From NCBI RefSeq assembly GCF_011764425.1, contig NZ_BLPF01000001.1, positions 372,001 to 436,000 of the forward strand: a stretch of 64,000 nucleotides of DNA, written 5' to 3'. How positions within the stretch are numbered: the first letter of the stretch is position 1; every line of letters begins with the position of its first letter. Origin of the DNA: Phytohabitans houttuyneae (GTDB lineage Bacteria; Actinomycetota; Actinomycetes; Mycobacteriales; Micromonosporaceae). Position numbers and translations under genes: made by a program. The notes under the pieces are model-generated. The model worked only from the letters and a program-made list of their open reading frames with translations, had not been told where the DNA came from and searched no databases. Shown piece by piece: positions 1-64,000 of the stretch.

Positions 1-177
1 GGTGGGCAGGCCGGCGGCGAGCAGCGCGCGGATGTGGCCGACGGCGGCGACGTCGGAGTCGCGGTACTGGCGGTAGCCGTTGGGCCGCCGCTGCGGGTGC
101 AGCAGTCCCTGCTCCTCGTAGTACCGCAGCAGCCACTCGCTCACGCCGGTGCGGCGGGACAGCGCGCCGATCCGCAT
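1..177 (-). CDS. MerR-family transcriptional regulator, N-terminal part
   Basis: The gene is cut by the window edge; 59 N-terminal residues are visible, starting at an ATG whose complement is at 175-177. It opens MRIGALSRRTGVSEWLLRYYEEQG, with the usual helix-turn-helix and the RYYEEQGLL stretch of MerR proteins, followed by a wing segment (NGYRQYRDSD). MerR proteins bind a dyad between widely spaced -35 and -10 boxes and twist the DNA to activate transcription. The gene is divergent from the SDR at 237, and a suitable dyad lies between them. The effector domain is outside the window, so the inducer is unknown. Confidence 0.93.
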   Translation of the reverse strand, partial: MRIGALSRRTGVSEWLLRYYEEQGLLHPQRRPNGYRQYRDSDVAAVGHIRALLAAGLPT

Positions 178-197
178 GTGACTCTCCGCATCCACCG

Positions 198-228
198 TTG
201 ACCTTCACACCGGTGTCAAAGTTTAGCG
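198..228 (+). promoter_or_regulatory. MerR-type promoter/operator in the divergent region
   Basis: TTGACC at 198-203 looks like a -35 box. It is followed by a dyad centred on ACACCGGTGT with outer CTT/AAG arms (about 203-222), then TTTAGC or TTAGCG near 222-228 as a weak -10, giving an 18-19 bp spacer. A long spacer holding the operator is the hallmark of MerR-controlled promoters. Transcription would begin at or just before the ATG at 237, so the SDR mRNA may be leaderless. Inference from sequence only. Confidence 0.55.
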
Positions 229-236
229 TCGGTCCC

Positions 237-880
237 ATGGCTGGAGCGGTGGTGATCGGGGCGGGCCCGGGGATCGGGCGTGCGGTGGCGGTGCGGCTGG
301 CACGGGAGGGCTTGGCGGTCGCGGTGATGGCTCGTACCAAGGAATCGGTCGAGGCGGCGGCCCGCGCGGTCGCCGCGGCGGGTGGGAAGGCACTGCCGCT
401 GGTCGCCGACGCCACCGACGAGGTGGCGTCGCGCGCGGCGCTGGATGCCGCGGAGGCCGCGCTCGGCCCGCGGACCTGGTGGTCTACAACGCGGCGCTGA
501 TCCGGCCGGACGCGGTCGGCGACCTGCCGGCGCGGGCCCACCTCGACGCGTGGGCGGTCAACGTGGTCGGCGCGATCACCGCCGCGGCCCGCGTGCTGCC
601 GGGGATGGCCGCGCGGGGCGCCGGCACGTTCATCGTGACGGGCGGGATGCCCGAGCCGAAGCCCGGCTACGTCTCGCTGTCGCTCGGCAAGGCCGGGGTG
701 CGTAGCCTGGTGGACCTGCTCGACCGGCAGTACGCCGCGGCCGGCGTCCACGTGGCGACGGTGACCGTGACAGGCGCGGTCGCGCCCGGTACCGCGTTCG
801 ACCCCGACGAGATCGCCGCGCACTACTGGCGGCTGCACACGCAGCGCCCGGAGGCGTGGGAGCGGGAGATCACGCACTGA
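237..880 (+). CDS. SDR-family oxidoreductase (frameshifted)
   Basis: A short-chain dehydrogenase-like protein of about 214 residues once an apparent -1 error is corrected. The N-terminal part (237-500 frame) has the Rossmann signature GAGPGIGRAVAVRLA. The C-terminal part continues one frame over from about 470 (DLVVYNAAL, then SLSLGKAGVRSLVDLL). Adding one C or G in the run at 467-472 restores LGPADLVVYNAA. The active-site region reads GYVSLSLGK rather than a clean YxxxK, as in a divergent actinobacterial SDR subgroup, so catalytic competence is uncertain. The start is the ATG at 237, divergent from and probably controlled by the MerR regulator. Substrate unknown. Confidence 0.75.
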
Positions 881-893
881 TCCATCGGGGGAC

Positions 894-2480
<1,587 letters not shown>

Positions 2481-2493
2481 GCCACCGCACGTC

Positions 2494-2533
2494 CCGGCGC
2501 GGAGGGGTCACCCTCCGCGCCGGTTCCTTTTCC
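2494..2533 (+). terminator. Rho-independent terminator of the xylanase gene
   Basis: A perfect 13-bp GC-rich stem (2494-2506 with 2511-2523) and a GTCA loop are followed by TTCCTTTTCC. It lies 13 nt after the xylanase stop. Confidence 0.85.
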
Positions 2534-2804
2534 AAGCAGGCGTGCCCCGGTCCGCGTCACCTGCGGACCGCATGCGCGGGCCCCGGGGGAAACGTGGAGC
2601 GCAGCGGAGCGTTTTCTTTGGGTGCTTTCCCGCGGGCACCGCGCAGGTCGGCGGCTCGCAGGGCTCGCCGGGATCCCCGACCTCCGCTGCCGGGTCCGCG
2701 ACACAAGCCCGGCGGTACCGCGCTCGTGCCCGCGTCGCCCTTGATCGGCGGAGGCAACCCGTCCACAACCGAGCGGGGTGGTCGCCGTTGCCGATGCCGA
2801 TCTG
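2534..2804. other. Intergenic stretch without a credible gene
   Basis: No ORF here resembles a known family. It contains GGAGCGCAGCGGAGCG (about 2594) and a CTTGATCGGCGG word near 2737. The block around 2773-2801 (GGGGTGGTCGCCG, then CCGATGCCGATC) has a counterpart on the other side of the R3 repeat (reverse strand, about 47785-47815). It is probably the degenerate outer part of the R1 repeat. Confidence 0.5.
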
Positions 2805-3060
2805 GGCGACCGCAGGGGTGAACAACGGTCTGGACCACACTGGGTCCTTGATCGGTGTAAACAAAGGCCCATAGAGCAGATCGTGGTCGTTCACTGCCCC
2901 TATAGGGGCAGTGAACGACCACGATCTCAACGGCAACCGGGGGTTGGGGGTGAGCTCGCCCACCGCGGAGGGTGAGGCCGCGGGAGCAACGGTCCGGACC
3001 ACGACGGACGTCGCGGTAGCCCGGATCTGTTCAAATTGGACCTTTTGAAACGGCTACCAG
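2805..3060 (+). repeat. Dispersed intergenic repeat, full copy R1
   Basis: About 255 bp that align, in inverted orientation, with 47404-47690. In order: a CCTTGATCGG module; GCCCATAGAGC; a perfect 50-bp palindrome (2878-2927); a G-rich stretch; a conserved core (2962-3029) with GAGGGTGAGG and the self-complementary GGTCCGGACC; and a terminal stem GGTAGCC (3015-3021) / GGCTACC (3052-3058). The core recurs at 23415-23482 and 41853-41920. It lies between two convergent genes. No protein is encoded. Confidence 0.85.
2878..2927. repeat. Perfect 50-bp palindrome inside R1
   Basis: Arm 2878-2900 (AGATCGTGGTCGTTCACTG then CCCC) is followed by TATA and the exact reverse complement at 2905-2927. There is no T-tract, so it is not a typical terminator. 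The arm differs from the R3 arm at two adjacent positions, and both are compensated in the opposite arm. Confidence 0.95.
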
Positions 3061-3092
3061 GATCGCACCCCACCCTGACGCCGGAGGATGCT

Positions 3093-4496
3093 CTATTCGG
3101 CGGCTCGGGGGCCGGGCTGGGCGGGCACGGCGCCGCCGTTGCGCTCCGGGTGTCCGTGGCCGTTTTCGTGCTGCTCCGGCTGGCCGTTGCGCGGGCTGGG
3201 ATCGAAGAGGCTTCGGGCGGGGGCCGGCACCTGCGCGGGCTCGGGCACGTACGCCGGCTCGGGCACCTGCGCCGCCTCCGGTGCGGGCGCCTCCTCCGCC
3301 GCCGGGGCGGGCTTCTGGCGCGGCGGCCCGACCTGCGGGTACTCGCCCGTCTGCACATTGGACGCCGCGGCCGCCATCACCGCGGCGGCGGCGAGGTCGG
3401 CGACCCGCTTCGCCTCCCGCTGCACGCGGGCGCGCACCTCCTTGGCGTGCCGCTCGGCCGAGTCGGCGGCGGTGCGGGTCTGCTCCAGCCGGTCGATCTC
3501 GCCGGCCAGGTCCTGCCGTACCGCGCCGAGCTGCTGCAACAGCTCCGCCACCTCGCGCTCGGCGACGTCGCCGTCGTGGCGCACCTGGGTCAGCTGCTGC
3601 TGCCCGGTGTCCAGCTCGCTCTGCAGCTGGGCCAGCGCCTGCCGGCGCATCTGGATCTCCTGCTGCACGAGCTGGAGCTGCTGCTGGTGGGAGGCCTGCT
3701 GCTCGTCCGCGCGCCGCCGGATCTCGGCCGCGTGCTGCTGCGCCTCGGCCAGCAGCGTGGCCGCGCTCTGCTCGGCGTGCGACCGCTCGTCGGTCATCTT
3801 GGCCTGCGCGGCGGTCAGCTGCTCGTTGAGCTCGCGCTCGGCGGCCGCCCGCCGGTCGGAGATCTCCCGCTCCACCGAGGCCTGCCACTGCTGCAGCTCC
3901 TGGTGGGTGCTGGCCCGCGCGGTCTCGGTCTCCTGCTGCGCCTGCGCCCGCGCCGCCTCGATCAGCGCCTCGGCGTCCGCGCGCGCCTGCTCGGCCCGCT
4001 GGGCGGCCTCCTCGTCGACCTGGTTGGCCGCCTGCACGCTGCGGTCGTGGGCGGCTTCACCCGCCGCCCGTACCCGCTCGGCGAGGTCGCGCGCGTCGGC
4101 GAGCGCCTTCTCCGCCTGCGCCTCGAGCGCGGCGGCCCGCTCGGCGGCCGCGTTGACCAGCAGCTCGCCCTGCTTTTCGGAAAGCTCCAGGATCTGGTCG
4201 ACCATCGTGCCGAGATCGCGGAACGACGCCTTCTCCAGCTGCCGCGGCCGGTCCCGCAGCTCGGTCAGCTCGGCGTGCAGGTCGGCGAACTCGGCCCGCG
4301 TCTGGTGCAGCTGCCCGGCCAGGTCGCGGATCTGGGCGAGCGCCTGGTCACGCTCCCTCGTGGCCGCGGCCATCCCGCTCTCCGCCTGGGCGACGAACCT
4401 GTCGACCTGGCCTTTGTCGTAACCACGCAGGGTGATCTGGAACCGCTGGGACGCCGCGCCCTCGGGCGCCGCAACCGCCTCACCACGCTGGGACAT
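3093..4496 (-). CDS. DivIVA-domain coiled-coil protein (Scy/FilP-like)
   Basis: A 467-residue cytoskeletal-type protein. The N-terminus has the DivIVA-like motif FQITLRGYDKGQVDRFVAQ (about residues 19-37). A very long Ala/Gln/Glu/Arg-rich coiled coil follows to about residue 370, then a Pro/Glu/Ala-rich tail with PEPAYVPEPAQVP repeats. Relatives in mycelial actinomycetes (DivIVA, Scy, FilP, often labelled cellulose-binding protein) organise polar growth and cell shape. The start at 4496 is preferred over the ATG at 4502 because GGAGG then has a 6-nt spacing. Which family member it is cannot be told from one sequence. Confidence 0.8.
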   Translation of the reverse strand: MSQRGEAVAAPEGAASQRFQITLRGYDKGQVDRFVAQAESGMAAATRERDQALAQIRDLAGQLHQTRAEFADLHAELTELRDRPRQLEKASFRDLGTMVDQILELSEKQGELLVNAAAERAAALEAQAEKALADARDLAERVRAAGEAAHDRSVQAANQVDEEAAQRAEQARADAEALIEAARAQAQQETETARASTHQELQQWQASVEREISDRRAAAERELNEQLTAAQAKMTDERSHAEQSAATLLAEAQQHAAEIRRRADEQQASHQQQLQLVQQEIQMRRQALAQLQSELDTGQQQLTQVRHDGDVAEREVAELLQQLGAVRQDLAGEIDRLEQTRTAADSAERHAKEVRARVQREAKRVADLAAAAVMAAAASNVQTGEYPQVGPPRQKPAPAAEEAPAPEAAQVPEPAYVPEPAQVPAPARSLFDPSPRNGQPEQHENGHGHPERNGGAVPAQPGPRAAE

Positions 4497-4711
4497 GCGC
4501 ATCCTCCAAACCGACGGGCAGCGAGCCGGGCCGCCGGCTGAGGGGGTGGCGGCCCGCCGCCCGCAAACGCTACCGTCACCGCGCCGCGAGCCATAGTGGG
4601 GTATCCGGGGCTGTCACGGTCAGACGTTTGATGACCTGATCCGCCAGTCCGCGCTGCCCGATCGGCGACCGTTCCCGACGGGTGGGTGACGACCCGCAGG
4701 ACCCGGCCGAC

Positions 4712-4738
4712 TTGATCGGCGGCGTATTGATCGGCGGC
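4712..4738. repeat. Short direct repeat TTGATCGGCGGC
   Basis: Two copies (4712-4723 and 4727-4738), 15 bp apart, lie between the DivIVA-like start and the cupin stop. The TTGATCGG word also occurs in the R1 and R3 repeats. The rest of 4503-4755 shows nothing I can name. Confidence 0.6.
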
Positions 4739-4755
4739 ATAGCCCTGGCCGACGC

Positions 4756-5178
4756 CTAGGCGCAGGGTGGCGGCGGCGCGTCCTGGGCGAACGGGGCGCC
4801 GGCCGGCAGGAGGTAGGTCACCTCCAGCACCAGCGGGGTCCGGCCCTCGTTGCGTCCGATGTGGACGTTGTGGGGGCCGGCCGGCTCGTGGACGAGGTCG
4901 CCGGCCTGGTAGACGTGGTCCACCTGGCAGTCCGCGCCGTAGTGGGTGAGCGTGCCGGCCGTCACCACGGCGTGGAGCGGGCCGTCGTGGTAGTGGTAGC
5001 CGGTGTCGCCGCCGGGCGCGATCGTGATCCGGCGCACCGCGACACGCGTGCCGCCGACCGTCTCGTCGTAGGTCAGCGTGGCGGTCACGCCGGTGGGCGG
5101 CGTGGCGCGGGCCGGAGCGCCGGCGATGAGCAGCGTGGCGACACATGCCGCGGCCGCGGCGACCTGGAAAGGCTTCAC
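4756..5178 (-). CDS. Secreted cupin-domain protein
   Basis: A 140-residue exported protein starting at GTG 5178 with a signal peptide (MKPFQVAAAAACVATLLIAGAPARA). The rest is a single cupin barrel: GYHYHDGPLHAVV supplies metal-ligand histidines of motif 1, and HEPAGPHNVHIG supplies motif 2. Two cysteines (DCQV and the C-terminal PPCA) could form a disulfide. Cupins of this type bind a metal and a small ligand; the reaction is not evident. It is divergent from the NUDIX gene with 91 bp between them. Confidence 0.75.
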   Translation of the reverse strand: MKPFQVAAAAACVATLLIAGAPARATPPTGVTATLTYDETVGGTRVAVRRITIAPGGDTGYHYHDGPLHAVVTAGTLTHYGADCQVDHVYQAGDLVHEPAGPHNVHIGRNEGRTPLVLEVTYLLPAGAPFAQDAPPPPCA

Positions 5179-5269
5179 CGACGTCCAACGGGCGGCCGGC
5201 GCCGCCGTGACGCCCCGCGGGCGGGCACGCCCCGGTCCGCGGGGTCGAGGACGACCCGGGTCAGGTCCT

Positions 5270-5785
5270 ATGGTGCGGGGCGTGCTGGCGATCGACGGGG
5301 AGAAGATGGCGTCCCATGCGGGCGGTCAGGACTGGCTCGTTTCGTGGCATCCGCCGGGTGACGAGCCGACCGGCCACCCGCACGGGGCGTCGGGTGTCTG
5401 CGTGGCCGGGGCGCACCTGGTGCTCATCAGCCACGACGGCGTGCACTGGGGCTTTCCCGGCGGCCGCCCCGAGGAGGGCGAGACGTTCGAGGAGACCCTG
5501 CGGCGCGAGGTCTGGGAGGAGGCCTGCGTCAAGGTGGTGTCGGCGCGGCTGCTCGGCTTCGTCCGCAGCCAGTGCGTGGCCGGCCACGAGCTCGGGCTGG
5601 TGCTGGTCCGCTCGATCTGGCGCGCCGAGGTCGAGGTCCGCCCGTGGCGGCCGGAGTTCGAGGTCGCCCACCGCCGGATCGTCCCGGCCTCGGAGGCCGC
5701 CGCCCACGTGTGCGACCCCGACGAGGCCAGCGGCCGGATCACCCACCGGGCCCTCGCCGAGGCCGGCCTGCGCGGGTCGGCGTGA
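5270..5785 (+). CDS. NUDIX hydrolase
   Basis: About 171 residues if the ATG at 5270 is used; the ATG at 5306 (MASHAGGQDW) is a reasonable alternative. The NUDIX box GRPEEGETFEETLRREVWEEACV matches Gx5Ex7REUxEExGU, except that the conserved Gly near its end is Cys. The acidic residues that bind Mg are intact. Such enzymes hydrolyse nucleoside diphosphates linked to another moiety. The start HPHGASGVCVAGAHLVLI resembles standalone housekeeping-type NUDIX proteins. Substrate unknown; no operon partner. Confidence 0.82.
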   Translation: MVRGVLAIDGEKMASHAGGQDWLVSWHPPGDEPTGHPHGASGVCVAGAHLVLISHDGVHWGFPGGRPEEGETFEETLRREVWEEACVKVVSARLLGFVRSQCVAGHELGLVLVRSIWRAEVEVRPWRPEFEVAHRRIVPASEAAAHVCDPDEASGRITHRALAEAGLRGSA

Positions 5786-5910
5786 TCGACGAGTGGCGCG
5801 AATCGCACCGGTGTTAAGGACTACTTGACGAATCTGAGCGGATGTGGCGGTAACCTACACTCGACATCCGGTCCGGGGCGTGCCCGGCGGTCAGCGTGCG
5901 GGAGGTGGTC

Positions 5911-6645
5911 GTGGCGTCGCCAGCGGTGCCCCCGATCGGCGCGCGGCTGCGGGCCGAGCGCGTCCGCCGGGGTGTCAGCATCCGCGGCCTGGCCCGCGAC
6001 ATCGGCGTCTCGGCGAGCCTGATCTCCCAGATCGAGACGGAAAAGAGCAGCCCGTCCGTCAGCACGCTGTACGCGATCTCCACCGCCCTCGGCATCTCCA
6101 TAGAGGAGCTGTTCGGCCCCTCGACGACCGAGGAGGCCGCGACCGAGGGCGAGGGTGAGCCCGCCGGCGCCGGCGAGCCGGCCGACGTGCGGGTCGTGCG
6201 GCTGCCCGCGTTCTCGCCGGCCGGTGACGGCGCGCTCCGCGAGGGTCCGGCGGCGGCCGCGCTGCTGACCGCCGCGCTCACCGCCGCGGGCACGGGCGAG
6301 CGGGTCGGCCCGGTCATCACGCCGGGCGAGCGCGAGGTGCTGACGCTGGACTCGGGCGTGACCTGGGAGCTGCTCGGCCGGATGCCGCACAAGCACGTGG
6401 AGTTCCTGCTCATCACGTACCAGCCGGGTGGCACCTCGTCGAGCTCCGGCCTGCTGATGCGCCACACGGGCATCGAGTTCGGCTTCGTGATCAGCGGTGA
6501 GCTGACGCTGTCGCTGGGCTTCGAGACGCACAAGCTGACGGCGGGCGACGCGGTCTCCTTCGACTCGTCCAACCCGCACGCCTACCGCAACGAGAGCACC
6601 GAGCCCGCCGTCGGCGTGTGGTTCGTGCTCGAGCGCTGGGCCTGA
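5911..6645 (+). CDS. XRE-family regulator with C-terminal cupin
   Basis: A 244-residue one-component regulator. A helix-turn-helix (about residues 10-65: [28 protein letters not shown]) is joined to a cupin sensor (about 165-240: [23 protein letters not shown]). The GTG at 5911 is chosen because GGGAGG sits 7 nt upstream; GTG 5896 is in frame but poorer. HTH-cupin proteins commonly control catabolic or transport operons and bind the substrate in the cupin. It lies directly upstream of the amidohydrolase-Liv operon, with palindromes between, so it is the likely local regulator. Inference from position. Confidence 0.88.
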
Positions 6646-6714
6646 GTCACCACTCAGTCGATCACGTGGCCGCCGCGTGCGCCACGGTGTACACAGCTGC
6701 GTTCACGAGGTCCC

Positions 6715-6761
6715 GAGTGTGTAAGTGGTATTGCACACGTGTGAACTAACAGCTTACACTC
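6715..6761 (+). promoter_or_regulatory. Promoter/operator of the amidohydrolase-Liv operon
   Basis: TTGCAC (6731-6736), an 18-bp spacer and TACACT (6755-6760) form a candidate promoter. The perfect palindrome CACACGTGTG (6734-6743) overlaps the -35 box. An outer inverted repeat GAGTGTGTAAG (6715-6725) / CTTACACTC (6753-6761) brackets it, so its right arm covers the -10. This is a good layout for a repressor; the XRE-cupin protein just upstream is the natural candidate. Confidence 0.6.
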
Positions 6762-6861
6762 CGGCCCTAAGACAGCTCTGAAATACCGCTGACCCCCACG
6801 CGAAACACACGCCGACACCCACCCCAAAGCCGCGTCGTGACCCGTGAGAGGACGGTGTCCA

Positions 6862-8529
6862 GTGACCCAGGCTGACCAGGAAGGCGTCCCCCGAAGAACG
6901 ATATTTCGCACCGGCGCGGCGGTCGGTGCCGCCGGCGCGATCGGCGCGGTCGCGGGCGCACCGCCGGCCGGCGCGCACGGCAGGCCGTCGGAGCGGGACC
7001 TCGTCCTGCACAACGGCGCGATCCACACGATGAACCGCCGCCACGACGTGGTACGCGCCCTGGCCATCCGGGACGGGCGGGTCGCGTACACCGGCAACAG
7101 CCTCGGCGCCGCCCTCCGCGCCGTGCCCGAACGACCGAGGGTGGTCGACCTGCGCGGGCGGGTCGCGATCCCGGGCATCATCGACAACCACAACCACATC
7201 GTGCTGATGGGCAACCGCCCCGGCCGCCACACTCCACTGGAGAACGCGTACTCGGTCGCCGACGTGCAGCAGACGTACCGGGCGCGGGCCAGGGGCGTGC
7301 CGGCCGGCGAGTTCGTCACCACGATCGGCGGCTTCCACTTCAACCAGTTCCGCGAGGTGCGCCTGCCCACCCTCGCCGAGCTCGACGCCGCGCTGCCGCA
7401 CCACCCGGCGTACGTCTCGGTCGGCTTCAGCGGCCCGTCGGCGACAAACAGCCTCGGCAAGGCGTTCTTCGAGGCGGCCGGCGTCACCGTCGGCGCGGAC
7501 GGCTCGATCGCCTCGGGCACGCAGACCGGCCGGGCCACGCTCGCGCTGCGCCAAGGGCTCACCCCCGAGCTGCGGCGGCGCGGTGCGCGGGACGCGATGG
7601 CGTACGCGCTCAGCGTCGGCGTCACCACGCACCTCGACCAGGGCGCGTTCCAGGCCACGGGCACGCCGGCCGACGGTGCCGCGCACGAGGACAACTACAC
7701 GATGCACCTGCCGTTCCTGGAGCTGTACGACCGGGGCGAGGCGCCGGTGCGGCTGCGCATCAACTTCCTGCACATGGACACCGACGCGGCCCTGCCCACG
7801 CTGGAGCAGCGGCTGCGCAACGCGTTCCCGTTCTTCGGCGACGACATGGTGCGCACGGGCGGGATCGGCGAGTTCATCGCCAGCGGCCTCGGCCCCAACT
7901 GGCTGGAGGCGGCCAAGCGGGTGGCGCGCGCCGGCTGGCGGGCGGAGGTGCACTCGCTGTCCCCCACCGACTTCCGCACCGAGATCGAGGGCTTCGAGGC
8001 GGTCGACGCCGAGGTGTCCATCAAGGACCTGCGGTGGGTGGTGGCGCACGTCCCGTTCATCACCGAGGACTACGTCGACCGGCTCAAGGCGCTCGGCGGC
8101 GGCCTCTCGCTGACCGGCTGGCGCTACCTGGCCGGCACCGGCACGGCCGCGGGGCCGCCGTTCCGCATGATCGTGGACAACGGCATCCACGCGGGCATGA
8201 GCTCCGACGGCATGCAGATCGCCCCGATGAACCCGTTCATCCACGCGTACTACGCCGTCACCGGCCGCAACGCGCTCGGCGCGGTCGTCAACGACGGCCA
8301 GCAGATCACCCGCCGCGAGGTCCTCGACCTCTACACCCGCGACAACACCTGGTTTCTCGGCAAGGCCGACGAGGACCAGCTCGGGGTGCTGGAGGACGAC
8401 CGGCTCGGCGACGTCGTGGTCCTGGACCGCGACTACTTCCGCGTACCCGAGGACGAGATCCGCCACGTGCGGTCCGTGCTGACCGTCGTCGGCGGATCCG
8501 TCGTGCACGACACCGGGAAGGTGCATTGA
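6862..8529 (+). CDS. Tat-exported amidohydrolase, Amidohydro_3 family (paralogue 1)
   Basis: A 555-residue metal-dependent hydrolase. A twin-arginine signal (PRRTIFRTGAAVGAAGAIG) precedes the enzyme, which opens DLVLHNGAIHTMNRRHDVV. Metal-site residues are present: HxH at His110/His112 (PGIIDNHNHI), His364 (AEVHSLS), His396 (VVAHVPF) and Asp449 (MSSDGMQIAP). The family removes acyl or formyl groups from amides or deaminates cyclic compounds; the substrate cannot be told. GTG 6862 is preferred because GAGAGGA lies 9 nt upstream; GTG 6844 is in frame. First gene of the operon, 2 nt before the binding protein. It is clearly paralogous to the gene at 13262. Confidence 0.87.
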   Translation: MTQADQEGVPRRTIFRTGAAVGAAGAIGAVAGAPPAGAHGRPSERDLVLHNGAIHTMNRRHDVVRALAIRDGRVAYTGNSLGAALRAVPERPRVVDLRGRVAIPGIIDNHNHIVLMGNRPGRHTPLENAYSVADVQQTYRARARGVPAGEFVTTIGGFHFNQFREVRLPTLAELDAALPHHPAYVSVGFSGPSATNSLGKAFFEAAGVTVGADGSIASGTQTGRATLALRQGLTPELRRRGARDAMAYALSVGVTTHLDQGAFQATGTPADGAAHEDNYTMHLPFLELYDRGEAPVRLRINFLHMDTDAALPTLEQRLRNAFPFFGDDMVRTGGIGEFIASGLGPNWLEAAKRVARAGWRAEVHSLSPTDFRTEIEGFEAVDAEVSIKDLRWVVAHVPFITEDYVDRLKALGGGLSLTGWRYLAGTGTAAGPPFRMIVDNGIHAGMSSDGMQIAPMNPFIHAYYAVTGRNALGAVVNDGQQITRREVLDLYTRDNTWFLGKADEDQLGVLEDDRLGDVVVLDRDYFRVPEDEIRHVRSVLTVVGGSVVHDTGKVH

Positions 8530-8531
8530 GC

Positions 8532-9800
8532 ATGTTCAGGAAAGGGATAGTCGCCGCGGCCGCTCTGCTCCTCCTGGCCACCGCGGCCTGCGAGTCCAAG
8601 TCGCCGTCCGAGGACGCGGGCGCGGCCGGGCCGTCGGCGGCCAGCGGCGACCCGATCGTCGTCGGCTCGACGCTCTCGCTCAGCGGCGCGTTCGCCGCCA
8701 CCGGCGCCATCCACAAGATCGCCGGCGAGCTGTTCGTGGAGCGGCTGAACGCCTCGGGCGGCCTGCTCGGCCGGCCGGTGCGGTGGACCGTGCGGGACGA
8801 CGAGTCCGACCAGGCCAAGGTGAGCACGCTGTACGAGCAGCTGATCAGCCAGGACAAGGTGGACCTGATCATCGGCCCGTACGCCACGCCGAACATCCTG
8901 AGCGCGATGGCCGTGGCCGCCCGCCACCGGTACACGATGCCGCAGCACACCGCCGTCATCGCACCGCTGCTGACGTACGAGTGCCAGTTCCCGGCCTGGT
9001 CGATCGGCCCGACACCGAACGAGTTCGTGCCGAACCAGCTCTTCGAGGCGACCGCCAGCCTGGCCACGCCGCCGAAGCGGATCGCGGTCCTGACCAACCA
9101 GAACGGGTCGACGGACTTCGTGTCGTACGGCTCCGGCGACAACAAGACCGGCGCCGTCTCCGTCACCAAGCAGAAGGGCCTGGACCTGGTGCTGGAGGTG
9201 CGGTACCCGCCGACCACCACCGACTGGGCGCCGATCGCGGCCCGGGTGCGGGACGCCAAGCCCGACCTCGTCATCAACAACGGCCTCGGCGTCGACCCGG
9301 TCAACCTGCTGCAGGCGATGGCCCAGCTCGGCTACAAGCCGCCGATGATGTTCAGCCTCTTCCCCGCGCCCGGCCCGCCGCTAGGCCTCGGCGCGACCTC
9401 GGACGGGCTGCTGTCGGTCAGCATCTTCGAGCCGAACAAGTCCACACTGGACAAGCTCGGCGGCGACGCGACCACGATCGTCAACGACTTCAAGACGCGC
9501 GCCACCGCCGCCAAGCTGCCGTACACGGTCTTCGAGACACAGGCGGCCGCCTCCTGGAACGCCTGGGAGATCCTGGTCGCCGGCGTCAAGGCGGCCGGCG
9601 GCACCGACCAGGCCAAGATGTGCGACGCGCTGCACTCGGGTGGCGCGGACACCACGTTCAGCGGCCACCTGACCTTCGACCCGGCGCAGAACAACTTCTG
9701 GCCCACGACGCAGACCATCAAGCAGATCCAGAACGGCGACTGGGTGACGGTCTGGCCGAAGGACCGGGCGGCCGGCGAGCTTCGCGGCCCCACACCATGA
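8532..9800 (+). CDS. Liv-type ABC transporter substrate-binding lipoprotein
   Basis: A 422-residue periplasmic-binding-fold lipoprotein. The signal ends in LLATAAC with lipidated Cys20. The mature part opens PIVVGSTLSLSGAFAATG, typical of the branched-chain amino acid/amide (HAAT) receptor family with its two-lobed fold. It captures the ligand outside the cell for the LivH/LivM permeases that follow. Its stop overlaps the LivH start (ATGA at 9797-9800). HAAT receptors bind amino acids, amides, urea or aromatic acids. The adjoining amidohydrolases suggest an amide or its hydrolysis product, but that is inference. Confidence 0.92.
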   Translation: MFRKGIVAAAALLLLATAACESKSPSEDAGAAGPSAASGDPIVVGSTLSLSGAFAATGAIHKIAGELFVERLNASGGLLGRPVRWTVRDDESDQAKVSTLYEQLISQDKVDLIIGPYATPNILSAMAVAARHRYTMPQHTAVIAPLLTYECQFPAWSIGPTPNEFVPNQLFEATASLATPPKRIAVLTNQNGSTDFVSYGSGDNKTGAVSVTKQKGLDLVLEVRYPPTTTDWAPIAARVRDAKPDLVINNGLGVDPVNLLQAMAQLGYKPPMMFSLFPAPGPPLGLGATSDGLLSVSIFEPNKSTLDKLGGDATTIVNDFKTRATAAKLPYTVFETQAAASWNAWEILVAGVKAAGGTDQAKMCDALHSGGADTTFSGHLTFDPAQNNFWPTTQTIKQIQNGDWVTVWPKDRAAGELRGPTP

Positions 9801-10669
9801 CCACTGTCCAAGCCGCGCTGAGCGGGATCCTGCTGGGTGGGCTGTACGCCCTGATGGCCGCCGGCGTCTCGGTGACCTGGGGCGTGCTGCGGATCATCAA
9901 CCTGGCCCACTTCGGCATGATCCTGCTCGGCGCGTACCTGACCTTCGAGCTGGCCACCGCGTGGCGGGTCAACCCGCTCGTCACGCTGGTGGTCAGCGTG
10001 CCGGCGATGTTCGTGCTCGGCGGCGCGCTGCAGTGGGCGTTCGACGCCCTGCGCGTCTCCGAGCTCAACTCGCTGCTGATCACGTTCGGCGTGCTGATCG
10101 TCGTGGTCCAGTCGGTCTCCAACATCTGGAGCGCCGACTTCCAGCGGATGGCGGCGGAGGTCAACCCGTACGCCACCGAGTCGGTGCGGCTCGGCCGCTT
10201 CGTCTTCCCGGTTCCGACGCTCCTCGCGTTCGGCATCGCGCTGCTGGTCATCCTCGGCGCGCACCTTGTGCTGCGGCGCACGTTCATCGGCCGGGCGCTG
10301 CGGGCCTACGCCGAGGACCGGCCGATCGCGGCCGCGTTCGGGATCGACCACCGCAGGATCGGGGTACTGCTCGCGGCGGTCACCGGCGCCACCGCCGCGG
10401 TCGCCGGCATGCTCTTCTCACTCGCCAACTCGCTCACCCCGGCGACCGCGTTCGAGTGGTTCGGCACGGTGTTCGCGGTGGTCATCCTCGGCGGCATCGG
10501 CCACCTGGTCGGCACGCTCGCCGCCGGGGTACTCGTCGGGCTGCTGTCCAGCGTCGTGTCGGTGGTGCTCTCCCCCGCCACGGCGCCGTTCGTGCTCTTC
10601 TCCGCGATCGTCCTCGCCCTGATCCTGCGACCGCAGGGCCTGTTCACCACGGCGGGAGCACACCGATGA
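9797..10669 (+). CDS. livH: LivH-type ABC permease
   Basis: 290 residues, highly hydrophobic with about eight membrane segments. It opens LSGILLGGLYALMAAGVSVTWGVLRIINLAHFGMILLGAY, the standard LivH N-terminal region. The RALRAYAEDRPIAAAFGID loop is the EAA-like segment that docks the ATPases. It would pair with the LivM half of the next protein to form the channel. ATGA overlaps join it to genes on both sides, indicating translational coupling. Confidence 0.93.
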   Translation: MTTVQAALSGILLGGLYALMAAGVSVTWGVLRIINLAHFGMILLGAYLTFELATAWRVNPLVTLVVSVPAMFVLGGALQWAFDALRVSELNSLLITFGVLIVVVQSVSNIWSADFQRMAAEVNPYATESVRLGRFVFPVPTLLAFGIALLVILGAHLVLRRTFIGRALRAYAEDRPIAAAFGIDHRRIGVLLAAVTGATAAVAGMLFSLANSLTPATAFEWFGTVFAVVILGGIGHLVGTLAAGVLVGLLSSVVSVVLSPATAPFVLFSAIVLALILRPQGLFTTAGAHR

Positions 10670-12540
10670 CCCGGCGCTTCGCGATCGGCTTCCCGCTCGT
10701 GGTAGCCGTGCTCGCCTGCCTCTCGCTGTACCGGGTGACGCTCGGCTTCCCGCTGTTCTACCTCGCGCTGCTCACGCTCATGCTCTTCTGGGTCACGCAG
10801 GCGACGAGCTGGAACATCCTGTCCGGCTACAGCGGGTACTTCAGCTTCGGCCAGGCGGCGTACGTGGGAATCGGCGCCTACAGCACGGCTGTCCTCTTCG
10901 GACGCCACGGGGTCAGCTTCTACCTGACGATCCTCGTGGCGGCCGGGCTCAGCGCGGTGCTCGCGCTGGCGATCGGGGCCATCGCCTTCCGCCTGCGCTC
11001 GCTGCGCGGGGAGATCTTCGCGCTGCTCACGCTCGCCGTGCCGTTCATCCTCGCGGCCCTCGCCCGGATCAACTCGTCGATCGACGGCGGGCAGGGCATC
11101 ATCGTCGCCGTCCCGCCCTTCCCCGAGGGGCTCGGGCTCTTTCAGGACTTCCTCTACCTGCTCAACCTGCTCGTCGCCGCGCTCGCGGTGCTTGTCGCGT
11201 ACCTGATGCAGAAGTCCCGCTTCGGCTGGGCGCTGTCGGCGGTGCGGGACGCCGAGGACGTGGCCGAAGGGCTGGGTGTGCCGACCTTCCGGTACAAGCT
11301 GCTGGCGCTGGTGGCCAGCGCGGTCATCGGCGGCGTGGGCGGCAGCCTCTTCGCGCTGCAGATCGGCTTCGTGGCGGTGGACAGCATCTTCCACCTGACC
11401 GTGCCGCTGTTCGTCATCGTGATGAGCGTCCTCGGTGGACGGACGCACTGGCTCGGCCCGGTCGTGGGCGTGGTGCTCGTCGTGCTCCTGCAGGACCGGC
11501 TCACCGCGTCCGGGCTCGGCGAGTGGCAGCTCATCGTGCTGGGCGCGATGCTCGTCCTGCTGGTCGTGCTGGCTCCCGAGGGTTTGTACGCGCGGCTCCG
11601 CACGCGCCCGCTGGTCGCGCTCGTCACCGCGGCCGTGGTGGTCGCGGTCGTGTGGCTGCCCGGCGAGCCGCTCGACGCGATGCTGGCCGGGCTGCTGGCG
11701 GCGACGGTGGTGGCCCTGGTCCCCTGGCGGCGCGCGGTCCCGCCGCCGCTGCCGGAGCCCGCGTCCCGCGGGCCCGTCGAAATCACTCCGGCGGCACCGG
11801 TCGCGCTCGGAGAGGTCCTGATCGAGTGCCGGAACGTGGCCCGCTACTTCGGCGGCGTCCGCGCGCTCGAGGACGTCTCGTTCACCGTGCGCGAGGGCGA
11901 GATCGTCGGGCTCGTCGGCCCGAACGGCTCCGGCAAGACCACCCTCGTCAGCATCCTCTCCGGCAACCTGCGCCCCACCCGGGGCAGTGTCCAGATCGCC
12001 GGCAACGACCTCGCCAAGCTCCCGCCGCACCGGGTCGCCCACGCGGGGGTCGCCCGCACCTACCAGATCCCCCGGCCGTTCACCTCGATGACCGTGCGCG
12101 ACAACGTCGCGATGGCCATCATGTTCGGCCGCTCGCCGCGGTCGCTGGCCACCGCCCGGCGGGACGCCGCCGAGCCGCTCGACGTCGTCGGCCTCGGGCA
12201 CCTCGCCGGCGCATACCCCGACAAGCTCAACCTCCACCAGCGCCAGCTGCTGGAGATCGCCCGTGCCCTCGCCGCCGACCCGAAGGTGCTGCTGCTGGAC
12301 GAGGCGCTGGCCGGCCTCAACCCCGCCGAGATCGACAACGCGGTGGAGGTGATCCGGCGCGTGCACCGCTCCGGCGTCTCCATCGTGATCGTCGAGCACC
12401 TGCTGCGCGTGGTGAACCAGCTCGCCACCCGCATCGTCGTGCTCGACCGCGGTACCCGCCTCGCCGACGGCGACCCGCGCGAGGTGCTCACCGACCCGGC
12501 GGTCGTCCGGGCCTACCTGGGGAAGCGCGCTCATGCTTGA
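10666..12540 (+). CDS. LivM-LivG fusion: ABC permease joined to ATPase
   Basis: A 624-residue fusion. Residues 1 to about 365 are a LivM permease (SGYSGYFSFGQAAYVGIGAYS; docking loop SAVRDAEDVAEGLGV; further hydrophobic segments). A Pro-rich linker (about 365-385) leads to a LivG ATPase with Walker A GPNGSGKT (418-425), Q-loop region RTYQIPRPF, an atypical signature LNLHQRQLLEIARAL, Walker B KVLLLDEALAGLNP with catalytic Glu546, and the switch EHLLRVV. Permease and ATPase are usually separate genes, so the fusion fixes their stoichiometry. No internal stop or frame change suggests it is an error. Confidence 0.92.
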   Translation: MTRRFAIGFPLVVAVLACLSLYRVTLGFPLFYLALLTLMLFWVTQATSWNILSGYSGYFSFGQAAYVGIGAYSTAVLFGRHGVSFYLTILVAAGLSAVLALAIGAIAFRLRSLRGEIFALLTLAVPFILAALARINSSIDGGQGIIVAVPPFPEGLGLFQDFLYLLNLLVAALAVLVAYLMQKSRFGWALSAVRDAEDVAEGLGVPTFRYKLLALVASAVIGGVGGSLFALQIGFVAVDSIFHLTVPLFVIVMSVLGGRTHWLGPVVGVVLVVLLQDRLTASGLGEWQLIVLGAMLVLLVVLAPEGLYARLRTRPLVALVTAAVVVAVVWLPGEPLDAMLAGLLAATVVALVPWRRAVPPPLPEPASRGPVEITPAAPVALGEVLIECRNVARYFGGVRALEDVSFTVREGEIVGLVGPNGSGKTTLVSILSGNLRPTRGSVQIAGNDLAKLPPHRVAHAGVARTYQIPRPFTSMTVRDNVAMAIMFGRSPRSLATARRDAAEPLDVVGLGHLAGAYPDKLNLHQRQLLEIARALAADPKVLLLDEALAGLNPAEIDNAVEVIRRVHRSGVSIVIVEHLLRVVNQLATRIVVLDRGTRLADGDPREVLTDPAVVRAYLGKRAHA

Positions 12541-13237
12541 GATCCGGGACCTGGATGCCTTCTACGGCGACGCGCAAGCGCTGTGGGGCGTCACGATGGA
12601 CGTCCACGATGGAGAGACCGTGGCCGTCCTCGGCACCAACGGTGCCGGCAAGTCCACTCTTGTCAACGCCGTCGCCGGGCTGCACGCCAAGCGGCGCGGC
12701 AGGGTGGCCGTGGGCGGTACCGACATCGCCCACCTGCCCGCACACAAGGTCTGCGGCCACGGCGTCGCCGTCGTGCCCGAGGGCCGCCGGGTCTTCCCGT
12801 CCATGTCCGTGTACGACAACCTCTGCCTCGGCGCGTACCGCCGCGCGGCCCGCGCCGGCTACCGCGGCAGCCTCGAGCGGGTGTACGACATCTTCCCCCG
12901 GCTGCGGCAGCGCACCGGGCAGCTCGCCGGCAGCCTGAGCGGCGGTGAGCAGCAGATGCTGGCGATCGGCCGGGCGCTCATGGCACAGCCGAAGCTGCTG
13001 CTGCTCGACGAGCCGTCGCTGGGGCTGGCCCCGGTGATGACCGACGAGGTGTTCGAGGCCATCGAGGCGGTGAACGCGCAGGGCGTCAGCGTGCTGCTGG
13101 TCGAGCAGGACGTCGACCGCGCGCTGGAGGCCGCCGGCCGTGGCTACCTGCTGGCCGAGGGGCGGGTGGCCGGCAGCGGCACCTCCGCCGAGCTCCGCGC
13201 CAGCGACACCGTCCAGCGCAGCGTGCTGGGCATCTGA
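12533..13237 (+). CDS. livF: LivF-type ABC ATPase
   Basis: 234 residues. Walker A GTNGAGKS (34-41), Q-loop/VVPEGRRVFPSMSVYDNL typical of LivF, signature LSGGEQQMLAIGRAL, Walker B KLLLLDEPSLGLAP and switch LLVEQDVDRAL are all intact. It is the second ATPase of the importer, partnering the LivG half of the upstream fusion. It overlaps that gene by 8 nt, so it is co-translated. Confidence 0.95.
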   Translation: MLEIRDLDAFYGDAQALWGVTMDVHDGETVAVLGTNGAGKSTLVNAVAGLHAKRRGRVAVGGTDIAHLPAHKVCGHGVAVVPEGRRVFPSMSVYDNLCLGAYRRAARAGYRGSLERVYDIFPRLRQRTGQLAGSLSGGEQQMLAIGRALMAQPKLLLLDEPSLGLAPVMTDEVFEAIEAVNAQGVSVLLVEQDVDRALEAAGRGYLLAEGRVAGSGTSAELRASDTVQRSVLGI

Positions 13238-13261
13238 CTCTCTGACCGAGGAGTATCCACA

Positions 13262-14914
13262 ATGCACAGAGATGGCGATACCACCATGCCTGGAATCGGC
13301 CGAAGAAACCTCCTGCTGACGGGCGCCGCCGCCGGTGTCGCCGGCGTCGTCGCGGCACCGACCGCCGCGTCGGCGCACGGCCAGGCCGACCGCACCGCGC
13401 TCGTCAACGGCCGCATCCACACCATGGACAAGCGAAGCTCGGTGGTGAACGCGGTCCTCGTGGAAGACGGCGTATTCACCGCGGTCGGCCGCGACGTCCC
13501 GCGCGGCGGTCCCGGCCTCAGGGTGATCGACCTGCGCGGCCGCACGGTCGTGCCCGGCATCATCGAGGGCCACGTCCACATCGTCAGCCTGGCCAACCGG
13601 CCCGGCTACCACGTGGTCATCGAAAACGCCCGGAACGTCCGCGAGATACAGGAGATGCTCGCCAAACGGCGGCGGGGCGTACCGCCGGGCGAGTTCGTCA
13701 CGGCCATGGGCGGCTGGCACCCGAACATGTTCGCCGAGCGGCGCGTGCCTACGCTGGCCGAGCTCGACGAGGCGGTACCCGACCGGCCGGTGCTGCTCTT
13801 CCAGAACTTCAGCGGCCCGGCGCGGACGAACACGCTCGGCAAGGCGTTCCTGGAGACCGCGTCGATCCCGGTGGTGGTGGCCGCGGACGGCACGATCGCG
13901 GCCGGCGCGCAGTCCAACGCCGCGCTGTACCACCTGCGGGTGCGGCAGAGCTTCGAGGACAAGAAGCGCAGCACGCGGGACGCGATGGCGTACTCGGCGA
14001 GCGTCGGCCTCACCGCCTCCCTGGACCAGGTGCTTTTCCCGGCGCCCGGCCCGCTCGCGCCGACGCAGAGCCTGTCCAACCTGGACCACTACCGCATGTA
14101 CGACCCGTGGCTCGCGGTGCACGCCGACGGCGACGCGATCGTGCGGCTGCAGACCAACTTCCTGCACAACCAGAACGACATCAACCTGCCCGAGCTGAAG
14201 GAGCGGCTGCGCAACGTCTTCCCGCTCTTCGGCGACGACCTGCTGATGACCGGCGCGATCGGCGAGTGGGGCGCGCCCGGCGACGGCTCCGGCGCGGCCT
14301 GGCTGGAGGCGCAGCGGGTCATCGCGCAGGCGCGGTGGCGCAACACGAACCGTGCGCTGAGCCTGGCCCAGTTTCAGAACATCGTCGCGGCGTACGAGGC
14401 GGTGGACGCGGAGTTCGGCATCAAGGACCTGCGGTGGACCGTCCACCACGTGCCGTTCGTGAGTCCGGACCTGCTGGCCCGGCTGGGCGCGCTCGGCGGC
14501 AGCGTGCAGGTCGGCACGTTCCGCTACCCCTCGGGCACGGCGGGCGCCAGCGGCTCACCGTTCCGGTCCATCCTGGACAGTGGCATCCCGCACGCCGGCA
14601 TCCACATGGACGGCGTGCACATCGCGCCGCTCAACCCGTTCTTCGGCCTGTACTTCGCGGTCACCGGCCGCAACGCGGTCGGCGACCTCATCAACGACGG
14701 CGAGCAGGTCACGCGGGGCGAGGCGCTGCGGATGTTCACCATCAACAACGCCTGGCACCTGAGCATGGAGGACAAGATCGGCTCGATCGAGAAGGGCAAG
14801 CTGGCCGATCTCGTGGTCCTCGACCGGGACTACTTCTCCGTGCCGGCCGAGGACATCAAGCACCTCCGCCCCGTGCTGACGATGGTCGGCGGCAAGGTCG
14901 TGCACGAGCGCTGA
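13262..14914 (+). CDS. Tat-exported amidohydrolase, Amidohydro_3 family (paralogue 2)
   Basis: 550 residues, clearly paralogous to the first gene of the operon over its whole length. A twin-arginine signal (GRRNLLLTGAAAGVAG) precedes TALVNGRIHTMDKRSSVV. HxH is kept (His104/His106 in PGIIEGHVHI), as are His396 (TVHHVPF) and Asp450 (HMDGVHIAP). However, the segment matching EVHSLS of paralogue 1 reads TNRALS, so Arg364 replaces the strand-5 metal-ligand His. The enzyme may have a different metal site, a different reaction, or act as a binding protein. Starts at ATG 13262 after GAGGAG; 13286 is an alternative. Last gene of the operon, 24 nt after livF. Confidence 0.87.
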   Translation: MHRDGDTTMPGIGRRNLLLTGAAAGVAGVVAAPTAASAHGQADRTALVNGRIHTMDKRSSVVNAVLVEDGVFTAVGRDVPRGGPGLRVIDLRGRTVVPGIIEGHVHIVSLANRPGYHVVIENARNVREIQEMLAKRRRGVPPGEFVTAMGGWHPNMFAERRVPTLAELDEAVPDRPVLLFQNFSGPARTNTLGKAFLETASIPVVVAADGTIAAGAQSNAALYHLRVRQSFEDKKRSTRDAMAYSASVGLTASLDQVLFPAPGPLAPTQSLSNLDHYRMYDPWLAVHADGDAIVRLQTNFLHNQNDINLPELKERLRNVFPLFGDDLLMTGAIGEWGAPGDGSGAAWLEAQRVIAQARWRNTNRALSLAQFQNIVAAYEAVDAEFGIKDLRWTVHHVPFVSPDLLARLGALGGSVQVGTFRYPSGTAGASGSPFRSILDSGIPHAGIHMDGVHIAPLNPFFGLYFAVTGRNAVGDLINDGEQVTRGEALRMFTINNAWHLSMEDKIGSIEKGKLADLVVLDRDYFSVPAEDIKHLRPVLTMVGGKVVHER

Positions 14915-14934
14915 GTCGACGGGCCACCACGCGA

Positions 14935-14969
14935 GCGCGGGCGGGCGTACGGCGAGTCCGCCCCGCGCC
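14935..14969. terminator. Hairpin between convergent genes
   Basis: GCGCGGGCGG pairs with CCGCCCCGCGC (one bulge) across about 13 nt, 20 nt after the amidohydrolase stop and before the sortase stop. No T-run, so this is a weak bidirectional terminator candidate. Confidence 0.45.
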
Positions 14970-15002
14970 GAGCCCTGGGACCTGTACGACGGCCCGGGGA
15001 GC

Positions 15003-16241
15003 CTAGCGGCGTGCCTTCACCAGCGAGGCGTACACGACGACGTTGTCGGCGTAGCCGGTGGCACCGCCCACCCAGCGCCCGCCGCAGGTGATCAGGCGCA
15101 ACCCGGGGCGGCTGAAGTCGCCGAACACCTCATCCGCCGGCAGCTCGTCGCGGTCGTAGCGCTTGACCGAGTTCACCTCGAAGACCGCTACCGAACCGTC
15201 CGCGCGGTCGACCTCCACGCGGTTGCCCGGCCGCAGGCGGGACAGCTTGTGGAAGACCGACGGACCCGCGCCGTTGTCCACGTGGCCGACGATGACCGCG
15301 GGCCCGTACTCGCCGGGCGTGGGCCCCTTGTCGTACCAGCCGGCCTCGTCGAACCGCTCGCCGCGCGGCACGTCGATCGCGCCGCCCGTGGTGTTGCCGA
15401 CGCCGTGCACCGGCGCGTCGATCCGGACCGACCTCGCCCGGATACTCACCGGCAGGCTGCGCGCCAGCACCGGAAAGTCGCGCGGCGCGGGCCAGAAGCG
15501 GGCGGCCGGCCCGTCGGGAAGCACGTCGACGCCGGTGAGCCGCTCGAACGCGAAGCCGGTCACGGTCAGCAGCATCACCGCGATGATCAGCGACATCGCC
15601 AGCCGTATCCCCCAGTCCGGCCCGCCCACCCGCCACGCCGCACGCCGGAGCCGGCCACTGCGCCGGCGGACGAAGTCGCGCGTCCGGTCCGGTGGCCGCC
15701 GTGGCGCGCGCCGGTCGGCGTACCGGGGCGGTGCCGGCACGGTCGCCGCTCGCGCGGGTGCCCGTGGCGGTGCGTCCGCAGCGGCGGGTCGCGACCGGTC
15801 GGTGCCGGGCCGCTGCGGCTCCTCGACGCCCGCCGCCTGCTGACGGGCGGCGATGGCGGCACGGGACACCGGCGACGCCTGGCGGCGCACGGCGACGGCC
15901 GCGCGTTCCGGGCCCGGCGGTGCGGCTTCTAGCGCCCGGCGCGCCGCACCGCCCGGCGCGGGACCGCCCGCCGGCGGCTCGCCCTTCGCCGCGCGAGCAC
16001 GCGGCCGCTCCGGTGGCACGTCCTTCGCGAGAGGGCGCGGCCGCTCCTGTGGCACGTCCTTCGCGGGAGCGCGCGGCCGCTCCGGTGGCGCGTCCTTCGA
16101 GGGACCGCGTGGCCCCTTGGGCCGGTGACGTCCCGGCGGTGAGGAGGCCACGCTCGCGCGGGCGACCTCGCGGGCGATGCCCACCGCCGCGGCCGCCACC
16201 GCCTCGGCGCCCGGCCAGCGCCGGTCCTGGCTTGCGGCCAT
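15003..16241 (-). CDS. Class F-like actinobacterial sortase with repetitive N-terminus
   Basis: 412 residues. A long Pro/Arg/Ala-rich cytoplasmic N-terminus (to about 230) holds three 12-residue repeats (KDVPPERPR type). One membrane helix (LAMSLIIAVMLLTVTGFAF) leads to the extracytoplasmic sortase barrel. Catalytic residues are visible: His320 in VGHVDN, Cys386 in LITCGG and Arg389 just after. The barrel region is typical for class E/F enzymes, but the N-terminal arm is unusually long. Sortases cleave a sorting signal and attach proteins to the wall or each other. It is 11 nt after the membrane-anchored protein at 16253, a likely partner. Confidence 0.88.
   Translation of the reverse strand: MAASQDRRWPGAEAVAAAAVGIAREVARASVASSPPGRHRPKGPRGPSKDAPPERPRAPAKDVPQERPRPLAKDVPPERPRARAAKGEPPAGGPAPGGAARRALEAAPPGPERAAVAVRRQASPVSRAAIAARQQAAGVEEPQRPGTDRSRPAAADAPPRAPARAATVPAPPRYADRRAPRRPPDRTRDFVRRRSGRLRRAAWRVGGPDWGIRLAMSLIIAVMLLTVTGFAFERLTGVDVLPDGPAARFWPAPRDFPVLARSLPVSIRARSVRIDAPVHGVGNTTGGAIDVPRGERFDEAGWYDKGPTPGEYGPAVIVGHVDNGAGPSVFHKLSRLRPGNRVEVDRADGSVAVFEVNSVKRYDRDELPADEVFGDFSRPGLRLITCGGRWVGGATGYADNVVVYASLVKARR
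15999..16106 (-). repeat. Three tandem 36-bp units inside the sortase gene
   Basis: Units at about 15999-16034, 16035-16070 and 16071-16106, sharing GCGCGGCCGCTCC and ACGTCCTTCG. They encode 12-residue repeats of the form (A/P)xxKD(V/A)PxERPR. The length is a multiple of three, so copy-number change keeps the frame. Confidence 0.85.
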
Positions 16242-16252
16242 GCCGTCGCGGC

Positions 16253-16777
16253 TCAGCCGCCGGATCCGGCGCCGCGGCGGCTCCGGACGGCCAGTGCCAC
16301 GCCGGCGCCAACGGCGACGACGCCGAGGCCGCCGGTCAGGACGAGCGGGCTGACCGTGCCGCCCGAGGTGCCGCCGGCGCCGGTGGCGGGGCCACGGGTT
16401 GCCTTACTCATGTTGACGACGGTGAGGGTGGTGCTGGCCGTGGCGCGGTTGGGGCAGGTGAGGACGACGTCGTAGGTGTTGGGCGGCTTGCGGTCCTGCA
16501 CGGTGGCGGTACCGGTGAGCAGGCCGTTGTCCGGGCGGACCGCGACCCGGCCGAAGGCGTCGGAACGCACGTTCGCCGCCTGGTCGTTGCCGTCGCAGCT
16601 GGCCTGGATGTCGACCTGCTCGCCGGCCTGCACGGTGCGCGGCGTGACCTCCACGAAGACCTCAGCACCGCGGGCCGCGGACGCGGCCGAACCGGACACG
16701 AGCGCGGTGGGTCCGGCGAGCACGGCGGCGGACGTGGCGACGACGAACATGGCACGAGCGACGAGGTTGTTGCTCAT
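16253..16777 (-). CDS. Secreted protein with C-terminal membrane anchor, next to sortase
   Basis: About 174 residues. A signal peptide (VARAMFVVATSAAVLAGPTALVSGSAASA) precedes a small beta-type domain with two cysteines (ASCDGN, VLTCPN). A Gly/Thr-rich stretch and a C-terminal hydrophobic helix with a basic tail (VVAVGAGVALAVRSRRG) follow. I see no LPxTG-like motif before the helix. ATG 16777 is chosen; a GTG at 16807 is in frame. It is directly upstream of and co-oriented with the sortase, a pairing common in actinomycetes. Function unknown. Confidence 0.7.
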   Translation of the reverse strand: MSNNLVARAMFVVATSAAVLAGPTALVSGSAASAARGAEVFVEVTPRTVQAGEQVDIQASCDGNDQAANVRSDAFGRVAVRPDNGLLTGTATVQDRKPPNTYDVVLTCPNRATASTTLTVVNMSKATRGPATGAGGTSGGTVSPLVLTGGLGVVAVGAGVALAVRSRRGAGSGG

Positions 16778-16825
16778 CGCGTCGGGTTTCCCAGCCGCCC
16801 GGGACACAAACGGCGGCCGTTGGGG

Positions 16826-17668
16826 TCAGAGGTCGGACTCGAACGTCTTGTCGCGCCACCAGTCCGGATCCGCCCACGGCCCGCCGGGTCGCTGCTCGCG
16901 CACGCCGTCCACGTCCAGGTCGACCCGCTCGTTGAAGAACGCGACCCGGTCCTTGGCGAGCGCGGCGTCGTGGCGGGGCTCGGTGTACGTCCACGCGAGG
17001 TTGACGTGCGGCGTGTCCCCCACCACGACCGACCAGTACGACGCCTCGCCCTTGTACGCGCAGCGCGAGCTGTAGGTGCTCGGCTCCAGCGCGACGCGCA
17101 CGTCGGAGCGGGGGAAGTACCAGCGCGGCACCAGCCCCGTCTCGTAGATGACGACGGCCTCCTCCGACTCGGCAAGCGTCACGCCGTCGAGGCTCACCCG
17201 CACGTGGCGGGAGGATGGGAGCGCGTCCACCCGGTGGTACGGGTCGCGCACGTGCGCCACGGCCGGCATGTCCTCCTCGAACCACTGGTCCATCGCCCGC
17301 CAGTAGAGCGCGATTTGACCGGCGATCCGCTCGGCTCCCGGCGGCGGGGCCGGGTAGGCGATCGCGGCCCGCTCGACGAGCCGGTCGCCGACCCGCAGGT
17401 CCCACACCTGGCTCTCGCCCAGCGCCGCCGACGGTACGCCCGCGGGGCCTGCCACGAGCAGGTCGGTGCGGACGTCGGAGGGCGGGAAGAAGCAGCGCGG
17501 CAGCCGCCCGGGCTCGTGCACGAGCTGGCCGTGCGTGGAGTCGACGACCGTCTCGCCGGCGAGGACGCCCCGCATGCGGCGCGGGTACGGGTCGATGAGC
17601 ACGTTGCCGGGCGCGAACACGCCCGCCGGCACGTGGCCGAACGGGCCGCTCCCCATCGTCAGTGACAT
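16826..17668 (-). CDS. Tandem DUF427-domain protein
   Basis: 280 residues with two similar halves. Each has the DUF427 pattern of a short beta domain with E(P/T)GL(V/P)PR(W/C)(Y/F)FP(R/P)SDVR. The second continues YSSRCAYKGEASYWSVVVGD, a conserved block of the family. The family is widespread in actinobacteria and fungi, with no agreed function. ATG at 17668. It is 31 nt beyond the stop of the spermidine-synthase-like gene, on the same strand, so it could be the tail of that operon. Confidence 0.82.
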   Translation of the reverse strand: MSLTMGSGPFGHVPAGVFAPGNVLIDPYPRRMRGVLAGETVVDSTHGQLVHEPGRLPRCFFPPSDVRTDLLVAGPAGVPSAALGESQVWDLRVGDRLVERAAIAYPAPPPGAERIAGQIALYWRAMDQWFEEDMPAVAHVRDPYHRVDALPSSRHVRVSLDGVTLAESEEAVVIYETGLVPRWYFPRSDVRVALEPSTYSSRCAYKGEASYWSVVVGDTPHVNLAWTYTEPRHDAALAKDRVAFFNERVDLDVDGVREQRPGGPWADPDWWRDKTFESDL

Positions 17669-17699
17669 CGCACCAGCGTGGCACGGCGGCGGGCGCCAG

Positions 17700-19208
17700 T
17701 CAGTAGTTCCGCCACTCCTGGCGCGCGTACTCCAGTACCCGCGGATGGAGCAGGGTCGACGCCTCCACCGCGACCCGCCCGCGGTCCGGTGGGAAGACGG
17801 TGGCCGCGCGGAGCACGTCGGCGGTGAGGAAGCGCAGCGGCGGGGCGTCCGCCGGGATGGCGGGCGCGGCGCCGGTGAGGACGAAGCCCCAGTCGCCGAA
17901 GGACGGGACGTCGACGTGGTACGGCTCGGTCGCGAAGCCTGCCTCGCGCAGGGACGCCTCGATGCACCAGAACGAGCGGGGTGCGAAGTACGGCGAGCCG
18001 GACTGCACCACCATCCGCGCGCCGGGGGCGAGCACGTTGTGCAGCAGCGTGTAGAACTCGACCGAGTACAGCTTCGCGGTCGCCGTCTCGTCCGGGTCGG
18101 GCAGGTCGACGATCACGGCGTCGAAGCGGGACGGCGCGGCGCGCAGCCAGGCGAACGCGTCCTCGTGCACCAGCCGCACCCTCGGGTCGTCGAACGCGCC
18201 GCCGTTCAGCGCCCGCAGCGCCGGCCACGTGCGGGCCAGCGCGACCACCGCCGGGTCGAGCTCGACGACCGTCACCGACCGCACGTCCGGGTAGCGCAGC
18301 GCCTCGCGTACCGCCAGCCCGTCACCGGCGCCGAGCACGAGCAGGTCCGTGCGCGGGCCCGCGAGCACGGGGTGCACGAGCGCCTCGTGGTAGCGGTACT
18401 CGTCGACGGAGCTGAACTGCAGGTCGCCGTTGAGGTAGAGCCGCAGATCGGTGGAGCCGAGCGCCTTCGTGAGCACGATCTCCTGGTAGCGGCTGCGCTC
18501 GGCGTGCACGACCGGGTCGCGGTACAGCTGCTGGCGGGCGGTCACCTCGAAGTCGTGCGCCACCACGTACGCGTACCCGAGAAGCAGCCCGACCGCGACG
18601 GCGCCGCCGGTGAGCGCGGCGCGTGACCGGCGGGTCAGGTCACGCCGGAAGAGCGTGAAGACCAGCGCGGTACCGGCGACGGCGTTGACCGCGCCGACCA
18701 CGAGCGCGCCGCGGAGCTGGCCGAAGACGGGCAGCAGCAGGAAGGGGAACGCGAGCCCGCCGAGCAGCGCGCCCACGTAGTCGGCGGCGAAGAGGTCGGC
18801 CACCGCGCTGCCGGCCGCCTGCTCACGGATCCGCTGGAGCAGCACCATGAGCAGCGGGATCTCCGCGCCGATGAGGGCGCCGAGCACGAACGCGGTGGCG
18901 ACGAGCGCCGGCGCGTAGAGGTCGAGCCACGCGAACGCGGCGTAGAGGGCGAGCACCGAGAGGCCGCCGAGCAGGGCGAGCGCCATCTCGATGACCGCGA
19001 ACGAGACCGCGGCGCGGCTCTGCAACGGCTTGGCGGCGAGCGCGCCGATGCCCATCGCGAACACCATCACGCCGAGCACGATCGACGCCTGGCCGGCGGT
19101 GTCGCCGATCAGGTAGCTGCCGAGCGTGACGAGTGCCAGCTCGTACACAAGGCCGCAGGCCGCGCAGACGAAGACCGCCGCGAGCACCGCGCTGCGGGCG
19201 AACCTCAT
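17700..19208 (-). CDS. Membrane-embedded spermidine-synthase-like protein
   Basis: 502 residues in two parts. Residues 1 to about 225 hold six or seven membrane helices (GLVYELALVTLGSYLIGDTAGQ at the start is typical). The rest is a class I methyltransferase-fold aminopropyltransferase domain with the AdoMet-type motif LLVLGAGDGLAVREALRYP, acidic VVELDP, and VIVDLPDPDE at the active site. Soluble homologues transfer aminopropyl from decarboxylated AdoMet to putrescine. The membrane version is known mostly from conserved operons with DUF350, DUF4178 and DUF4247, where its product is unproven. Its ATG overlaps the preceding stop by 4 nt. Confidence 0.9.
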   Translation of the reverse strand: MRFARSAVLAAVFVCAACGLVYELALVTLGSYLIGDTAGQASIVLGVMVFAMGIGALAAKPLQSRAAVSFAVIEMALALLGGLSVLALYAAFAWLDLYAPALVATAFVLGALIGAEIPLLMVLLQRIREQAAGSAVADLFAADYVGALLGGLAFPFLLLPVFGQLRGALVVGAVNAVAGTALVFTLFRRDLTRRSRAALTGGAVAVGLLLGYAYVVAHDFEVTARQQLYRDPVVHAERSRYQEIVLTKALGSTDLRLYLNGDLQFSSVDEYRYHEALVHPVLAGPRTDLLVLGAGDGLAVREALRYPDVRSVTVVELDPAVVALARTWPALRALNGGAFDDPRVRLVHEDAFAWLRAAPSRFDAVIVDLPDPDETATAKLYSVEFYTLLHNVLAPGARMVVQSGSPYFAPRSFWCIEASLREAGFATEPYHVDVPSFGDWGFVLTGAAPAIPADAPPLRFLTADVLRAATVFPPDRGRVAVEASTLLHPRVLEYARQEWRNY

Positions 19209-19951
19209 GTCGGCGCGGCTGCCTTGGCGGGCGGCTTCGGCTTGCCGCCCGTGGTGCGGGTGCGCTCGTGCCGGCGCTCGAACCAGCCGATGCCGATGGT
19301 CAGGACCGCCAGGGCGAGCAGGACGGCGGCGCCGCTCACATACATCCAGCGGTCGCGCCAGAAGTCGCTGCCGGCGCTCGGCGGCGGACCGGCGGCAGCG
19401 CCCGGTGCGAGCGTGCCGACCGGTGCCGGCGGGACCGACCCGTCCTCGGCGAGCAGCAGCGGCAGGGCGAGCGCGCCCTGGCAGACGGCCCAGTCCGGCT
19501 CGTCGATGAACGCGCTCTTGGTGAGCCCGAAGCGGTCCAGCCGGCCGGCCGGTGGCGCGGGCACGCCGGCCGAGGCGATCGAGATGTACGCGCTGTCGGC
19601 GGCCTCGCTGCTCGAACTCGTCCAGGTGACGTCGGCGCGCACCTCGACCCACTTCGGGCAGCGGACCGGGTCGCTGCCGACCGCCACGCCCGGCCCGAGG
19701 TTGGAGCCGGTGGTGGCGCCGCTGATCGGGCCGTCGAGCTTCCAGCCGTAGCAGACCCCGTGCGCCGCGGCCGCCTTCGCCAGCTGCTCGACGGTCGCGG
19801 CCGCCATCTGCGTGTCCGGCGCCGGCACGGTCGTGGTGCTGTCGAAGCTCGGCGGGGCGACGATGAGCCAGGTCGCCACGCCGGCCGCGGCGAAGCCGAG
19901 GAAGCCGAAGATCTTCAGCCGCCTGGCGATGCGCTTCGCCGGCGTGGTCAT
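19205..19951 (-). CDS. Two-helix membrane protein with extracytoplasmic Cys domain, SpeE-operon member
   Basis: 248 residues. An N-terminal membrane helix (FGFLGFAAAGVATWLIV) is followed by an external domain with three cysteines (HGVCYGWKLDG, DPVRCPKW, WAVCQGALALP) and a second helix (YVSGAAVLLALAVLTIGIGWF) with a basic tail. I do not recognise a named family. It sits between DUF350 (ATG and stop abut at 19951) and the spermidine-synthase-like gene (4-nt overlap), so it belongs to that operon and may sense or bind something at the outer face of the membrane. Confidence 0.7.
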   Translation of the reverse strand: MTTPAKRIARRLKIFGFLGFAAAGVATWLIVAPPSFDSTTTVPAPDTQMAAATVEQLAKAAAAHGVCYGWKLDGPISGATTGSNLGPGVAVGSDPVRCPKWVEVRADVTWTSSSSEAADSAYISIASAGVPAPPAGRLDRFGLTKSAFIDEPDWAVCQGALALPLLLAEDGSVPPAPVGTLAPGAAAGPPPSAGSDFWRDRWMYVSGAAVLLALAVLTIGIGWFERRHERTRTTGGKPKPPAKAAAPT

Positions 19952-20370
19952 CAGCTGATCGCCGCGGCGATGATGCCGCCGGTCGCGAGGTGCACGACAC
20001 CGGAGACCCAGACCGCCGGGTGCGGCTCGGGGTCGACGAGGATCTCGCCGAGCTTGCCCGGCGACGCGAGGTCGAGCAGCACGAACGCGGCCGCCATGAT
20101 GAGCAGGCCGAGCAGCCCGTACGCACCCGCGCCGACGATGCCGTCGACGAAGTCGTCCTCGCTGGAGACGATCGCGGCGACCACGATGATGCCGACGCCG
20201 GCGAGGTTGGAGGCGAGCAGCAGCGCGGCGTTGCGGTTGCGCTCGACCCAGATCAGCTCGCGCAGCCGGCCCGGCGTCGCGACGTCGACGAGCACGTAGC
20301 CGATCGCCATCAGCACCACGCCGACCGCGCCGTACGCGAGGGTGACCAGCAGGTCGGTGACCAGGTCCAT
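19951..20370 (-). CDS. DUF350 membrane protein
   Basis: 139 residues with two similar halves of two helices each (GVVLMAIGYVLVDVATPGRLRELIW and LLIMAAAFVLLDLASPGKLGEIL), a pattern typical of DUF350 (UPF0719). The family recurs next to spermidine-synthase-like, DUF4178 and PspA-type genes. A role in membrane stress or a polyamine-linked modification has been proposed from such contexts. 12 nt after the DUF4247 gene on the same strand. Confidence 0.88.
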   Translation of the reverse strand: MDLVTDLLVTLAYGAVGVVLMAIGYVLVDVATPGRLRELIWVERNRNAALLLASNLAGVGIIVVAAIVSSEDDFVDGIVGAGAYGLLGLLIMAAAFVLLDLASPGKLGEILVDPEPHPAVWVSGVVHLATGGIIAAAIS

Positions 20371-20382
20371 GGTGCGTGCCTC

Positions 20383-20811
20383 CTATTTCCCGGCCCCGGG
20401 ACCGCCGCCGCGCACGCTGGTGCCGCGACCCCAACCCCAGTAGTTGCCAACCGTGCCGTAGTAGCGGGGGTACGCGGTGGTCATCTTCTCCACGAGGATC
20501 AGCGAGCCCACCGCGGCGAGCGGCAGGATGACCACCGCGTCGTCGTCGTAGCGCAGGTAGACACCGCTGCCGTCCACGTACCGGTCGGCCGGCTCCCACA
20601 CGCCGGTGATCTGGTCGGCCACCGCGCTGGGCGCCTTCGACGAGGTGTACGCGAGCGCGTCACGGCCGATGTCCTGGCCGGTGGCGCGGGCGTAGTTGTC
20701 CGAGACGTAGCCGCGCGGCGAGAAGCTGCCGGTCAGCAGGCCGACGCCGGCCACCAGCACGCCGACAAGCGCAAGGCCGATGCCGATGACAAACCATCTG
20801 CGGTACGCCAT
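20383..20811 (-). CDS. DUF4247 protein
   Basis: 142 residues: an N-terminal anchor (WFVIGIGLALVGVLVAGVGLLTGSF), an external domain with YLRYDDDAVVILP, and a Gly-rich tail after YGTVGNYWGWGRG. DUF4247 proteins are found in the same actinobacterial and firmicute operons as DUF4178 and DUF350. The stop of the preceding gene abuts its ATG (TGAATG). No biochemical function known to me. Confidence 0.85.
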   Translation of the reverse strand: MAYRRWFVIGIGLALVGVLVAGVGLLTGSFSPRGYVSDNYARATGQDIGRDALAYTSSKAPSAVADQITGVWEPADRYVDGSGVYLRYDDDAVVILPLAAVGSLILVEKMTTAYPRYYGTVGNYWGWGRGTSVRGGGPGAGK

Positions 20812-21261
20812 TCAGCACTCCCCCAACCATGTCCGGGTGGTCACGAGCTCGCCGGTCTGCGGGTACGCGTGCCAGGTGCGCCAGCCGCGCTCCTCGGCGC
20901 GCAGCGCGGTCACCGCGTTCGGGTCGCCGGGAAAGACGCCGACGAGCGCGTGCGGGTCGGCGGCCAGCTCCTGCCACGGCGGCGCCGCCCCCAGCGGCTC
21001 CACAGTGGACTCGAACCGGTAGCCGGCACCGTCCATGCTGGACGGCAGGTGCGGGTCGCGGCCGGGCAGGCAGGCCACCGTCTCGACGAGCCGCTCGCCG
21101 CCCGCCGCGGTCCACACCACCTGGTGCGACGCGCCGAGCAGGCGCAGCTCCAGGCCGGGAAGGCGGAGCACGTGCAGCGCGGGCAGCTCGGGCAGGCCGA
21201 GCGCGAAGCTCAGGTCGCCCGCGGTCGTGTCCGCGTACGGCGTTTCCAGGCGCACGAGCAC
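20812..21261 (-). CDS. DUF2617 protein
   Basis: 149 residues, beginning at GTG 21261 (MLVRLETPYADTTAGDLSFALGLPELPAL), a start that matches the family. It carries YRFESTVEPL and a C-terminal WHAYPQTGELVTTRTWLG stretch. Predicted soluble. It sits 5 nt after DUF4178 in the operon that ends in the spermidine-synthase-like enzyme. Function unknown. Confidence 0.85.
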   Translation of the reverse strand: MLVRLETPYADTTAGDLSFALGLPELPALHVLRLPGLELRLLGASHQVVWTAAGGERLVETVACLPGRDPHLPSSMDGAGYRFESTVEPLGAAPPWQELAADPHALVGVFPGDPNAVTALRAEERGWRTWHAYPQTGELVTTRTWLGEC

Positions 21262-21266
21262 GGCGC

Positions 21267-21895
21267 TCAGCCGGCCTGCGGGTAGATGAGCACCTCGGCG
21301 CGGTGCAGCTTTTCGCCGCGCCCGACCTCCCACTTGCCGCTGTCCCCGTACGACTCGAACGACAGCAGCGCACCGTCCGGCGCGGCGTAGTCCTCGTACC
21401 GCACGGTGCCCGTCGGGTTGAGCCCGGTCGTGCCGGTGGCGGTGTAACGGGCGTGCCCGCCCTCGTCCCGCGTGTACCGCCGGCCGTCGAAGTCGACGGT
21501 GGGCGCGCCGGGGGTGACGGTGGCGCTCGGCACCTCGTGCCACAGCACGAGCTCCAGGTCGGGGTCTTCCTCGACGGAGAGCCACACCTTGCCGCCGGCC
21601 GCGTCGTCGAGCAGATGCTCCGCCCAGCCCCAGTCCCCCTCGGTGAACTTGAGCGTGCCGCGCACCGCGTACGACTTCGTGCGGATCTCCACGATGTCGC
21701 CGGGCTTCAGCGCGCGGGGTCACCGCGGAGCGCGTCGGTGTCGCCGGTCTGGAACGGGTCGACCGACGCCGGCGGCGGCACGGGTGCCTCCCGCTGCCGC
21801 CGCGCCCGGCTGAGCGCGACCACGGCGATCACCGCGCCCGCGACCGCCGCCAGACAGCCCAGCCCCACTACGAGGAACGCTTCGCCACCTACCAC
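21267..21895 (-). CDS. DUF4178 membrane-anchored protein (frameshifted)
   Basis: First gene of the SpeE-like operon. The N-terminal helix (AFLVVGLGCLAAVAGAVIAVVAL) and the linker DPFQTGDTDALRGDPAR lie in one frame. The DUF4178 domain (LKPGDIVEIRTKSYAVRGTLKFTEG onward) lies in another. One missing base at 21711-21714 (CGC-TG instead of CGCCTG) explains the break and restores DPARLKPGD, the family's usual junction. GTG 21895 is preferred because GGGGAGGA lies just upstream. DUF4178 domains occur with DUF350 and DUF4247; no activity is established. Confidence 0.8.
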
Positions 21896-22011
21896 GCGTG
21901 TCCTCCCCAAGCCACGTCGTCCTGGCCGCCGAGATTAGCAAGCCCGATCAAGCCATCTCCGCAGGTGGTGACGCTGTTAGCGGCCTGTATCGGTGCGTGC
22001 GCGCACCGTGT

Positions 22012-23328
22012 TCAGGAGGGCAGTGGCGTGGCCGTGAAGACGCCGTCCGGGTCGTAGCGGACCTTCACCTCGCGGAGGCGGCCGGCGTTGGCGCCGTAGG
22101 CGTGCGCGACCTGCTCGCGGTCGTCGGGGCGCAGCAGGTTGGGGTAGCCGCCGGGCAGCGCCACCGGCGCCAGCGCCGACCACACGTCGTCCGTCCACGC
22201 CCGGTGCGGCCCGGCCGGCTCGTGCGGCTGCCACACCGCGCCGATCTCCACCATGAGGTGGTCGCGCCGCTCGCCGACCGCCGTGGCGTCGCCGGCCACC
22301 CGGGTGGCGGCGCCGTGGAAGTGGTGCACGACGACGCCGGACAGCGGCGAGGTGCGGGACCGCCCGGCGGCGAGCAGCGCCTCGACCACCTCCGGGGTGT
22401 GCGCGGGCACGCTGCGCGTGCGCATCGCGTGGTGGCGGCCACCGGCGGCGTACTGGTCGAACTGCGCGAGCAGCTCCGGGTAGGTCACACTGGCCACAGT
22501 GGACAGCCCCAGCGCGCCGAGCGCGTCGCGCCCCTCCGCCTCGTCGCCGCACCAGACCGGTGCCAGGAAGGCGGCCGGCTCACCGTCCGGGCCGGAGCCC
22601 ACTCCACTGGGGACGGTCAGCTCGTCGGGCGCGGCGGCCAGCAGCTCGCGCAGGCGGCCCAGCACGGCGGCGGCGTCCGCCAAGGGGTACATGGCGAAGC
22701 CGGTCAGCAGCCTCCGCACCGGGTGCAGCGCGATCCGCATCGCGGTGACGACGCCGAAGTTTCCGCCACCCCCGCGCAGCGCCCAGAGCAGGTCGGGCCC
22801 GGCGGTCACCACGCTGCCGTCGGCGAGCACCACCTCGGCACCGAGCAGGTTGTCGGCGGCCAGCCCGAAGCGGCCCAGCAGCGGCCCGTACCCACCGCCG
22901 AGGGTGAGCCCGGCCATGCCCACCCCGCCGACGGTGCCGGCCGCCGCGACAAGCCCGTGCGGCGCCGCCGCGGCGATCACGTCCCGCACGGTGGCGCCAC
23001 CCTCCACTGTGGCGACACCGGCGGCGGCGTCCACGGTGACCCGCCGCATGCCGGCGAGGTCGATCACGAGGCCACCGTCCCGCACCGCCCGACCGAGCCA
23101 GTCGTGCCCGCCGCCCCGCACCGACAGCGGCAGCCCCTGCTCGCGCGCGGCGAGGACCGCGGCCGCCACCCCGGCGGCGTCCAGCGGGCGGACGACCGCG
23201 ACCGGCCGGTGGCGCACCGCGTCGTTCCACACGAGGGCGGCCGCCTCGAACGCCGGCCCGGACACCAGCACCCGCTCGTAGCCGAGCCGCGCGGACAGGT
23301 CACGCACCACCGGCGGCATCGTCGTCAT
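22012..23328 (-). CDS. FAD-binding oxidase, berberine-bridge-enzyme-like
   Basis: 438 residues. A PCMH-type FAD domain (VRPLDAAGVAAAVLAAREQGLPLSVRGGGHDW, GLTLGGGYG, LWALRGGGGNFGVVT) and the C-terminal BBE segment (YPNLLRPDDREQVAHAYGANAGRLREVKVRYDPDGVF) are both present. The His of RGGGHDW is the expected covalent FAD attachment site. The second site, normally Cys before the VG-GG loop, is absent (AAGTVGGVG), so FAD is probably held by one bond. Relatives oxidise sugars or natural products. No biosynthetic neighbours are present. Confidence 0.88.
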   Translation of the reverse strand: MTTMPPVVRDLSARLGYERVLVSGPAFEAAALVWNDAVRHRPVAVVRPLDAAGVAAAVLAAREQGLPLSVRGGGHDWLGRAVRDGGLVIDLAGMRRVTVDAAAGVATVEGGATVRDVIAAAAPHGLVAAAGTVGGVGMAGLTLGGGYGPLLGRFGLAADNLLGAEVVLADGSVVTAGPDLLWALRGGGGNFGVVTAMRIALHPVRRLLTGFAMYPLADAAAVLGRLRELLAAAPDELTVPSGVGSGPDGEPAAFLAPVWCGDEAEGRDALGALGLSTVASVTYPELLAQFDQYAAGGRHHAMRTRSVPAHTPEVVEALLAAGRSRTSPLSGVVVHHFHGAATRVAGDATAVGERRDHLMVEIGAVWQPHEPAGPHRAWTDDVWSALAPVALPGGYPNLLRPDDREQVAHAYGANAGRLREVKVRYDPDGVFTATPLPS

Positions 23329-23404
23329 GACGCCAAAGGGTAGACGTCGGATCGACGCGGGACTGACCCGATGGCGGACCGGCGGTGGCGGCGTCCAGGA
23401 CCCC

Positions 23405-23490
23405 AATTCGAAATCATCTGAGCTACCGCGACGCCCGCGGTGGTCCGGACCGTCGCTCCCGCGGCCTCACCCTCCGCGGTCGCCCAGGTC
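23405..23490 (-). repeat. Dispersed intergenic repeat, core copy R2
   Basis: Reverse-strand match to the R1 core: GGTCCGGACC, then CCGCGGCCTCACCCTCCGCGG. It lacks the long hairpin and the GGTAGCC/GGCTACC stem. The rest of 23329-23564 shows no gene. Confidence 0.85.
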
Positions 23491-23564
23491 AACCCATGAA
23501 CTACGGGCGGACCCGCGTACTCCCGCCTCGCCCGCGGACGCGCGCATCCCGAGCCCGCGAGGTT

Positions 23565-24308
23565 CTAGCCGGTGGCCAGCTGCCAGACGGCGTACGTGGT
23601 GGCGATCAGGGCCACGGCTCCCAGCATCAGCCGGAACATGGAGATGTCGCCCAGCGGCTCGTGGTCGAGCGGCTCCAGCTTGCCGGCCAGCTCCGGCAGC
23701 GAGGAAGGGCGGTAGACGAGCGTGGCGATCCCGCCAACGGGGACCGTGACCGTGTGGCTGACGCGGCGGCCCCCGCCTCCATCGAGCCGGCAGAGCCAGG
23801 CCACGACCTCGGTGTCGCCGCTGCTGACCGCCACGTCGACCGGCTCCCAGGTGGCCAGCGGGTGCTCGGCGCCGCCGACGGTGACGACCGCCGTGGTCTC
23901 CTCGCCGAAGGCGGGGTCGTGCCACCACTCGGGCCTGACCGGGATCAGCCGCAGGACGCCCTGGCCCGGGGCGACCGGGACGGTGGCGGCGGCGTCCACC
24001 TCGGCCTGAAACCTGGCCCGCAGCTCCTCCCGCGCGGCGATCGCGCGCTTGTCGTGGACGAAGAACAGGCGGGCCGTCATCCTCAGCCCCAGCAGGCCGG
24101 CGAAGAGCAGGAAGGTGACAACCAGCACGGTGGCGACAAGCAGGACGCGCCCGACACTGCCGGCAACCCAGGCGATGAGCGGGTTGTCCGCGAAGTAGAA
24201 CGCGACCGCGAAGAAGCCGATGGCCGGCACACCGGCCACGACGACGACGGCCAGGATGGTGAGGAGGGCGAGGCCCAGACCAGTGAGGTACTCCCGGACC
24301 GCCTTCAC
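23565..24308 (-). CDS. Membrane protein of unknown function
   Basis: 247 residues from GTG 24308; an upstream TTG at 24335 is less likely. Two or three N-terminal membrane helices (GLALLTILAVVVVAGVPAIGFFAVAFYF; VLLVATVLVVTFLLFAGLLGL) are followed by a cytoplasmic domain of about 130 residues (RPEWWHDPAFGEETTAVVTVGG, WLCRLDGGGGRRVSHTVTVPVGG) and a C-terminal helix (FRLMLGAVALIATTYAVWQL). No family recognised. Single gene, same strand as the LacI operon end 65 bp upstream. Confidence 0.7.
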   Translation of the reverse strand: MKAVREYLTGLGLALLTILAVVVVAGVPAIGFFAVAFYFADNPLIAWVAGSVGRVLLVATVLVVTFLLFAGLLGLRMTARLFFVHDKRAIAAREELRARFQAEVDAAATVPVAPGQGVLRLIPVRPEWWHDPAFGEETTAVVTVGGAEHPLATWEPVDVAVSSGDTEVVAWLCRLDGGGGRRVSHTVTVPVGGIATLVYRPSSLPELAGKLEPLDHEPLGDISMFRLMLGAVALIATTYAVWQLATG

Positions 24309-24373
24309 CCGCGCGATCGTATCGACGGCGGGCAACCGGGCGCGACGGGTGTCCTATCTGGACGGTGCCGGCG

Positions 24374-25429
24374 TCAGGCGGACTCGCGGAGGACCAGCTC
24401 GGTGGGGAGGAGGCGGGACGAGGCGGGTTCGCGGCGGATGAGGCGCAGGAGGACGTCGACCATGTCGGCGGCGACGCGTTCCAGTGGCTGGCGGATCGTG
24501 GTCAGCGGCGGGTCGGTCTCGCGGGCGATGCGGGAGTCGTCGAAGCCGCCCACCGCGACGTCGTCCGGCACCCGGCGGCCGGCGCGGCGCAGCTCGGCGA
24601 GGGCGCCGGCGGCGAGCAGGTCGGACGCGGCGAACACGGCGTCGATGTCCGGGCTCTCCGACAGCAGCTCGCGCATCGCGGCCGCGCCGGCGGCGAAGCT
24701 GTAGTCGGAGGTGTGCACGACGAGCCGCTTCGTCGCCCGGCGGCCGAGCACGTCCCGGTACCCCTGGAGCCGCTCCGGACCACCGACCACCTGCGGGCAG
24801 GCGATCATGCCGATCCGCTTGCGGCCCTGCGCCACGAGGTGGCGGGTCATCTGCCGGGCACCCTCGGTGTCCTCGGCCGCGACGTACGGGATGGTGGCCT
24901 CCGGGCCGCCCGGCTTGCCGCAGGCCACCGCGGGCACGACGCCGCTGGCCAGGTCGGCGATCAGCGGGTCGCCGGAGTGCGCGGAGATCAGCAGCACCCC
25001 GTCGACGTGGCCGCCGCGCACGTACCGCAGGACGCGGTCGCGCTCGGCGTCGCTGGACTCCAGCATCAGGATGAGGCTGATGTCGTGCTCGGCGAGCGCC
25101 TGGGTGCAGCAGCGCAGCAGCACGCTGAAGTTGGGGTCCTCGAAGAGGCGCTCCTGCGGCTCCGACAGCACGAACGCGACCGCGTTGGACTGCTTGGTGA
25201 CCAGGCTGCGGGCGCTCTGGTTCACCGTGTACCCCGTGGTGCGCACCGCCCGCTCGACCGCCTTGAGCGCGGCCGGGCTCACGTACCGTGCGCCGTTGAG
25301 CACCCGGGAGACCGTGCCCCGGGAGACCCCGGCGACCTCCGCCACGTCGTCGATCGTCGGGCCGCGCCGCATGGCGCGCCGGGCCGCGCCGCGCGACTTG
25401 GGGTGTGGCTGGGCCGTCTCGCTACTCAT
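24374..25429 (-). CDS. LacI-family transcriptional repressor
   Basis: 351 residues. The N-terminal HTH and hinge read TIDDVAEVAGVSRGTVSRVLNGARYVSPAALKAVERAV, with a sugar-binding-protein-like effector domain (PQVVGGPERLQGYRDVL, FAASDLLAAGALAELRRAGRRVPDDVAVGGFDDS) after it. ATG 25429 lies inside the end of the GH1 gene (8-nt overlap), making it the last gene of the sugar operon and probably autoregulated. The TGTGAGCG-type palindromes upstream of the operon, the VOC-SDR pair and lacZ are its likely operators. Confidence 0.93.
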   Translation of the reverse strand: MSSETAQPHPKSRGAARRAMRRGPTIDDVAEVAGVSRGTVSRVLNGARYVSPAALKAVERAVRTTGYTVNQSARSLVTKQSNAVAFVLSEPQERLFEDPNFSVLLRCCTQALAEHDISLILMLESSDAERDRVLRYVRGGHVDGVLLISAHSGDPLIADLASGVVPAVACGKPGGPEATIPYVAAEDTEGARQMTRHLVAQGRKRIGMIACPQVVGGPERLQGYRDVLGRRATKRLVVHTSDYSFAAGAAAMRELLSESPDIDAVFAASDLLAAGALAELRRAGRRVPDDVAVGGFDDSRIARETDPPLTTIRQPLERVAADMVDVLLRLIRREPASSRLLPTELVLRESA

Positions 25430-26732
25430 CGGCCTCAGTTTTCCACGCGGCCTCCTGCCGCCGTTGTGGAACCGCGCCGGTGCGGGCCACCTGTCCGTAC
25501 CAATGGGCACTCGTCTTCGGCCGGCGGGTCTGGTCGGCATGGTCGACATGGACGATGCCGAACCGCTTGGCGAAGCCCTCGGCCCACTCGAAGTTGTCCA
25601 GCAGCGTCCAGAGGAAGTAGCCACGCACGTCGGCGCCGTCCTGGATCGCCTCGTGCAGGGCGAGCAGGTGGCTGTGCAGGTACGCCACGCGCAGCGGGTC
25701 GTCGACCCACCCGTCCGGGCCGACCTCGTCGTCGAACGCGGCGCCGTTCTCTGTGATGTAGAGCGGCGGCAGGTCCGGGTACGTGGCGCGGAGGCCGAGC
25801 AGCAGGTCGCGCAGGCCGGACGGGACGACGGGCCAGCCCACGGCAGTCACCGGCAGCTCGGGCGGCACCCGCGGGACGTAGAGCGGCCGGTAGTAGTTGA
25901 CGCCGAGGTAGTCGATCGGCGCGCTGATCAGGTCGAGGTCGCCGTCGTGCACGACGTCGTCGCCGAGCCGGGTCCGCCCGCGCATGATCGGCTCCAGGAA
26001 CATGCCGTGGTTGTCGTAGTCGTGCGCCTCGGCCGCGGCCGCGTCGGCCGGGGTGAGCGGCACCACCGGGCTCAGGTCGAGCGTGACGCCGACCTCGCCG
26101 CTGCCGCTGAGCACCGACATCCCCAGCCCGTGCGCGAGCAGCAGGTGGTGAGCGGCCCGGTCGCGCTGCACCCGGTCCCGGATGCCGGGCGCGTGGATGC
26201 CGTCGCCGTAGCCGGCGTGGCTGGACACCTTCGGCTCGTTGAGCGTGGCCCAGTGGTCGACCACGTCGCCGAGCGCGTCCCGCACGATCCCCGCGTAGTC
26301 GGCGAACCGGTACGCGGTGTCCCGCGCCGGCCAGCCGCCCCGGTCCTGCAGCGCCTGGGGCAGGTCCCAGTGGTACAGCGTCACGTACGGGACGATGCCC
26401 CGCTCACGCAGCCCGTCCACGAGCCGGCGGTAGTGGTCGAGGCCCTTCTGGTTGGCCGGGCCGGTGCCGTCCGGCTGGACGCGGGGCCACGCGATGGAGA
26501 AGCGGTACGCGCCGAGCCCCAGCGACGCCATCAGCGCCACGTCCTCGGGCCACCGGTGGTAGTGGTCGCAGGCGACGTCGCCGGTGTCGCCGCCGGCGAT
26601 CGCGCCCGGCACGCGGCAGAACGTGTCCCAGATCGAAGGTCCGCGCCCGTCCTCGCCGACCGCGCCCTCCACCTGGTAGGCGGCGGTCGCCGTGCCCCAC
26701 ACGAACCCCGCCGGGAACCGGACGCCGGTCAT
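25422..26732 (-). CDS. GH1 beta-glycosidase
   Basis: 436 residues, no signal peptide, so intracellular. It opens FPAGFVWGTATAAYQVEGAV, the GH1 start. The acid/base is Glu166 (WATLNEPK) and the nucleophile Glu328 (YITENGA). GH1 enzymes cleave beta-glucosides or beta-galactosides. The link with a sugar importer and lacZ suggests beta-linked oligosaccharides taken up whole. Its ATG overlaps the permease stop (ATGA), and its end overlaps the LacI start. Confidence 0.95.
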   Translation of the reverse strand: MTGVRFPAGFVWGTATAAYQVEGAVGEDGRGPSIWDTFCRVPGAIAGGDTGDVACDHYHRWPEDVALMASLGLGAYRFSIAWPRVQPDGTGPANQKGLDHYRRLVDGLRERGIVPYVTLYHWDLPQALQDRGGWPARDTAYRFADYAGIVRDALGDVVDHWATLNEPKVSSHAGYGDGIHAPGIRDRVQRDRAAHHLLLAHGLGMSVLSGSGEVGVTLDLSPVVPLTPADAAAAEAHDYDNHGMFLEPIMRGRTRLGDDVVHDGDLDLISAPIDYLGVNYYRPLYVPRVPPELPVTAVGWPVVPSGLRDLLLGLRATYPDLPPLYITENGAAFDDEVGPDGWVDDPLRVAYLHSHLLALHEAIQDGADVRGYFLWTLLDNFEWAEGFAKRFGIVHVDHADQTRRPKTSAHWYGQVARTGAVPQRRQEAAWKTEADE

Positions 26733-27625
26733 CCCTTGACTCCCCCACTCACCAGGTCGAGCCGCCAGTACCGCTGCAGGAACAGGAACAGCGCGACGAG
26801 CGGCAGCACGGACAGGAAGACACCCATGACGACCAGGGAGTACAGGGCGGGCTGGCTGGCACCCTGGTTGAGCATCGTGAACAGGCCCACGGTCATCGGG
26901 AAGCGGCCGTCGTCGGAGATCATGATGTACGGCAGCAGGAAGTTGTTCCAGATCGCGACGAACTGCAGCAGCAGCAGCGTCACCATGCCCGGGATCATCG
27001 GCGGCAGCCCGACCTTCCAGGCCAGCCGGTACTCGCCCGCGCCGTCGATCCGCCCGGCCTCCAGCATGTCGTCGGAGACGACCGAGGCGGCGTAGATCCG
27101 GGACAGGTAGATGCCGTACGGGCTGATGATGCTCGGCAGCAGCACCGACCAGTACGAGTTGACCAGGTCGAGCTCGGACATCAGCAGGTACTGCGGCACG
27201 GCGAGCGTGATCTGCGGTACCAGCACGCCGGCGAGGATCGTCATGAAGATCAGCTCGCGGCCGACGAAGTCGTACTTGGCCAGCGCGTACCCGGCGAGCG
27301 TGGAGACCGCGACCGACAGCACCGAGCCGACGCCCGCGTACAGCAGGCTGTTGAGGGCCCACTTGAGGAACACGCCGTCGCGGAAGTCGAGCAGGTGCGT
27401 GACGTTGTACTGGAACCCGCCCTGGAAGCTCGGCCAGAACGAGAACGTGCTGAACAGCTCGCTCGGGCCCTTCGTGGCGGCGATCGCGACCCAGACCACG
27501 GGCGCGAGGCAGTACACGGCGCCGAGCAGCAGCAGCGCGGTCGGTACCCACCGCGTGCGCGGCTTTTCCGGGCGCGGGACCGGCCGGGTCCGCGCGGGCG
27601 CCGGTCGCTCGGTGAGGACGCTCAT
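26729..27625 (-). CDS. MalG-type sugar ABC permease
   Basis: 298 residues, six predicted membrane helices. The docking loop EAGRIDGAGEYRLAWKVGLPPMIPG is the EAA motif of carbohydrate (CUT1) permeases, and FLQRYWRLDLVSGGVKG is the usual MalG C-terminus. It pairs with the MalF-type permease upstream. No ATPase is encoded here; as in many actinomycetes, a shared MsiK-like ATPase encoded elsewhere probably drives transport (inference). Its ATG overlaps the stop of the 84-nt repeat micro-ORF. Confidence 0.93.
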   Translation of the reverse strand: MSVLTERPAPARTRPVPRPEKPRTRWVPTALLLLGAVYCLAPVVWVAIAATKGPSELFSTFSFWPSFQGGFQYNVTHLLDFRDGVFLKWALNSLLYAGVGSVLSVAVSTLAGYALAKYDFVGRELIFMTILAGVLVPQITLAVPQYLLMSELDLVNSYWSVLLPSIISPYGIYLSRIYAASVVSDDMLEAGRIDGAGEYRLAWKVGLPPMIPGMVTLLLLQFVAIWNNFLLPYIMISDDGRFPMTVGLFTMLNQGASQPALYSLVVMGVFLSVLPLVALFLFLQRYWRLDLVSGGVKG

Positions 27626-27705
27626 GCCCGTCCTCGCTTCGCTGCGGGCGGGCACGAGGCTCCACGAGGGCTGTGCCTGATGATTCGCTCGCTGCGCTCG
27701 CTCAT
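27622..27705 (-). repeat. Coupled micro-ORF repeat S1 between the two sugar permeases
   Basis: An 84-nt cassette fills the gap between the MalF-type stop and MalG-type start. Its ATG overlaps the upstream stop (ATGA) and its TGA overlaps the downstream ATG. It encodes 27 residues, MSERSERIIRHS then PPAAKRGRA at the end. The same layout and length, with near-identical ends, occurs at 37488-37571 in an unrelated operon. The right end supplies AGCGAGGAC as ribosome-binding site for the next gene. Whether the peptide is made is unknown. Confidence 0.85.
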
Positions 27706-28637
27706 CGGTCCCTCCCGAAGGCCCGCCGCTGCAACACCGTGAGCACCGCGACCGACACGGCGAGCGTGCCGAGCGCGAGCACCACCGACGCGGCCGCGGC
27801 GCTGTAGAGGTCCGCGTTGACGAACGCGTCCCGGTAGATCGTCATGAGCGGCACCCAGGTCTGCGAGACGGTGTCGGTGAGCGGCTGGAGCGTCGCCGGC
27901 TCGGTGTAGACCTGGAGCGTGGAGATCATCGCGAAGATGGCGGTCATGATGACGGCCGGCATGATCAGCGGCACCTTCACGCGCAGCGCGATCTGCACCT
28001 CGTTTGCGCCGTCGATGCGGGCCGCGTCGTACATCTCCTGCGGCACCCCGCGCAGCGCGGTGAACAGCACGATCATGTTGAACCCGACGCCGCCCCACAC
28101 GCCGATGTTGGCGACCGAGAAGAGCACCGAGCCGGGCGCGAGGAAGTCCGGCGCCGGGAGCCCCACCGCCTCGAACACGTCCCGGATCGGGCTCACGTTG
28201 GGCAGGTAGAGGAAGCCCCACAGCAGGGAGGCGATCACGCCGGGCACCGCGTACGGCAGGAAGATGCCGATCCGGGAGAACGCGCCGAAGCGCACCCGCG
28301 GCGTGTCCAGCAGCAGCGCGAAGAGCAGGGCGAGGCCGAGCATGGTGGGCACGACGATCAGGCCGTACAGCAGCATGCGCAGCAGGCCGTCGACGTACGC
28401 CGAGTCGGTGAGCACGCTCGCGTAGTTGTCGAGGCCGACGAACGTCTCCTTGCGGATGCCCAGCCCGCCGCCGGTGACCCGGGCCGCGCGCAGGCTGAGG
28501 TACACCGTGTACCCGATCGGGACCAGCAGGAAGAGCACGAGCAGGACGATGGCCGGGGCCAACAGCACGTACGGGGTCGGGCCGCCGCGCCGGCTGGGCC
28601 GGCGACGGCGGCGGACCGCGGTGGCGGCGGATACCAT
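27702..28637 (-). CDS. MalF-type sugar ABC permease
   Basis: 311 residues with about six helices (YVLLAPAIVLLVLFLLVPIGYTVYLSL at the start). The EAA loop reads YDAARIDGANEVQIALRVKVPLIMP. Second gene of the operon, separated from the binding protein by the S3 repeat and from its MalG partner by S1. ATG 28637. Confidence 0.93.
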   Translation of the reverse strand: MVSAATAVRRRRRPSRRGGPTPYVLLAPAIVLLVLFLLVPIGYTVYLSLRAARVTGGGLGIRKETFVGLDNYASVLTDSAYVDGLLRMLLYGLIVVPTMLGLALLFALLLDTPRVRFGAFSRIGIFLPYAVPGVIASLLWGFLYLPNVSPIRDVFEAVGLPAPDFLAPGSVLFSVANIGVWGGVGFNMIVLFTALRGVPQEMYDAARIDGANEVQIALRVKVPLIMPAVIMTAIFAMISTLQVYTEPATLQPLTDTVSQTWVPLMTIYRDAFVNADLYSAAAASVVLALGTLAVSVAVLTVLQRRAFGRDR

Positions 28638-28639
28638 GC

Positions 28640-28711
28640 TTACCTCGCTCCGCCGCTCGGCGCTCGTCCACCATCGTGGTCGAGGTCCGTAGCCTCCCGG
28701 CTCCCGCTCAT
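28640..28711 (-). repeat. Junction micro-ORF repeat S3
   Basis: Between the binding protein and the MalF-type gene. An ATG overlapping the upstream stop (TGATG) opens a 23-residue ORF, MSGSREATDLDHDGG then APSGGAR, ending in TAA 2 nt before the next ATG. It resembles S1 and S2 in placement and in its AGCGGAGCGAGG end, but is a divergent version. Confidence 0.6.
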
Positions 28712-30045
28712 CACGCCTCCTTGACCTCGAAGCCCTGCTTCTTGAGGTCGGCGACGGACGCGGCCTGGATGGCGTCGACGGCGGCGGCGAAGTCGGACTT
28801 GTCCTGGATCGCCTTGGCGAAGATGTCGTTGTACTGGCTGTACGTCACATTGACGTTCGGCGCCCAGTTGAAGCCGCGCGCGGTCTTGGCGATCTCGGCG
28901 GCATCGGTGAAGAACGTGGGCTGGTTGGGCATCATCGCCGGCGCCTTGTTGAGCTGCGGGCTGGACTGTCCCTTGGACGCGGCCGGGTAGATGCCGCCCT
29001 CGGAGATGAGCGCGTCGAGCGCCTCCTGGTCGGTGTTGAGCCACCTGACGAACTTCTCCGCCTGCGCCCGCTGCGACGACTTGCTGGAGATGGCGGTGGC
29101 GGAGCCACCCCAGTAGCCGCTGGCCGGCGCGGCGGCGTCCCACTGCGGCATCGGCACCATGCGCCACTTGCCCTTGGTGCTCGGCGCGACGCCTTCCAGC
29201 ACGCCGGCGCCCCAGATCGCACTGGGCCAGGCCAGCAGCGTGCCGTCGGTCATCGCCTTGTTCCACTCAGGGGTGTACATCGGCTTGCCGGAGAGGACGT
29301 CGGCGTTGACAAGCTCGCCCCAGAAGGAGGCGACCTTCTTCGTCGGCTCGTCATTGATGCGCACGGTCCACGTACCGTTGTCGTTGGTCCACCAGTTGGC
29401 GCCGGCCTGCTCGGCCAGCCCCGCGAACCAGCCCGGGTCGCCGGAGGAGAAGGTGGCCAGGTACCGCTTGCTGTCCTTCTGCCGCACCTGCCGCGCCACG
29501 CCGGCGAACTCGTCCCACGTCTTCGGCACCGTGAGGCCGAGCTGCTGGAAGAGGTCTTCGCGGTAGTACAGCATCATCGGGCCGACGTCCTGCGGTATCC
29601 CGTACGTCTTGCCGCCGAACGAGGTCAGCGCCCAGGTCCCCGCGGTGAAGTCGCCCTTGATGCCGTCGGCCAGGGACGTGAGGTCGGCGGCGACGCCGTT
29701 GGTGATGAGCACCGGAAGCGCCTGGTACTCGGCGTGGATCAGGTCGGGTGCGTTGCCCGCGCGGTGCGCGGTCAGCGTCTTGGTGATCAGCTCTTCACCC
29801 TGGGCCTGGTTGCTCACCGTGACCTTCTGGGTGGGGTTCTTCGCGTTCCAGATGTCGACGACCTTCTGGATGTTGGTGGTCCAGGTCCAGAACGTCAGGT
29901 TGGCCGGGGCGTCGGGGTCGCCCGCGGTCTGTGCCGGCTCCTCGTCGTCACCGCTGCACGCGGCGAGGAAGGCCGGCATCGTGGCGGCCGCGCCGATGGT
30001 GGCGATGCCCTTGAGGAAGCCGCGCCGTTGGATCCGCTGAGTCAT
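28711..30045 (-). CDS. Sugar ABC transporter substrate-binding lipoprotein
   Basis: 444 residues. The signal combines a Tat motif (QRRGFLKGIATIG) with a lipobox (PAFLAACSG), so it is probably exported folded and lipidated. The body is a family 1 carbohydrate-binding fold (NLTFWTWTTNIQKVVDIWNAKNP, YGIPQDVGPMMLYYREDLF). It delivers oligosaccharide to the two permeases that follow. First gene of the LacI-controlled operon; ATG 30045, with a LacI-type operator 44 bp upstream. Confidence 0.93.
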   Translation of the reverse strand: MTQRIQRRGFLKGIATIGAAATMPAFLAACSGDDEEPAQTAGDPDAPANLTFWTWTTNIQKVVDIWNAKNPTQKVTVSNQAQGEELITKTLTAHRAGNAPDLIHAEYQALPVLITNGVAADLTSLADGIKGDFTAGTWALTSFGGKTYGIPQDVGPMMLYYREDLFQQLGLTVPKTWDEFAGVARQVRQKDSKRYLATFSSGDPGWFAGLAEQAGANWWTNDNGTWTVRINDEPTKKVASFWGELVNADVLSGKPMYTPEWNKAMTDGTLLAWPSAIWGAGVLEGVAPSTKGKWRMVPMPQWDAAAPASGYWGGSATAISSKSSQRAQAEKFVRWLNTDQEALDALISEGGIYPAASKGQSSPQLNKAPAMMPNQPTFFTDAAEIAKTARGFNWAPNVNVTYSQYNDIFAKAIQDKSDFAAAVDAIQAASVADLKKQGFEVKEA

Positions 30046-30088
30046 GGGGGTGCCCTCCTGAGTTCACTCGAAGGGGTAGCAGTCTCTC

Positions 30089-30131
30089 TGTGAGCGTTCA
30101 CAGAATCGGCGCGTCGCCGAGGCTGTGTCAA
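30089..30131 (-). promoter_or_regulatory. LacI-type operator O1 and promoter of the sugar operon
   Basis: TGTGAGCGTTCACA (30089-30102) is a near-perfect palindrome. On the minus strand TTGACA (30131-30126) is a consensus -35 and GATTCT (30107-30102) a weak -10 after 18 bp. The operator therefore covers the start of transcription. Two related sites lie at 30193 and 34706. Confidence 0.75.
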
Positions 30132-30192
30132 GGCTTCGTTGCGGATTTGTTTCCGCTGTCAATCTGCGCTCAGCGGTTGACTCTGGTGTGCC

Positions 30193-30206
30193 TGTGAGCG
30201 GTCACG
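30193..30206 (+). promoter_or_regulatory. LacI-type operator O2 before the VOC-SDR pair
   Basis: TGTGAGCGGTCACG, 15 bp before the GTG at 30221. It has the same TGTGAGCG half-site as O1 and O3 and faces the divergent sugar operon. Confidence 0.6.
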
Positions 30207-30220
30207 GTAGGGTGCCGGTC

Positions 30221-30916
30221 GTGACGACACGTTCCGCTGGGCTGCGGCAGGTGCGGCTCGGTTCCCGCGACCTCGACCGATCCGCGGCCTTCTATCGCGA
30301 CCTGCTCGGCTTCGACGAGGTGCCCGCGGCCGGCCCGCACGCGCGGTGCTTCGCGGCCGGCGAGGTGCGCGTCCTGGTCACCGAGGTCGAGCCGGGCGCC
30401 GACCTCGGCGGCTGGGTCGACGACGACCTGCAGGGCGGTGTCCGGCACTTCGGCATGAAGGTCGGCGACATCGACGCCCGCGTCCGCGACCTCGCGGCGG
30501 CCGGGGTCACCGTGCTCTCGCCCCCGGCCGACGTGCTCGGCGACGTGCGGATCGCGTTCTTCCTCGACCCGGACGGCGCCCGGCTGGAGTTCGTCCAGGG
30601 CAACCTTTCCTACCAGCACGTGTTCGCGCCGGATCTGGCCGCCGCCGAGGCCGCGACGAGGGCGGCGCCGGGCGAGCGGCCGCGCTTCGACCACGTGGCG
30701 ATCACGGTCGAGGACCTGCCGGCGGCGCTGCGCGAGTTCGACTACGAGGTGATCGGGGAGATCCGCCACCACGACGACGCGCGCGGCTTCCTCATGACCT
30801 ACCTGCGGGCCGGCCCGGCGGTGCTCGAGGTGTTCAGCTTCGACGTGCCGGTGCGCCCCCGGCCGCTCACGATCGAGGGCGTGCTCGGCTTCCAAGGATT
30901 CGAGGTCGACCGATGA
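30221..30916 (+). CDS. VOC-superfamily protein (glyoxalase/dioxygenase fold)
   Basis: 231 residues from GTG 30221, made of two VOC modules. The first (LRQVRLGSRDLDRSAAFYRDLLGFDEV to FFLDPDGARLEFVQG) and second (FDHVAITVEDLPAALREF to FSFDV) are both recognisable. A His and a Glu in the first (VRHFGMKV, LEF) could bind metal. The family includes glyoxalases, dioxygenases and epimerases. It is coupled to an SDR (ATGA) and carries a LacI-type operator, so it may act on the imported sugar or a product, but no reaction can be named. Confidence 0.82.
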   Translation: MTTRSAGLRQVRLGSRDLDRSAAFYRDLLGFDEVPAAGPHARCFAAGEVRVLVTEVEPGADLGGWVDDDLQGGVRHFGMKVGDIDARVRDLAAAGVTVLSPPADVLGDVRIAFFLDPDGARLEFVQGNLSYQHVFAPDLAAAEAATRAAPGERPRFDHVAITVEDLPAALREFDYEVIGEIRHHDDARGFLMTYLRAGPAVLEVFSFDVPVRPRPLTIEGVLGFQGFEVDR

Positions 30917-31787
30917 GCGGGACCCTGGCGAGCAGGTGCCTGGTGACCGGGTCGTCGGACGGCATCGGCGCGAAGGTCGCCGAGGTGCTGGAAGGCATGG
31001 GCCACGACGTGGTCCGGCACGCCCGCGACGAGGCGAAGGCGGCGCGGCTGCGCGAGGCCGGCGCGGGCGAGGTGGTGGTCGGCGACCTCGCATCACTCGC
31101 CTCCACCCGCGACATGGCGGCGGCGCTGCGGGCGGGCGCCCCGTTCGACGTGGTTGTGCACAACGCCGGCTGGCTGCCGCCGGAAGGCCCCCGGCCGGTG
31201 ACCGCAGACGGGCTGGAGCGCACCTTCCAGGTCAACGCGCTCTCGGCGTACCTGCTCACCGCCCTGCTCCCGCTGCCGTCCCGGCTCGTCTACGTCAGCT
31301 CCGACTCGATCGTCCGCGGCCGGATCGACCTCGACGACCTGCAGCACGCGGCGGCGTGGACCGCCGACAGCGCGTACGCCGACTCGAAGCTCGCGATGAC
31401 CGCGATCGCGTTCGCCGTCGCCCGCCGCTACCCGGCCCTGCGCGTCAACGCCGTGCATCCCGGCTGGATCCGCACCAAGATGAGCGGCTTCCCGGCCCAG
31501 GGGCCGGCAAGCTCCGGCCCGAGGAGCGCAGCGACGAGGGCGGAGCGCGCCGGCCTCCCGGGGCCGCCAGCGAGCGAAGCGAGCGCGAACAAACCAGCCC
31601 CCTCGACGTGGCCGCCGGCGCCGACACGCCCGTGTGGCTGTCCACATCGGACGAGCCGGCGACCGGCCAGTTCTTCCACGACCGCCGGGTGGTGCGCCTC
31701 AACGAGCAGGCGTACGACCCGGAGGTACAGGACGCGCTGGTGGAGCACTGCGCCCGGCTCACCGGGGCGGCGCTCCCTCCAGCGTGA
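30913..31787 (+). CDS. SDR-family oxidoreductase with in-frame repeat insert (frameshifted)
   Basis: About 291 residues after correcting one base. The Rossmann start VTGSSDGIGAKVAEVL, VVHNAGWLP, catalytic Ser in LVYVSSDS and AYADSKLAM (YxxxK) are all intact. The frame breaks in GGGG at 31500-31503; one added G lets the reading frame run through a GAGCG-rich insert (31504-31592, reading EERSDEGGA, then ASERSERE) into the normal end (VAAGADTPVWLSTSDEP, FFHDRRVV). The end region identifies the protein-modification-tolerant C-terminus of the family. Coupled to the VOC gene. Substrate unknown. Confidence 0.8.
31504..31592 (+). repeat. GAGCG-rich repeat insert S5 inside the SDR gene
   Basis: Contains GCTCCG (31511) paired with CGGAGC (31541), GAGGAGCGCAGCGACGAG, and AGCGAGCGAAGCGAGCG. 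It reads SERSERE in the sense frame, as in the S1 and S2 micro-ORFs. It lies between motifs that are adjacent in ordinary SDR proteins. Confidence 0.65.
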
Positions 31788-31792
31788 CGAGG

Positions 31793-34724
<2,932 letters not shown>

Positions 34725-34760
34725 CTAGCCTGCACTGCTTCCCCGCCGTTATCGTGAACC

Positions 34761-35522
34761 ATGCGCCGCTGGACCCTGGTCGGGGCGGCCGCGGTGGTGG
34801 CGCTCCTGCTGCTCGCGGTCGCGCTGGTCCGATGGGGCCCGGGTGGCGGTTCGCCCGAGGCCGAGCCGACCCCGTCGCCCAAGCCGACCGCCGTGGAGGA
34901 GCTGAGCGCCGCCGAGGTGTACCAGACGGTCGCCCCGTCGATCGTCATCGTCGAGCGGCTCGCCGCCGGTGACCGGGTCGAAGGCACCGGCACGGGCGTG
35001 GTGGCCAGCGACACCGGCGTGATCCTGACCGCGCTGCACGTGGTCAAGGGCGGCAGCGCGGTGCGGGTCACGTTCGCCGACGGCACGCGCTCGGCCGCGA
35101 CCGTCGAGGCGAGCGACCCGGAAAATGACATCGCCGCGCTCTCAGTGGCCAGCCTCCCGACCGTGCTGGTGCCCGCCACGATCGGCAACTCCGGCCGTCT
35201 CGCGGTCGGCGACACGGTCGTCGCCGTCGGCAACCAGCTCGGCATGACCAGCAGCGCGACCTCGGGCGTGGTCTCGGGCCTGGACCGGGCCGCGTCCGGC
35301 AACGACGGCACGCGGCTGGCCGGCCTCATCCAGTTCGACGCCGCGGTCAACCCGGGCAGCTCGGGCGGCCCGCTGGTCAACACCCGCGGCGAGACGGTGG
35401 GCATCGTCGTCGCCCTGGCCAACCCGACCAGCGCCGGCACGTTCATCGGCATCGGCTTCGCGGTGCCGATCGGCACCGCGCTGGGCGGCGGCCCGGGCAG
35501 CGAAGACGGACCACAGCGATGA
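34761..35522 (+). CDS. Membrane-anchored HtrA/DegP-like serine protease
   Basis: 253 residues. An N-terminal membrane helix (LVGAAAVVALLLLAVALVRW) and a Pro-rich linker lead to a trypsin-like domain with His (ILTALHVVKGG), Asp (PENDIAALSV) and Ser (NPGSSGGPLV), all in HtrA context. No PDZ domain follows, so it is a short version that ends after the protease. It would degrade or process proteins outside the membrane. 23 nt before moxR on the same strand, so it may share that operon. Confidence 0.9.
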   Translation: MRRWTLVGAAAVVALLLLAVALVRWGPGGGSPEAEPTPSPKPTAVEELSAAEVYQTVAPSIVIVERLAAGDRVEGTGTGVVASDTGVILTALHVVKGGSAVRVTFADGTRSAATVEASDPENDIAALSVASLPTVLVPATIGNSGRLAVGDTVVAVGNQLGMTSSATSGVVSGLDRAASGNDGTRLAGLIQFDAAVNPGSSGGPLVNTRGETVGIVVALANPTSAGTFIGIGFAVPIGTALGGGPGSEDGPQR

Positions 35523-35545
35523 CGAAACGACGATAGGACGCCTGG

Positions 35546-36523
35546 ATGGACACACCGGTGGAGCAGGTCCTCTACGAGGTCAAGAAGACCATCGTCGGCC
35601 AGGACATCCTGCTCGAACGGTTACTGGTGGCGATGCTCGCCCGCGGCCACATCCTCGTCGAGGGCGTGCCCGGCCTTGCCAAGACGCTCGCCGTCAAGGC
35701 GCTCGCCGGCGCGATCGGCGGGCAGTTCCACCGGATCCAGTTCACGCCCGACCTCGTGCCCGCCGACATCGTCGGCACCCGGGTCTACCACCAGCCGACC
35801 GGCGAGTTCCAGGTCTCGCTCGGGCCGGTATTCACCAACCTGCTGCTCGCCGACGAGATCAACCGGGCGCCGGCCAAGGTGCAGAGCGCGCTGCTGGAGG
35901 TCATGCAGGAGCAGCAGGTCACGATCGGGCGGGAGACGCACGAGGTGCCGCGCCCGTTCCTGGTCATGGCCACGCAAAACCCGATCGAGTCCGAGGGCAC
36001 CTATCCGCTGCCCGAGGCGCAGGTCGACCGGTTCATGATGAAGGTCGTGGTGGGGTACCCCAGCGCCACCGAGGAGTTCGTGATCGTCGAGCGGGCCATC
36101 GCGGCGCCGCCGGCCACCCAGGCGGTCGCCGACCCCGCGCGGCTCATCGCCATGCAAGCCAAGGTCGAGCAGGTGTACGTGGACCCGGCGCTGATCGAGT
36201 ACTCGGTCCGGCTCGCCGGCGCCACCCGCCGCCCCGCGGAGGTCGGCCTCGACGACCTGACGCGGTACGTGAGCTTCGGCGCCAGCCCCCGCGCCTCCAT
36301 CAACCTGGTGCTGGCCGCCCGCGCGCTCGCGTTCGTGCGGGGACGCGACTACGTGGTGCCGGCCGACCTCACCGACCTCGCGCTCGACGTGCTGCGGCAC
36401 CGGCTCGTTCTGTCGTACGAGGCACTCGCCGACGACGTCACGCCCGACGCGATCCTCACCCGGGTGCTGGCCACGCTGCCGGTGCCGGACGCGCCCTCGC
36501 GAGAAAGCGCGGCCGTCCGGTGA
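35546..36523 (+). CDS. MoxR-family AAA ATPase
   Basis: 325 residues. Walker A GVPGLAKT, Walker B LLLADEINRAP, sensor 1 MATQNPIESEGTYPLPEAQ and the family's C-terminal lid are intact. MoxR ATPases act as chaperones that remodel or activate partner proteins, typically with DUF58 and VWA proteins encoded beside them, as here. ATG 35546 with AGGACG upstream; GTGA overlap with DUF58. Confidence 0.95.
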   Translation: MDTPVEQVLYEVKKTIVGQDILLERLLVAMLARGHILVEGVPGLAKTLAVKALAGAIGGQFHRIQFTPDLVPADIVGTRVYHQPTGEFQVSLGPVFTNLLLADEINRAPAKVQSALLEVMQEQQVTIGRETHEVPRPFLVMATQNPIESEGTYPLPEAQVDRFMMKVVVGYPSATEEFVIVERAIAAPPATQAVADPARLIAMQAKVEQVYVDPALIEYSVRLAGATRRPAEVGLDDLTRYVSFGASPRASINLVLAARALAFVRGRDYVVPADLTDLALDVLRHRLVLSYEALADDVTPDAILTRVLATLPVPDAPSRESAAVR

Positions 36524-37491
36524 CCACCGCGCCCGACCGCCTGCTGCGCCGCCTGGAGTGGCAGGTCGTGCGCCGGCTCGACGGGCGGCTGCAGGGCGCC
36601 TACCGCACGGTGTTCCGCGGCACCGGCATCGACTTCGCCGACCTGCGCGGCTACACGCCGGAAGACGACGTGCGGCACATCGACTGGAACGTGACCGCCC
36701 GCCTCGACGAGCCGTACGTGCGGCAGTACACCGAGGACCGCGAGCTGACCGCCTGGCTGGTGCTGGACCGCTCGGCCTCCATGCGCTTCGGCACCGCGTC
36801 CGGGCGGGCAGGCTCCGTTCCGACGAGTCCGGAGCGCGCGGGCCGGCGGAAGCGACCGGCGAGCGCGGAGGGCGGGGACGCCGAGGGCGGCAAGGCGTCG
36901 GTGGTGACGGAGCTGGCGGTGTGCCTGGCGCGGCTGTTCACGCAGGGCGGCAACAGGGTCGGCGCGATCCTCTACGACAACCAGGTGCACCGGGTCGTCC
37001 CGGCCCGCACCGGGCGCAACCACGTGCTGCACCTGACACACGAGCTGACCAGGGACGGGCCGGCCCGCGCCGACCGCCGCCCCACCGACCTCGCCGCGAT
37101 GCTGCACCTGGCCGCCTCGACCGCGCGGCGGCGGGGGCTGGTGTTCGTGGTCTCCGACTTCATCGGCGACCTCGACTGGGAGCCGGCGCTGACCCGGCTG
37201 GCGATGCGGCACGAGGTGGTGGCCATCCGGGTCGTCGACCCGGCGGAGCTCGACCTGCCCGACCTGGGGCTGGTGCTTGTCGAGGACGCGGAGACCGGCG
37301 AGCAGCTGCTGGCCGACACCAGCGACCCGCTCTTCCGGCGGCGGCTGCGGGCCGAGGTGGACGCGCGCGAGTTCGCGGTCACCGGCGCGATCCGGCGGGC
37401 GGGGGCGGCCGCACACCGGCTCGGCACCGACCAGGACCTGGTGACCGCGCTGGTCGAGATGGCGCAGCGCTCCAAGCGGAGGCGAGCGTGA
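36520..37491 (+). CDS. DUF58 protein with in-frame repeat insert
   Basis: 323 residues from GTG 36520. The family motif GTGIDFADLRGYTPEDDVRHIDWNVTAR and the degenerate VWA fold (WLVLDRSASMRFGT) are present. An extra stretch of about 27 residues (GSVPTSPERAGRRKRPASAEGGDAEGG) then interrupts the usual FGT-x-KxxVVTELAVCLARL transition. The insert carries GCTCCG/CGGAGC and GACGAG like the SDR insert S5. The protein is thought to work with MoxR and the VWA proteins at the membrane. Its stop overlaps the GTG of the S2 micro-ORF. Confidence 0.9.
   Translation: MTTAPDRLLRRLEWQVVRRLDGRLQGAYRTVFRGTGIDFADLRGYTPEDDVRHIDWNVTARLDEPYVRQYTEDRELTAWLVLDRSASMRFGTASGRAGSVPTSPERAGRRKRPASAEGGDAEGGKASVVTELAVCLARLFTQGGNRVGAILYDNQVHRVVPARTGRNHVLHLTHELTRDGPARADRRPTDLAAMLHLAASTARRRGLVFVVSDFIGDLDWEPALTRLAMRHEVVAIRVVDPAELDLPDLGLVLVEDAETGEQLLADTSDPLFRRRLRAEVDAREFAVTGAIRRAGAAAHRLGTDQDLVTALVEMAQRSKRRRA
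36803..36891 (+). repeat. GAGCG-rich in-frame insert S6 inside the DUF58 gene
   Basis: GCTCCG (36812-36817) pairs with CGGAGC (36830-36835), with GACGAG between and CGGAGCGCGC after, matching the order seen in S5. The length keeps the frame. It codes for a basic, disorder-prone stretch. Confidence 0.55.
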
Positions 37492-37571
37492 GCGAGCGCA
37501 GCGAGCGAACCATCGGGCCCAGCGCGTCTTGTGGCTCATGGCCGCCCGCAGCGAAGCGAGGACGGTCATGA
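37488..37571 (+). repeat. Coupled micro-ORF repeat S2 between DUF58 and VWA genes
   Basis: An 84-nt cassette whose GTG overlaps the DUF58 stop (GTGA) and whose TGA overlaps the VWA start (ATGA). It encodes 27 residues, MSERSERTIGPS then PPAAKRGRS. The first 21 and last 31 nt of the stop-to-start interval are almost identical to S1, while the middle differs. It brings its own AGCGAGGAC ribosome-binding site for the VWA gene. Confidence 0.85.
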
Positions 37572-38542
37572 GCTTCCGGTACCCGCTGTTGCTGATCGTC
37601 GCGCTGGCGGTCGGGGTGGGGCTGTTCGTCTCGTACCACCTCTTGCAACGCCGCAGGGCGACGGCGCTGGCGGCCGCCGGACTGCAGCCCGCACGTCCGC
37701 GCGGTGGGCGCCTGCGGCGGCACCTGCCGCCGCTGCTGATGCTCGCCGCGCTGGTCCTCCTCTTCCTCGGCGTCGCGCGTCCACAAGCGACGGTGCCGGT
37801 GCCGAGGGCCTCGGGCACGGTGATCCTGGCCTTCGACATCTCCAACAGCATGGGCGCCAAGGACATCGCGCCGACCCGGCTGGGCGCCGCGCAGGCCGCG
37901 GCGGCCGCGTTCGTGCGCGAGCAGCCGGACACGGTGGACGTCGGGGTGGTCGCGTTCGGGCAGGGCGCGCTCACCACCCAGCTGCCCAGCGCCGACCACG
38001 ACAGCACGATCGCCGCCATCAACCGGCTCACGATCGCCGGCGGTACCTCGGTCGGGCAGGCGATCCTCGCCTCGCTCTCCGCGATCGTCGGGCAGCCGGT
38101 GAGCCTGCCCGACCCGGACGCCGCCGAGCCGCCGCCCGATTTGGGCTTCTGGCGTTCGGCGACGATCGTGCTGCTCTCCGACGGCGAGGACACCGGCGGG
38201 CCGGACGCGGTCGCCGCCGCGGAGCTCGCCGCCACGGCCGGCGTGCACATCGAGACGGTCGGGGTGGGCACGGTCGAGGGCGCGACGATCGAGGTCGACG
38301 GGTTCCAGATGGCGACCTCGCTGAACGAGGAGCTGCTCACCGCGGTCGCGGAGACCGCCTCGGGCTCCTACCATCGAGCACAGGACGCGCAATCCCTGAA
38401 CGACGTCTACGACTCGCTCGACCTGCGCATCACCACCGAGGACAAGCTCGTCGAGCTGACCGCGGCGGCCGTCGGGATCGCGCTGCTCCTGCTGACGATC
38501 GGCGGGCTGCTCATGATCACCTGGTTCGGACGGATCCTCTGA
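37568..38542 (+). CDS. VWA-domain membrane protein, BatA-like
   Basis: 324 residues. An N-terminal helix (LLIVALAVGVGLFVSYHL), a second helix (LLMLAALVLLFLGVARPQATVPVPR), a von Willebrand A domain with the MIDAS start LAFDISNSMGAKDIAPTRL (DxSxS), then TIVLLSDGEDTGG and a C-terminal helix. MoxR/DUF58/VWA clusters are linked to envelope stress and protein maturation. ATG 37568 is chosen at the end of the S2 repeat. TGATG overlap with the next gene. Confidence 0.9.
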   Translation: MSFRYPLLLIVALAVGVGLFVSYHLLQRRRATALAAAGLQPARPRGGRLRRHLPPLLMLAALVLLFLGVARPQATVPVPRASGTVILAFDISNSMGAKDIAPTRLGAAQAAAAAFVREQPDTVDVGVVAFGQGALTTQLPSADHDSTIAAINRLTIAGGTSVGQAILASLSAIVGQPVSLPDPDAAEPPPDLGFWRSATIVLLSDGEDTGGPDAVAAAELAATAGVHIETVGVGTVEGATIEVDGFQMATSLNEELLTAVAETASGSYHRAQDAQSLNDVYDSLDLRITTEDKLVELTAAAVGIALLLLTIGGLLMITWFGRIL

Positions 38543-39710
38543 TGTCGCTGACCTGGCCATGGGCCCTCGCCGCGCTGCTGGCCTTCCCCTGCTGCTGGGC
38601 TACCGGTGGTGGCTGCGCCGCCGGCGCCGCCGCGAGACGGTGCGGGTCTCCAGCGTCACGCTGATCCGCGCCGCGCTCCCCGGCCGCTCGCTGTGGCGGC
38701 GGCGCATCCCGATCTGGCTCTTCGCCGCCGGCCTCGTCGTGCTCGCCGGCGGCGCCACCCGCCCGCAGGCCTCGGTGCCGGTGCCGTCCAACTCCGCCTC
38801 GATCCTGCTCGCGATGGACGTCTCCGCCTCGATGTGCTCCACGGACGTCGAGCCCAACCGGCTGAGCGCGGCGCAGGAGGCGGCCCGCGCCTTCGTCAAG
38901 GACCTCGACGAGGGCACGCGGATCGGGCTTGTCACGTTTTCCGCGATCGCCGGGCTGCTGGTCGAGCCGACCAGCGACAAGGACGTGCTGCTGGCCGCGA
39001 TCGACGACCTCAAGACCTCCCGCGGCACCGCGATCGGCCAGGCCATCCTCACGTCGGTCGACGCGATCTCCGAGATCAACCCGGATGTGCCGCCGACCGG
39101 CGTCGAGGTGCCGCCGGCCACGGGCGACACCGGGGAGTACCAGCCGGACACGATCGTCGTGCTCACCGACGGCCGCAACACACAGGGCGTCGACCCGGTC
39201 ACCGCGGCCGCGGAGGCGGCGGCGCGGCGGCTGCGCGTGTACACGATCGGCTTCGGCAGCACCGAGCCCGCGCCCTCGATCTGCACGCGGGAGCAGATCA
39301 GCGGCGACGCGGCGTTCCGCGGCGACGCAAACGGGCCGTTCGGCGGCTTCGGCGGCCGCGGGCGGTACATGCAGGCCGACGAGGGGACGCTCACCGAGGT
39401 CGCCGAGCTGACCGGCGGCGAGTTCTACAAGGCCGAGGACACCGACGCGCTCACCGAGGTGCTGCTCGACCTGCCCTCCTCGATCGTGCTCCAGCGGGAA
39501 GACGTGGAGATCACCGCGTGGTTCGCGCTGGCCGGGGCGCTGCTCGTGCTCACCGGGCTGGGCCTGGCGCAGTGGTGGCAGCGCGCGGTCGTGGCGGTCC
39601 CGCCGGCGCCACCTGCCACCGCCGCGCCCGAGCCCTCGCCCTCTCCACCTCCCGCCGCGCCCCCGCCACCGCCGCCCGGCCGGGACGACACGGTGTGGAA
39701 GCGTGGATAA
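38542..39710 (+). CDS. VWA-domain membrane protein, BatA/BatB-like (frameshifted)
   Basis: About 389 residues after one correction. The start MSLTWPWALAALLAFP runs into a wrong frame at CCCC 38586-38589; one added C gives AFPLLLGYRWWLRRRRR. Two N-terminal helices, a MIDAS motif (LAMDVSASMCSTDVEPNRL), IVVLTDGRNTQG and a C-terminal helix with a Pro-rich tail follow. Its start overlaps the previous stop (TGATG) and its end overlaps the kptA start, so it is fully coupled. Confidence 0.88.
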
Positions 39711-40254
39711 CGCCGCCCTGGTGCGCCTGAGCCGGCGCGTGTCGTACCTGCTGCGCCATGACCCCGCCAGCGCCGGCCTCACGCTGGACCCGCAGGGCTG
39801 GGTGGGGGTCGACGACCTGCTCGCCGCGCTCGGCACGTCCGTGAGCCGGGCCGACCTGGACGCGGTGGTGGAGGGCAACGACAAGCGGCGGTACGCGATC
39901 CGCACCGGCCCCGGCGGCCGCGACGAGATCCGCGCGAGCCAGGGCCACACGGTGCCGGTCGACCTGGGGCTCGACCGGGTGCCGCCGCCACCGGTCCTCT
40001 ACCACGGCACGTCCGCGGCGGTGGTGCCGTCGATCCGCGCGCGCGGGCTGGAGCGGGGCGAGCGGCACCACGTGCACCTCTCGCCGGACGTACCGACCGC
40101 GCGGGCCGTGGGTGGCCGCCGGCGCGGTCCGGCGGCGGTGCTCGCCGTCGACGCGGCGGCGATGGCGGCGGCCGGGTTCGCCTTCTACCGCAGCGCCAAC
40201 GGCGTGTGGCTCACCGACCACGTCCCGCCGGAGTACCTGCGAGTGTCGCCGTGA
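39703..40254 (+). CDS. kptA: RNA 2'-phosphotransferase (Tpt1/KptA)
   Basis: 183 residues, full family length. Conserved blocks: LVRLSRRVSYLLRHDP, RYAIRT, IRASQGHT, VLYHGTS and RHHVHLSPD, with the expected Arg-His-Arg set. The enzyme moves an RNA 2'-phosphate to NAD, giving ADP-ribose 1'',2''-cyclic phosphate. Bacterial copies are widespread but their natural RNA is unclear. GTG 39703 lies inside the end of the VWA gene, so it is the last gene of the MoxR operon by position. Its 3' end overlaps the convergent HAD gene by 44 bp. Confidence 0.93.
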   Translation: MDNAALVRLSRRVSYLLRHDPASAGLTLDPQGWVGVDDLLAALGTSVSRADLDAVVEGNDKRRYAIRTGPGGRDEIRASQGHTVPVDLGLDRVPPPPVLYHGTSAAVVPSIRARGLERGERHHVHLSPDVPTARAVGGRRRGPAAVLAVDAAAMAAAGFAFYRSANGVWLTDHVPPEYLRVSP

Positions 40255-40720
40255 TCGCCTCCTCGGCGTGTGCCCAGGTGGGGGTGTGCGTCAGCCACGG
40301 TTGCGGCGTTTCCCGCTCGCCGAAGAGGTAGAGGTGCGGCACCAGGCCGCGCAGTGCCTCGTGCACCTCCATCGTGTCGTCGACGAAGTGCGTGATGCCC
40401 AGCTCGGCGCAGTGGATCGCCTTGTCCGGCCGTTGCCGGCAGAAGCGGACGTGGTCCGGCGGGATGCCGGTACGGCCGGCGAAGTCGTGGTGCTCCAGCC
40501 ACTGGAGCGTGCGCCGCTCCACCCGCTCGCCGCATTTGGAGACGATCCACACCCGCCCGTCGAAGAGCGTCACGAGGCGGGCGATGGCCTCGAACGAGCC
40601 GGGCATCGCCGGTGTGCGCAGCATCCGCGCCGTGTCGCCGGTGAAGAACGCGGTGTCGCCGCCCTCGGGGTGCGCGGGACCGTTGATGATGACCTTGCCG
40701 ATGTCGATTCCGAGTCTCAT
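40211..40720 (-). CDS. HAD-superfamily-like protein, possibly catalytically altered
   Basis: 169 residues. The start RLGIDIGKVIING matches HAD motif I, but with DxG instead of DxD. VWIVSK and a Lys (PDKAIHC) match motifs II/III, and THFVDDTMEV matches motif IV. Loss of the second Asp, the acid/base of phosphatases, suggests a non-phosphatase or regulatory role. Divergent from the LysR gene with 70 bp between; its 3' end overlaps kptA. Function unknown. Confidence 0.75.
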   Translation of the reverse strand: MRLGIDIGKVIINGPAHPEGGDTAFFTGDTARMLRTPAMPGSFEAIARLVTLFDGRVWIVSKCGERVERRTLQWLEHHDFAGRTGIPPDHVRFCRQRPDKAIHCAELGITHFVDDTMEVHEALRGLVPHLYLFGERETPQPWLTHTPTWAHAEEAITATLAGTPAGRGR

Positions 40721-40790
40721 GCCTTTGATGGTGGGGCCGGCGGTGCTTGAGCAGAACTATTGTTCGCAGCCCCAGCTATAGTCAGGGACT

Positions 40791-41672
40791 ATGATTGAGG
40801 CGGGAGTGTCGAGCGAGGCGCTGACCGCGTTCGCCGTCTTCGCCGAGCACCTCAACTTCACCCGAGCCGCCGCCGAGCTGCACATCTCCCAGCCCGCGCT
40901 GCACGTCAAGGTGGCCAAGCTGGCCCGCACGCTGGACCGCCCGCTCTACCACCGCAGCGGGCGGCGGCTGGTCCTCACGCCGGACGGCGAGGCGGTGGCC
41001 CGCTTCGCCCGCGACCACGACGACCGGCTGGCCCGCTTCCTCGGCGAGCTGCGCGCCACTCCCCCGCACCAGCCGGTGATCCTCGCCGCCGGCCAGGGCG
41101 CCTACCTGTACCTGCTGGGCGACGTCATCCGCGAGACGCTCCCCGCCCGGCTGCGGCTCGTCAACGGTGACCGCGGCCAGACACTCGCCGCGGTGCGCAC
41201 CGGCCGCGCCCACCTCGGCGTCGCGGTGCTCGACACGCTGCCGGACGACCTGACGACCGAGCTGCTGGCCAGCTACCCGCAGACCGCGATCCTGCCGGCC
41301 ACCCATCCACTGGCCCGCCGCCGCCGGCTCCGCCTGCGCGACCTCGCCGGCGCCGCGCTGGTGGTGCCGCCACCCCACCGTCCACATCGGATCGCGCTGG
41401 AGCGCGCCTTCCGCGCCGCCGGCGTCGAGTGGTCGGTAGCGGTCGAGGCCGAGGGGTGGCCGCTGACCGTCCACTTCGTCTCGCTGGGCCTCGGGCTCGC
41501 GATCGTCAACGGGTGCGTCACCCCGACCGCCGGCCTGGTGAGCCGCCCGGTCACCGACCTGCCCGACGTGCCGTACCACGCCATCCACCGCCCGGCCGCC
41601 CTCGACGACCCCCGCGTCGCCGACCTGCTCGCCCGCACCCGCGCCCACCTCGCCTCGGCCGGCGCGCGGTGA
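40791..41672 (+). CDS. LysR-family transcriptional regulator
   Basis: 293 residues. The winged HTH (ALTAFAVFAEHLNFTRAAAELHISQPALHVKVAKLARTLDRPLYHRSGRRLVLTPDG) and the two-lobed effector domain are complete. LysR regulators often control the divergent neighbour, here the HAD-like gene. The 70-bp gap contains CAGCTATAGTCAGGGACT just before ATG 40791; a T-N11-A site cannot be pinned down with confidence. Ligand unknown. Confidence 0.93.
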   Translation: MIEAGVSSEALTAFAVFAEHLNFTRAAAELHISQPALHVKVAKLARTLDRPLYHRSGRRLVLTPDGEAVARFARDHDDRLARFLGELRATPPHQPVILAAGQGAYLYLLGDVIRETLPARLRLVNGDRGQTLAAVRTGRAHLGVAVLDTLPDDLTTELLASYPQTAILPATHPLARRRRLRLRDLAGAALVVPPPHRPHRIALERAFRAAGVEWSVAVEAEGWPLTVHFVSLGLGLAIVNGCVTPTAGLVSRPVTDLPDVPYHAIHRPAALDDPRVADLLARTRAHLASAGAR

Positions 41673-41678
41673 GCGGCC

Positions 41679-41698
41679 GGCCTCACCCTCCGCGGTCG
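41679..41698 (-). repeat. Dispersed repeat fragment R5
   Basis: 20 bp of the repeat core in reverse orientation, 6 bp after the LysR stop. It is the exact reverse complement of 41851-41870 in R4, so the two form a widely spaced inverted pair. Confidence 0.75.
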
Positions 41699-41850
41699 CG
41701 CACCTCAACCCCTCCTGGCCCGAACCCGGCGCGCGGCTGACGACGCTGGCCGGTCGAGCGCACCCAGGTCGAGCGCCGCTCGCCGCGTTCCTGGAAGGAA
41801 TCAGGGGTGCGTCGCTAACTTGCCAAGATCTGCCGGAGCGGGGAGCTGGC

Positions 41851-41960
41851 CGACCGCGGAGGGTGAGGCCGCGGGAGCAACGGTCCGGACCACCGCGGAC
41901 ATCGCGGCAGCTCGCATCTCATTCGGTTTTGACTTCCAGAAGGCTCTCCCCTGAACCTCG
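41851..41960 (+). repeat. Dispersed intergenic repeat, core copy R4
   Basis: Forward match to the R1 core (41853-41920): GAGGGTGAGGCCGCGGGAGC, GGTCCGGACC, then CATCGCGGCAGCTCG. The long hairpin is missing and the end diverges. It sits between two convergent genes. The rest of 41699-42010 holds no recognisable gene. Confidence 0.85.
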
Positions 41961-42010
41961 CGGTCCCTCGTGGTCGCACGGTCGCACGCGGCGCGGCCCA
42001 CGAAGATCCG

Positions 42011-42514
42011 CTAGCAGGAGCCGCGGTACTTCACGAGCGCGTCGCGGGCGGCCTTGACCTTCTGGGTCTGCAGCAGGTCGACCGCCTCGGACGCGGCGGC
42101 GTCGCTCGCCAGCTTCGCCTTGGCCGCGCCGGCCGCGGCCACCACCGTCGCCAGGTCGTCGGCCAGGTTGGCGGGGAGCTCGGGCTCGATCAGCGCGCCG
42201 TGCGCGGCGATGGAGTCGACGAGCTGGCTCACGTTCCGCCGCTCGTTGGGGGTCTCGCCGTCGATCAGGGCGAGCGCGCCGAGGTCGAACGCGGGCCCGG
42301 CGGCCGCGGCGAAGGCGTTGAGGTCGGCGCAGAACGCGGCCAGCGCCGCGGCGCCGTCCGGCGACGGTGTGGGTGTCGGTGTGCCGGCGGCGGAGGGTGA
42401 CGCGGTCGCGGGCGGGGCCGGTGGCGCGGTGTCGGGCTCGGAGGAGTCGCAGGCCGCGGCGGCGAACGCGACCACCGCCAGTACCGCCGCGCCGCGTGCC
42501 AGGGCAGCCCTCAT
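42011..42514 (-). CDS. Small lipoprotein of unknown function
   Basis: 167 residues from ATG 42514. The signal ends in AFAAAAC with lipidated Cys22. A Pro/Thr/Ser-rich linker (to about residue 55) leads to an all-helical domain (AFCADLNAFAAAAGPAFDLGALALIDG, LVDSIAAHGALIEPELPANLADDLATVVAAAGAAKAKL) ending KYRGSC. Two cysteines (FCAD, RGSC) may pair. No named family recognised. Single gene. Confidence 0.8.
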   Translation of the reverse strand: MRAALARGAAVLAVVAFAAAACDSSEPDTAPPAPPATASPSAAGTPTPTPSPDGAAALAAFCADLNAFAAAAGPAFDLGALALIDGETPNERRNVSQLVDSIAAHGALIEPELPANLADDLATVVAAAGAAKAKLASDAAASEAVDLLQTQKVKAARDALVKYRGSC

Positions 42515-42542
42515 GGTCGTCAATGCTACGGGCGGCGAGGCG

Positions 42543-42866
42543 TCAGCGGCGGGGCAGCTGGACCGGCTCGTGCAGGGTGGGGTCGGGCGCGGACGCCCGC
42601 TGCTTGCGCACCAGATGGCTGAGGTACAGCAGCGAGCCGGCCAGCAGCCCCATGTCGTCGAGGTAGATCGGGTCGGGCAGCACGTCGACCGGGAGGATCG
42701 TGTAGAGCAGCGCGCCGTAGAACGCGACCTTGCCGCCGGCGCCCAGCTCGCCGAGCAGCTTGCGGGTGCGCCAGACGCGGAAGGCGAGCACGATCGCGCC
42801 GATCAGCGTCACCACGGCGAGGATCACGCCGAGGACGATGACCACGGTCCAGGCTTCGCGCGACAT
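42543..42866 (-). CDS. YkvA-type DUF1232 membrane protein
   Basis: 107 residues: one N-terminal helix (VVIVLGVILAVVTLIGAIVLAF) and the DUF1232 hallmark YTILPVDVLPDPIYLDDMGLLAGSLLYL. Small, widespread family without a proven role. It is 28 bp upstream of the lipoprotein gene on the same strand. Confidence 0.9.
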   Translation of the reverse strand: MSREAWTVVIVLGVILAVVTLIGAIVLAFRVWRTRKLLGELGAGGKVAFYGALLYTILPVDVLPDPIYLDDMGLLAGSLLYLSHLVRKQRASAPDPTLHEPVQLPRR

Positions 42867-42917
42867 GCCGTCACCGTATCCGAGCGGAGCGCAACCCGCC
42901 CGTCGAGCGGCGCCCGG

Positions 42918-43493
42918 CTATCCCACCCGGTCGATGAACGCGAGCACCCGCTCGGTGAGCAGACCGGCGGCGGCCTCGTCGTAGCTGGCCAGGCCGGGGT
43001 CGGCGAACAGGTGCGCACCGCCGGGGTAGAGGAACAGCTCCGCCGCCGGCGTCGCCTCGACAAACGCCCGGGCCGCGTCGAGGTCGCCCTCGCCGGCGAA
43101 GATCGGGTCCGCGTCCATGCCATGCACCTGCGCGGGTACGCCCGCGGGCCACCCGCCGAACTCGGACGGCGGCACGAACGACTCCAGGAACAGCGCGCCC
43201 TTGGCTCCCGGCCGGGTCTGCGCGAGTCGCTGCGCCGGGAGGACGCCGAGCGAGTAGCCGATGTACACCAGCCCGGCCGGCAGGCCCTCGGCCGCGGCGA
43301 CGCCGTCGTCGATGATCGCCTCGAAGCCCAGCGACCGCCCGTACGCCGCGCCGGCGTCGAGCGTCTCGAAGACCTTCCCCCCGTACAGGTCCGGCGTGTG
43401 CACCGTGTGCCCGGCGCGGCGGAGCGTCTCGGCGAGGTCGCGCTGCCCGGACGTCAACCCGAGGGCGTGGTGGAGGTAGAGGATCTCGGCCAT
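42918..43493 (-). CDS. Dienelactone-hydrolase-family protein
   Basis: 191 residues, alpha/beta hydrolase fold. The nucleophile elbow is GYSLG, with Ser where classical dienelactone hydrolases have Cys. The Asp (MDADPIFAGEGDLDAA) and His (YPGGAHLFADP) complete the triad. It opens AEILYLHHALGLTSGQRDLAETLRRAGHTVHTPDLYGG, typical of the family. Likely a general esterase. 9 bp after the SRPBCC gene on the same strand. Confidence 0.87.
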   Translation of the reverse strand: MAEILYLHHALGLTSGQRDLAETLRRAGHTVHTPDLYGGKVFETLDAGAAYGRSLGFEAIIDDGVAAAEGLPAGLVYIGYSLGVLPAQRLAQTRPGAKGALFLESFVPPSEFGGWPAGVPAQVHGMDADPIFAGEGDLDAARAFVEATPAAELFLYPGGAHLFADPGLASYDEAAAGLLTERVLAFIDRVG

Positions 43494-43502
43494 GGCATGA
43501 GC

Positions 43503-43943
43503 CTAGGCCCGACCCTCCAGGAGGCGCTTGAGGCTCGCGTAGCTGGGCGGCGCGCCCTTGGCGGCCAGGCGGCGCACCATCGGCGCGAGCGCCACGCCGA
43601 CGCCGTGGCCGGTGAAGTCGAGCGTGAACGTGACCCGCGAGCGCTCGCCGGGAAGCGGCTCCACCGTGACCGAGGCGTTCGGCCGGATCGGCCCGTCCAC
43701 TCCCGCCACCGCCCACCGGCGCGGGTGGCGCAGCTCCGTGACCTCCTGGGTCATCGTCCGCTCGGTGGCGCCGATACGGCGGGTGGTGGTGAAGCGGGCG
43801 CCCACCGCCGGGTGGTACCCGTCCTCGACCTCCACCCGCACGACGTCGCCCTGCCACTGCGGGAAGCGGGTGGGGTCGGTGACGTACGCGAAGACCTCCT
43901 CCGGAGGCCGCGCGATCTCGATGGTGCTGGTCAGGGCCGTCAT
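43503..43943 (-). CDS. SRPBCC-family (polyketide cyclase/START-like) protein
   Basis: 146 residues covering one helix-grip domain: TSTIEIARPPEEVFAYVTDPTRFPQWQGDV at the start, a long C-terminal helix (APMVRRLAAKGAPPSYASLKRLLE) at the end. These proteins bind hydrophobic ligands; activity cannot be predicted. Probably co-transcribed with the hydrolase downstream. Confidence 0.88.
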   Translation of the reverse strand: MTALTSTIEIARPPEEVFAYVTDPTRFPQWQGDVVRVEVEDGYHPAVGARFTTTRRIGATERTMTQEVTELRHPRRWAVAGVDGPIRPNASVTVEPLPGERSRVTFTLDFTGHGVGVALAPMVRRLAAKGAPPSYASLKRLLEGRA

Positions 43944-44009
43944 GATGCCTCCAAACGGTTGCCGTCACCGCAATGACGGAGGCGACCGCGAGGAGGTAAC
44001 AGGAGGGCT

Positions 44010-45149
44010 TCAGGACCAGGAAGCGTGCGCCTCGTACGCGTCACCGACGGTGAGGCGCTGCAGGTCCTTGCCGTCCGGGCGGGCGATCCAGAGCGACGGC
44101 TCCTTGACCTTGCCGCGGGTGAAGGCGACCCATTGGCTGTCCGGCGACCAGGTGGGGTCCATGTCCTGCGCGGTACCGCTGGTGACCGCCCGGTTTTCCG
44201 ACCCGTCCGGCCTGACCACCCAGATGTCCTGCTGCCCGCTCACCTTGCCGTTGCGCGTGTACGCGATCCAGCTTCCGTCCGGCGACCAGCACGGGTCGGC
44301 GCAGTTCACCTTGTCCTTGGTCAGCCACCGCGGGGTCGCGTCCGGCTGTTCGAGGCTGACGAGGCCGATCTGCCGGTTGCCCTTCGTGTTGATCCACATC
44401 GCGACGTCCCGGCCGTCCGGCGACCAGGTGGGGTCGTCCTTGTCGTCCGTGCTGCGGGTGACCTGCTTCGGCCCGGCCTCACCGAGCGTGAACGTCATGA
44501 GCTGGTTGCGCCCGTCCACCCGGTCCACATAGGCCAGCTTCTTGTCATCCGGCGACCAGCAGACACGGGTGCCGCGCACCACCTCGTCGATGATGACCGT
44601 CTGCTGCGAACCGTCCGGGCGCATGGTCACCACCTGCCACCAGTTGCCGGCGTCCCGGATGTACACGATCGTCTGCCGGTCGTGCGACCACTGCGGCAGC
44701 GCGTCGTGCCCGGAGTTGGCCAGCATCTTCCGCTGGTCGCTGCCCGGCGTGCCGCTGAAGATGAACGATTTTTCGCCCTGGTCGAGGCGGAAGAGGATGG
44801 TGTCGCTCGGGTACGGCCGCGCCGGGCCGACCACCGTCGGCGACTGGGTCGGCGCCGAGCCCAGCCCGCCGCTCCCCCGCCCACCGTCGCCGGTGCCGCC
44901 CTCGCCGGCGGGCGGGTCGCTCGCGAGGCTGTAGCCGGTCACCGCGCCGATCGCGGCCAGGCCGGCCAGCACCGGCACCCCGATGAGGATCGTGCGACGG
45001 TCCACGACGGATGCCAGGCCCTTCGCGCGCGGCGCGGGACCACCGGCCGGGGCGTCGCCGCCGGTGTAGGGTGGCGCGCCGCCCGGCGGCGTGGCGCCCA
45101 TGAGATAGGTCTCGGGCGGCGGGCCCGGCTCGTGCCCGGGGTTGGTCAT
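44010..45149 (-). CDS. Membrane-anchored TolB-like beta-propeller protein
   Basis: 379 residues. A Pro/Gly-rich cytoplasmic N-terminus, one membrane helix (TILIGVPVLAGLAAIGAVTGYSLA) and a linker lead to about six WD40-like/PD40 repeats, each with a W-SPDG/D-(K/S)-(L/I)-A-(Y/F) core (CWSPDDKKLAYV, TWSPDGRDVAMW, CWSPDGSWIAYT, TWSPDSQWVAFT). Propellers of this kind bind proteins outside the cell. ATG 45149 has GGGGAGGGACG upstream. Divergent from the glycosyltransferase, 215 bp apart. Confidence 0.87.
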   Translation of the reverse strand: MTNPGHEPGPPPETYLMGATPPGGAPPYTGGDAPAGGPAPRAKGLASVVDRRTILIGVPVLAGLAAIGAVTGYSLASDPPAGEGGTGDGGRGSGGLGSAPTQSPTVVGPARPYPSDTILFRLDQGEKSFIFSGTPGSDQRKMLANSGHDALPQWSHDRQTIVYIRDAGNWWQVVTMRPDGSQQTVIIDEVVRGTRVCWSPDDKKLAYVDRVDGRNQLMTFTLGEAGPKQVTRSTDDKDDPTWSPDGRDVAMWINTKGNRQIGLVSLEQPDATPRWLTKDKVNCADPCWSPDGSWIAYTRNGKVSGQQDIWVVRPDGSENRAVTSGTAQDMDPTWSPDSQWVAFTRGKVKEPSLWIARPDGKDLQRLTVGDAYEAHASWS

Positions 45150-45364
45150 CGTCCCTCCCCTGGCTTCGACGACCGGTGCGACCGCACGGTCTGCGACCGC
45201 CGGCAAACGGGACCGCGGTCCCTCGCCGCAGCAGCCAGATCGTTGCACCCAGTGGCAACTCCGACAAGGAACAGCAGTGTCGCCTACCCGTCAGGGTTTG
45301 GAAGATAGAGTCTCGGGAACATCTCGGCCAGGTCTCGGTTAGGTCACGGCGGACGGGAGCACAG

Positions 45365-46501
45365 ATGCGCATCGCGATTCTTTCGGTCGACCACCGGCCC
45401 GTGCGCCCGGCAAGCCGTGACTGGACCGCCGCGCCTGCGGTCCACGTCACCGAGCTGGCGGCCGCCCTCACCGGCCTCGGGCACGACGTCCGCGTCTACA
45501 CCCGGCGCGTCAACCCCTCACAACCCGAGGTCAAGGAGGGTACGGACGGGGTGACGACCATCGCCGTGCCCGCGGACGAGGGCGACGTCTTCGGGCAGTG
45601 GCTGGACGCCGCGTGGCAGGACGGCTGGGCACCGGACATCGTGCACGCCCACGCCCTGACCTCGGCGGTGGCCGCGATGGCGGCCCGCAAGCTGACCAGC
45701 CGGCCCACGGTGGTCACCTTCCACGGGGACGAGGAAGGCGACGCCGCGGCCATCGCCGGCACCACCGACGCCGTCGTGGCGCTCTCCAGGGCCGAGGCAC
45801 ACGGGGTACGAAGACTCGGCGCCGCCCCGGCGACCGTGTCGGTCATCGCGCCCGGGGTGGACGTCACCCGGTTCACCCCGGAAGGGCGAGCCTGGGCTCG
45901 CCGGAGGACCCACCGCCTGCTCGCGGTGGGTCAGCTCGTGGCGGAAAGCGGCTTCGCCGCGCCCATCGAGGTGCTCCCGGAGCTGCCCGACACCGAGCTC
46001 GTCGTGGTGGGCCGGCCGCGCCCGCCGTCGAACGGCCTCGGCCCGCACGCCGCCGAGCTGCGCGCGCTCGCCGTCAACCACGGCGTGCACGAGCACCTGC
46101 GACTGACCGGCGCCGCGCCGTACGGCGACATGCCCGGCTGGTACCGCTCCGCCGACCTGCTGGTCTGCACGCCCGAGCACGCGTCGTTCAGCCGCGCGGC
46201 GATCGAGGCGATGGCCTGCGGGATCCCGGTCGTGGCCACCACCGGCGGCCCGCTGGCCGAGACCGTGACGGATGGCGTGACCGGCCGTCTCGTCACACCC
46301 GACCGGCTCGCCGAAACCGTCCGCGACCTGCTCGCCGACCCCGAGCTGCGGCGCGCGTACGGCATCGCGGCCGCCGAGCGGGCACGCGGCGCGTACGACT
46401 GGACGGTGGCCGCTCTGCGCACTGTGGAGACATACGAGCGGACCCGCACCCAGCACGCCCTGACCCATGAGGGTGCGACCGCGGCGGAGCTGGCCGCGTA
46501 A
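45365..46501 (+). CDS. GT4-family glycosyltransferase
   Basis: 378 residues, GT-B fold. N-terminal lobe [48 protein letters not shown] with acceptor-site loop; [16 protein letters not shown]-terminal donor lobe with [34 protein letters not shown], including the conserved EX7E. It transfers a sugar from a nucleotide donor; product unknown. ATG 45365 with GGGAGCACAG upstream. Next gene 10 nt on. Confidence 0.9.
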
Positions 46502-46511
46502 GCTTCGGTAC

Positions 46512-47369
46512 GTGATCGCACGGGTTCCGTTCGGCGCGACCGGACACGAGTCGAGTCGGGTGATCTTCGGCGGTGCCGCGCTGGCCAACGTCTCCAAAGG
46601 CGAGGCCGACCGCACGCTGGATCTCCTGCTCGCCCACGGCATCAACCACATCGACGTCGCGGCCGGCTACGGCGACGCGGAGCTGCGGGTCGCACCGTGG
46701 CTGCGGCGCCACCCCGGCACGTTCTTCGTCGCCACAAAGACCGGCGAGCGGTCGTACCGCGGCGCCCGCGAGCAGATCCACCGCTCGCTGGAGCGCCTCG
46801 GCACCGACCGCATCGACATGATCCAGCTGCACAACCTCGTCGACGTCATCGACTGGGAGACCGCCCTGCGCGACGGCGGTGCGCTGGAGGCAGCGGTCGA
46901 GGCGCGGGAGGAAGGGCTGGTCCGCTTCATCGGCGTGACCGGCCACGGCTTGACCGTGCCCGAGATGCACCGGCTCAGCCTGGAGCGCTTCCCCTTCGAC
47001 TCGGTCCTGCTGCCGTACAACTACCGGCAGATGAAGGACCCCTACTACGCGGAGAAGTTCGAGGCGGTCGCGGCGGTGTGCGCCGAGCGCAACGTCGCGC
47101 TCCAGACGATCAAGAGCCTCGCCCTGCGCCCGTGGGAGGGCCGGCCCAAGACCGCCGGTACCTGGTACGAGCCGCTGCGCGAGCAGGCCGACATCGACCT
47201 GGCGGTGCACTGGGTGCTCGGCAACCCGCAGGCGTTCCTGCTGACCACCGGCGACGCGGAGATCCTGCCCGCCCTCCTCGACGCGGCCGAGCGCTTCGAG
47301 CAGCGCCCGTCCGACGAGAGCATGGAGTCGCTCGTCGCCGAACGAGGGCTCTCGCCCCTGTTCGTCTAG
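46512..47369 (+). CDS. Aldo/keto reductase
   Basis: 285 residues, TIM-barrel AKR. The catalytic set is visible: Asp and Tyr in [12 protein letters not shown], Lys in VATKTGERS, His in [16 protein letters not shown]-type site regions follow ([18 protein letters not shown]). GTG 46512 is 10 nt after the glycosyltransferase stop, so the two are probably co-transcribed. The substrate cannot be told. Confidence 0.9.
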
Positions 47370-47403
47370 CCCTCTGACCTTCCCGCACCTGCCGCGGCGC
47401 ACG

Positions 47404-47690
47404 TGGTAGCCGTTTCAAAGGACCCAACCCGAACCAGATCCGGGCTACCGCGATGTCCGTGGTGGTCCGGACCGCTGCTCCCGCGGCCTCACCCTCCGTG
47501 GGCGCCCAACTCACCCCAACCCCCAGTCGCCGTTCAGATCGTGGTCGTTTGCTGCCCCTGGAGGGGCAGCAAACGACCACGATCTGCTCTATGGGCCTCT
47601 TGTTGACACCCGATCAAGGAGCCGGTGTGGCCCAGAACATCCGTGATCGCCCACATCGGCCCACGGCGGCGGCTCCGGCGGATCTGTAGA
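47404..47690 (-). repeat. Dispersed intergenic repeat, full copy R3
   Basis: Reverse-strand counterpart of R1. Reading on the minus strand: a CCTTGATCGG module, GCCCATAGAGC, the long hairpin (47535-47586), a G-rich stretch, the GGTCCGGACC core, and the end stem (GGTAGCC 47405-47411 with GGCTACC 47443-47449 on the plus strand). It lies after the aldo/keto reductase and before the luciferase-like gene. Confidence 0.87.
47535..47586. repeat. Perfect 24-bp stem hairpin inside R3
   Basis: CAGATCGTGGTCGTTTGCTG then CCCC (47535-47558), a TGGA loop, and the exact reverse complement (47563-47586). Compared with the R1 hairpin, CA has become TG on one arm, with matching changes on the other, so pairing is preserved. 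Confidence 0.95.
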
Positions 47691-47890
47691 GACTTCGGGG
47701 TGTGGGTCCTCGCGGTCGCCGGCTTCCCCGCACGCCGTCGCTGTTTCTGACCGGCGGCCAACGCGCCAGCCTTTCTTTGATCGGCGTCGACACCGGCGAC
47801 CACCCCGCCCTGTCCCGGACGGGAATCGCCCCACCTCAACGCCGAGCTCTAAAGATCTGTCCGTGCCGGGGCGCGCCGGCGGCTCCCTCT
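47691..47890. other. Intergenic stretch, outer part of R3 and promoter region
   Basis: No gene recognised. Part (about 47785-47823, minus strand GGGGTGGTCGCCG then GACGCCGATC) matches a block beside R1. A strong Shine-Dalgarno, GAAGGAGAT, lies at about 47896-47904, before an in-frame ATG at 47909. Confidence 0.45.
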
Positions 47891-47995
47891 CGACGAAGGA
47901 GATCCACTATGGACAGACGTCGGGTGGCCATCCTGGTCGCCGCGCTCGCCAAAACCGGCCCGCATGGCTGGCCCCGGAGTGGGTACAGGGCCGGC

Positions 47996-48946
47996 ATGCG
48001 GATCGGCTACTTCCTGTCCAGCGAGGAGTACACCCCGGCTGAGCTCGTCGCCCAGGCTAAGGGCGCCGAGGCGGCCGGCTTCCAGGCGCTGTGGATCTCG
48101 GACCACTACCACCCCTGGGTCGACGCACAGGGGCAGAGCCCGTTCGTCTGGTCGATGATCGGCGCGCTCAGCCAGGTGACCAGGCTGCCGGTCACCACCG
48201 CCGTCACCTGCCCGACCGTCCGCATCCATCCCGCGGTCGTCGCGCAGGCGGCCGCGACGAGCGCGGTGCTGCACGAAGGGCGGTTCGTGCTCGGCGTCGG
48301 CTCGGGCGAGGCGCTCAACGAGCACATCTTCGGCGACCCGTGGCCCAGCGCCGACGTCCGGCTGGAGATGCTCGAGGAGGCGGTCGACGTGATGCGCCAG
48401 CTGTGGAAGGGCGGCTTCGTCGACCACCGCGGCCGCCACTACACCGTCGAGAACGCCCGCATCTACACCCGGCCCGAACGGCCGCCGGCGGTCTACGTGT
48501 CCGGGTTCGGCCCCAAGGCGGTCGACCTCGCCGCGCGCATCGGCGACGGCTACGTCAGCACGATGCCGGACGGCGACCTGGTACGCCGCTTCCGCGACGG
48601 TGGTGGCGGCGACAAGCCGTGCCAGGGCGGCTTCAAGGCGGCGTTCGCCGGCAGCGCCGAGGAGGGCGCGCGGATCGCCTTCGAGCGCTGGCCGAACGCG
48701 GGCGTGCCGGGCGAGCTGTCCCAGGTGCTGCCGTCGCCCCGCCACTTCGAGCAGGCCTCGCAGCTGGTCACCCAGGAGATGGTCGGCGACTCGTTCGCCT
48801 GCGGCGACGACCCTGAGCCGCACCTGCGGCAGATCGAGCAGTACGCCGAGGCCGGGTTCGACGAGGTCTACGTCGCCAACACCGGGCCGCACTGGCAGGG
48901 GCTCTTCGACATGTACGCCGCGAAGGTGCTCCCCCGCTTCGCATAG
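47996..48946 (+). CDS. F420-dependent LLM-class (luciferase-like) oxidoreductase
   Basis: 316 residues from ATG 47996 (MRIGYFLSSEEYTPAELVAQAKGAEAAGFQALWISDHYHPW), matching the usual start of F420-dependent glucose-6-phosphate-dehydrogenase-like enzymes. GVGSGEALNEHIFGDPWPSADVRLEMLEEAVDVMR and VYVSGFGPKAVDLAARIGDGYV are family blocks. It would use cofactor F420 in a redox reaction. An in-frame ATG at 47909 has a much stronger ribosome site and would add 29 residues (MDRRRVAILVAALAKTG); which start is used is open. Confidence 0.9.
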   Translation: MRIGYFLSSEEYTPAELVAQAKGAEAAGFQALWISDHYHPWVDAQGQSPFVWSMIGALSQVTRLPVTTAVTCPTVRIHPAVVAQAAATSAVLHEGRFVLGVGSGEALNEHIFGDPWPSADVRLEMLEEAVDVMRQLWKGGFVDHRGRHYTVENARIYTRPERPPAVYVSGFGPKAVDLAARIGDGYVSTMPDGDLVRRFRDGGGGDKPCQGGFKAAFAGSAEEGARIAFERWPNAGVPGELSQVLPSPRHFEQASQLVTQEMVGDSFACGDDPEPHLRQIEQYAEAGFDEVYVANTGPHWQGLFDMYAAKVLPRFA

Positions 48947-48955
48947 GATGCCGCG

Positions 48956-49615
48956 GTGACCGAGCCGCCCGCGCACCTCACCGAGACCCGCATCGCGTAC
49001 GACACCGTCGCCGCCGACTACGCCGACCTGCTCAAGGGCGCGCTGGCCGAGGCGCCGCTGGAGCGGGCGCTGCTGGGCACGTTCGCCGAGCTGGTCCTGG
49101 CCGCCGGCGGCGGGCCCGTGGTCGACGCCGGGTGCGGGCCGGGGCGGATCACCACGTACCTCGACGGGCTGGGCCTCGACGTGCGCGGCGTGGACCTCTC
49201 GCCGGAGATGGTGGCGGTGGCCCGCCGCCTGTACCCCGGCCTGCCCTTCGCGGCCGGCAGCATCACGGACCTGGACGTCGCGGACGGCGCGCTCGCCGGC
49301 CTGGTCGCCTGGTACTCGGTCATCCACACGCCGCCCGCGCAGCTGCCGGCGGTGTTCGCGGAGTTCGCGCGCGTGCTGCGGCCCGGCGGCCACCTGCTGA
49401 TGGCGTTCCAGACCGCGTCCGCCGGCGACGTCGAACCGCGCCGGATCGAGCGGGCGTACGGGCACACGCTCGCCCTGGACGCCTACCGGCTCTCGCCGGA
49501 CCGGGTCACGGAGCTGCTGGCGGCGGCCGGCATCGAGGTGACCACGCGGGTCGTCCGCCAGCCGGAGATCCAGGAGAAGACCCCGCAGGCGTACCTGATG
49601 GCCCGGCTCAGCTGA
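48956..49615 (+). CDS. Class I SAM-dependent methyltransferase
   Basis: 219 residues. AdoMet motif I VVDAGCGPGRITTYLDGLGLDVRGVDLSPEMVAVAR, acidic motif and the RPGGHLLMAF post-motif are intact. Small-molecule methyltransferase; substrate unknown. GTG 48956, 9 nt after the LLM gene; its 3' end overlaps the convergent gene by 8 bp. Confidence 0.9.
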   Translation: MTEPPAHLTETRIAYDTVAADYADLLKGALAEAPLERALLGTFAELVLAAGGGPVVDAGCGPGRITTYLDGLGLDVRGVDLSPEMVAVARRLYPGLPFAAGSITDLDVADGALAGLVAWYSVIHTPPAQLPAVFAEFARVLRPGGHLLMAFQTASAGDVEPRRIERAYGHTLALDAYRLSPDRVTELLAAAGIEVTTRVVRQPEIQEKTPQAYLMARLS

Positions 49616-50759
49616 GCACGCGGAAGGTCAGGCCGGCGGCTTCCAGGCGGGTGCGGAGCGCGTCGCCCATCGCGGTCGCGGTCGTGAGCTGGCCGGCCAG
49701 GTCGGGCAGGTCGTCGTGGGTCAGGCAGAGCGCCGACTCGGCCAGCATCTTCGCGGTCTCGCCGTAGCCCGGGTCGCCGCCGGCCACCTCGGTCAGCACC
49801 CGGCGGCCGCCGCTGTCGGCGACGAACCGCATCCGGAACCAGCCGCGGGCGCGCTGCTCCTCGCTCGGGCCGCGCCCCGCCGGCAGGAGCCGTCCCAGCG
49901 CGCGCCGGGTCGGGCCGAGCTGGGCCAGCGCGAACGCCCCGCCCGCACCGGCCGCGATACCGACCGCGCTGAGCGCGCGGCGCACGCCGATGAAGTGGCC
50001 GTACGTGAAGTCCGGCCCGTACCGGGGAAGCGACCGCGCCGAGCGGACCACGATCTGCGGGTCGATGCTCGCCATCGGCAGGGCCCACACGCCGAGCTCC
50101 GCCTGGCGGTGCGGGCGGCCGGCCACGGCGCGGACCCGGCGCCCGTCCGGCTTCGGCTCGACCTCGCGGCGGGCGGCGTGTGCGGCGGTCGCCGCGCGGA
50201 AGCGGCCGAAGTTCACCAGCACGGTGTTGAACGTGCCGCCGGACGGCCGGCCGCCGGCACTGATGTACCCGCGCATCCGGATCGGCTCGCCCTCCGGCAG
50301 CTGCTGGACCGTGAAGAGGGCGCCGAGGTCGGGCGGGATCGAGTCGAAGCCGCACGCGTGCACGAGGCGGGCGCCGGTGCTGGCGGCGGTGGCGTGGTGC
50401 TCCACGTACACGCGGTCCACGAACTCCGGCTCGCCGGTCAGGTCCACATAGTCCGTACCGGAGGCGGCGCAGGCGGCGACCAGCGGCCCGCCGTACCGGA
50501 TGTAGGGACCGACCGTGGTCGCGACGAGGCGGGTCGACGCGGCGAGGTCGCGCAGCGCCCGCTCGTCGCCGGCCTCGGCCGTGACCACCTCGACCGGCGC
50601 GCCGAGCCGGTCGCGGAGCGCGCGCAGCCGCTCGCCGTCCCGCCCGGCCACCGCCCACCGCAGGCCGGCGGGAGCGTGTGCGGCCAGGTACTCGGCGGTG
50701 AGGCGGCCGGTGAAGCCGGTGGCACCGAAGAGGACGACGTCGTACGCCCGATCCGTCAT
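49608..50759 (-). CDS. Saccharopine-dehydrogenase-like/trans-acting enoyl reductase-type protein
   Basis: 383 residues. Rossmann start YDVVLFGATGFTGRLTAEYLAAH, then VGPYIRYGGPLVAACAASGTDYVDLTGEPEFVDRVYVEHH and ARLVHACGFDSIPPDLGAL, all conserved in the family that includes mycobacterial trans-acting enoyl reductases. It probably reduces a lipid-linked or similar substrate with NADPH; no polyketide genes are nearby to support that role here. ATG 50759. Confidence 0.87.
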   Translation of the reverse strand: MTDRAYDVVLFGATGFTGRLTAEYLAAHAPAGLRWAVAGRDGERLRALRDRLGAPVEVVTAEAGDERALRDLAASTRLVATTVGPYIRYGGPLVAACAASGTDYVDLTGEPEFVDRVYVEHHATAASTGARLVHACGFDSIPPDLGALFTVQQLPEGEPIRMRGYISAGGRPSGGTFNTVLVNFGRFRAATAAHAARREVEPKPDGRRVRAVAGRPHRQAELGVWALPMASIDPQIVVRSARSLPRYGPDFTYGHFIGVRRALSAVGIAAGAGGAFALAQLGPTRRALGRLLPAGRGPSEEQRARGWFRMRFVADSGGRRVLTEVAGGDPGYGETAKMLAESALCLTHDDLPDLAGQLTTATAMGDALRTRLEAAGLTFRVLS

Positions 50760-50839
50760 TACCGGAGGGTAGCCAACGCATGAACCGGCGCCGGTCCGGG
50801 TACCAGACGGAAACCGACCTCGCAGACAGGAGGACAACG

Positions 50840-51034
50840 ATGAGAAGGGCCATCGGTCGTTGGGCCGTACTGGCGGTCGCCGTTCCCCTGGCGGCGATGG
50901 GCGCGCGGCGAATCGGCCAGGCCGTCGAGGCACGCCGCGGCTCCAACCGCGTCACGCGGATGCTGCACAGGGGTGCCGACACGCTGCAGGGCATGACCGG
51001 ACGGAAACGGAAGCACCGTTTCGGCTTCCGGTAA
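50840..51034 (+). CDS. Small basic membrane-associated protein
   Basis: 64 residues from ATG 50840 with a strong AGGAGGAC ribosome site. A hydrophobic N-terminal helix (AIGRWAVLAVAVPLAAMGARRIGQAVE) is followed by a basic tail ending TGRKRKHRFGFR. Short actinobacterial proteins of this shape are often annotated as hypothetical; no function is assigned. A clean terminator follows directly, so it is a real transcription unit. Confidence 0.75.
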   Translation: MRRAIGRWAVLAVAVPLAAMGARRIGQAVEARRGSNRVTRMLHRGADTLQGMTGRKRKHRFGFR

Positions 51035-51047
51035 CACGTACCGGCGA

Positions 51048-51084
51048 GAACGGCCCGCGTACCCGTTTGGGACGCGGGCCGTTC
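51048..51084 (+). terminator. Strong hairpin terminator after the 64-residue gene
   Basis: A perfect 13-bp stem, GAACGGCCCGCGT (51048-51060) with ACGCGGGCCGTTC (51072-51084), and an 11-nt loop, starting 14 nt after the stop. No clear T-run. Confidence 0.8.
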
Positions 51085-51108
51085 CGCTGACGCATTTCAT
51101 TGAGAGTA

Positions 51109-51181
51109 TTGGATATTTCGGGCAACTTCCGTAACATACTGCAAGCGAGCCCGCCGGGTCTGGCGGAGTGGCACCCCGGCC
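51109..51181 (+). promoter_or_regulatory. Orphan promoter and leader element (L2), twin of the xylanase leader
   Basis: TTGGAT (51109-51114), 17 bp, TAACAT (51132-51137), then the same 22-nt CTGGCGGAGTGG... block at 51160-51181. AGGAG and ATG follow at 51221-51230, but the ORF has only 28 codons and runs into the 3' end of the convergent gene. It looks like the 5' end of a lost or displaced gene. Confidence 0.6.
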
Positions 51182-51270
51182 CACATCGCGCGAGCTCGAT
51201 GGTCCAGCCCCACCATCATCAGGAGCCATGTATTGCCCACGGCGCGGTGCTCGATCACCCCGAGGCGAGA

Positions 51271-53034
51271 TCAGAGGCGATAGAGCACCGCGCCGTCGAT
51301 GTCTTCACGGGTGATGCCCAAGCCGTCCACCGGCCGGGCGGGCACGCCGTCCCACGGCGTCCCCGGCAGGTACGCGGGGATCACCAGCACGTCCTTCACG
51401 CCGATGCCCCGCAGGTACGCGATCGAGGCCTGGTCCGGGAACGAGACCGTGGCCGCCCGGGTCTGCGCCTGCGTGGTCGGCTCGAAACCGGCCATGCCGT
51501 TGGTGATCCGCGGCCACCCGTCGACCGTCCACATCATGTAGTGCAGCTCGATCAGGCCGGTCGCCGGCAGTACCAGCAAGGGCTCGCGGGCCTGGGCGAA
51601 CGCGGCCGGCGGCTGCGGCACCGGCGGGTGACCGGTCTTGTTCACCCCTTCGCCGATCACCAGCAGCAGCGGGATGACCAGCGCGACCCGGGCCACGACG
51701 CGGCCGGCGCCCTTCAGCAGGTCGGCGTTGCGGACCGCCTCGCTGACCGCGCCGGCGGCGAGGATGGCCAGGAGCAGGCTGATCCAGATCATCAACCGGC
51801 CCGGGGTGCGCAGCGCGTCCCAGCCCGGCAGGTGCTTGGAGAGCGTGATGTACCCGGGGTCGCCGTCATCGCCCAGCGTCGCGCCCAGCCCGAGCAGGCC
51901 GGTGACGACAGTGCCGATCGCCAGCATGATCCGGTGGCGCACCGAGAAGATCGAGAAGAACAGGCCCGCCGAGGCGAGCACGATCAGGCAGATGCCCGGC
52001 AGCAGCGCCATCTCCGGCGGCCAGGTCAGCTGCTCCCGCGCGACGGCGTGCCGCTCGCCCCAGAACCACGACTCCCCCGGCGCGGTGAAGTACGCCTTGA
52101 ACGGCGGGGAGAACATGACCGTCCACTCAAGGCCGCGCACGCCCTGCGGGTTGAGCTCGGTGACCTTCAGGTACACCGACGCGATCGAGACGGTGACCAG
52201 CCCGAAGATGGCACCGCCGGCGAGGTTGGCGATCAGCAGGCGCCGGCCGAACGGTGGCCGGGCTTTCTTGCGCCACCACGAGAACGCGTACGTGGCGGCG
52301 GCGACCACGCATGCGCCGAACAGGAAGTACACGAACGGCAGGCCGATGCCGAAGCCGAGGCTGACCTGCCACGCCGCGGTGAGCCAGCCGGCCACCACCC
52401 AGCCGGGGCGGCGCTTGTCCGGCTGGTAGCCACCGGTGAGGGACCAGCCGTGGCCGCGGGCCAGCATGGCCAGCGACAGCGCGATGCCGCCGGTGGAGAG
52501 GATGTTCATGTGGCCGCCGTGCGCCAGCCGCCACGGCGAGAACGCCCAGGCCACACCGGCCACCGCCGCGCCGAGCCGGCCGGCGCCGAGCTGGCGGACC
52601 AGCGCGTACGACCCGATGAACGCGAGAGCGTACAGCAGCACGTACATGACGTTGTAGCGGATGATCGTCGCGTCGAGGCCGGAGCCGATGAAGCCGGCCG
52701 GCGCGTAGCCGAGCAGCGAGTCCGTGTACGCGTACGTGTAGCGCTCGGGATAGAACGTGTTCGAGTGCCACAGCGAGAGCGGGTCGGTCAGCAGCGCGTG
52801 CCCGCCCCACGCCATCTGCCACGCCTGCACGGTCGGGTCGCCGATGTCGCCCGGGATCGTCGAGGCCGGATGCTTGAGCGTCGGCCAGGTCAGCACCACC
52901 GCGAGGAGCAGGCCGCCGAGCACGGCGAGGGTCCACTCGTGGGTCAGCACCCGCCGGACGCGCGACCGCCCGCCGCCGCCTTCCGGCTCGTCGGACGCGG
53001 TCTCGGGCTCGATCGTGGGTGCTGCGGCTTCCAT
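51271..53034 (-). CDS. Polytopic membrane protein, GT-C-type glycosyltransferase-like
   Basis: About 587 residues from ATG 53034; GTG 53058 is an in-frame alternative that would overlap the previous gene. About 10-12 membrane helices: the first (WTLAVLGGLLLAVVLTWPTL) is followed by an extracytoplasmic loop (GDIGDPTVQAWQMAWGGHAL) containing acidic residues, as in lipid-linked-sugar glycosyltransferases. The C-terminus is a soluble external domain (LRGIGVKDVLVIPAYLPGTPW). Family resemblance is structural only; the substrate is unknown. It is downstream of a methyltransferase gene on the same strand. Confidence 0.72.
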   Translation of the reverse strand: MEAAAPTIEPETASDEPEGGGGRSRVRRVLTHEWTLAVLGGLLLAVVLTWPTLKHPASTIPGDIGDPTVQAWQMAWGGHALLTDPLSLWHSNTFYPERYTYAYTDSLLGYAPAGFIGSGLDATIIRYNVMYVLLYALAFIGSYALVRQLGAGRLGAAVAGVAWAFSPWRLAHGGHMNILSTGGIALSLAMLARGHGWSLTGGYQPDKRRPGWVVAGWLTAAWQVSLGFGIGLPFVYFLFGACVVAAATYAFSWWRKKARPPFGRRLLIANLAGGAIFGLVTVSIASVYLKVTELNPQGVRGLEWTVMFSPPFKAYFTAPGESWFWGERHAVAREQLTWPPEMALLPGICLIVLASAGLFFSIFSVRHRIMLAIGTVVTGLLGLGATLGDDGDPGYITLSKHLPGWDALRTPGRLMIWISLLLAILAAGAVSEAVRNADLLKGAGRVVARVALVIPLLLVIGEGVNKTGHPPVPQPPAAFAQAREPLLVLPATGLIELHYMMWTVDGWPRITNGMAGFEPTTQAQTRAATVSFPDQASIAYLRGIGVKDVLVIPAYLPGTPWDGVPARPVDGLGITREDIDGAVLYRL

Positions 53035-53050
53035 AGGAGTCGATGTTAGG

Positions 53051-53770
53051 TCAGACACCCGCGCCGTCCGATACCCGGGCGTGCAGCACCGTGAACGCGT
53101 TGAGGTGCCAGCCGGGCACCCGGAACGGCCGCCAGCTCACTCCCAGCCGGTCGGCGCGGAAGACGTGCCGCGCCTGTGCCAGCAGGGACGGGAAGTGGTT
53201 GCGGTGGTCGAGCGCGGTGACCACGGCGTACATCTCGGCGATGCCCTGCCGCCGGGCGGCTCGCCCCGAGGTCAGCGCCTTGCCCGCGCGGTAGGCGAGG
53301 CCGGGGTCGGTCGGCAGCAGGATCGTGACCGTGCCGCCGGGCGCGGTGACCCGGCGCATCTCCTCCAGCGCGGCGAACGGGTCGGGCAGGTGGTGCAGCA
53401 GGCAGGTCGCGATCACCCGGTCGAAGCCGCCGTCCGGGTACGGCAGTGCCGACACGTCGCAGGCGCCGACGCTGATCCGCGGGTCGGCCGCCACCTCCTC
53501 GGTCGGGTGCGGCTCGCGCAGGTCGGTGAGCAGGTACTCGTCGAACGTGTGCCGCACGTAGGGCACGTGCTCCCCGCGGTTGCCACCGACCTCCAGCACG
53601 CGGGCGAACCGGACGTCCGGGCCGTAGGGCGCCTCCATCGACCGGTGCAGGTACCGCTCGAAGAACGACCCGTCAGCCGTCGCCGCGGTCGTGGAGTAGT
53701 GGTCCTCGTACCACCGGGTCAGCAGGTCGTGCGCGCGCTGGCCGGGGGCCGGGTCGTCGAGAGGTGGCAT
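53051..53770 (-). CDS. Class I SAM-dependent methyltransferase
   Basis: 239 residues from ATG 53770. The AdoMet fold reads RVLEVGGNRGEHVPYVRHTFDEYLLTDL, then ALPYPDGGFDRVIATCLLHHLPDPFAALEEMRRVTAPGGTVTILLP. Probably acts on a sugar or lipid, since the membrane glycosyltransferase-like gene follows closely. Divergent from the sulfate operon. Confidence 0.87.
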   Translation of the reverse strand: MPPLDDPAPGQRAHDLLTRWYEDHYSTTAATADGSFFERYLHRSMEAPYGPDVRFARVLEVGGNRGEHVPYVRHTFDEYLLTDLREPHPTEEVAADPRISVGACDVSALPYPDGGFDRVIATCLLHHLPDPFAALEEMRRVTAPGGTVTILLPTDPGLAYRAGKALTSGRAARRQGIAEMYAVVTALDHRNHFPSLLAQARHVFRADRLGVSWRPFRVPGWHLNAFTVLHARVSDGAGV

Positions 53771-53877
53771 CGCAGTTCCTTGCGGCGCGGAGGAGGCCGG
53801 ATTCGACCGAATGGTACCGGTCAAACCCGGCACGGCATCCACCGGTCGGGTACCAATGTCTACTTGCCCTTGAATCT

Positions 53878-53898
53878 CTATGGGTTAAGTGGAATATT
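53878..53898 (+). promoter_or_regulatory. Possible Rrf2-type operator before the sulfate operon
   Basis: CTATGGGTTAAGTGGAATAT, just before the GTG at 53905. It contains TAAGTGGAAT, like the GGAAT half-sites bound by CymR-type Rrf2 regulators, and the operon ends in an Rrf2 gene. Suggestive only. Confidence 0.35.
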
Positions 53899-53904
53899 GC
53901 GGGC

Positions 53905-54939
53905 GTGACGAAAACACGTACCAGAGCAGCCGTCGCCGTCGCACTCGCCGCGGGGCTGGCTCTTTCCGCTTGTGGGGGTGGCGACGACGCCGCCTCAGGT
54001 AGTGGTGGGTCCACCACCCTCTCCATCGTCGGCTTCGCCGTCCCGGAGGCGGCCAACAAGGCGATCGCCGCGGAGTGGAACAAGACACCCGAGGGCAAGG
54101 GGGTCAAGTTCCAGACGTCGTACGGCGCGTCCGGCGACCAGAGCCGCGCGGTGGTGGCCGGCCTGAAGGCCGACTACGTGCACTTCTCGGTGACCAGCGA
54201 CGTCACGCGGCTGGTGACCGAGGGCCTTGTCGACGAGACCTGGGACGACGGCCCCAACAAGGGCGTGGTGTCCTCCTCCGTCGTGGTGCTGGCGGTGCAG
54301 AAGGGGAACCCGAAGAACATCCAGGGCTGGGACGACCTCATCAAGCCGGGCATCAAGATCGTCACGCCGAACCCGGCCTCATCCGGCGCCGCCCGGTGGA
54401 ACGCGCTGGCCGCGTGGGGCCACATCGCCGCCAACGGCGGCACCGACGAGCAGGCCGCGGACTACCTGAAGAAGCTCTTCGCGAACGTCTCCTCGCTGCC
54501 CAACAGCGGCCGCGACGCGACGACGAGCTTCCTCAACGGCGGCGGCGACGTGCTGCTGGCGTACGAGAACGAGACCATCCTCGCCACGCAGAACGGCGAG
54601 GAGCTCGAATGGATCTACCCGGACACGACGATCAAGATCGAAAACCCGGGCGCCGTCCTCAAGAACGCCGGCCCCAAGGCGAAGGAGTGGCTCAACTTCG
54701 TGCTGAGCGACAAGGGCCAGCGGCAGTTCGCGCTCAAGGGCTTCCGCCCGATCATCGACGGCGTCGACACCGGCGGCATCGAGGGCGCCAAGGACCCGAA
54801 CAACCCGTTCCCCACGCCGAAGAAGCTGCTCACCGTCGAAAACGACTTCGAGAGCTGGTCCGCCTTGTCGAAGAAGTTCTTCGACGAGAAGGAGGGCATC
54901 ATCACGAAGATCATCGCTGAGTCGGGCAAGGCACAGTGA
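53905..54939 (+). CDS. Sulfate-binding lipoprotein
   Basis: 344 residues from GTG 53905. Lipobox ALSACGGG, then the sulfate/thiosulfate-binding fold: TLSIVGFAVPEAANKAIAAEWNKTPEGKGVKFQTSYGASGDQSRAVVAGLKADYVHFS, and NPASSGAARWNALAAWG. It captures sulfate outside the cell for CysT/CysW. First gene of the operon; its stop overlaps the GTG of the S4 micro-ORF. Confidence 0.94.
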   Translation: MTKTRTRAAVAVALAAGLALSACGGGDDAASGSGGSTTLSIVGFAVPEAANKAIAAEWNKTPEGKGVKFQTSYGASGDQSRAVVAGLKADYVHFSVTSDVTRLVTEGLVDETWDDGPNKGVVSSSVVVLAVQKGNPKNIQGWDDLIKPGIKIVTPNPASSGAARWNALAAWGHIAANGGTDEQAADYLKKLFANVSSLPNSGRDATTSFLNGGGDVLLAYENETILATQNGEELEWIYPDTTIKIENPGAVLKNAGPKAKEWLNFVLSDKGQRQFALKGFRPIIDGVDTGGIEGAKDPNNPFPTPKKLLTVENDFESWSALSKKFFDEKEGIITKIIAESGKAQ

Positions 54940-55082
54940 GCGAGCGAGCTGGCGCGGCGGCGTCTGGACGGAGCCACCCCGCCGACGAAGTCGGGGTTTC
55001 GGGGTGGCGGAGGAAGACGTCGCCTTCAGCGCCGCGCGAGCGAGCGAACCAGGAGGGCACAGTGAGTCAGGGGATTCAGTGA
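54936..55082 (+). repeat. Coupled micro-ORF repeat S4 between sulfate-binding protein and CysT
   Basis: A 147-nt, 48-codon ORF. Its GTG overlaps the upstream stop (GTGA) and its TGA overlaps the cysT GTG (GTGA). It begins MSERAGAAASG and later reads APRERANQEGT. GGCACAGTGAG is duplicated at both ends (54931-54941 and 55057-55067), like a target-site duplication. Inside is a stem of GCCACCCCG with CGGGGTGGC around a CCGAC/GTCGG stem. Confidence 0.7.
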
Positions 55083-55924
55083 CTACCGCGACCCTCGCCC
55101 CGGACCGGTCGGCCGCGCGCCGATCGGCCCGGGGTGGCCGCCGCCTCAACCGGTACTCCGGCCTGGGCCTCGGGGTCGCGATGCTGTGGTTCAGCCTGCT
55201 CGTGCTCATCCCGCTGACCGCTGTCGTGGTGACCGCCTCCGAAGGCGGCTGGAGCGGCTTCTGGGACGCGGTGACCAACGAGCAGACGGCCGCCGCGATC
55301 CGGCTGACGGTCGGCACCGCGTTCGGGGTCACGCTCGTCAACGTCGTGATGGGCACGCTGATCGCCTGGGTGCTCGTGCGCGACCGGTTCTTCGGCAAGC
55401 GCCTGCTCGAGGTCCTCATCGACATCCCGTTCGCGCTGCCGACGATCGTGGCCGGCCTCGTGCTGCTGTCGCTGTACGGGCCGGAGAGCCCGCTCGGCAT
55501 CGACATCCACAACACCCGGATCGCGGTGTTCATGGCGTTCCTGTTCGTCACGCTGCCGTTCATCGTCCGCACCGTGCAGCCGGTGCTGGCCGAGCTCGAC
55601 CACGAGGTCGAGGAGGCCGCGGCGTCGTTGGGGGCGAGCCGGTTCACCACGTTCCGGCGGATCATCCTGCCCAGCCTGACCCCGGCGATCGCGGCCGGCG
55701 CGGCACTCTCGTTCGCCCGCGGGGTCAGCGAGTACGGCTCGCTGGTGCTCCTGTCCGGCAACCTGCCGATGCGCACCGAGGTCACCTCGGTCCGCATCCT
55801 CAGCAGCATCGAGAACGACAACCTGGACAGCGCCGCCGCGGTCGCCGCGGTGCTGCTCGCCATCTCGTTCGCGGTGATCGTGATCCTCGACGTCATCCAG
55901 CGGAGGGTGATCCGCCGTGGTTAA
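55079..55924 (+). CDS. cysT: Sulfate ABC permease CysT
   Basis: 281 residues from GTG 55079 (AGGGG upstream, inside the S4 repeat). About six helices; RYSGLGLGVAMLWFSLLVLIPLTAVV at the start and the EAA loop LDHEVEEAAASLGASRFTTFRRIILPSLTPAIAAG. Forms the sulfate channel with CysW. 8-nt overlap with cysW. Confidence 0.95.
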   Translation: MTTATLAPDRSAARRSARGGRRLNRYSGLGLGVAMLWFSLLVLIPLTAVVVTASEGGWSGFWDAVTNEQTAAAIRLTVGTAFGVTLVNVVMGTLIAWVLVRDRFFGKRLLEVLIDIPFALPTIVAGLVLLSLYGPESPLGIDIHNTRIAVFMAFLFVTLPFIVRTVQPVLAELDHEVEEAAASLGASRFTTFRRIILPSLTPAIAAGAALSFARGVSEYGSLVLLSGNLPMRTEVTSVRILSSIENDNLDSAAAVAAVLLAISFAVIVILDVIQRRVIRRG

Positions 55925-56699
55925 GCGCGTGATCGTCGTGACGTACCTGTTCTTCCTCGTCGCGTGGCCGGTCTTCCTGGTCGGGCAGAACACGTTCGAG
56001 GGCGGGACGGAAAACCTCCGGGGCATCCTCGAGGACCCGGACGTCGTGCACGCGCTGCGGCTGAGCCTGTTGGTCGCGATCATCTCCGTGGTGATCAACA
56101 CGGTGTTCGGCGTGGGGATCTCGCTGCTGCTCGTGCGCTACGACTTCCCCGGCAAGCGGCTGCTCAGCGCGCTGCTCGACGTGCCGCTGTCGGTGTCGCC
56201 GATCGTGGTGGGCCTCGCGCTCGTCCTCGTGTACGGCGGCCGCAACGGCTGGTTCGGCCCGACGCTGGAAAGCGCCGGCTTCCAGGTCATCTTCGCCACG
56301 CCGGGCATCGTGATGGCCACGGTCTTCGTCGCCCTGCCGCTGGTGATCCGGGAGGTCGTGCCGGTCCTGGAGGAGGTCGGCGACGAGCAGGAGCAGGCGG
56401 CGCGCAGCCTCGGGGCGAACGCGCTGCAGACGTTCTGGCGGATCACGCTGCCGGCCATCAAGTGGGGCGTCATCTACGGCGTGGTGCTGAGCCTCGCCCG
56501 GTCGCTCGGCGAGTTCGGCGCGGTCAAGGTGGTCTCCGGCAACGTGCTCGGCGAGACCCGGACCACGACGCTCGTCGTCGAGGAGAAGTACCTCAACTTC
56601 GACAAGGGCGGCGCCTACGCCGCCGCGTTCCTGCTCGCGTTGGTCGCGGTCGCCGCGATCATCGTCGTCTCCGTCCTCCGGCCGAAGGAACATCGGTGA
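55917..56699 (+). CDS. cysW: Sulfate ABC permease CysW
   Basis: 260 residues from GTG 55917. Six helices and the EAA loop [31 protein letters not shown], with [18 protein letters not shown] typical of CysW. Overlaps cysA by GTGA. Confidence 0.95.
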
Positions 56700-57667
56700 G
56701 CATCGAGATTTCCAACGTCAGCAAGAGATTCGGCAGCTTCGTCGCGCTCGACGACGTCTCCGTGAGCATCCCTTCCGGCCAGCTCACCGCGCTGCTCGGC
56801 CCGTCCGGCGGCGGCAAGTCGACGCTGCTGCGGATCATCGCGGGCCTCGAGGAGGCGGACAGCGGCCGGGTGCAGATCGAGGGCGTGGACGCGACCGGCC
56901 TGCCGCCGCAGAAGCGGAACGTGGGCTTCGTCTTCCAGCACTACGCCGCGTTCAAGCACATGTCGGTGCGCCGGAACGTGGCGTTCGGCCTGGAGATCCG
57001 GCGCCGCCCGAAGGCGGAGATCCGCGCGCGGGTCGACGAGCTGCTGCGCCTCGTGCACCTGGAGCAGTTCGGCGACCGCCTGCCGGCGCAGCTGTCCGGC
57101 GGTCAGCGGCAGCGGATGGCGCTGGCCCGCGCGCTCGCGGTCGAGCCGACAGTGCTGCTGCTGGACGAGCCGTTCGGCGCGCTCGACGCCAAGGTGCGCA
57201 AGGAGCTGCGCGACTGGCTGCGGCGGCTGCACGACGAGGTGCACGTGACGACGGTGTTCGTCACGCACGACCAGGAGGAGGCCCTGGAGGTCGCCGACGA
57301 GATCGTGGTGATCAACGACGGGCGCATCGAGCAGATCGGCACGCCCGACGAGCTCTACGACGCGCCCGCCAACGACTTCGTCATGCGCTTCCTCGGCCCG
57401 GTCACGCAGCTCGGCGACCAGCTGGTGCGGCCGCACGACCTGGACCTGCACCCCGGCGACGAGGCGGAGCACGGCACGGTGACCGGGCGGGTCACCCGGG
57501 TCACCCGGATCGGCTTCGAGATCCGTGTCGAGGTGACGACCGAGGACCAGGTCGTCGTCGTCACGCTGACCCGCACCCGCTTCCGGGCGCTGGGCATCGC
57601 GGAAGGGTCCATCGTCCAGGTCGGGCTCGCGCCGGAGGCGCTGGCCGCGTCGGTGGAGGCGGCCTAG
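56696..57667 (+). CDS. cysA: Sulfate ABC transporter ATPase CysA
   Basis: 323 residues from GTG 56696. Walker [11 protein letters not shown]-loop [14 protein letters not shown], signature [15 protein letters not shown], Walker [13 protein letters not shown] and switch [11 protein letters not shown] are intact, with a C-terminal TOBE-like domain ([21 protein letters not shown]). It energises sulfate uptake. Its TAG stop overlaps the GTG of the Rrf2 gene by one base. Confidence 0.96.
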
Positions 57668-58086
57668 TGCAGATCTCGGCTCGCAGTGACTACGCCCTCC
57701 GGGCGCTGATCGCCACCGCCGGTTTCTCCGACGGCGGTCCCGTCTCGGCGACGAAGCTCGCCGAGGCGCAGGCGATCCCGCTGGGCTTCCTGCACGACAT
57801 CATGTCCGACCTGCGCCGCGCCGGGCTGCTCACCAGCCAGCGCGGCACGGACGGCGGCTACACGCTGGCCCGCCCGCCGGACGACATCACGGTGGGTGAC
57901 GTGCTGCGGGCGATCAACGGCTCGCTGAGCACGGTCCGCGGGCTGCCGCCGGACCAGGTCAACTACCACGGGGTGGCGAGCAGCCTGCCGGAGCTGTGGC
58001 TGACGCTGCACGAGGCCATCGCGGACGTGGTGGACCGGACGACACTCGCGGACCTGCTGCCGACGCAGTACCGGCAGAGCGCCTGA
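57667..58086 (+). CDS. Rrf2-family regulator without Fe-S cysteines
   Basis: 139 residues from GTG 57667. MQISARSDYALRALIATAGFSDGGPVSATKLAEAQAIPLGFLHDIMSDLRRAGLLTSQRGTDGGYTLARPPDDITVGDVLRAINGSL matches Rrf2 proteins. There is no Cys anywhere, so it is not an IscR/NsrR-type Fe-S sensor. The location at the end of the sulfate operon points to a CymR-like role in sulfur control. Its 3' end overlaps the convergent EamA frame by about 128 bp. Confidence 0.9.
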   Translation: MQISARSDYALRALIATAGFSDGGPVSATKLAEAQAIPLGFLHDIMSDLRRAGLLTSQRGTDGGYTLARPPDDITVGDVLRAINGSLSTVRGLPPDQVNYHGVASSLPELWLTLHEAIADVVDRTTLADLLPTQYRQSA

Positions 58087-58906
58087 CCTGCCCCGCCAGC
58101 ACCCCGGCGAGCACCAGCGCGATGCCGGTCGCCTGCGCGGCGGTGAGCCCCTCGCCGGCCACGGCGGTGCCGAGCAGGACGCCGGTCACGGGGTTGAGCA
58201 GGCCGACGAGGCCGACCGTCGCGGCGCTGAGGCGGCGCAGTGCGGAAAACCAGGCGGCGAACGCGAGCGCGGTCGCGACCACCGTCACGTACCCGAAGCC
58301 CCAGGCCGCCGGCGCGTCGAGGGCCGGCGGCGCGCCCTCGAACGCGACCGCGAACGGCAGCAGCAGCACTCCGCCGGCGACGAGCTGCCAGGACGTGCTC
58401 GCGAGCACGTCGACGTCGCGCCCCCACTTCTTGGTCAGCACGTAGCCCAGCGACGACATCAGCATCGCGGCCACCGACGCCGCGACGCCGCGCCAGTCCA
58501 CCGCCTGCGTACCGCGGAAGAGCATCAGCCACACCCCGGCGATGCCGACGGCCGCGCCCACCGCGGTGAGCACCCTCGGCCGCTCGGCGAGCAGCCCCCA
58601 GGCGATCAGCATCATGACCACCGGCGAGCTCGCCATGATCGTGGAGGCCACGCTGGTGGGCAGGAGCTGCGCGGACAGGTAGATCAGCACGAAGAACGCG
58701 CCCACGTTGAGCGCACCGAGCAGCAGTGACCGCCACCACCAGGCGCCGCGCGGCAGCCGCCGGCTGATCACGAGCAGCAGCAGGCCGGCGGGCAGCGCGC
58801 GGATCGCGGCGCCGTACAGCGGCGCGCCGGGCGGCAGGTACTCGTGCGTCACGAAGTAGTTGCTCCCCCACGCGACCGGCGCGATCGCGCAGATCAGGGA
58901 CCACAT
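57959..58906 (-). CDS. EamA-family transporter
   Basis: 315 residues as read, ATG 58906. Ten membrane helices in two EamA halves (VAWGSNYFVTHEYLPPGAPLYGAAIRALPAGLLLLV; GLVGLLNPVTGVLLGTAVAGEGLTAAQATGIALVLAGVLAGQ). The family core ends near 58086; the last 40 or so residues are antisense to the Rrf2 gene and low-complexity, so the true end may be earlier or the frame altered there. Exporters of metabolites or drugs. Shares a palindromic operator with the divergent MarR gene. Confidence 0.85.
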   Translation of the reverse strand: MWSLICAIAPVAWGSNYFVTHEYLPPGAPLYGAAIRALPAGLLLLVISRRLPRGAWWWRSLLLGALNVGAFFVLIYLSAQLLPTSVASTIMASSPVVMMLIAWGLLAERPRVLTAVGAAVGIAGVWLMLFRGTQAVDWRGVAASVAAMLMSSLGYVLTKKWGRDVDVLASTSWQLVAGGVLLLPFAVAFEGAPPALDAPAAWGFGYVTVVATALAFAAWFSALRRLSAATVGLVGLLNPVTGVLLGTAVAGEGLTAAQATGIALVLAGVLAGQVRRSAGTASAAGPRVSSGPPRPRWPRAASATAPAGCSPPRGS

Positions 58907-58912
58907 GGATGC

Positions 58913-58938
58913 AAGATACCTTCCTGGGAAGGTATCTT
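58913..58938. promoter_or_regulatory. MarR operator shared by the divergent EamA and MarR genes
   Basis: A 26-bp palindrome: AAGATACCTTCC (58913-58924), TG, then its exact reverse complement (58927-58938). Each end contains TATCTT in the outward direction, which can serve as a -10 for each gene, so bound MarR would block both. Both mRNAs would have almost no leader. Confidence 0.85.
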
Positions 58939-58944
58939 GGCTGT

Positions 58945-59438
58945 GTGACCGACCACGTTGCCCGCATCCAGGCGGAGTGGGCCCGCGAGCGCCCCGACGT
59001 CGACACCGCGCCGCAGGGAGTGATCGGGCGCCTGCACCGCCTCGCCGCCCACCTGACCGAGGAGCTGTGCGTGGTGTACCGGCGGCACGGCCTCAGCGAG
59101 GGCGAGTTCGACGTGCTCGCCGCGCTGCGCCGGGCCGGCGCGCCGTACGAGCGGGCCCCGGCGAGCTGGCCGCGTTCACGATGGTGACCACCGGTGGGAT
59201 GACCAAGCGGATCGACCGCCTGGAGCGGGCCGGCCTGGTGACCCGCCGGCGCAGCGGCACCGACGGCCGCGGCCGGGTGGTGGCGCTGACCACGGCCGGG
59301 CGGGAGCTGATCGACCGCGCGTTCACCGAGCACATGCACAATGAGCGGCGCCTGCTCGCCGCGCTCCGCCCCGAGGAGGCGGCCCAGCTGGAGGCGCTGC
59401 TCACGACCTGGCTGGAGCGGGCCACCCCCAGCGGGTGA
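58945..59438 (+). CDS. MarR-family regulator (frameshifted)
   Basis: About 164 residues after one correction, from GTG 58945. The first part (VARIQAEWARERPDVDTAPQGVIGRLHRLAAHLTEELCVVYRRHGLSEGEFDVLAALRRAG) and second part (ELAAFTMVTTGGMTKRIDRLERAGLVTRRRSGTDGRGRVVALTTAGRELIDRAF) lie in different frames. One C missing in CCCC at 59156-59159 accounts for it and gives ERAPGELAAFT. It is a typical repressor of the neighbouring exporter, with the operator at 58913. Confidence 0.88.
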
Positions 59439-59474
59439 CGACCGACCACCCGGCGCCGACGGACGATTGCCGGC

Positions 59475-60149
59475 ATGACAGCCGAGCTACGCACCGACGA
59501 GCAGGTCCAGCGGGATGTCATGGCGGAGCTGCGATGGGACGCCCGCGTGCAGCCCAACGAGGTGGCCGTCGCGGTCAAGGGCGGCATCGTCTCGCTCGCC
59601 GGCTCCGTGGACCACTTCGTCAAGCGCTGGGCGGCCGAGCGCGCGGCGCAGCGGGTACGCGGCGTGGTCGCGGTCGCCAACGACATCGAGATCCGCCCGC
59701 CGTCCGGCAGTGCCGAGCCCAGCGACCCGGAGATCGCCACCACGACGGCTCAGGTGCTCGCGTGGAACGCGCTGGTGCCGGCGGACCAGCTCCAGATAAC
59801 CGTCTCGGCCGGCCGGGTGACGCTGCGCGGCGAGGTCGAGTGGGAGTACGAGCGCCGCGAGGCCGAGCACGCCGTGCGCGGCCTGGCCGGTGTGCGCGGG
59901 GTGACCAACTCGATCGCGGTGCGGCCGCGGCAGCGGATCCAGCCCGAGGACCTGGAGCGCCGCATCGCGCAGGCACTGCTGCGCAGCGCCGAGACGGACG
60001 CGGAACGGATCATGGTGGAACAGGACGGCGACCGGGTGATCCTCCGCGGCGCGGTGCGGTCCTGGCCGGAACGGCGCGACGCGGAACGGGCCGCCTGGTC
60101 CGCGCCGGGCGTGCGCACCGTCGAAAACGACATCAGGATCGCCCCGTAG
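59475..60149 (+). CDS. Protein with three BON domains
   Basis: 224 residues. Three BON repeats, each with a (V/I)xVxxGxVxLxG-V core (VAVAVKGGIVSLAGSV, ITVSAGRVTLRGEV, MVEQDGDRVILRGAV), separated by short helical linkers. No signal peptide, so it is cytoplasmic, unlike most OsmY-type BON proteins. BON domains bind phospholipid or membranes; role unknown. Convergent with the LuxR gene. Confidence 0.88.
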   Translation: MTAELRTDEQVQRDVMAELRWDARVQPNEVAVAVKGGIVSLAGSVDHFVKRWAAERAAQRVRGVVAVANDIEIRPPSGSAEPSDPEIATTTAQVLAWNALVPADQLQITVSAGRVTLRGEVEWEYERREAEHAVRGLAGVRGVTNSIAVRPRQRIQPEDLERRIAQALLRSAETDAERIMVEQDGDRVILRGAVRSWPERRDAERAAWSAPGVRTVENDIRIAP

Positions 60150-60217
60150 CCAGCGCGCCCCGGGGGTTCCCTCGGGCTTGGGCAGGCCATCCGTCCACAG
60201 TGCAGCGCCGCCGCGGC

Positions 60218-61230
60218 TCACACCGCGCGGTGCAGCGCGCGCGGTATGTACAGCCCGCGGCGCAGCGCGTAGACCGCCGCCAGGGTGCGGGTGGGCGCGT
60301 GGAGCTTGGTGAGGATGTGCTCCAGGTGTGTCGCCGCCGTCCGCTCGGTCAGCCGGAACGCGCTGGCGATCCGGCGGTTGGAGCAACCCTCCACGAGCAG
60401 GCCCAGCACTTCCAGCTCGCGGCGGGTGAGCCGGCTCAGCTCGCCCGCCGGCGCCACGACCACCGCGGCGATCACGTTGGCCGGCGGGATCGCGGGGCAG
60501 GCGAGCACCGTGACCCGCAGGTGCCGGTGGTCGCCGTCCGCGTCGAACGGGCACAGGAACGTCGAATGCGCCGTCTCGCCGAGCTGGCGGGCGGCCACGT
60601 CGAGCAGCCGCGAGCCGCCGGCGAGCATGGGGTGGTCGGGAAGCCCTGGCAGCGCCTCTGTCCTCCCGTCGCGGCACAGCAGCACCCCGCCGGCGGCCCG
60701 GTCGACGAGTCCGGCGGCCGCGCTTATCGAGCGCAGCGGGTCCAGTGCGTCCGCCATCGTCGTGGACAGCGCGGCGAGGATTTCCCGGGCCGCGTCCGTC
60801 GGATGCGCCGGGACCTCCGTGTAGAGGCTGAGGATGCCGAGGTAGCGGCCGTCCGATGTGGTCAGCCGCACGCCGATCCCCTCGCGGAAACCGGCCGGCA
60901 TCAGGTATTCCGCCCACGAGCGGATCTCTTCGGCCGGCACCTGCAGATCACGCAGCCGCATCGGCGGCCCCGGCGGTCGAGGCCCACGAGCTCGACGTCG
61001 TCCAGGTGCTGTGGACTGTCCAGGTAGGACCGAACCTTTTCGTCGTAGCCCGTGGAATAGAGCGAATGCTCTGCCCGCCGCTCCATGTCCAGCAGGTAAA
61101 CACGAGCCGCCTCGAACGGCACGACGGGCCGAAGTGGGCCCAGCATCGCCCCCGCCCGCTCCCTAACTCCGGCTGGAACGGCCGCGACCGAGGCCACCTC
61201 GGTGGCGATTTCCAACGCCGCCGAGCGCAT
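60218..61230 (-). CDS. LuxR-type regulator with GAF-like sensor (frameshifted)
   Basis: About 337 residues after one correction. N-terminal part (ATG 61230: LEIATEVASVAAVPAGVRERAGAMLGPLRPVVPFEAARVYLLD) and the remainder (MRLRDLQVPAEEIRSWAEYLMPAGFREGIGVRLTTSDGRYLGILSLY) form a GAF-like sensor. The C-terminus is a LuxR HTH (LTRRELEVLGLLVEGCSNRRIASAFRLTERTAATHLEHILTKLHAPTRTLAAVYALRRGL). One C missing in CCCC at 60968-60971 (plus strand) splits it; restoring it gives DRRGPPMRLRDL. Signal and targets unknown. Confidence 0.87.
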
Positions 61231-61354
61231 ACGGCATCGCCTCCCGGCACAGCCTAATACGAACGGCCGTATCGCAGAGCCTCACTCTCGTCACGGATTG
61301 GATCGGTAATCTTGCGGATTGGCACATCGCCGATGACAGTGTCGAATTGTTCAG

Positions 61355-61714
61355 GTGCTCTCCAGATTGGTCGACTATCGAGAACTGGTAGAACAAGCCT
61401 GCCGCGCCATCCGCGCCGACCCGAGGCTGGGCCCGGCGCTCGGAATCGCGCACGCCACCGTGCGCGACCCGTTGAAAGCGGCGGTGACGATGCTGGTCGG
61501 CGAAACGCTGGCGCGCCGGGCGGAACGCGCTGTAGCGGGATTCGTCGCCTTCGTCGGTCCACACCGGCTCAGCGGCGACGAGTACGACCTGCTGGCGCAT
61601 TATGTGCTTTCCGCCGCGCTGGCCCGGCGGGTCGGCCCGGAACGGCTGATTCTCATCGGCGCTTCCCTCACGACCGTGCGCGCCGCGGTCCTACCAGGAC
61701 ACCCCCGCCGCTGA
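61355..61714 (+). CDS. Hypothetical protein
   Basis: 119 residues from GTG 61355, mostly helical (YRELVEQACRAIRADPRLGPALGIAHATVRDPLKAAVTMLVGETLARRAERAVAGFVAFVGPHRLSGDEYDLLAHYVLSAAL). No family recognised. It lies between two minus-strand genes and has its own plus-strand direction. Moderate confidence that it is a gene, because the reading frame has actinomycete codon usage and no shadow partner. Confidence 0.6.
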   Translation: MLSRLVDYRELVEQACRAIRADPRLGPALGIAHATVRDPLKAAVTMLVGETLARRAERAVAGFVAFVGPHRLSGDEYDLLAHYVLSAALARRVGPERLILIGASLTTVRAAVLPGHPRR

Positions 61715-61744
61715 CGACAACCGTTCCCTTTGGGAAACCAACAC

Positions 61745-63405
61745 TCAGCCGCCGGGTTCGCGGCCCATGCGGGCCAGGTGCTGGTGTACGAGGCGGATCG
61801 CCATCGCGCCCTCGCCGACGGCCGAGGCCACTCGCTTGATGGAGCCGCTGCGCACATCCCCGACGGCGAAGACGCCCGGCGCGCTGGTCTCCAGCAGGTC
61901 CGGCGGGCGGTCGCCGCCAGCGGGCGCGCCGACCGCGGGGCCGGTACGCACATAGCCGTCCTCGTCGAGCGCCACGTGGCCGCCGAGCCAGTCCGTGCAC
62001 GGGCGCGCGCCGACGAAGACGAACAGCAGGCGGGCGTCGAGGGAGCGGCGCAAGCCGGTACGCAGGTTTTCGACCACGACCGACTCCAGCCGGCCGTCCG
62101 CGCCGGCCAGCTCGCACACCTGGCTCTCGCGGAACACCTCGACGCGGCTGTCCCGCTCGATCTGGTCGACCAGGTACCGGGACATATCCCGGCCCAGGTC
62201 TCCGTGGCGGATCACCAGCCGCACCGACCGCGCGTGCTGGACCAGGTACACGACCGCCTGGCCGGCCGAGTTGCCGCCACCGACCACCACGACCGGCCGC
62301 TCCGCGCAGAACCTCGCCTCCACGACCGTCGCCGCGTAATAGACGCTGGTGCCCTCGAACTCGGCGAGGCGCGGCACGTCGAGCCGCCGGTAGCGGGCGC
62401 CGGTGGCGACCACCACCGTGCGGGCGCGCACCTCGCCGCCGCGGCCGTCGACGCGCACCGCGTGGTACCCGTCCCCCGCGAAAGGCCCGCGACCGCCGCC
62501 GGTGCCGCGATCACCGCGCCGAACTTCTCGGCCTGTACCACCGCGCGGTCGGCGAGCTCCGCACCGGTGATGCCGGCCGGAAAGCCCAGGTAGTTCTCGA
62601 TCCGCGACGCCGTGCCGGCCTGCCCGCCCGCGCCCACCGCGTCGAGCACCACGGTGGCCAGCCCTTCCGAGGCGCCGTAGACCGCCGCCGCCAGGCCGGC
62701 CGGGCCCGCACCGGCGATGACCACATCCACCATCGAGCCGGGCAGCTCGTCGATGGCGCCGGGCCCGATCAGCCCGGCGAGCTCGGCGTTTGTGGGGTTG
62801 TGCAGCACCTGGCCGTCCCGCCAGACCACCACCGGCGTCTGGTCCGGACCGACGCTCATCCGGCGCAGCAGCCGTTCGGCGCCGGCGTCCTCCTCCAGGT
62901 CGGTCCAGCTGTGCGGGATGCGGTTGCGGGCGGCGAACTCGCGCAGCCGCCGGGTGTCCGGCGAGAAGCGCGACCCGATGAGGCGTATGCCGGCGACGCT
63001 GCCGAGCAGCTGCTCGCGGCGGCACAGGAAGGCGCGCAGGATCGCGTCGCCCAGCCGCGGGTCGCGGGCCACGAAGTCCAGCAGGGCCGCCACAGACACG
63101 GCGAGCACCTCGCCCGGCTCGCGGACGACCGCGGACACGAACGAGGGCTGCCCGGTCAGCAGCCCCACCTCGTCGAGAAACGCGCCCGGACCGTGCACCC
63201 CGACCAGGCGCTCCTCCGCCGTACCCGGCCCTTCGACCATCGCGACCGCGCCGCTGAGCACGACGAACAAGTCCCGCTGCCGCCGGCCCTCCTGGACGAG
63301 CAGCTCGCCGGCCCGGGTGCGCCGCCGCACGCCGTACCCGCTGAGGGCGCCGATCTGGTCCCGGTTGAGCCGGGAGAACGTTCCGGCGGGCTCGCTGCTG
63401 TCCAC
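61745..63405 (-). CDS. cNMP-binding/thioredoxin-like/thioredoxin-reductase-like fusion (frameshifted)
   Basis: About 553 residues after one correction, GTG 63405 with GAGGAGAG. In order: a cyclic-nucleotide-binding domain (about 1-125, GELLVQEGRRQRDLFVVLSGAVAMVEG), a small thioredoxin-like segment (about 150-215, TPVVVWRDGQVLHNPTNAEL), and an FAD/NAD(P) oxidoreductase (DVVIAGAGPAGLAAAVYGASEGL onward; VVVVGGGNSAGQAVVYL; SAPGVFAVGDVRSGSIKRVASAVGEGAMA). The CxxC of thioredoxin reductase is absent; that region reads YYAATVVEARF. The frame breaks in CCCCC at 62473-62477; one base restores it. Probably a signal-gated redox enzyme with a different acceptor. Confidence 0.87.
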
Positions 63406-63421
63406 GGCTCTCCTCGCTGGC

Positions 63422-63640
63422 TCAAGGGTCGGGCGGCGGCGCGTCCGGCGGGAACCGCGCCGCGCTCGACCGGCGCCGGCGGTCCTGCCAGTACCAGAGC
63501 GTGACCAGGACGACCGCGCCACCGGCGAGCATCACGATCACTCCGGTCGCCTGGAGGTCGATCCACCAGGGATCGACCTGGATGGCGAACGCCAGTACGG
63601 CGCCGAGCGCGATCAGGAAGATTCCCCCGCCGATGCCCAC
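63422..63640 (-). CDS. DUF6458-type small membrane protein
   Basis: 72 residues with two membrane helices (GGGIFLIALGAVLAFAIQV; ATGVIVMLAGGAVVLVTLWYW) and a short basic/Pro-rich tail. Small actinobacterial family of unknown role. 16 bp before the fusion oxidoreductase on the same strand, so probably co-transcribed. Confidence 0.82.
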   Translation of the reverse strand: MGIGGGIFLIALGAVLAFAIQVDPWWIDLQATGVIVMLAGGAVVLVTLWYWQDRRRRSSAARFPPDAPPPDP

Positions 63641-63649
63641 TGCTCATGC

Positions 63650-63694
63650 CCTCCGCCGCTCGGGGACGGGACCGTGCCTCCGCCGCTCGGGGAC
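63650..63694. repeat. Two 18-bp direct repeats upstream of the DUF6458 gene
   Basis: CCTCCGCCGCTCGGGGAC at 63650-63667 and 63677-63694, a 27-bp period, between divergent genes. A palindrome, GGACAGGCGTGTCC (63721-63734, GGACA-N4-TGTCC), follows. They could be regulator sites for the DUF6458 or WrbA-like genes. Confidence 0.5.
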
Positions 63695-63793
63695 CGACCA
63701 ACCGAACGTATCTCGGGCCGGGACAGGCGTGTCCGCCCTGGTCACCCGGCCTGGGTGGGGTCACGTCACCCGGCGCCGGCGCAGCCTCGGTGC

Positions 63794-64000
63794 ATGGCCA
63801 AAGACGTCAACATCGCGGTGATCTACTACTCGGCGACCGGAAACGTGCACCGCCTCGCCGAGGCCGTGGCCGAGGGCGCGGCCAAGGTCGGCGCGCAGGT
63901 GCGGGTGCACCGGGTGCCCGAGCTGGCGCCGGACACCGCCATCGACGCCAACCCGGACTGGCGCGCGCACGTCGACGAGACCCATGACGCGGTACCGGAG
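63794..64000 (+). CDS. Flavodoxin-like NAD(P)H:quinone oxidoreductase, WrbA-type (partial)
   Basis: The gene runs off the window end; 69 residues visible from ATG 63794. VNIAVIYYSATGNVHRLAEAVAEGAAKVGAQVRVHRVPELAPD holds the FMN phosphate-binding loop (SATGN). WrbA enzymes reduce quinones by two electrons. The visible part is too short to exclude other flavodoxin-fold reductases. Confidence 0.85.
   Translation, partial: MAKDVNIAVIYYSATGNVHRLAEAVAEGAAKVGAQVRVHRVPELAPDTAIDANPDWRAHVDETHDAVPE

Follow-up and report, generated by a model that had tools for sequence, protein, structure and literature searches.

A probable small mobile element, similar to mycobacterial MIRUs, inserted at gene start codons in Phytohabitans houttuyneae and other actinomycetes

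Results

Two copies of a coupled micro-ORF repeat

The window, i.e. the whole 64,000-nt stretch of the Phytohabitans houttuyneae genome that was analysed, contains two copies of a short repeat, one between two permease genes and the other between a DUF58 gene and a VWA-domain gene (Table 1). In both copies the first codon of a micro-ORF shares its TGA with the stop codon of the upstream gene. The earlier note had described an 84-nt repeat forming a 27-codon micro-ORF coupled at both ends, with exactly 79 nt between the T of the upstream stop and the A of the next start, and the sequences of both copies bear this out. Its statement that copy 2 matches copy 1 holds for length and coupling, but not for the start codon, which is GTG in copy 2 and ATG in copy 1. 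An Rfam gathering search of window positions 25000-40000 gave no match.

Table 1. Coordinates of the two element copies and adjoining genes in the window
Feature	Position	Strand	Description
Element copy 1	27622..27705	-	27-codon micro-ORF, from ATG at 27705 to the TGA within the downstream ATGA
Copy 1 left end, element bases 1-23	27683..27705	-	putative hairpin, GNA-looped and containing tandem G.A pairs; its foot is the start codon
Copy 1 right hairpin, element bases 48-85	27621..27658	-	spans the downstream start codon; from compensatory changes
Copy 1 GAGGA	27631..27635	-	ribosome-site-like by sequence; new ATG 5 nt further on
BPD_transp_1 permease gene upstream of copy 1	27702..28637	-	stop overlaps the micro-ORF start
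BPD_transp_1 permease gene downstream of copy 1	26729..27625	-	start (27625) lies within the ATGA of the element
Element copy 2	37488..37571	+	27-codon micro-ORF, GTG-initiated
Copy 2 left end, element bases 1-23	37488..37510	+	
Copy 2 right hairpin, element bases 48-85	37535..37572	+	
DUF58 gene upstream of copy 2	36520..37491	+	
VWA-domain gene downstream of copy 2	37568..38542	+	

A dispersed family in the host genome

At E<=0.001 the host genome (11.3 Mb, five contigs) contains at least 43 matches to copy 1, with 40 of 108 candidates scored, and the repeat is therefore not a product of chance. A covariance model built on 27 copies (R1) gave 58 matches in the same genome at E<=0.1, of which the weakest are doubtful. 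Thirty-six of the 43 matches parse automatically as a micro-ORF that closes within the following start codon, and in 27 of them the start-to-start distance is exactly 80 nt; for one of the 36 (C1:1260696) the upstream GTG given by the automatic parse is an artefact, which was corrected in the locus counts below. Among the seven unparsed matches, three (C4:605775, C1:875008 and C5:120898) proved to be coupled too when read by eye, two (C1:711935 and C1:712016) form a degenerate tandem, and in the last two (C1:3398621 and C4:1128645) coupling is not evident. Three head-to-tail units with a period of 80 nt and a shared ATGA are found at C1:4735943-4736189. In the degenerate tandem (L030, C1:711935-712101) decay has turned the internal RTGA joints into CGCGAG, and a single micro-ORF frame reads through both units. 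The earlier note had staked its reading on the repeat being neither unique to two places nor indifferent to the overlap elsewhere in the genome; 43 matches were found, and the overlap is preserved.

Insertion at native start codons

The genes behind 34 copies (the 36 coupled copies minus two internal tandem units) were compared with their orthologues in five congeners, namely G001 (Micromonospora sp. CPCC 205371), G002 (Phytohabitans suffuscus), G003 (P. flavus), G004 and G005 (P. maris). Two loci (C2:2292663 and C5:273743) yielded no orthologue, one (C3:1327640) yielded only filled orthologues, and at two (C4:478160 and C1:4694406) the empty sites have no recognised start, which leaves 29 loci. 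Filled and empty sites were called by motif, a decayed short copy (C4:909865 in G003) being counted as empty, and the 116 comparisons comprise 23 filled and 93 empty sites. A start was present within 12 nt in 88 of the empty sites, and in 84 of these 88 it is NTGA. Counted by locus, the empty sites are mostly NTGA at 28 of 29 loci, compared with 34 of 118 background starts, and RTGAGY is found in at least half of the empty sites at 18 of 29 loci, compared with 7 of 118 background starts, the latter being taken from a crude caller (long ORFs, high GC3 and a ribosome-site motif). The comparison with junctions of relatives lacking the element, which the earlier note had proposed, thus places the insertion point at the native gene start at these 29 loci, each of which has an element-free relative.

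At C4:134781, for instance, the empty sites read gagtc-GTGACGGCCTTC (G002) and GTGACGGGCTTC (G003), and the filled sites of the host genome and G005 read (g)a(g/a)tc-[GTGAGCGAGCG ... GGGC]-ATGAGCGA(C/G)TTC, a net gain of 80 nt exactly at the start. G002, G003 and G005 all lack copy 1 of the window at the orthologous start, and their empty sites read gggagggaccg-ATGACG (G003), -ATGACC (G005) and -GTGACC (G002); the site of copy 2 is empty in G003 and filled in G002 and G005.

At 23 of 29 loci the left start begins with the same base as the empty sites (with four ties and two disagreements), so that this base probably comes from the target. At six of the 29 loci AG opens codon 2 in the filled copy and in no empty site, and the right-hand RTGAG(C) seems, from the sequences, to be brought by the element. 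The left end retains the start codon and ribosome site of the target, which now open the micro-ORF, and the tail of the element provides a hairpin, GAGGA and a new RTGAG start, the TGA of which closes the micro-ORF. To judge from this arrangement, translation of the gene behind the element is probably still possible.

The proposal that the repeat lands on an overlapping stop/start and keeps translation coupled through a mini-peptide therefore stands as regards a dispersed repeat, a struck start codon and a coupled micro-ORF, but not as regards a site at junctions only. Several copies follow an ordinary ribosome site (e.g. ggaggaatc-ATG at C1:204238) and are thus not confined to operon stop/start overlaps; according to the locus counts, what the targets share is an RTGA(GY) start rather than an operon junction. 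Open upstream frames were considered as a sign of gene splitting or operon junctions and discarded as uninformative in GC-rich DNA; the frame closed by the left TGA is open for at least 100 codons in 77 of 117 copies, which is an upper bound.

The near-total restriction to starts could be the result of selection after insertion rather than of targeting. This bears on a spread via RNA, whereby the element would enter transcripts at start codons and be copied back into DNA: the examined copies are indeed sense-oriented at starts, as this route would explain, but selection could yield the same pattern, and we consider such a route quite unlikely. Recombination or gene conversion between RTGAGY sites, without a dedicated enzyme, would fit the direct RTGAGC at both ends and the preference for RTGAGY targets; it would, however, have to work with a very short homology (4-6 nt) and would leave the conserved hairpin ends unexplained, and is in our opinion very unlikely.

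Reading frame and peptide

When both ends were located by motif, the end-to-end spacing was 2 mod 3 in all 103 end pairs, including all 16 spacings other than 80 nt (53 to 77 nt). The probability of the latter result would be (1/3)^16 for independent copies, but some of the 16 are orthologous and hence not wholly independent. Size variants that keep the frame range from 53 to 92 nt. In this measurement the left motif nearest to 80 nt was chosen, and because of a 9-nt repeat within the left end, spacings of 71 and 80 are likely alternatives; in the set of copies selected by a pattern, the 2-mod-3 spacing is present by construction.

Mean entropies at codon positions 1, 2 and 3 are 0.41, 0.44 and 0.48. 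Since the codon positions vary equally, the peptide is under no visible selection, while frame and structure are kept. A functional micro-peptide (MSERSER...PPAAKRGR) could account for the frame being open in coupled copies, but this equal variation, together with right-half peptides that differ between families, makes it extremely improbable.

A putative left and a conserved right hairpin

A hairpin can be drawn for the left 23 nt, with a stem of alternating Watson-Crick and tandem G.A pairs and with a GNA loop at its tip; the scheme, with column counts on 32 diverse copies, is 1:23, 2:22, (3.21, 4.20), 5:19, 6:18, (7.17, 8.16), 9:15 and 10:14, with a loop of bases 11-13. RNAalifold, applied to 27 copies, predicts the pairs 5:19, 6:18, 9:15 and 10:14. 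Loop base 12 is the sole freely varying base (C 9, G 7, A 7, T 4) in a near-invariant stretch in which other bases nearby are likewise third codon positions, and in two other genera (L074 and L077) the loop is GNNA, one base longer, with a total that is still 80. Copy 1 as a whole does not fold with unusual stability (z -1.16 as RNA and -0.62 as DNA), and the proposed left hairpin is absent from the single-sequence optimum, which pairs the left end differently; it is thus a structure that we infer. In DNA, GNA and GNNA loops closed by two G-C pairs are described as extraordinarily stable, with a Tm of 78 C for GCGAAGC (cited section of PMC4686876).

Of 100 full-length copies, 91 have complementary bases at the first position of the left start and at base 23 (A with T in 73, G with C in 18); a one-base shift brings three others into agreement, and six are exceptions. 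Agreement is found in 29 of 32 copies of the diverse set, and other families again combine GTG with C (L327, L333, L334, L341, L364 and L365). The exceptions include A with C in several copies of the Nocardia-like genome G145, as well as L171 and L342. Within Phytohabitans the unrelated pair of bases 1 and 52 is nearly as correlated as 1:23, and a tree test on 96 of the 100 copies yielded one supported independent pair each for 1:23 and 52:81; with a single independent pair and a correlated control, this test carries no claim. The agreement is at most suggestive of a closing pair or of a base that reads the target. A pairing of the left ATGA with TCAT (bases 23-26), considered as well, was dropped, the covarying pair being 1 with 23.

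In the right hairpin, bases 48-57 pair with 76-85 and bases 59-60 with 73-74, and this pairing is kept by compensatory change. Changes on both sides were found in four pairs, one of them 1:23, and fill 23 cells compared with 7.5 on shuffling, a value that none of 500 shuffles attained. The pairs kept in this way include that of base 52, whose partner opens the new start codon (T:A 21, C:G 4, other 1), and GAGGA is located in the 3' side of the hairpin, five bases ahead of that codon. A GNA or GNNA mini-hairpin occupies the right tip in 28 of 31 non-Phytohabitans copies, where 7.9 are expected on shuffling; this count is independent of the pattern by which the copies were selected, whereas the count for the left mini-hairpin is partly conditioned by it.

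Taxonomic range

Matches at E<=0.001 number 1, 10, 20, 4 and 83 in the congeners G001 to G005, respectively, and at least one is present in 18 of 41 genomes, P. houttuyneae included. Class-wide, 26 of 394 genomes (own genome included, E<=1e-5) match; they represent seven families, Micromonosporaceae and six others. Phylum-wide, a broader model (R2) matches 5 of 396 genomes, again including the own genome; these counts are lower bounds, given the stricter filters applied. Among the copies read, the left end RTGAGCGAGCG-N-AGCGAGCGAAY is near-identical, and the sequence of the right hairpin varies from family to family. Tandem arrays are found in Actinopolymorpha alba, with a period of 80 as in P. 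houttuyneae. In L333 (G308) tandem 80-nt units have the same left end and a wholly different right half, with CCAGGAGG ahead of the new GTG.

A genus that is probably Mycobacterium contains 10 matches in 7 of 198 genomes (E<=0.001), among which the tuberculosis bacillus may or may not be included. These are four 65-nt coupled elements, one 35-nt coupled remnant, and five left-end fragments or uncoupled matches. In L347, L349 and L352 of this genus, lone left-end fragments are the first codons of genes, with MSERSERI- or MSEP-like beginnings; they are possibly fossils of the element.

A hairpin over the start codon and conserved coupling might also be expected of a domesticated control device, kept to regulate its genes. 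Sister species, however, differ in the presence of the element (the 93 empty comparisons among 116), copy number extends from 1 to 83 within one genus, and the genes behind it are of unrelated kinds where known (the annotated genes of the window), so that a control device appears unlikely.

Other repeats of the window

At the next junction of the operon of copy 1, a different repeat of similar design (28711-28635, minus strand) forms a 23-codon micro-ORF, MSGSREATDLDHDGGRAPSGGAR, whose TAA lies 2 nt before the ATG of the permease gene. The genome contains 32 matches to this repeat, part of them arranged in tandem at intervals of about 75 nt with TAGGCATG at the joints; according to match boundaries it is absent from G002 and G003. 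Within a coding frame at about 31489-31596 (plus strand; ORF 30346-31911, read by eye) lies a repeat of about 108 nt, with RVNAVHPGWIRTKMSG just ahead of it; it has 37 genome matches and, according to match boundaries, is missing in G002, G003 and G005. The frame used for the annotated protein at 30936-31787 is probably not that of the gene. By eye, GC-GNA-GC cores can be recognised in the element and in both of these repeats.

A dispersed repeat of about 90 nt occurs on both strands, at 2940-3039, 23403-23496, 41840-41929 and 47426-47524, and a 51-nt near-perfect palindrome (CAGATCGTGGTCGTT...) at 2877-2927 and 47535-47585 adjoins a 90-nt repeat copy in each case. A 36-nt tandem repeat is located at 15990-16117, with three overlapping register copies (84-100%).

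Discussion

We consider it probable that the repeat described in this study is a small non-autonomous mobile element of 80 nt that inserts at RTGA gene starts, preferably RTGAGY, the host gene staying expressed because ribosomes cross the micro-ORF. The old ribosome site and start codon would drive translation of the micro-ORF, and ribosomes on it would unfold the right hairpin before terminating at the TGA and reinitiating, with GAGGA in place, at the start codon that overlaps it. As the output of the host gene would be kept, the insertion would be tolerated and nearly harmless. With less assurance, we suggest that the element may move as a folded single strand, through an enzyme acting in trans that would recognise the mini-hairpin at either end, each having a start codon as its outer foot.

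As for the enzyme, no match to the IS200/REP-type Y1 transposase (PF01797) was obtained in any of the 12 genomes searched, including G005 with its 83 copies; the control with this profile matched in 5 of 14 known genomes, and a very divergent enzyme would escape it. This result weighs against mobilisation by an HUH Y1 transposase of the IS200/IS605 or RAYT type, which would read the RTGA foot through an internal guide base, as has been proposed for REPs. Such a mobiliser would suit a base 1 that probably derives from the target and goes with base 23, and hairpin ends 20-25 nt long that have a foot of 4 nt, which resemble IS200/IS605 ends and REPs as these are portrayed in the cited part of PMC6006769, but on balance it is improbable. 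The likeness to these systems, taken from the same part of PMC6006769, lies in hairpin ends with a short conserved foot and in high copy number. The element differs from them in the lack of a PF01797 match, in its foot being a start codon, in the closed ORF inside it and in its location at starts; the RTGA foot is conserved, and the hairpin that it belongs to is putative.

Rickettsia palindromic elements (RPEs) insert in frame within genes and are translated inside proteins. The element likewise preserves reading frames, but it sits at starts, not within genes, and has its own stop, thus making a closed ORF ahead of the gene; the comparison with RPEs drawn in the earlier note is consequently weak. 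The repeat at 31489-31596 is the more RPE-like one of the window.

A much closer counterpart is found in the mycobacterial interspersed repetitive units (MIRUs; Supply et al. 1997, as cited in PMC12548453 and PMC2734929). In the passages available from these and other papers, MIRUs are described as mobile repeats that insert at start codons and bear an ORF coupled at a -4 nt spacing, a reading in terms of translational coupling having already been given (PMC12548453); as units of 40-100 bp at 41 places in one genome, species without a MIRU having only a few bp at the orthologous junction (PMC2734929); and as tandem units of 77 and 53 bp, those at the senX3-regX3 junction being found only in M. 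leprae and the tuberculosis complex (PMC4213456). In M. bovis the whole 5' UTR of one gene is reported to be a 77-nt MIRU (PMC4128351, in part).

The element of Phytohabitans is similarly located at start codons with its own ORF coupled at -4 nt (the ATGA overlap). Its 80-nt units fall within 40-100 bp, its 43 matches in the own genome correspond to tens of loci, and tandem arrays occur both at C1:4735943-4736189 and in Actinopolymorpha alba. As far as the cited passages go, it also resembles MIRUs in being absent at orthologous junctions of relatives and in its spacings, which are 2 mod 3 like the MIRU lengths of 77 and 53 bp. It differs in its hosts, which belong to Micromonosporaceae and six other families. 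On this analysis we regard the element as MIRU-like and not as a MIRU, a likening made from published descriptions. The earlier note knew of no description of such a repeat in actinomycetes; MIRUs are, however, described as doing the same (cited part of PMC12548453). The open-access literature searched yielded no description of such an element outside mycobacteria and none of a two-hairpin anatomy. The kind itself is therefore known; the host range, the empty sites and the two-hairpin anatomy are new as far as the literature was searched.

A broader view, which we put forward tentatively and regard as rather doubtful, is that of a widespread actinomycete class of single-strand-hairpin elements that have become specialists for start codons. 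The transposition ends would be two mini-hairpins of very high stability, with GNA/GNNA loops and tandem G.A pairs, a start codon would form the outer leg of each, and base 23 would pair with the first base (A or G) of the target start. MIRUs would then be one branch of this class, and the repeats at 28635-28711 and 31489-31596, which have the same GC-GNA-GC core, would use the same enzyme.

MIRUs serve in strain typing. The MIRU literature cited here states, in the parts consulted, no mechanism for their movement, and this mechanism becomes testable with a counterpart from soil actinomycetes that reaches high copy numbers (1 to 83 within a genus) and has both empty sites and conserved ends. 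The element can also mislead the annotation of start codons, giving N-termini that read MSERSER. Mobile DNA of this type can strike a gene where it is most sensitive and yet cause no obvious silencing.
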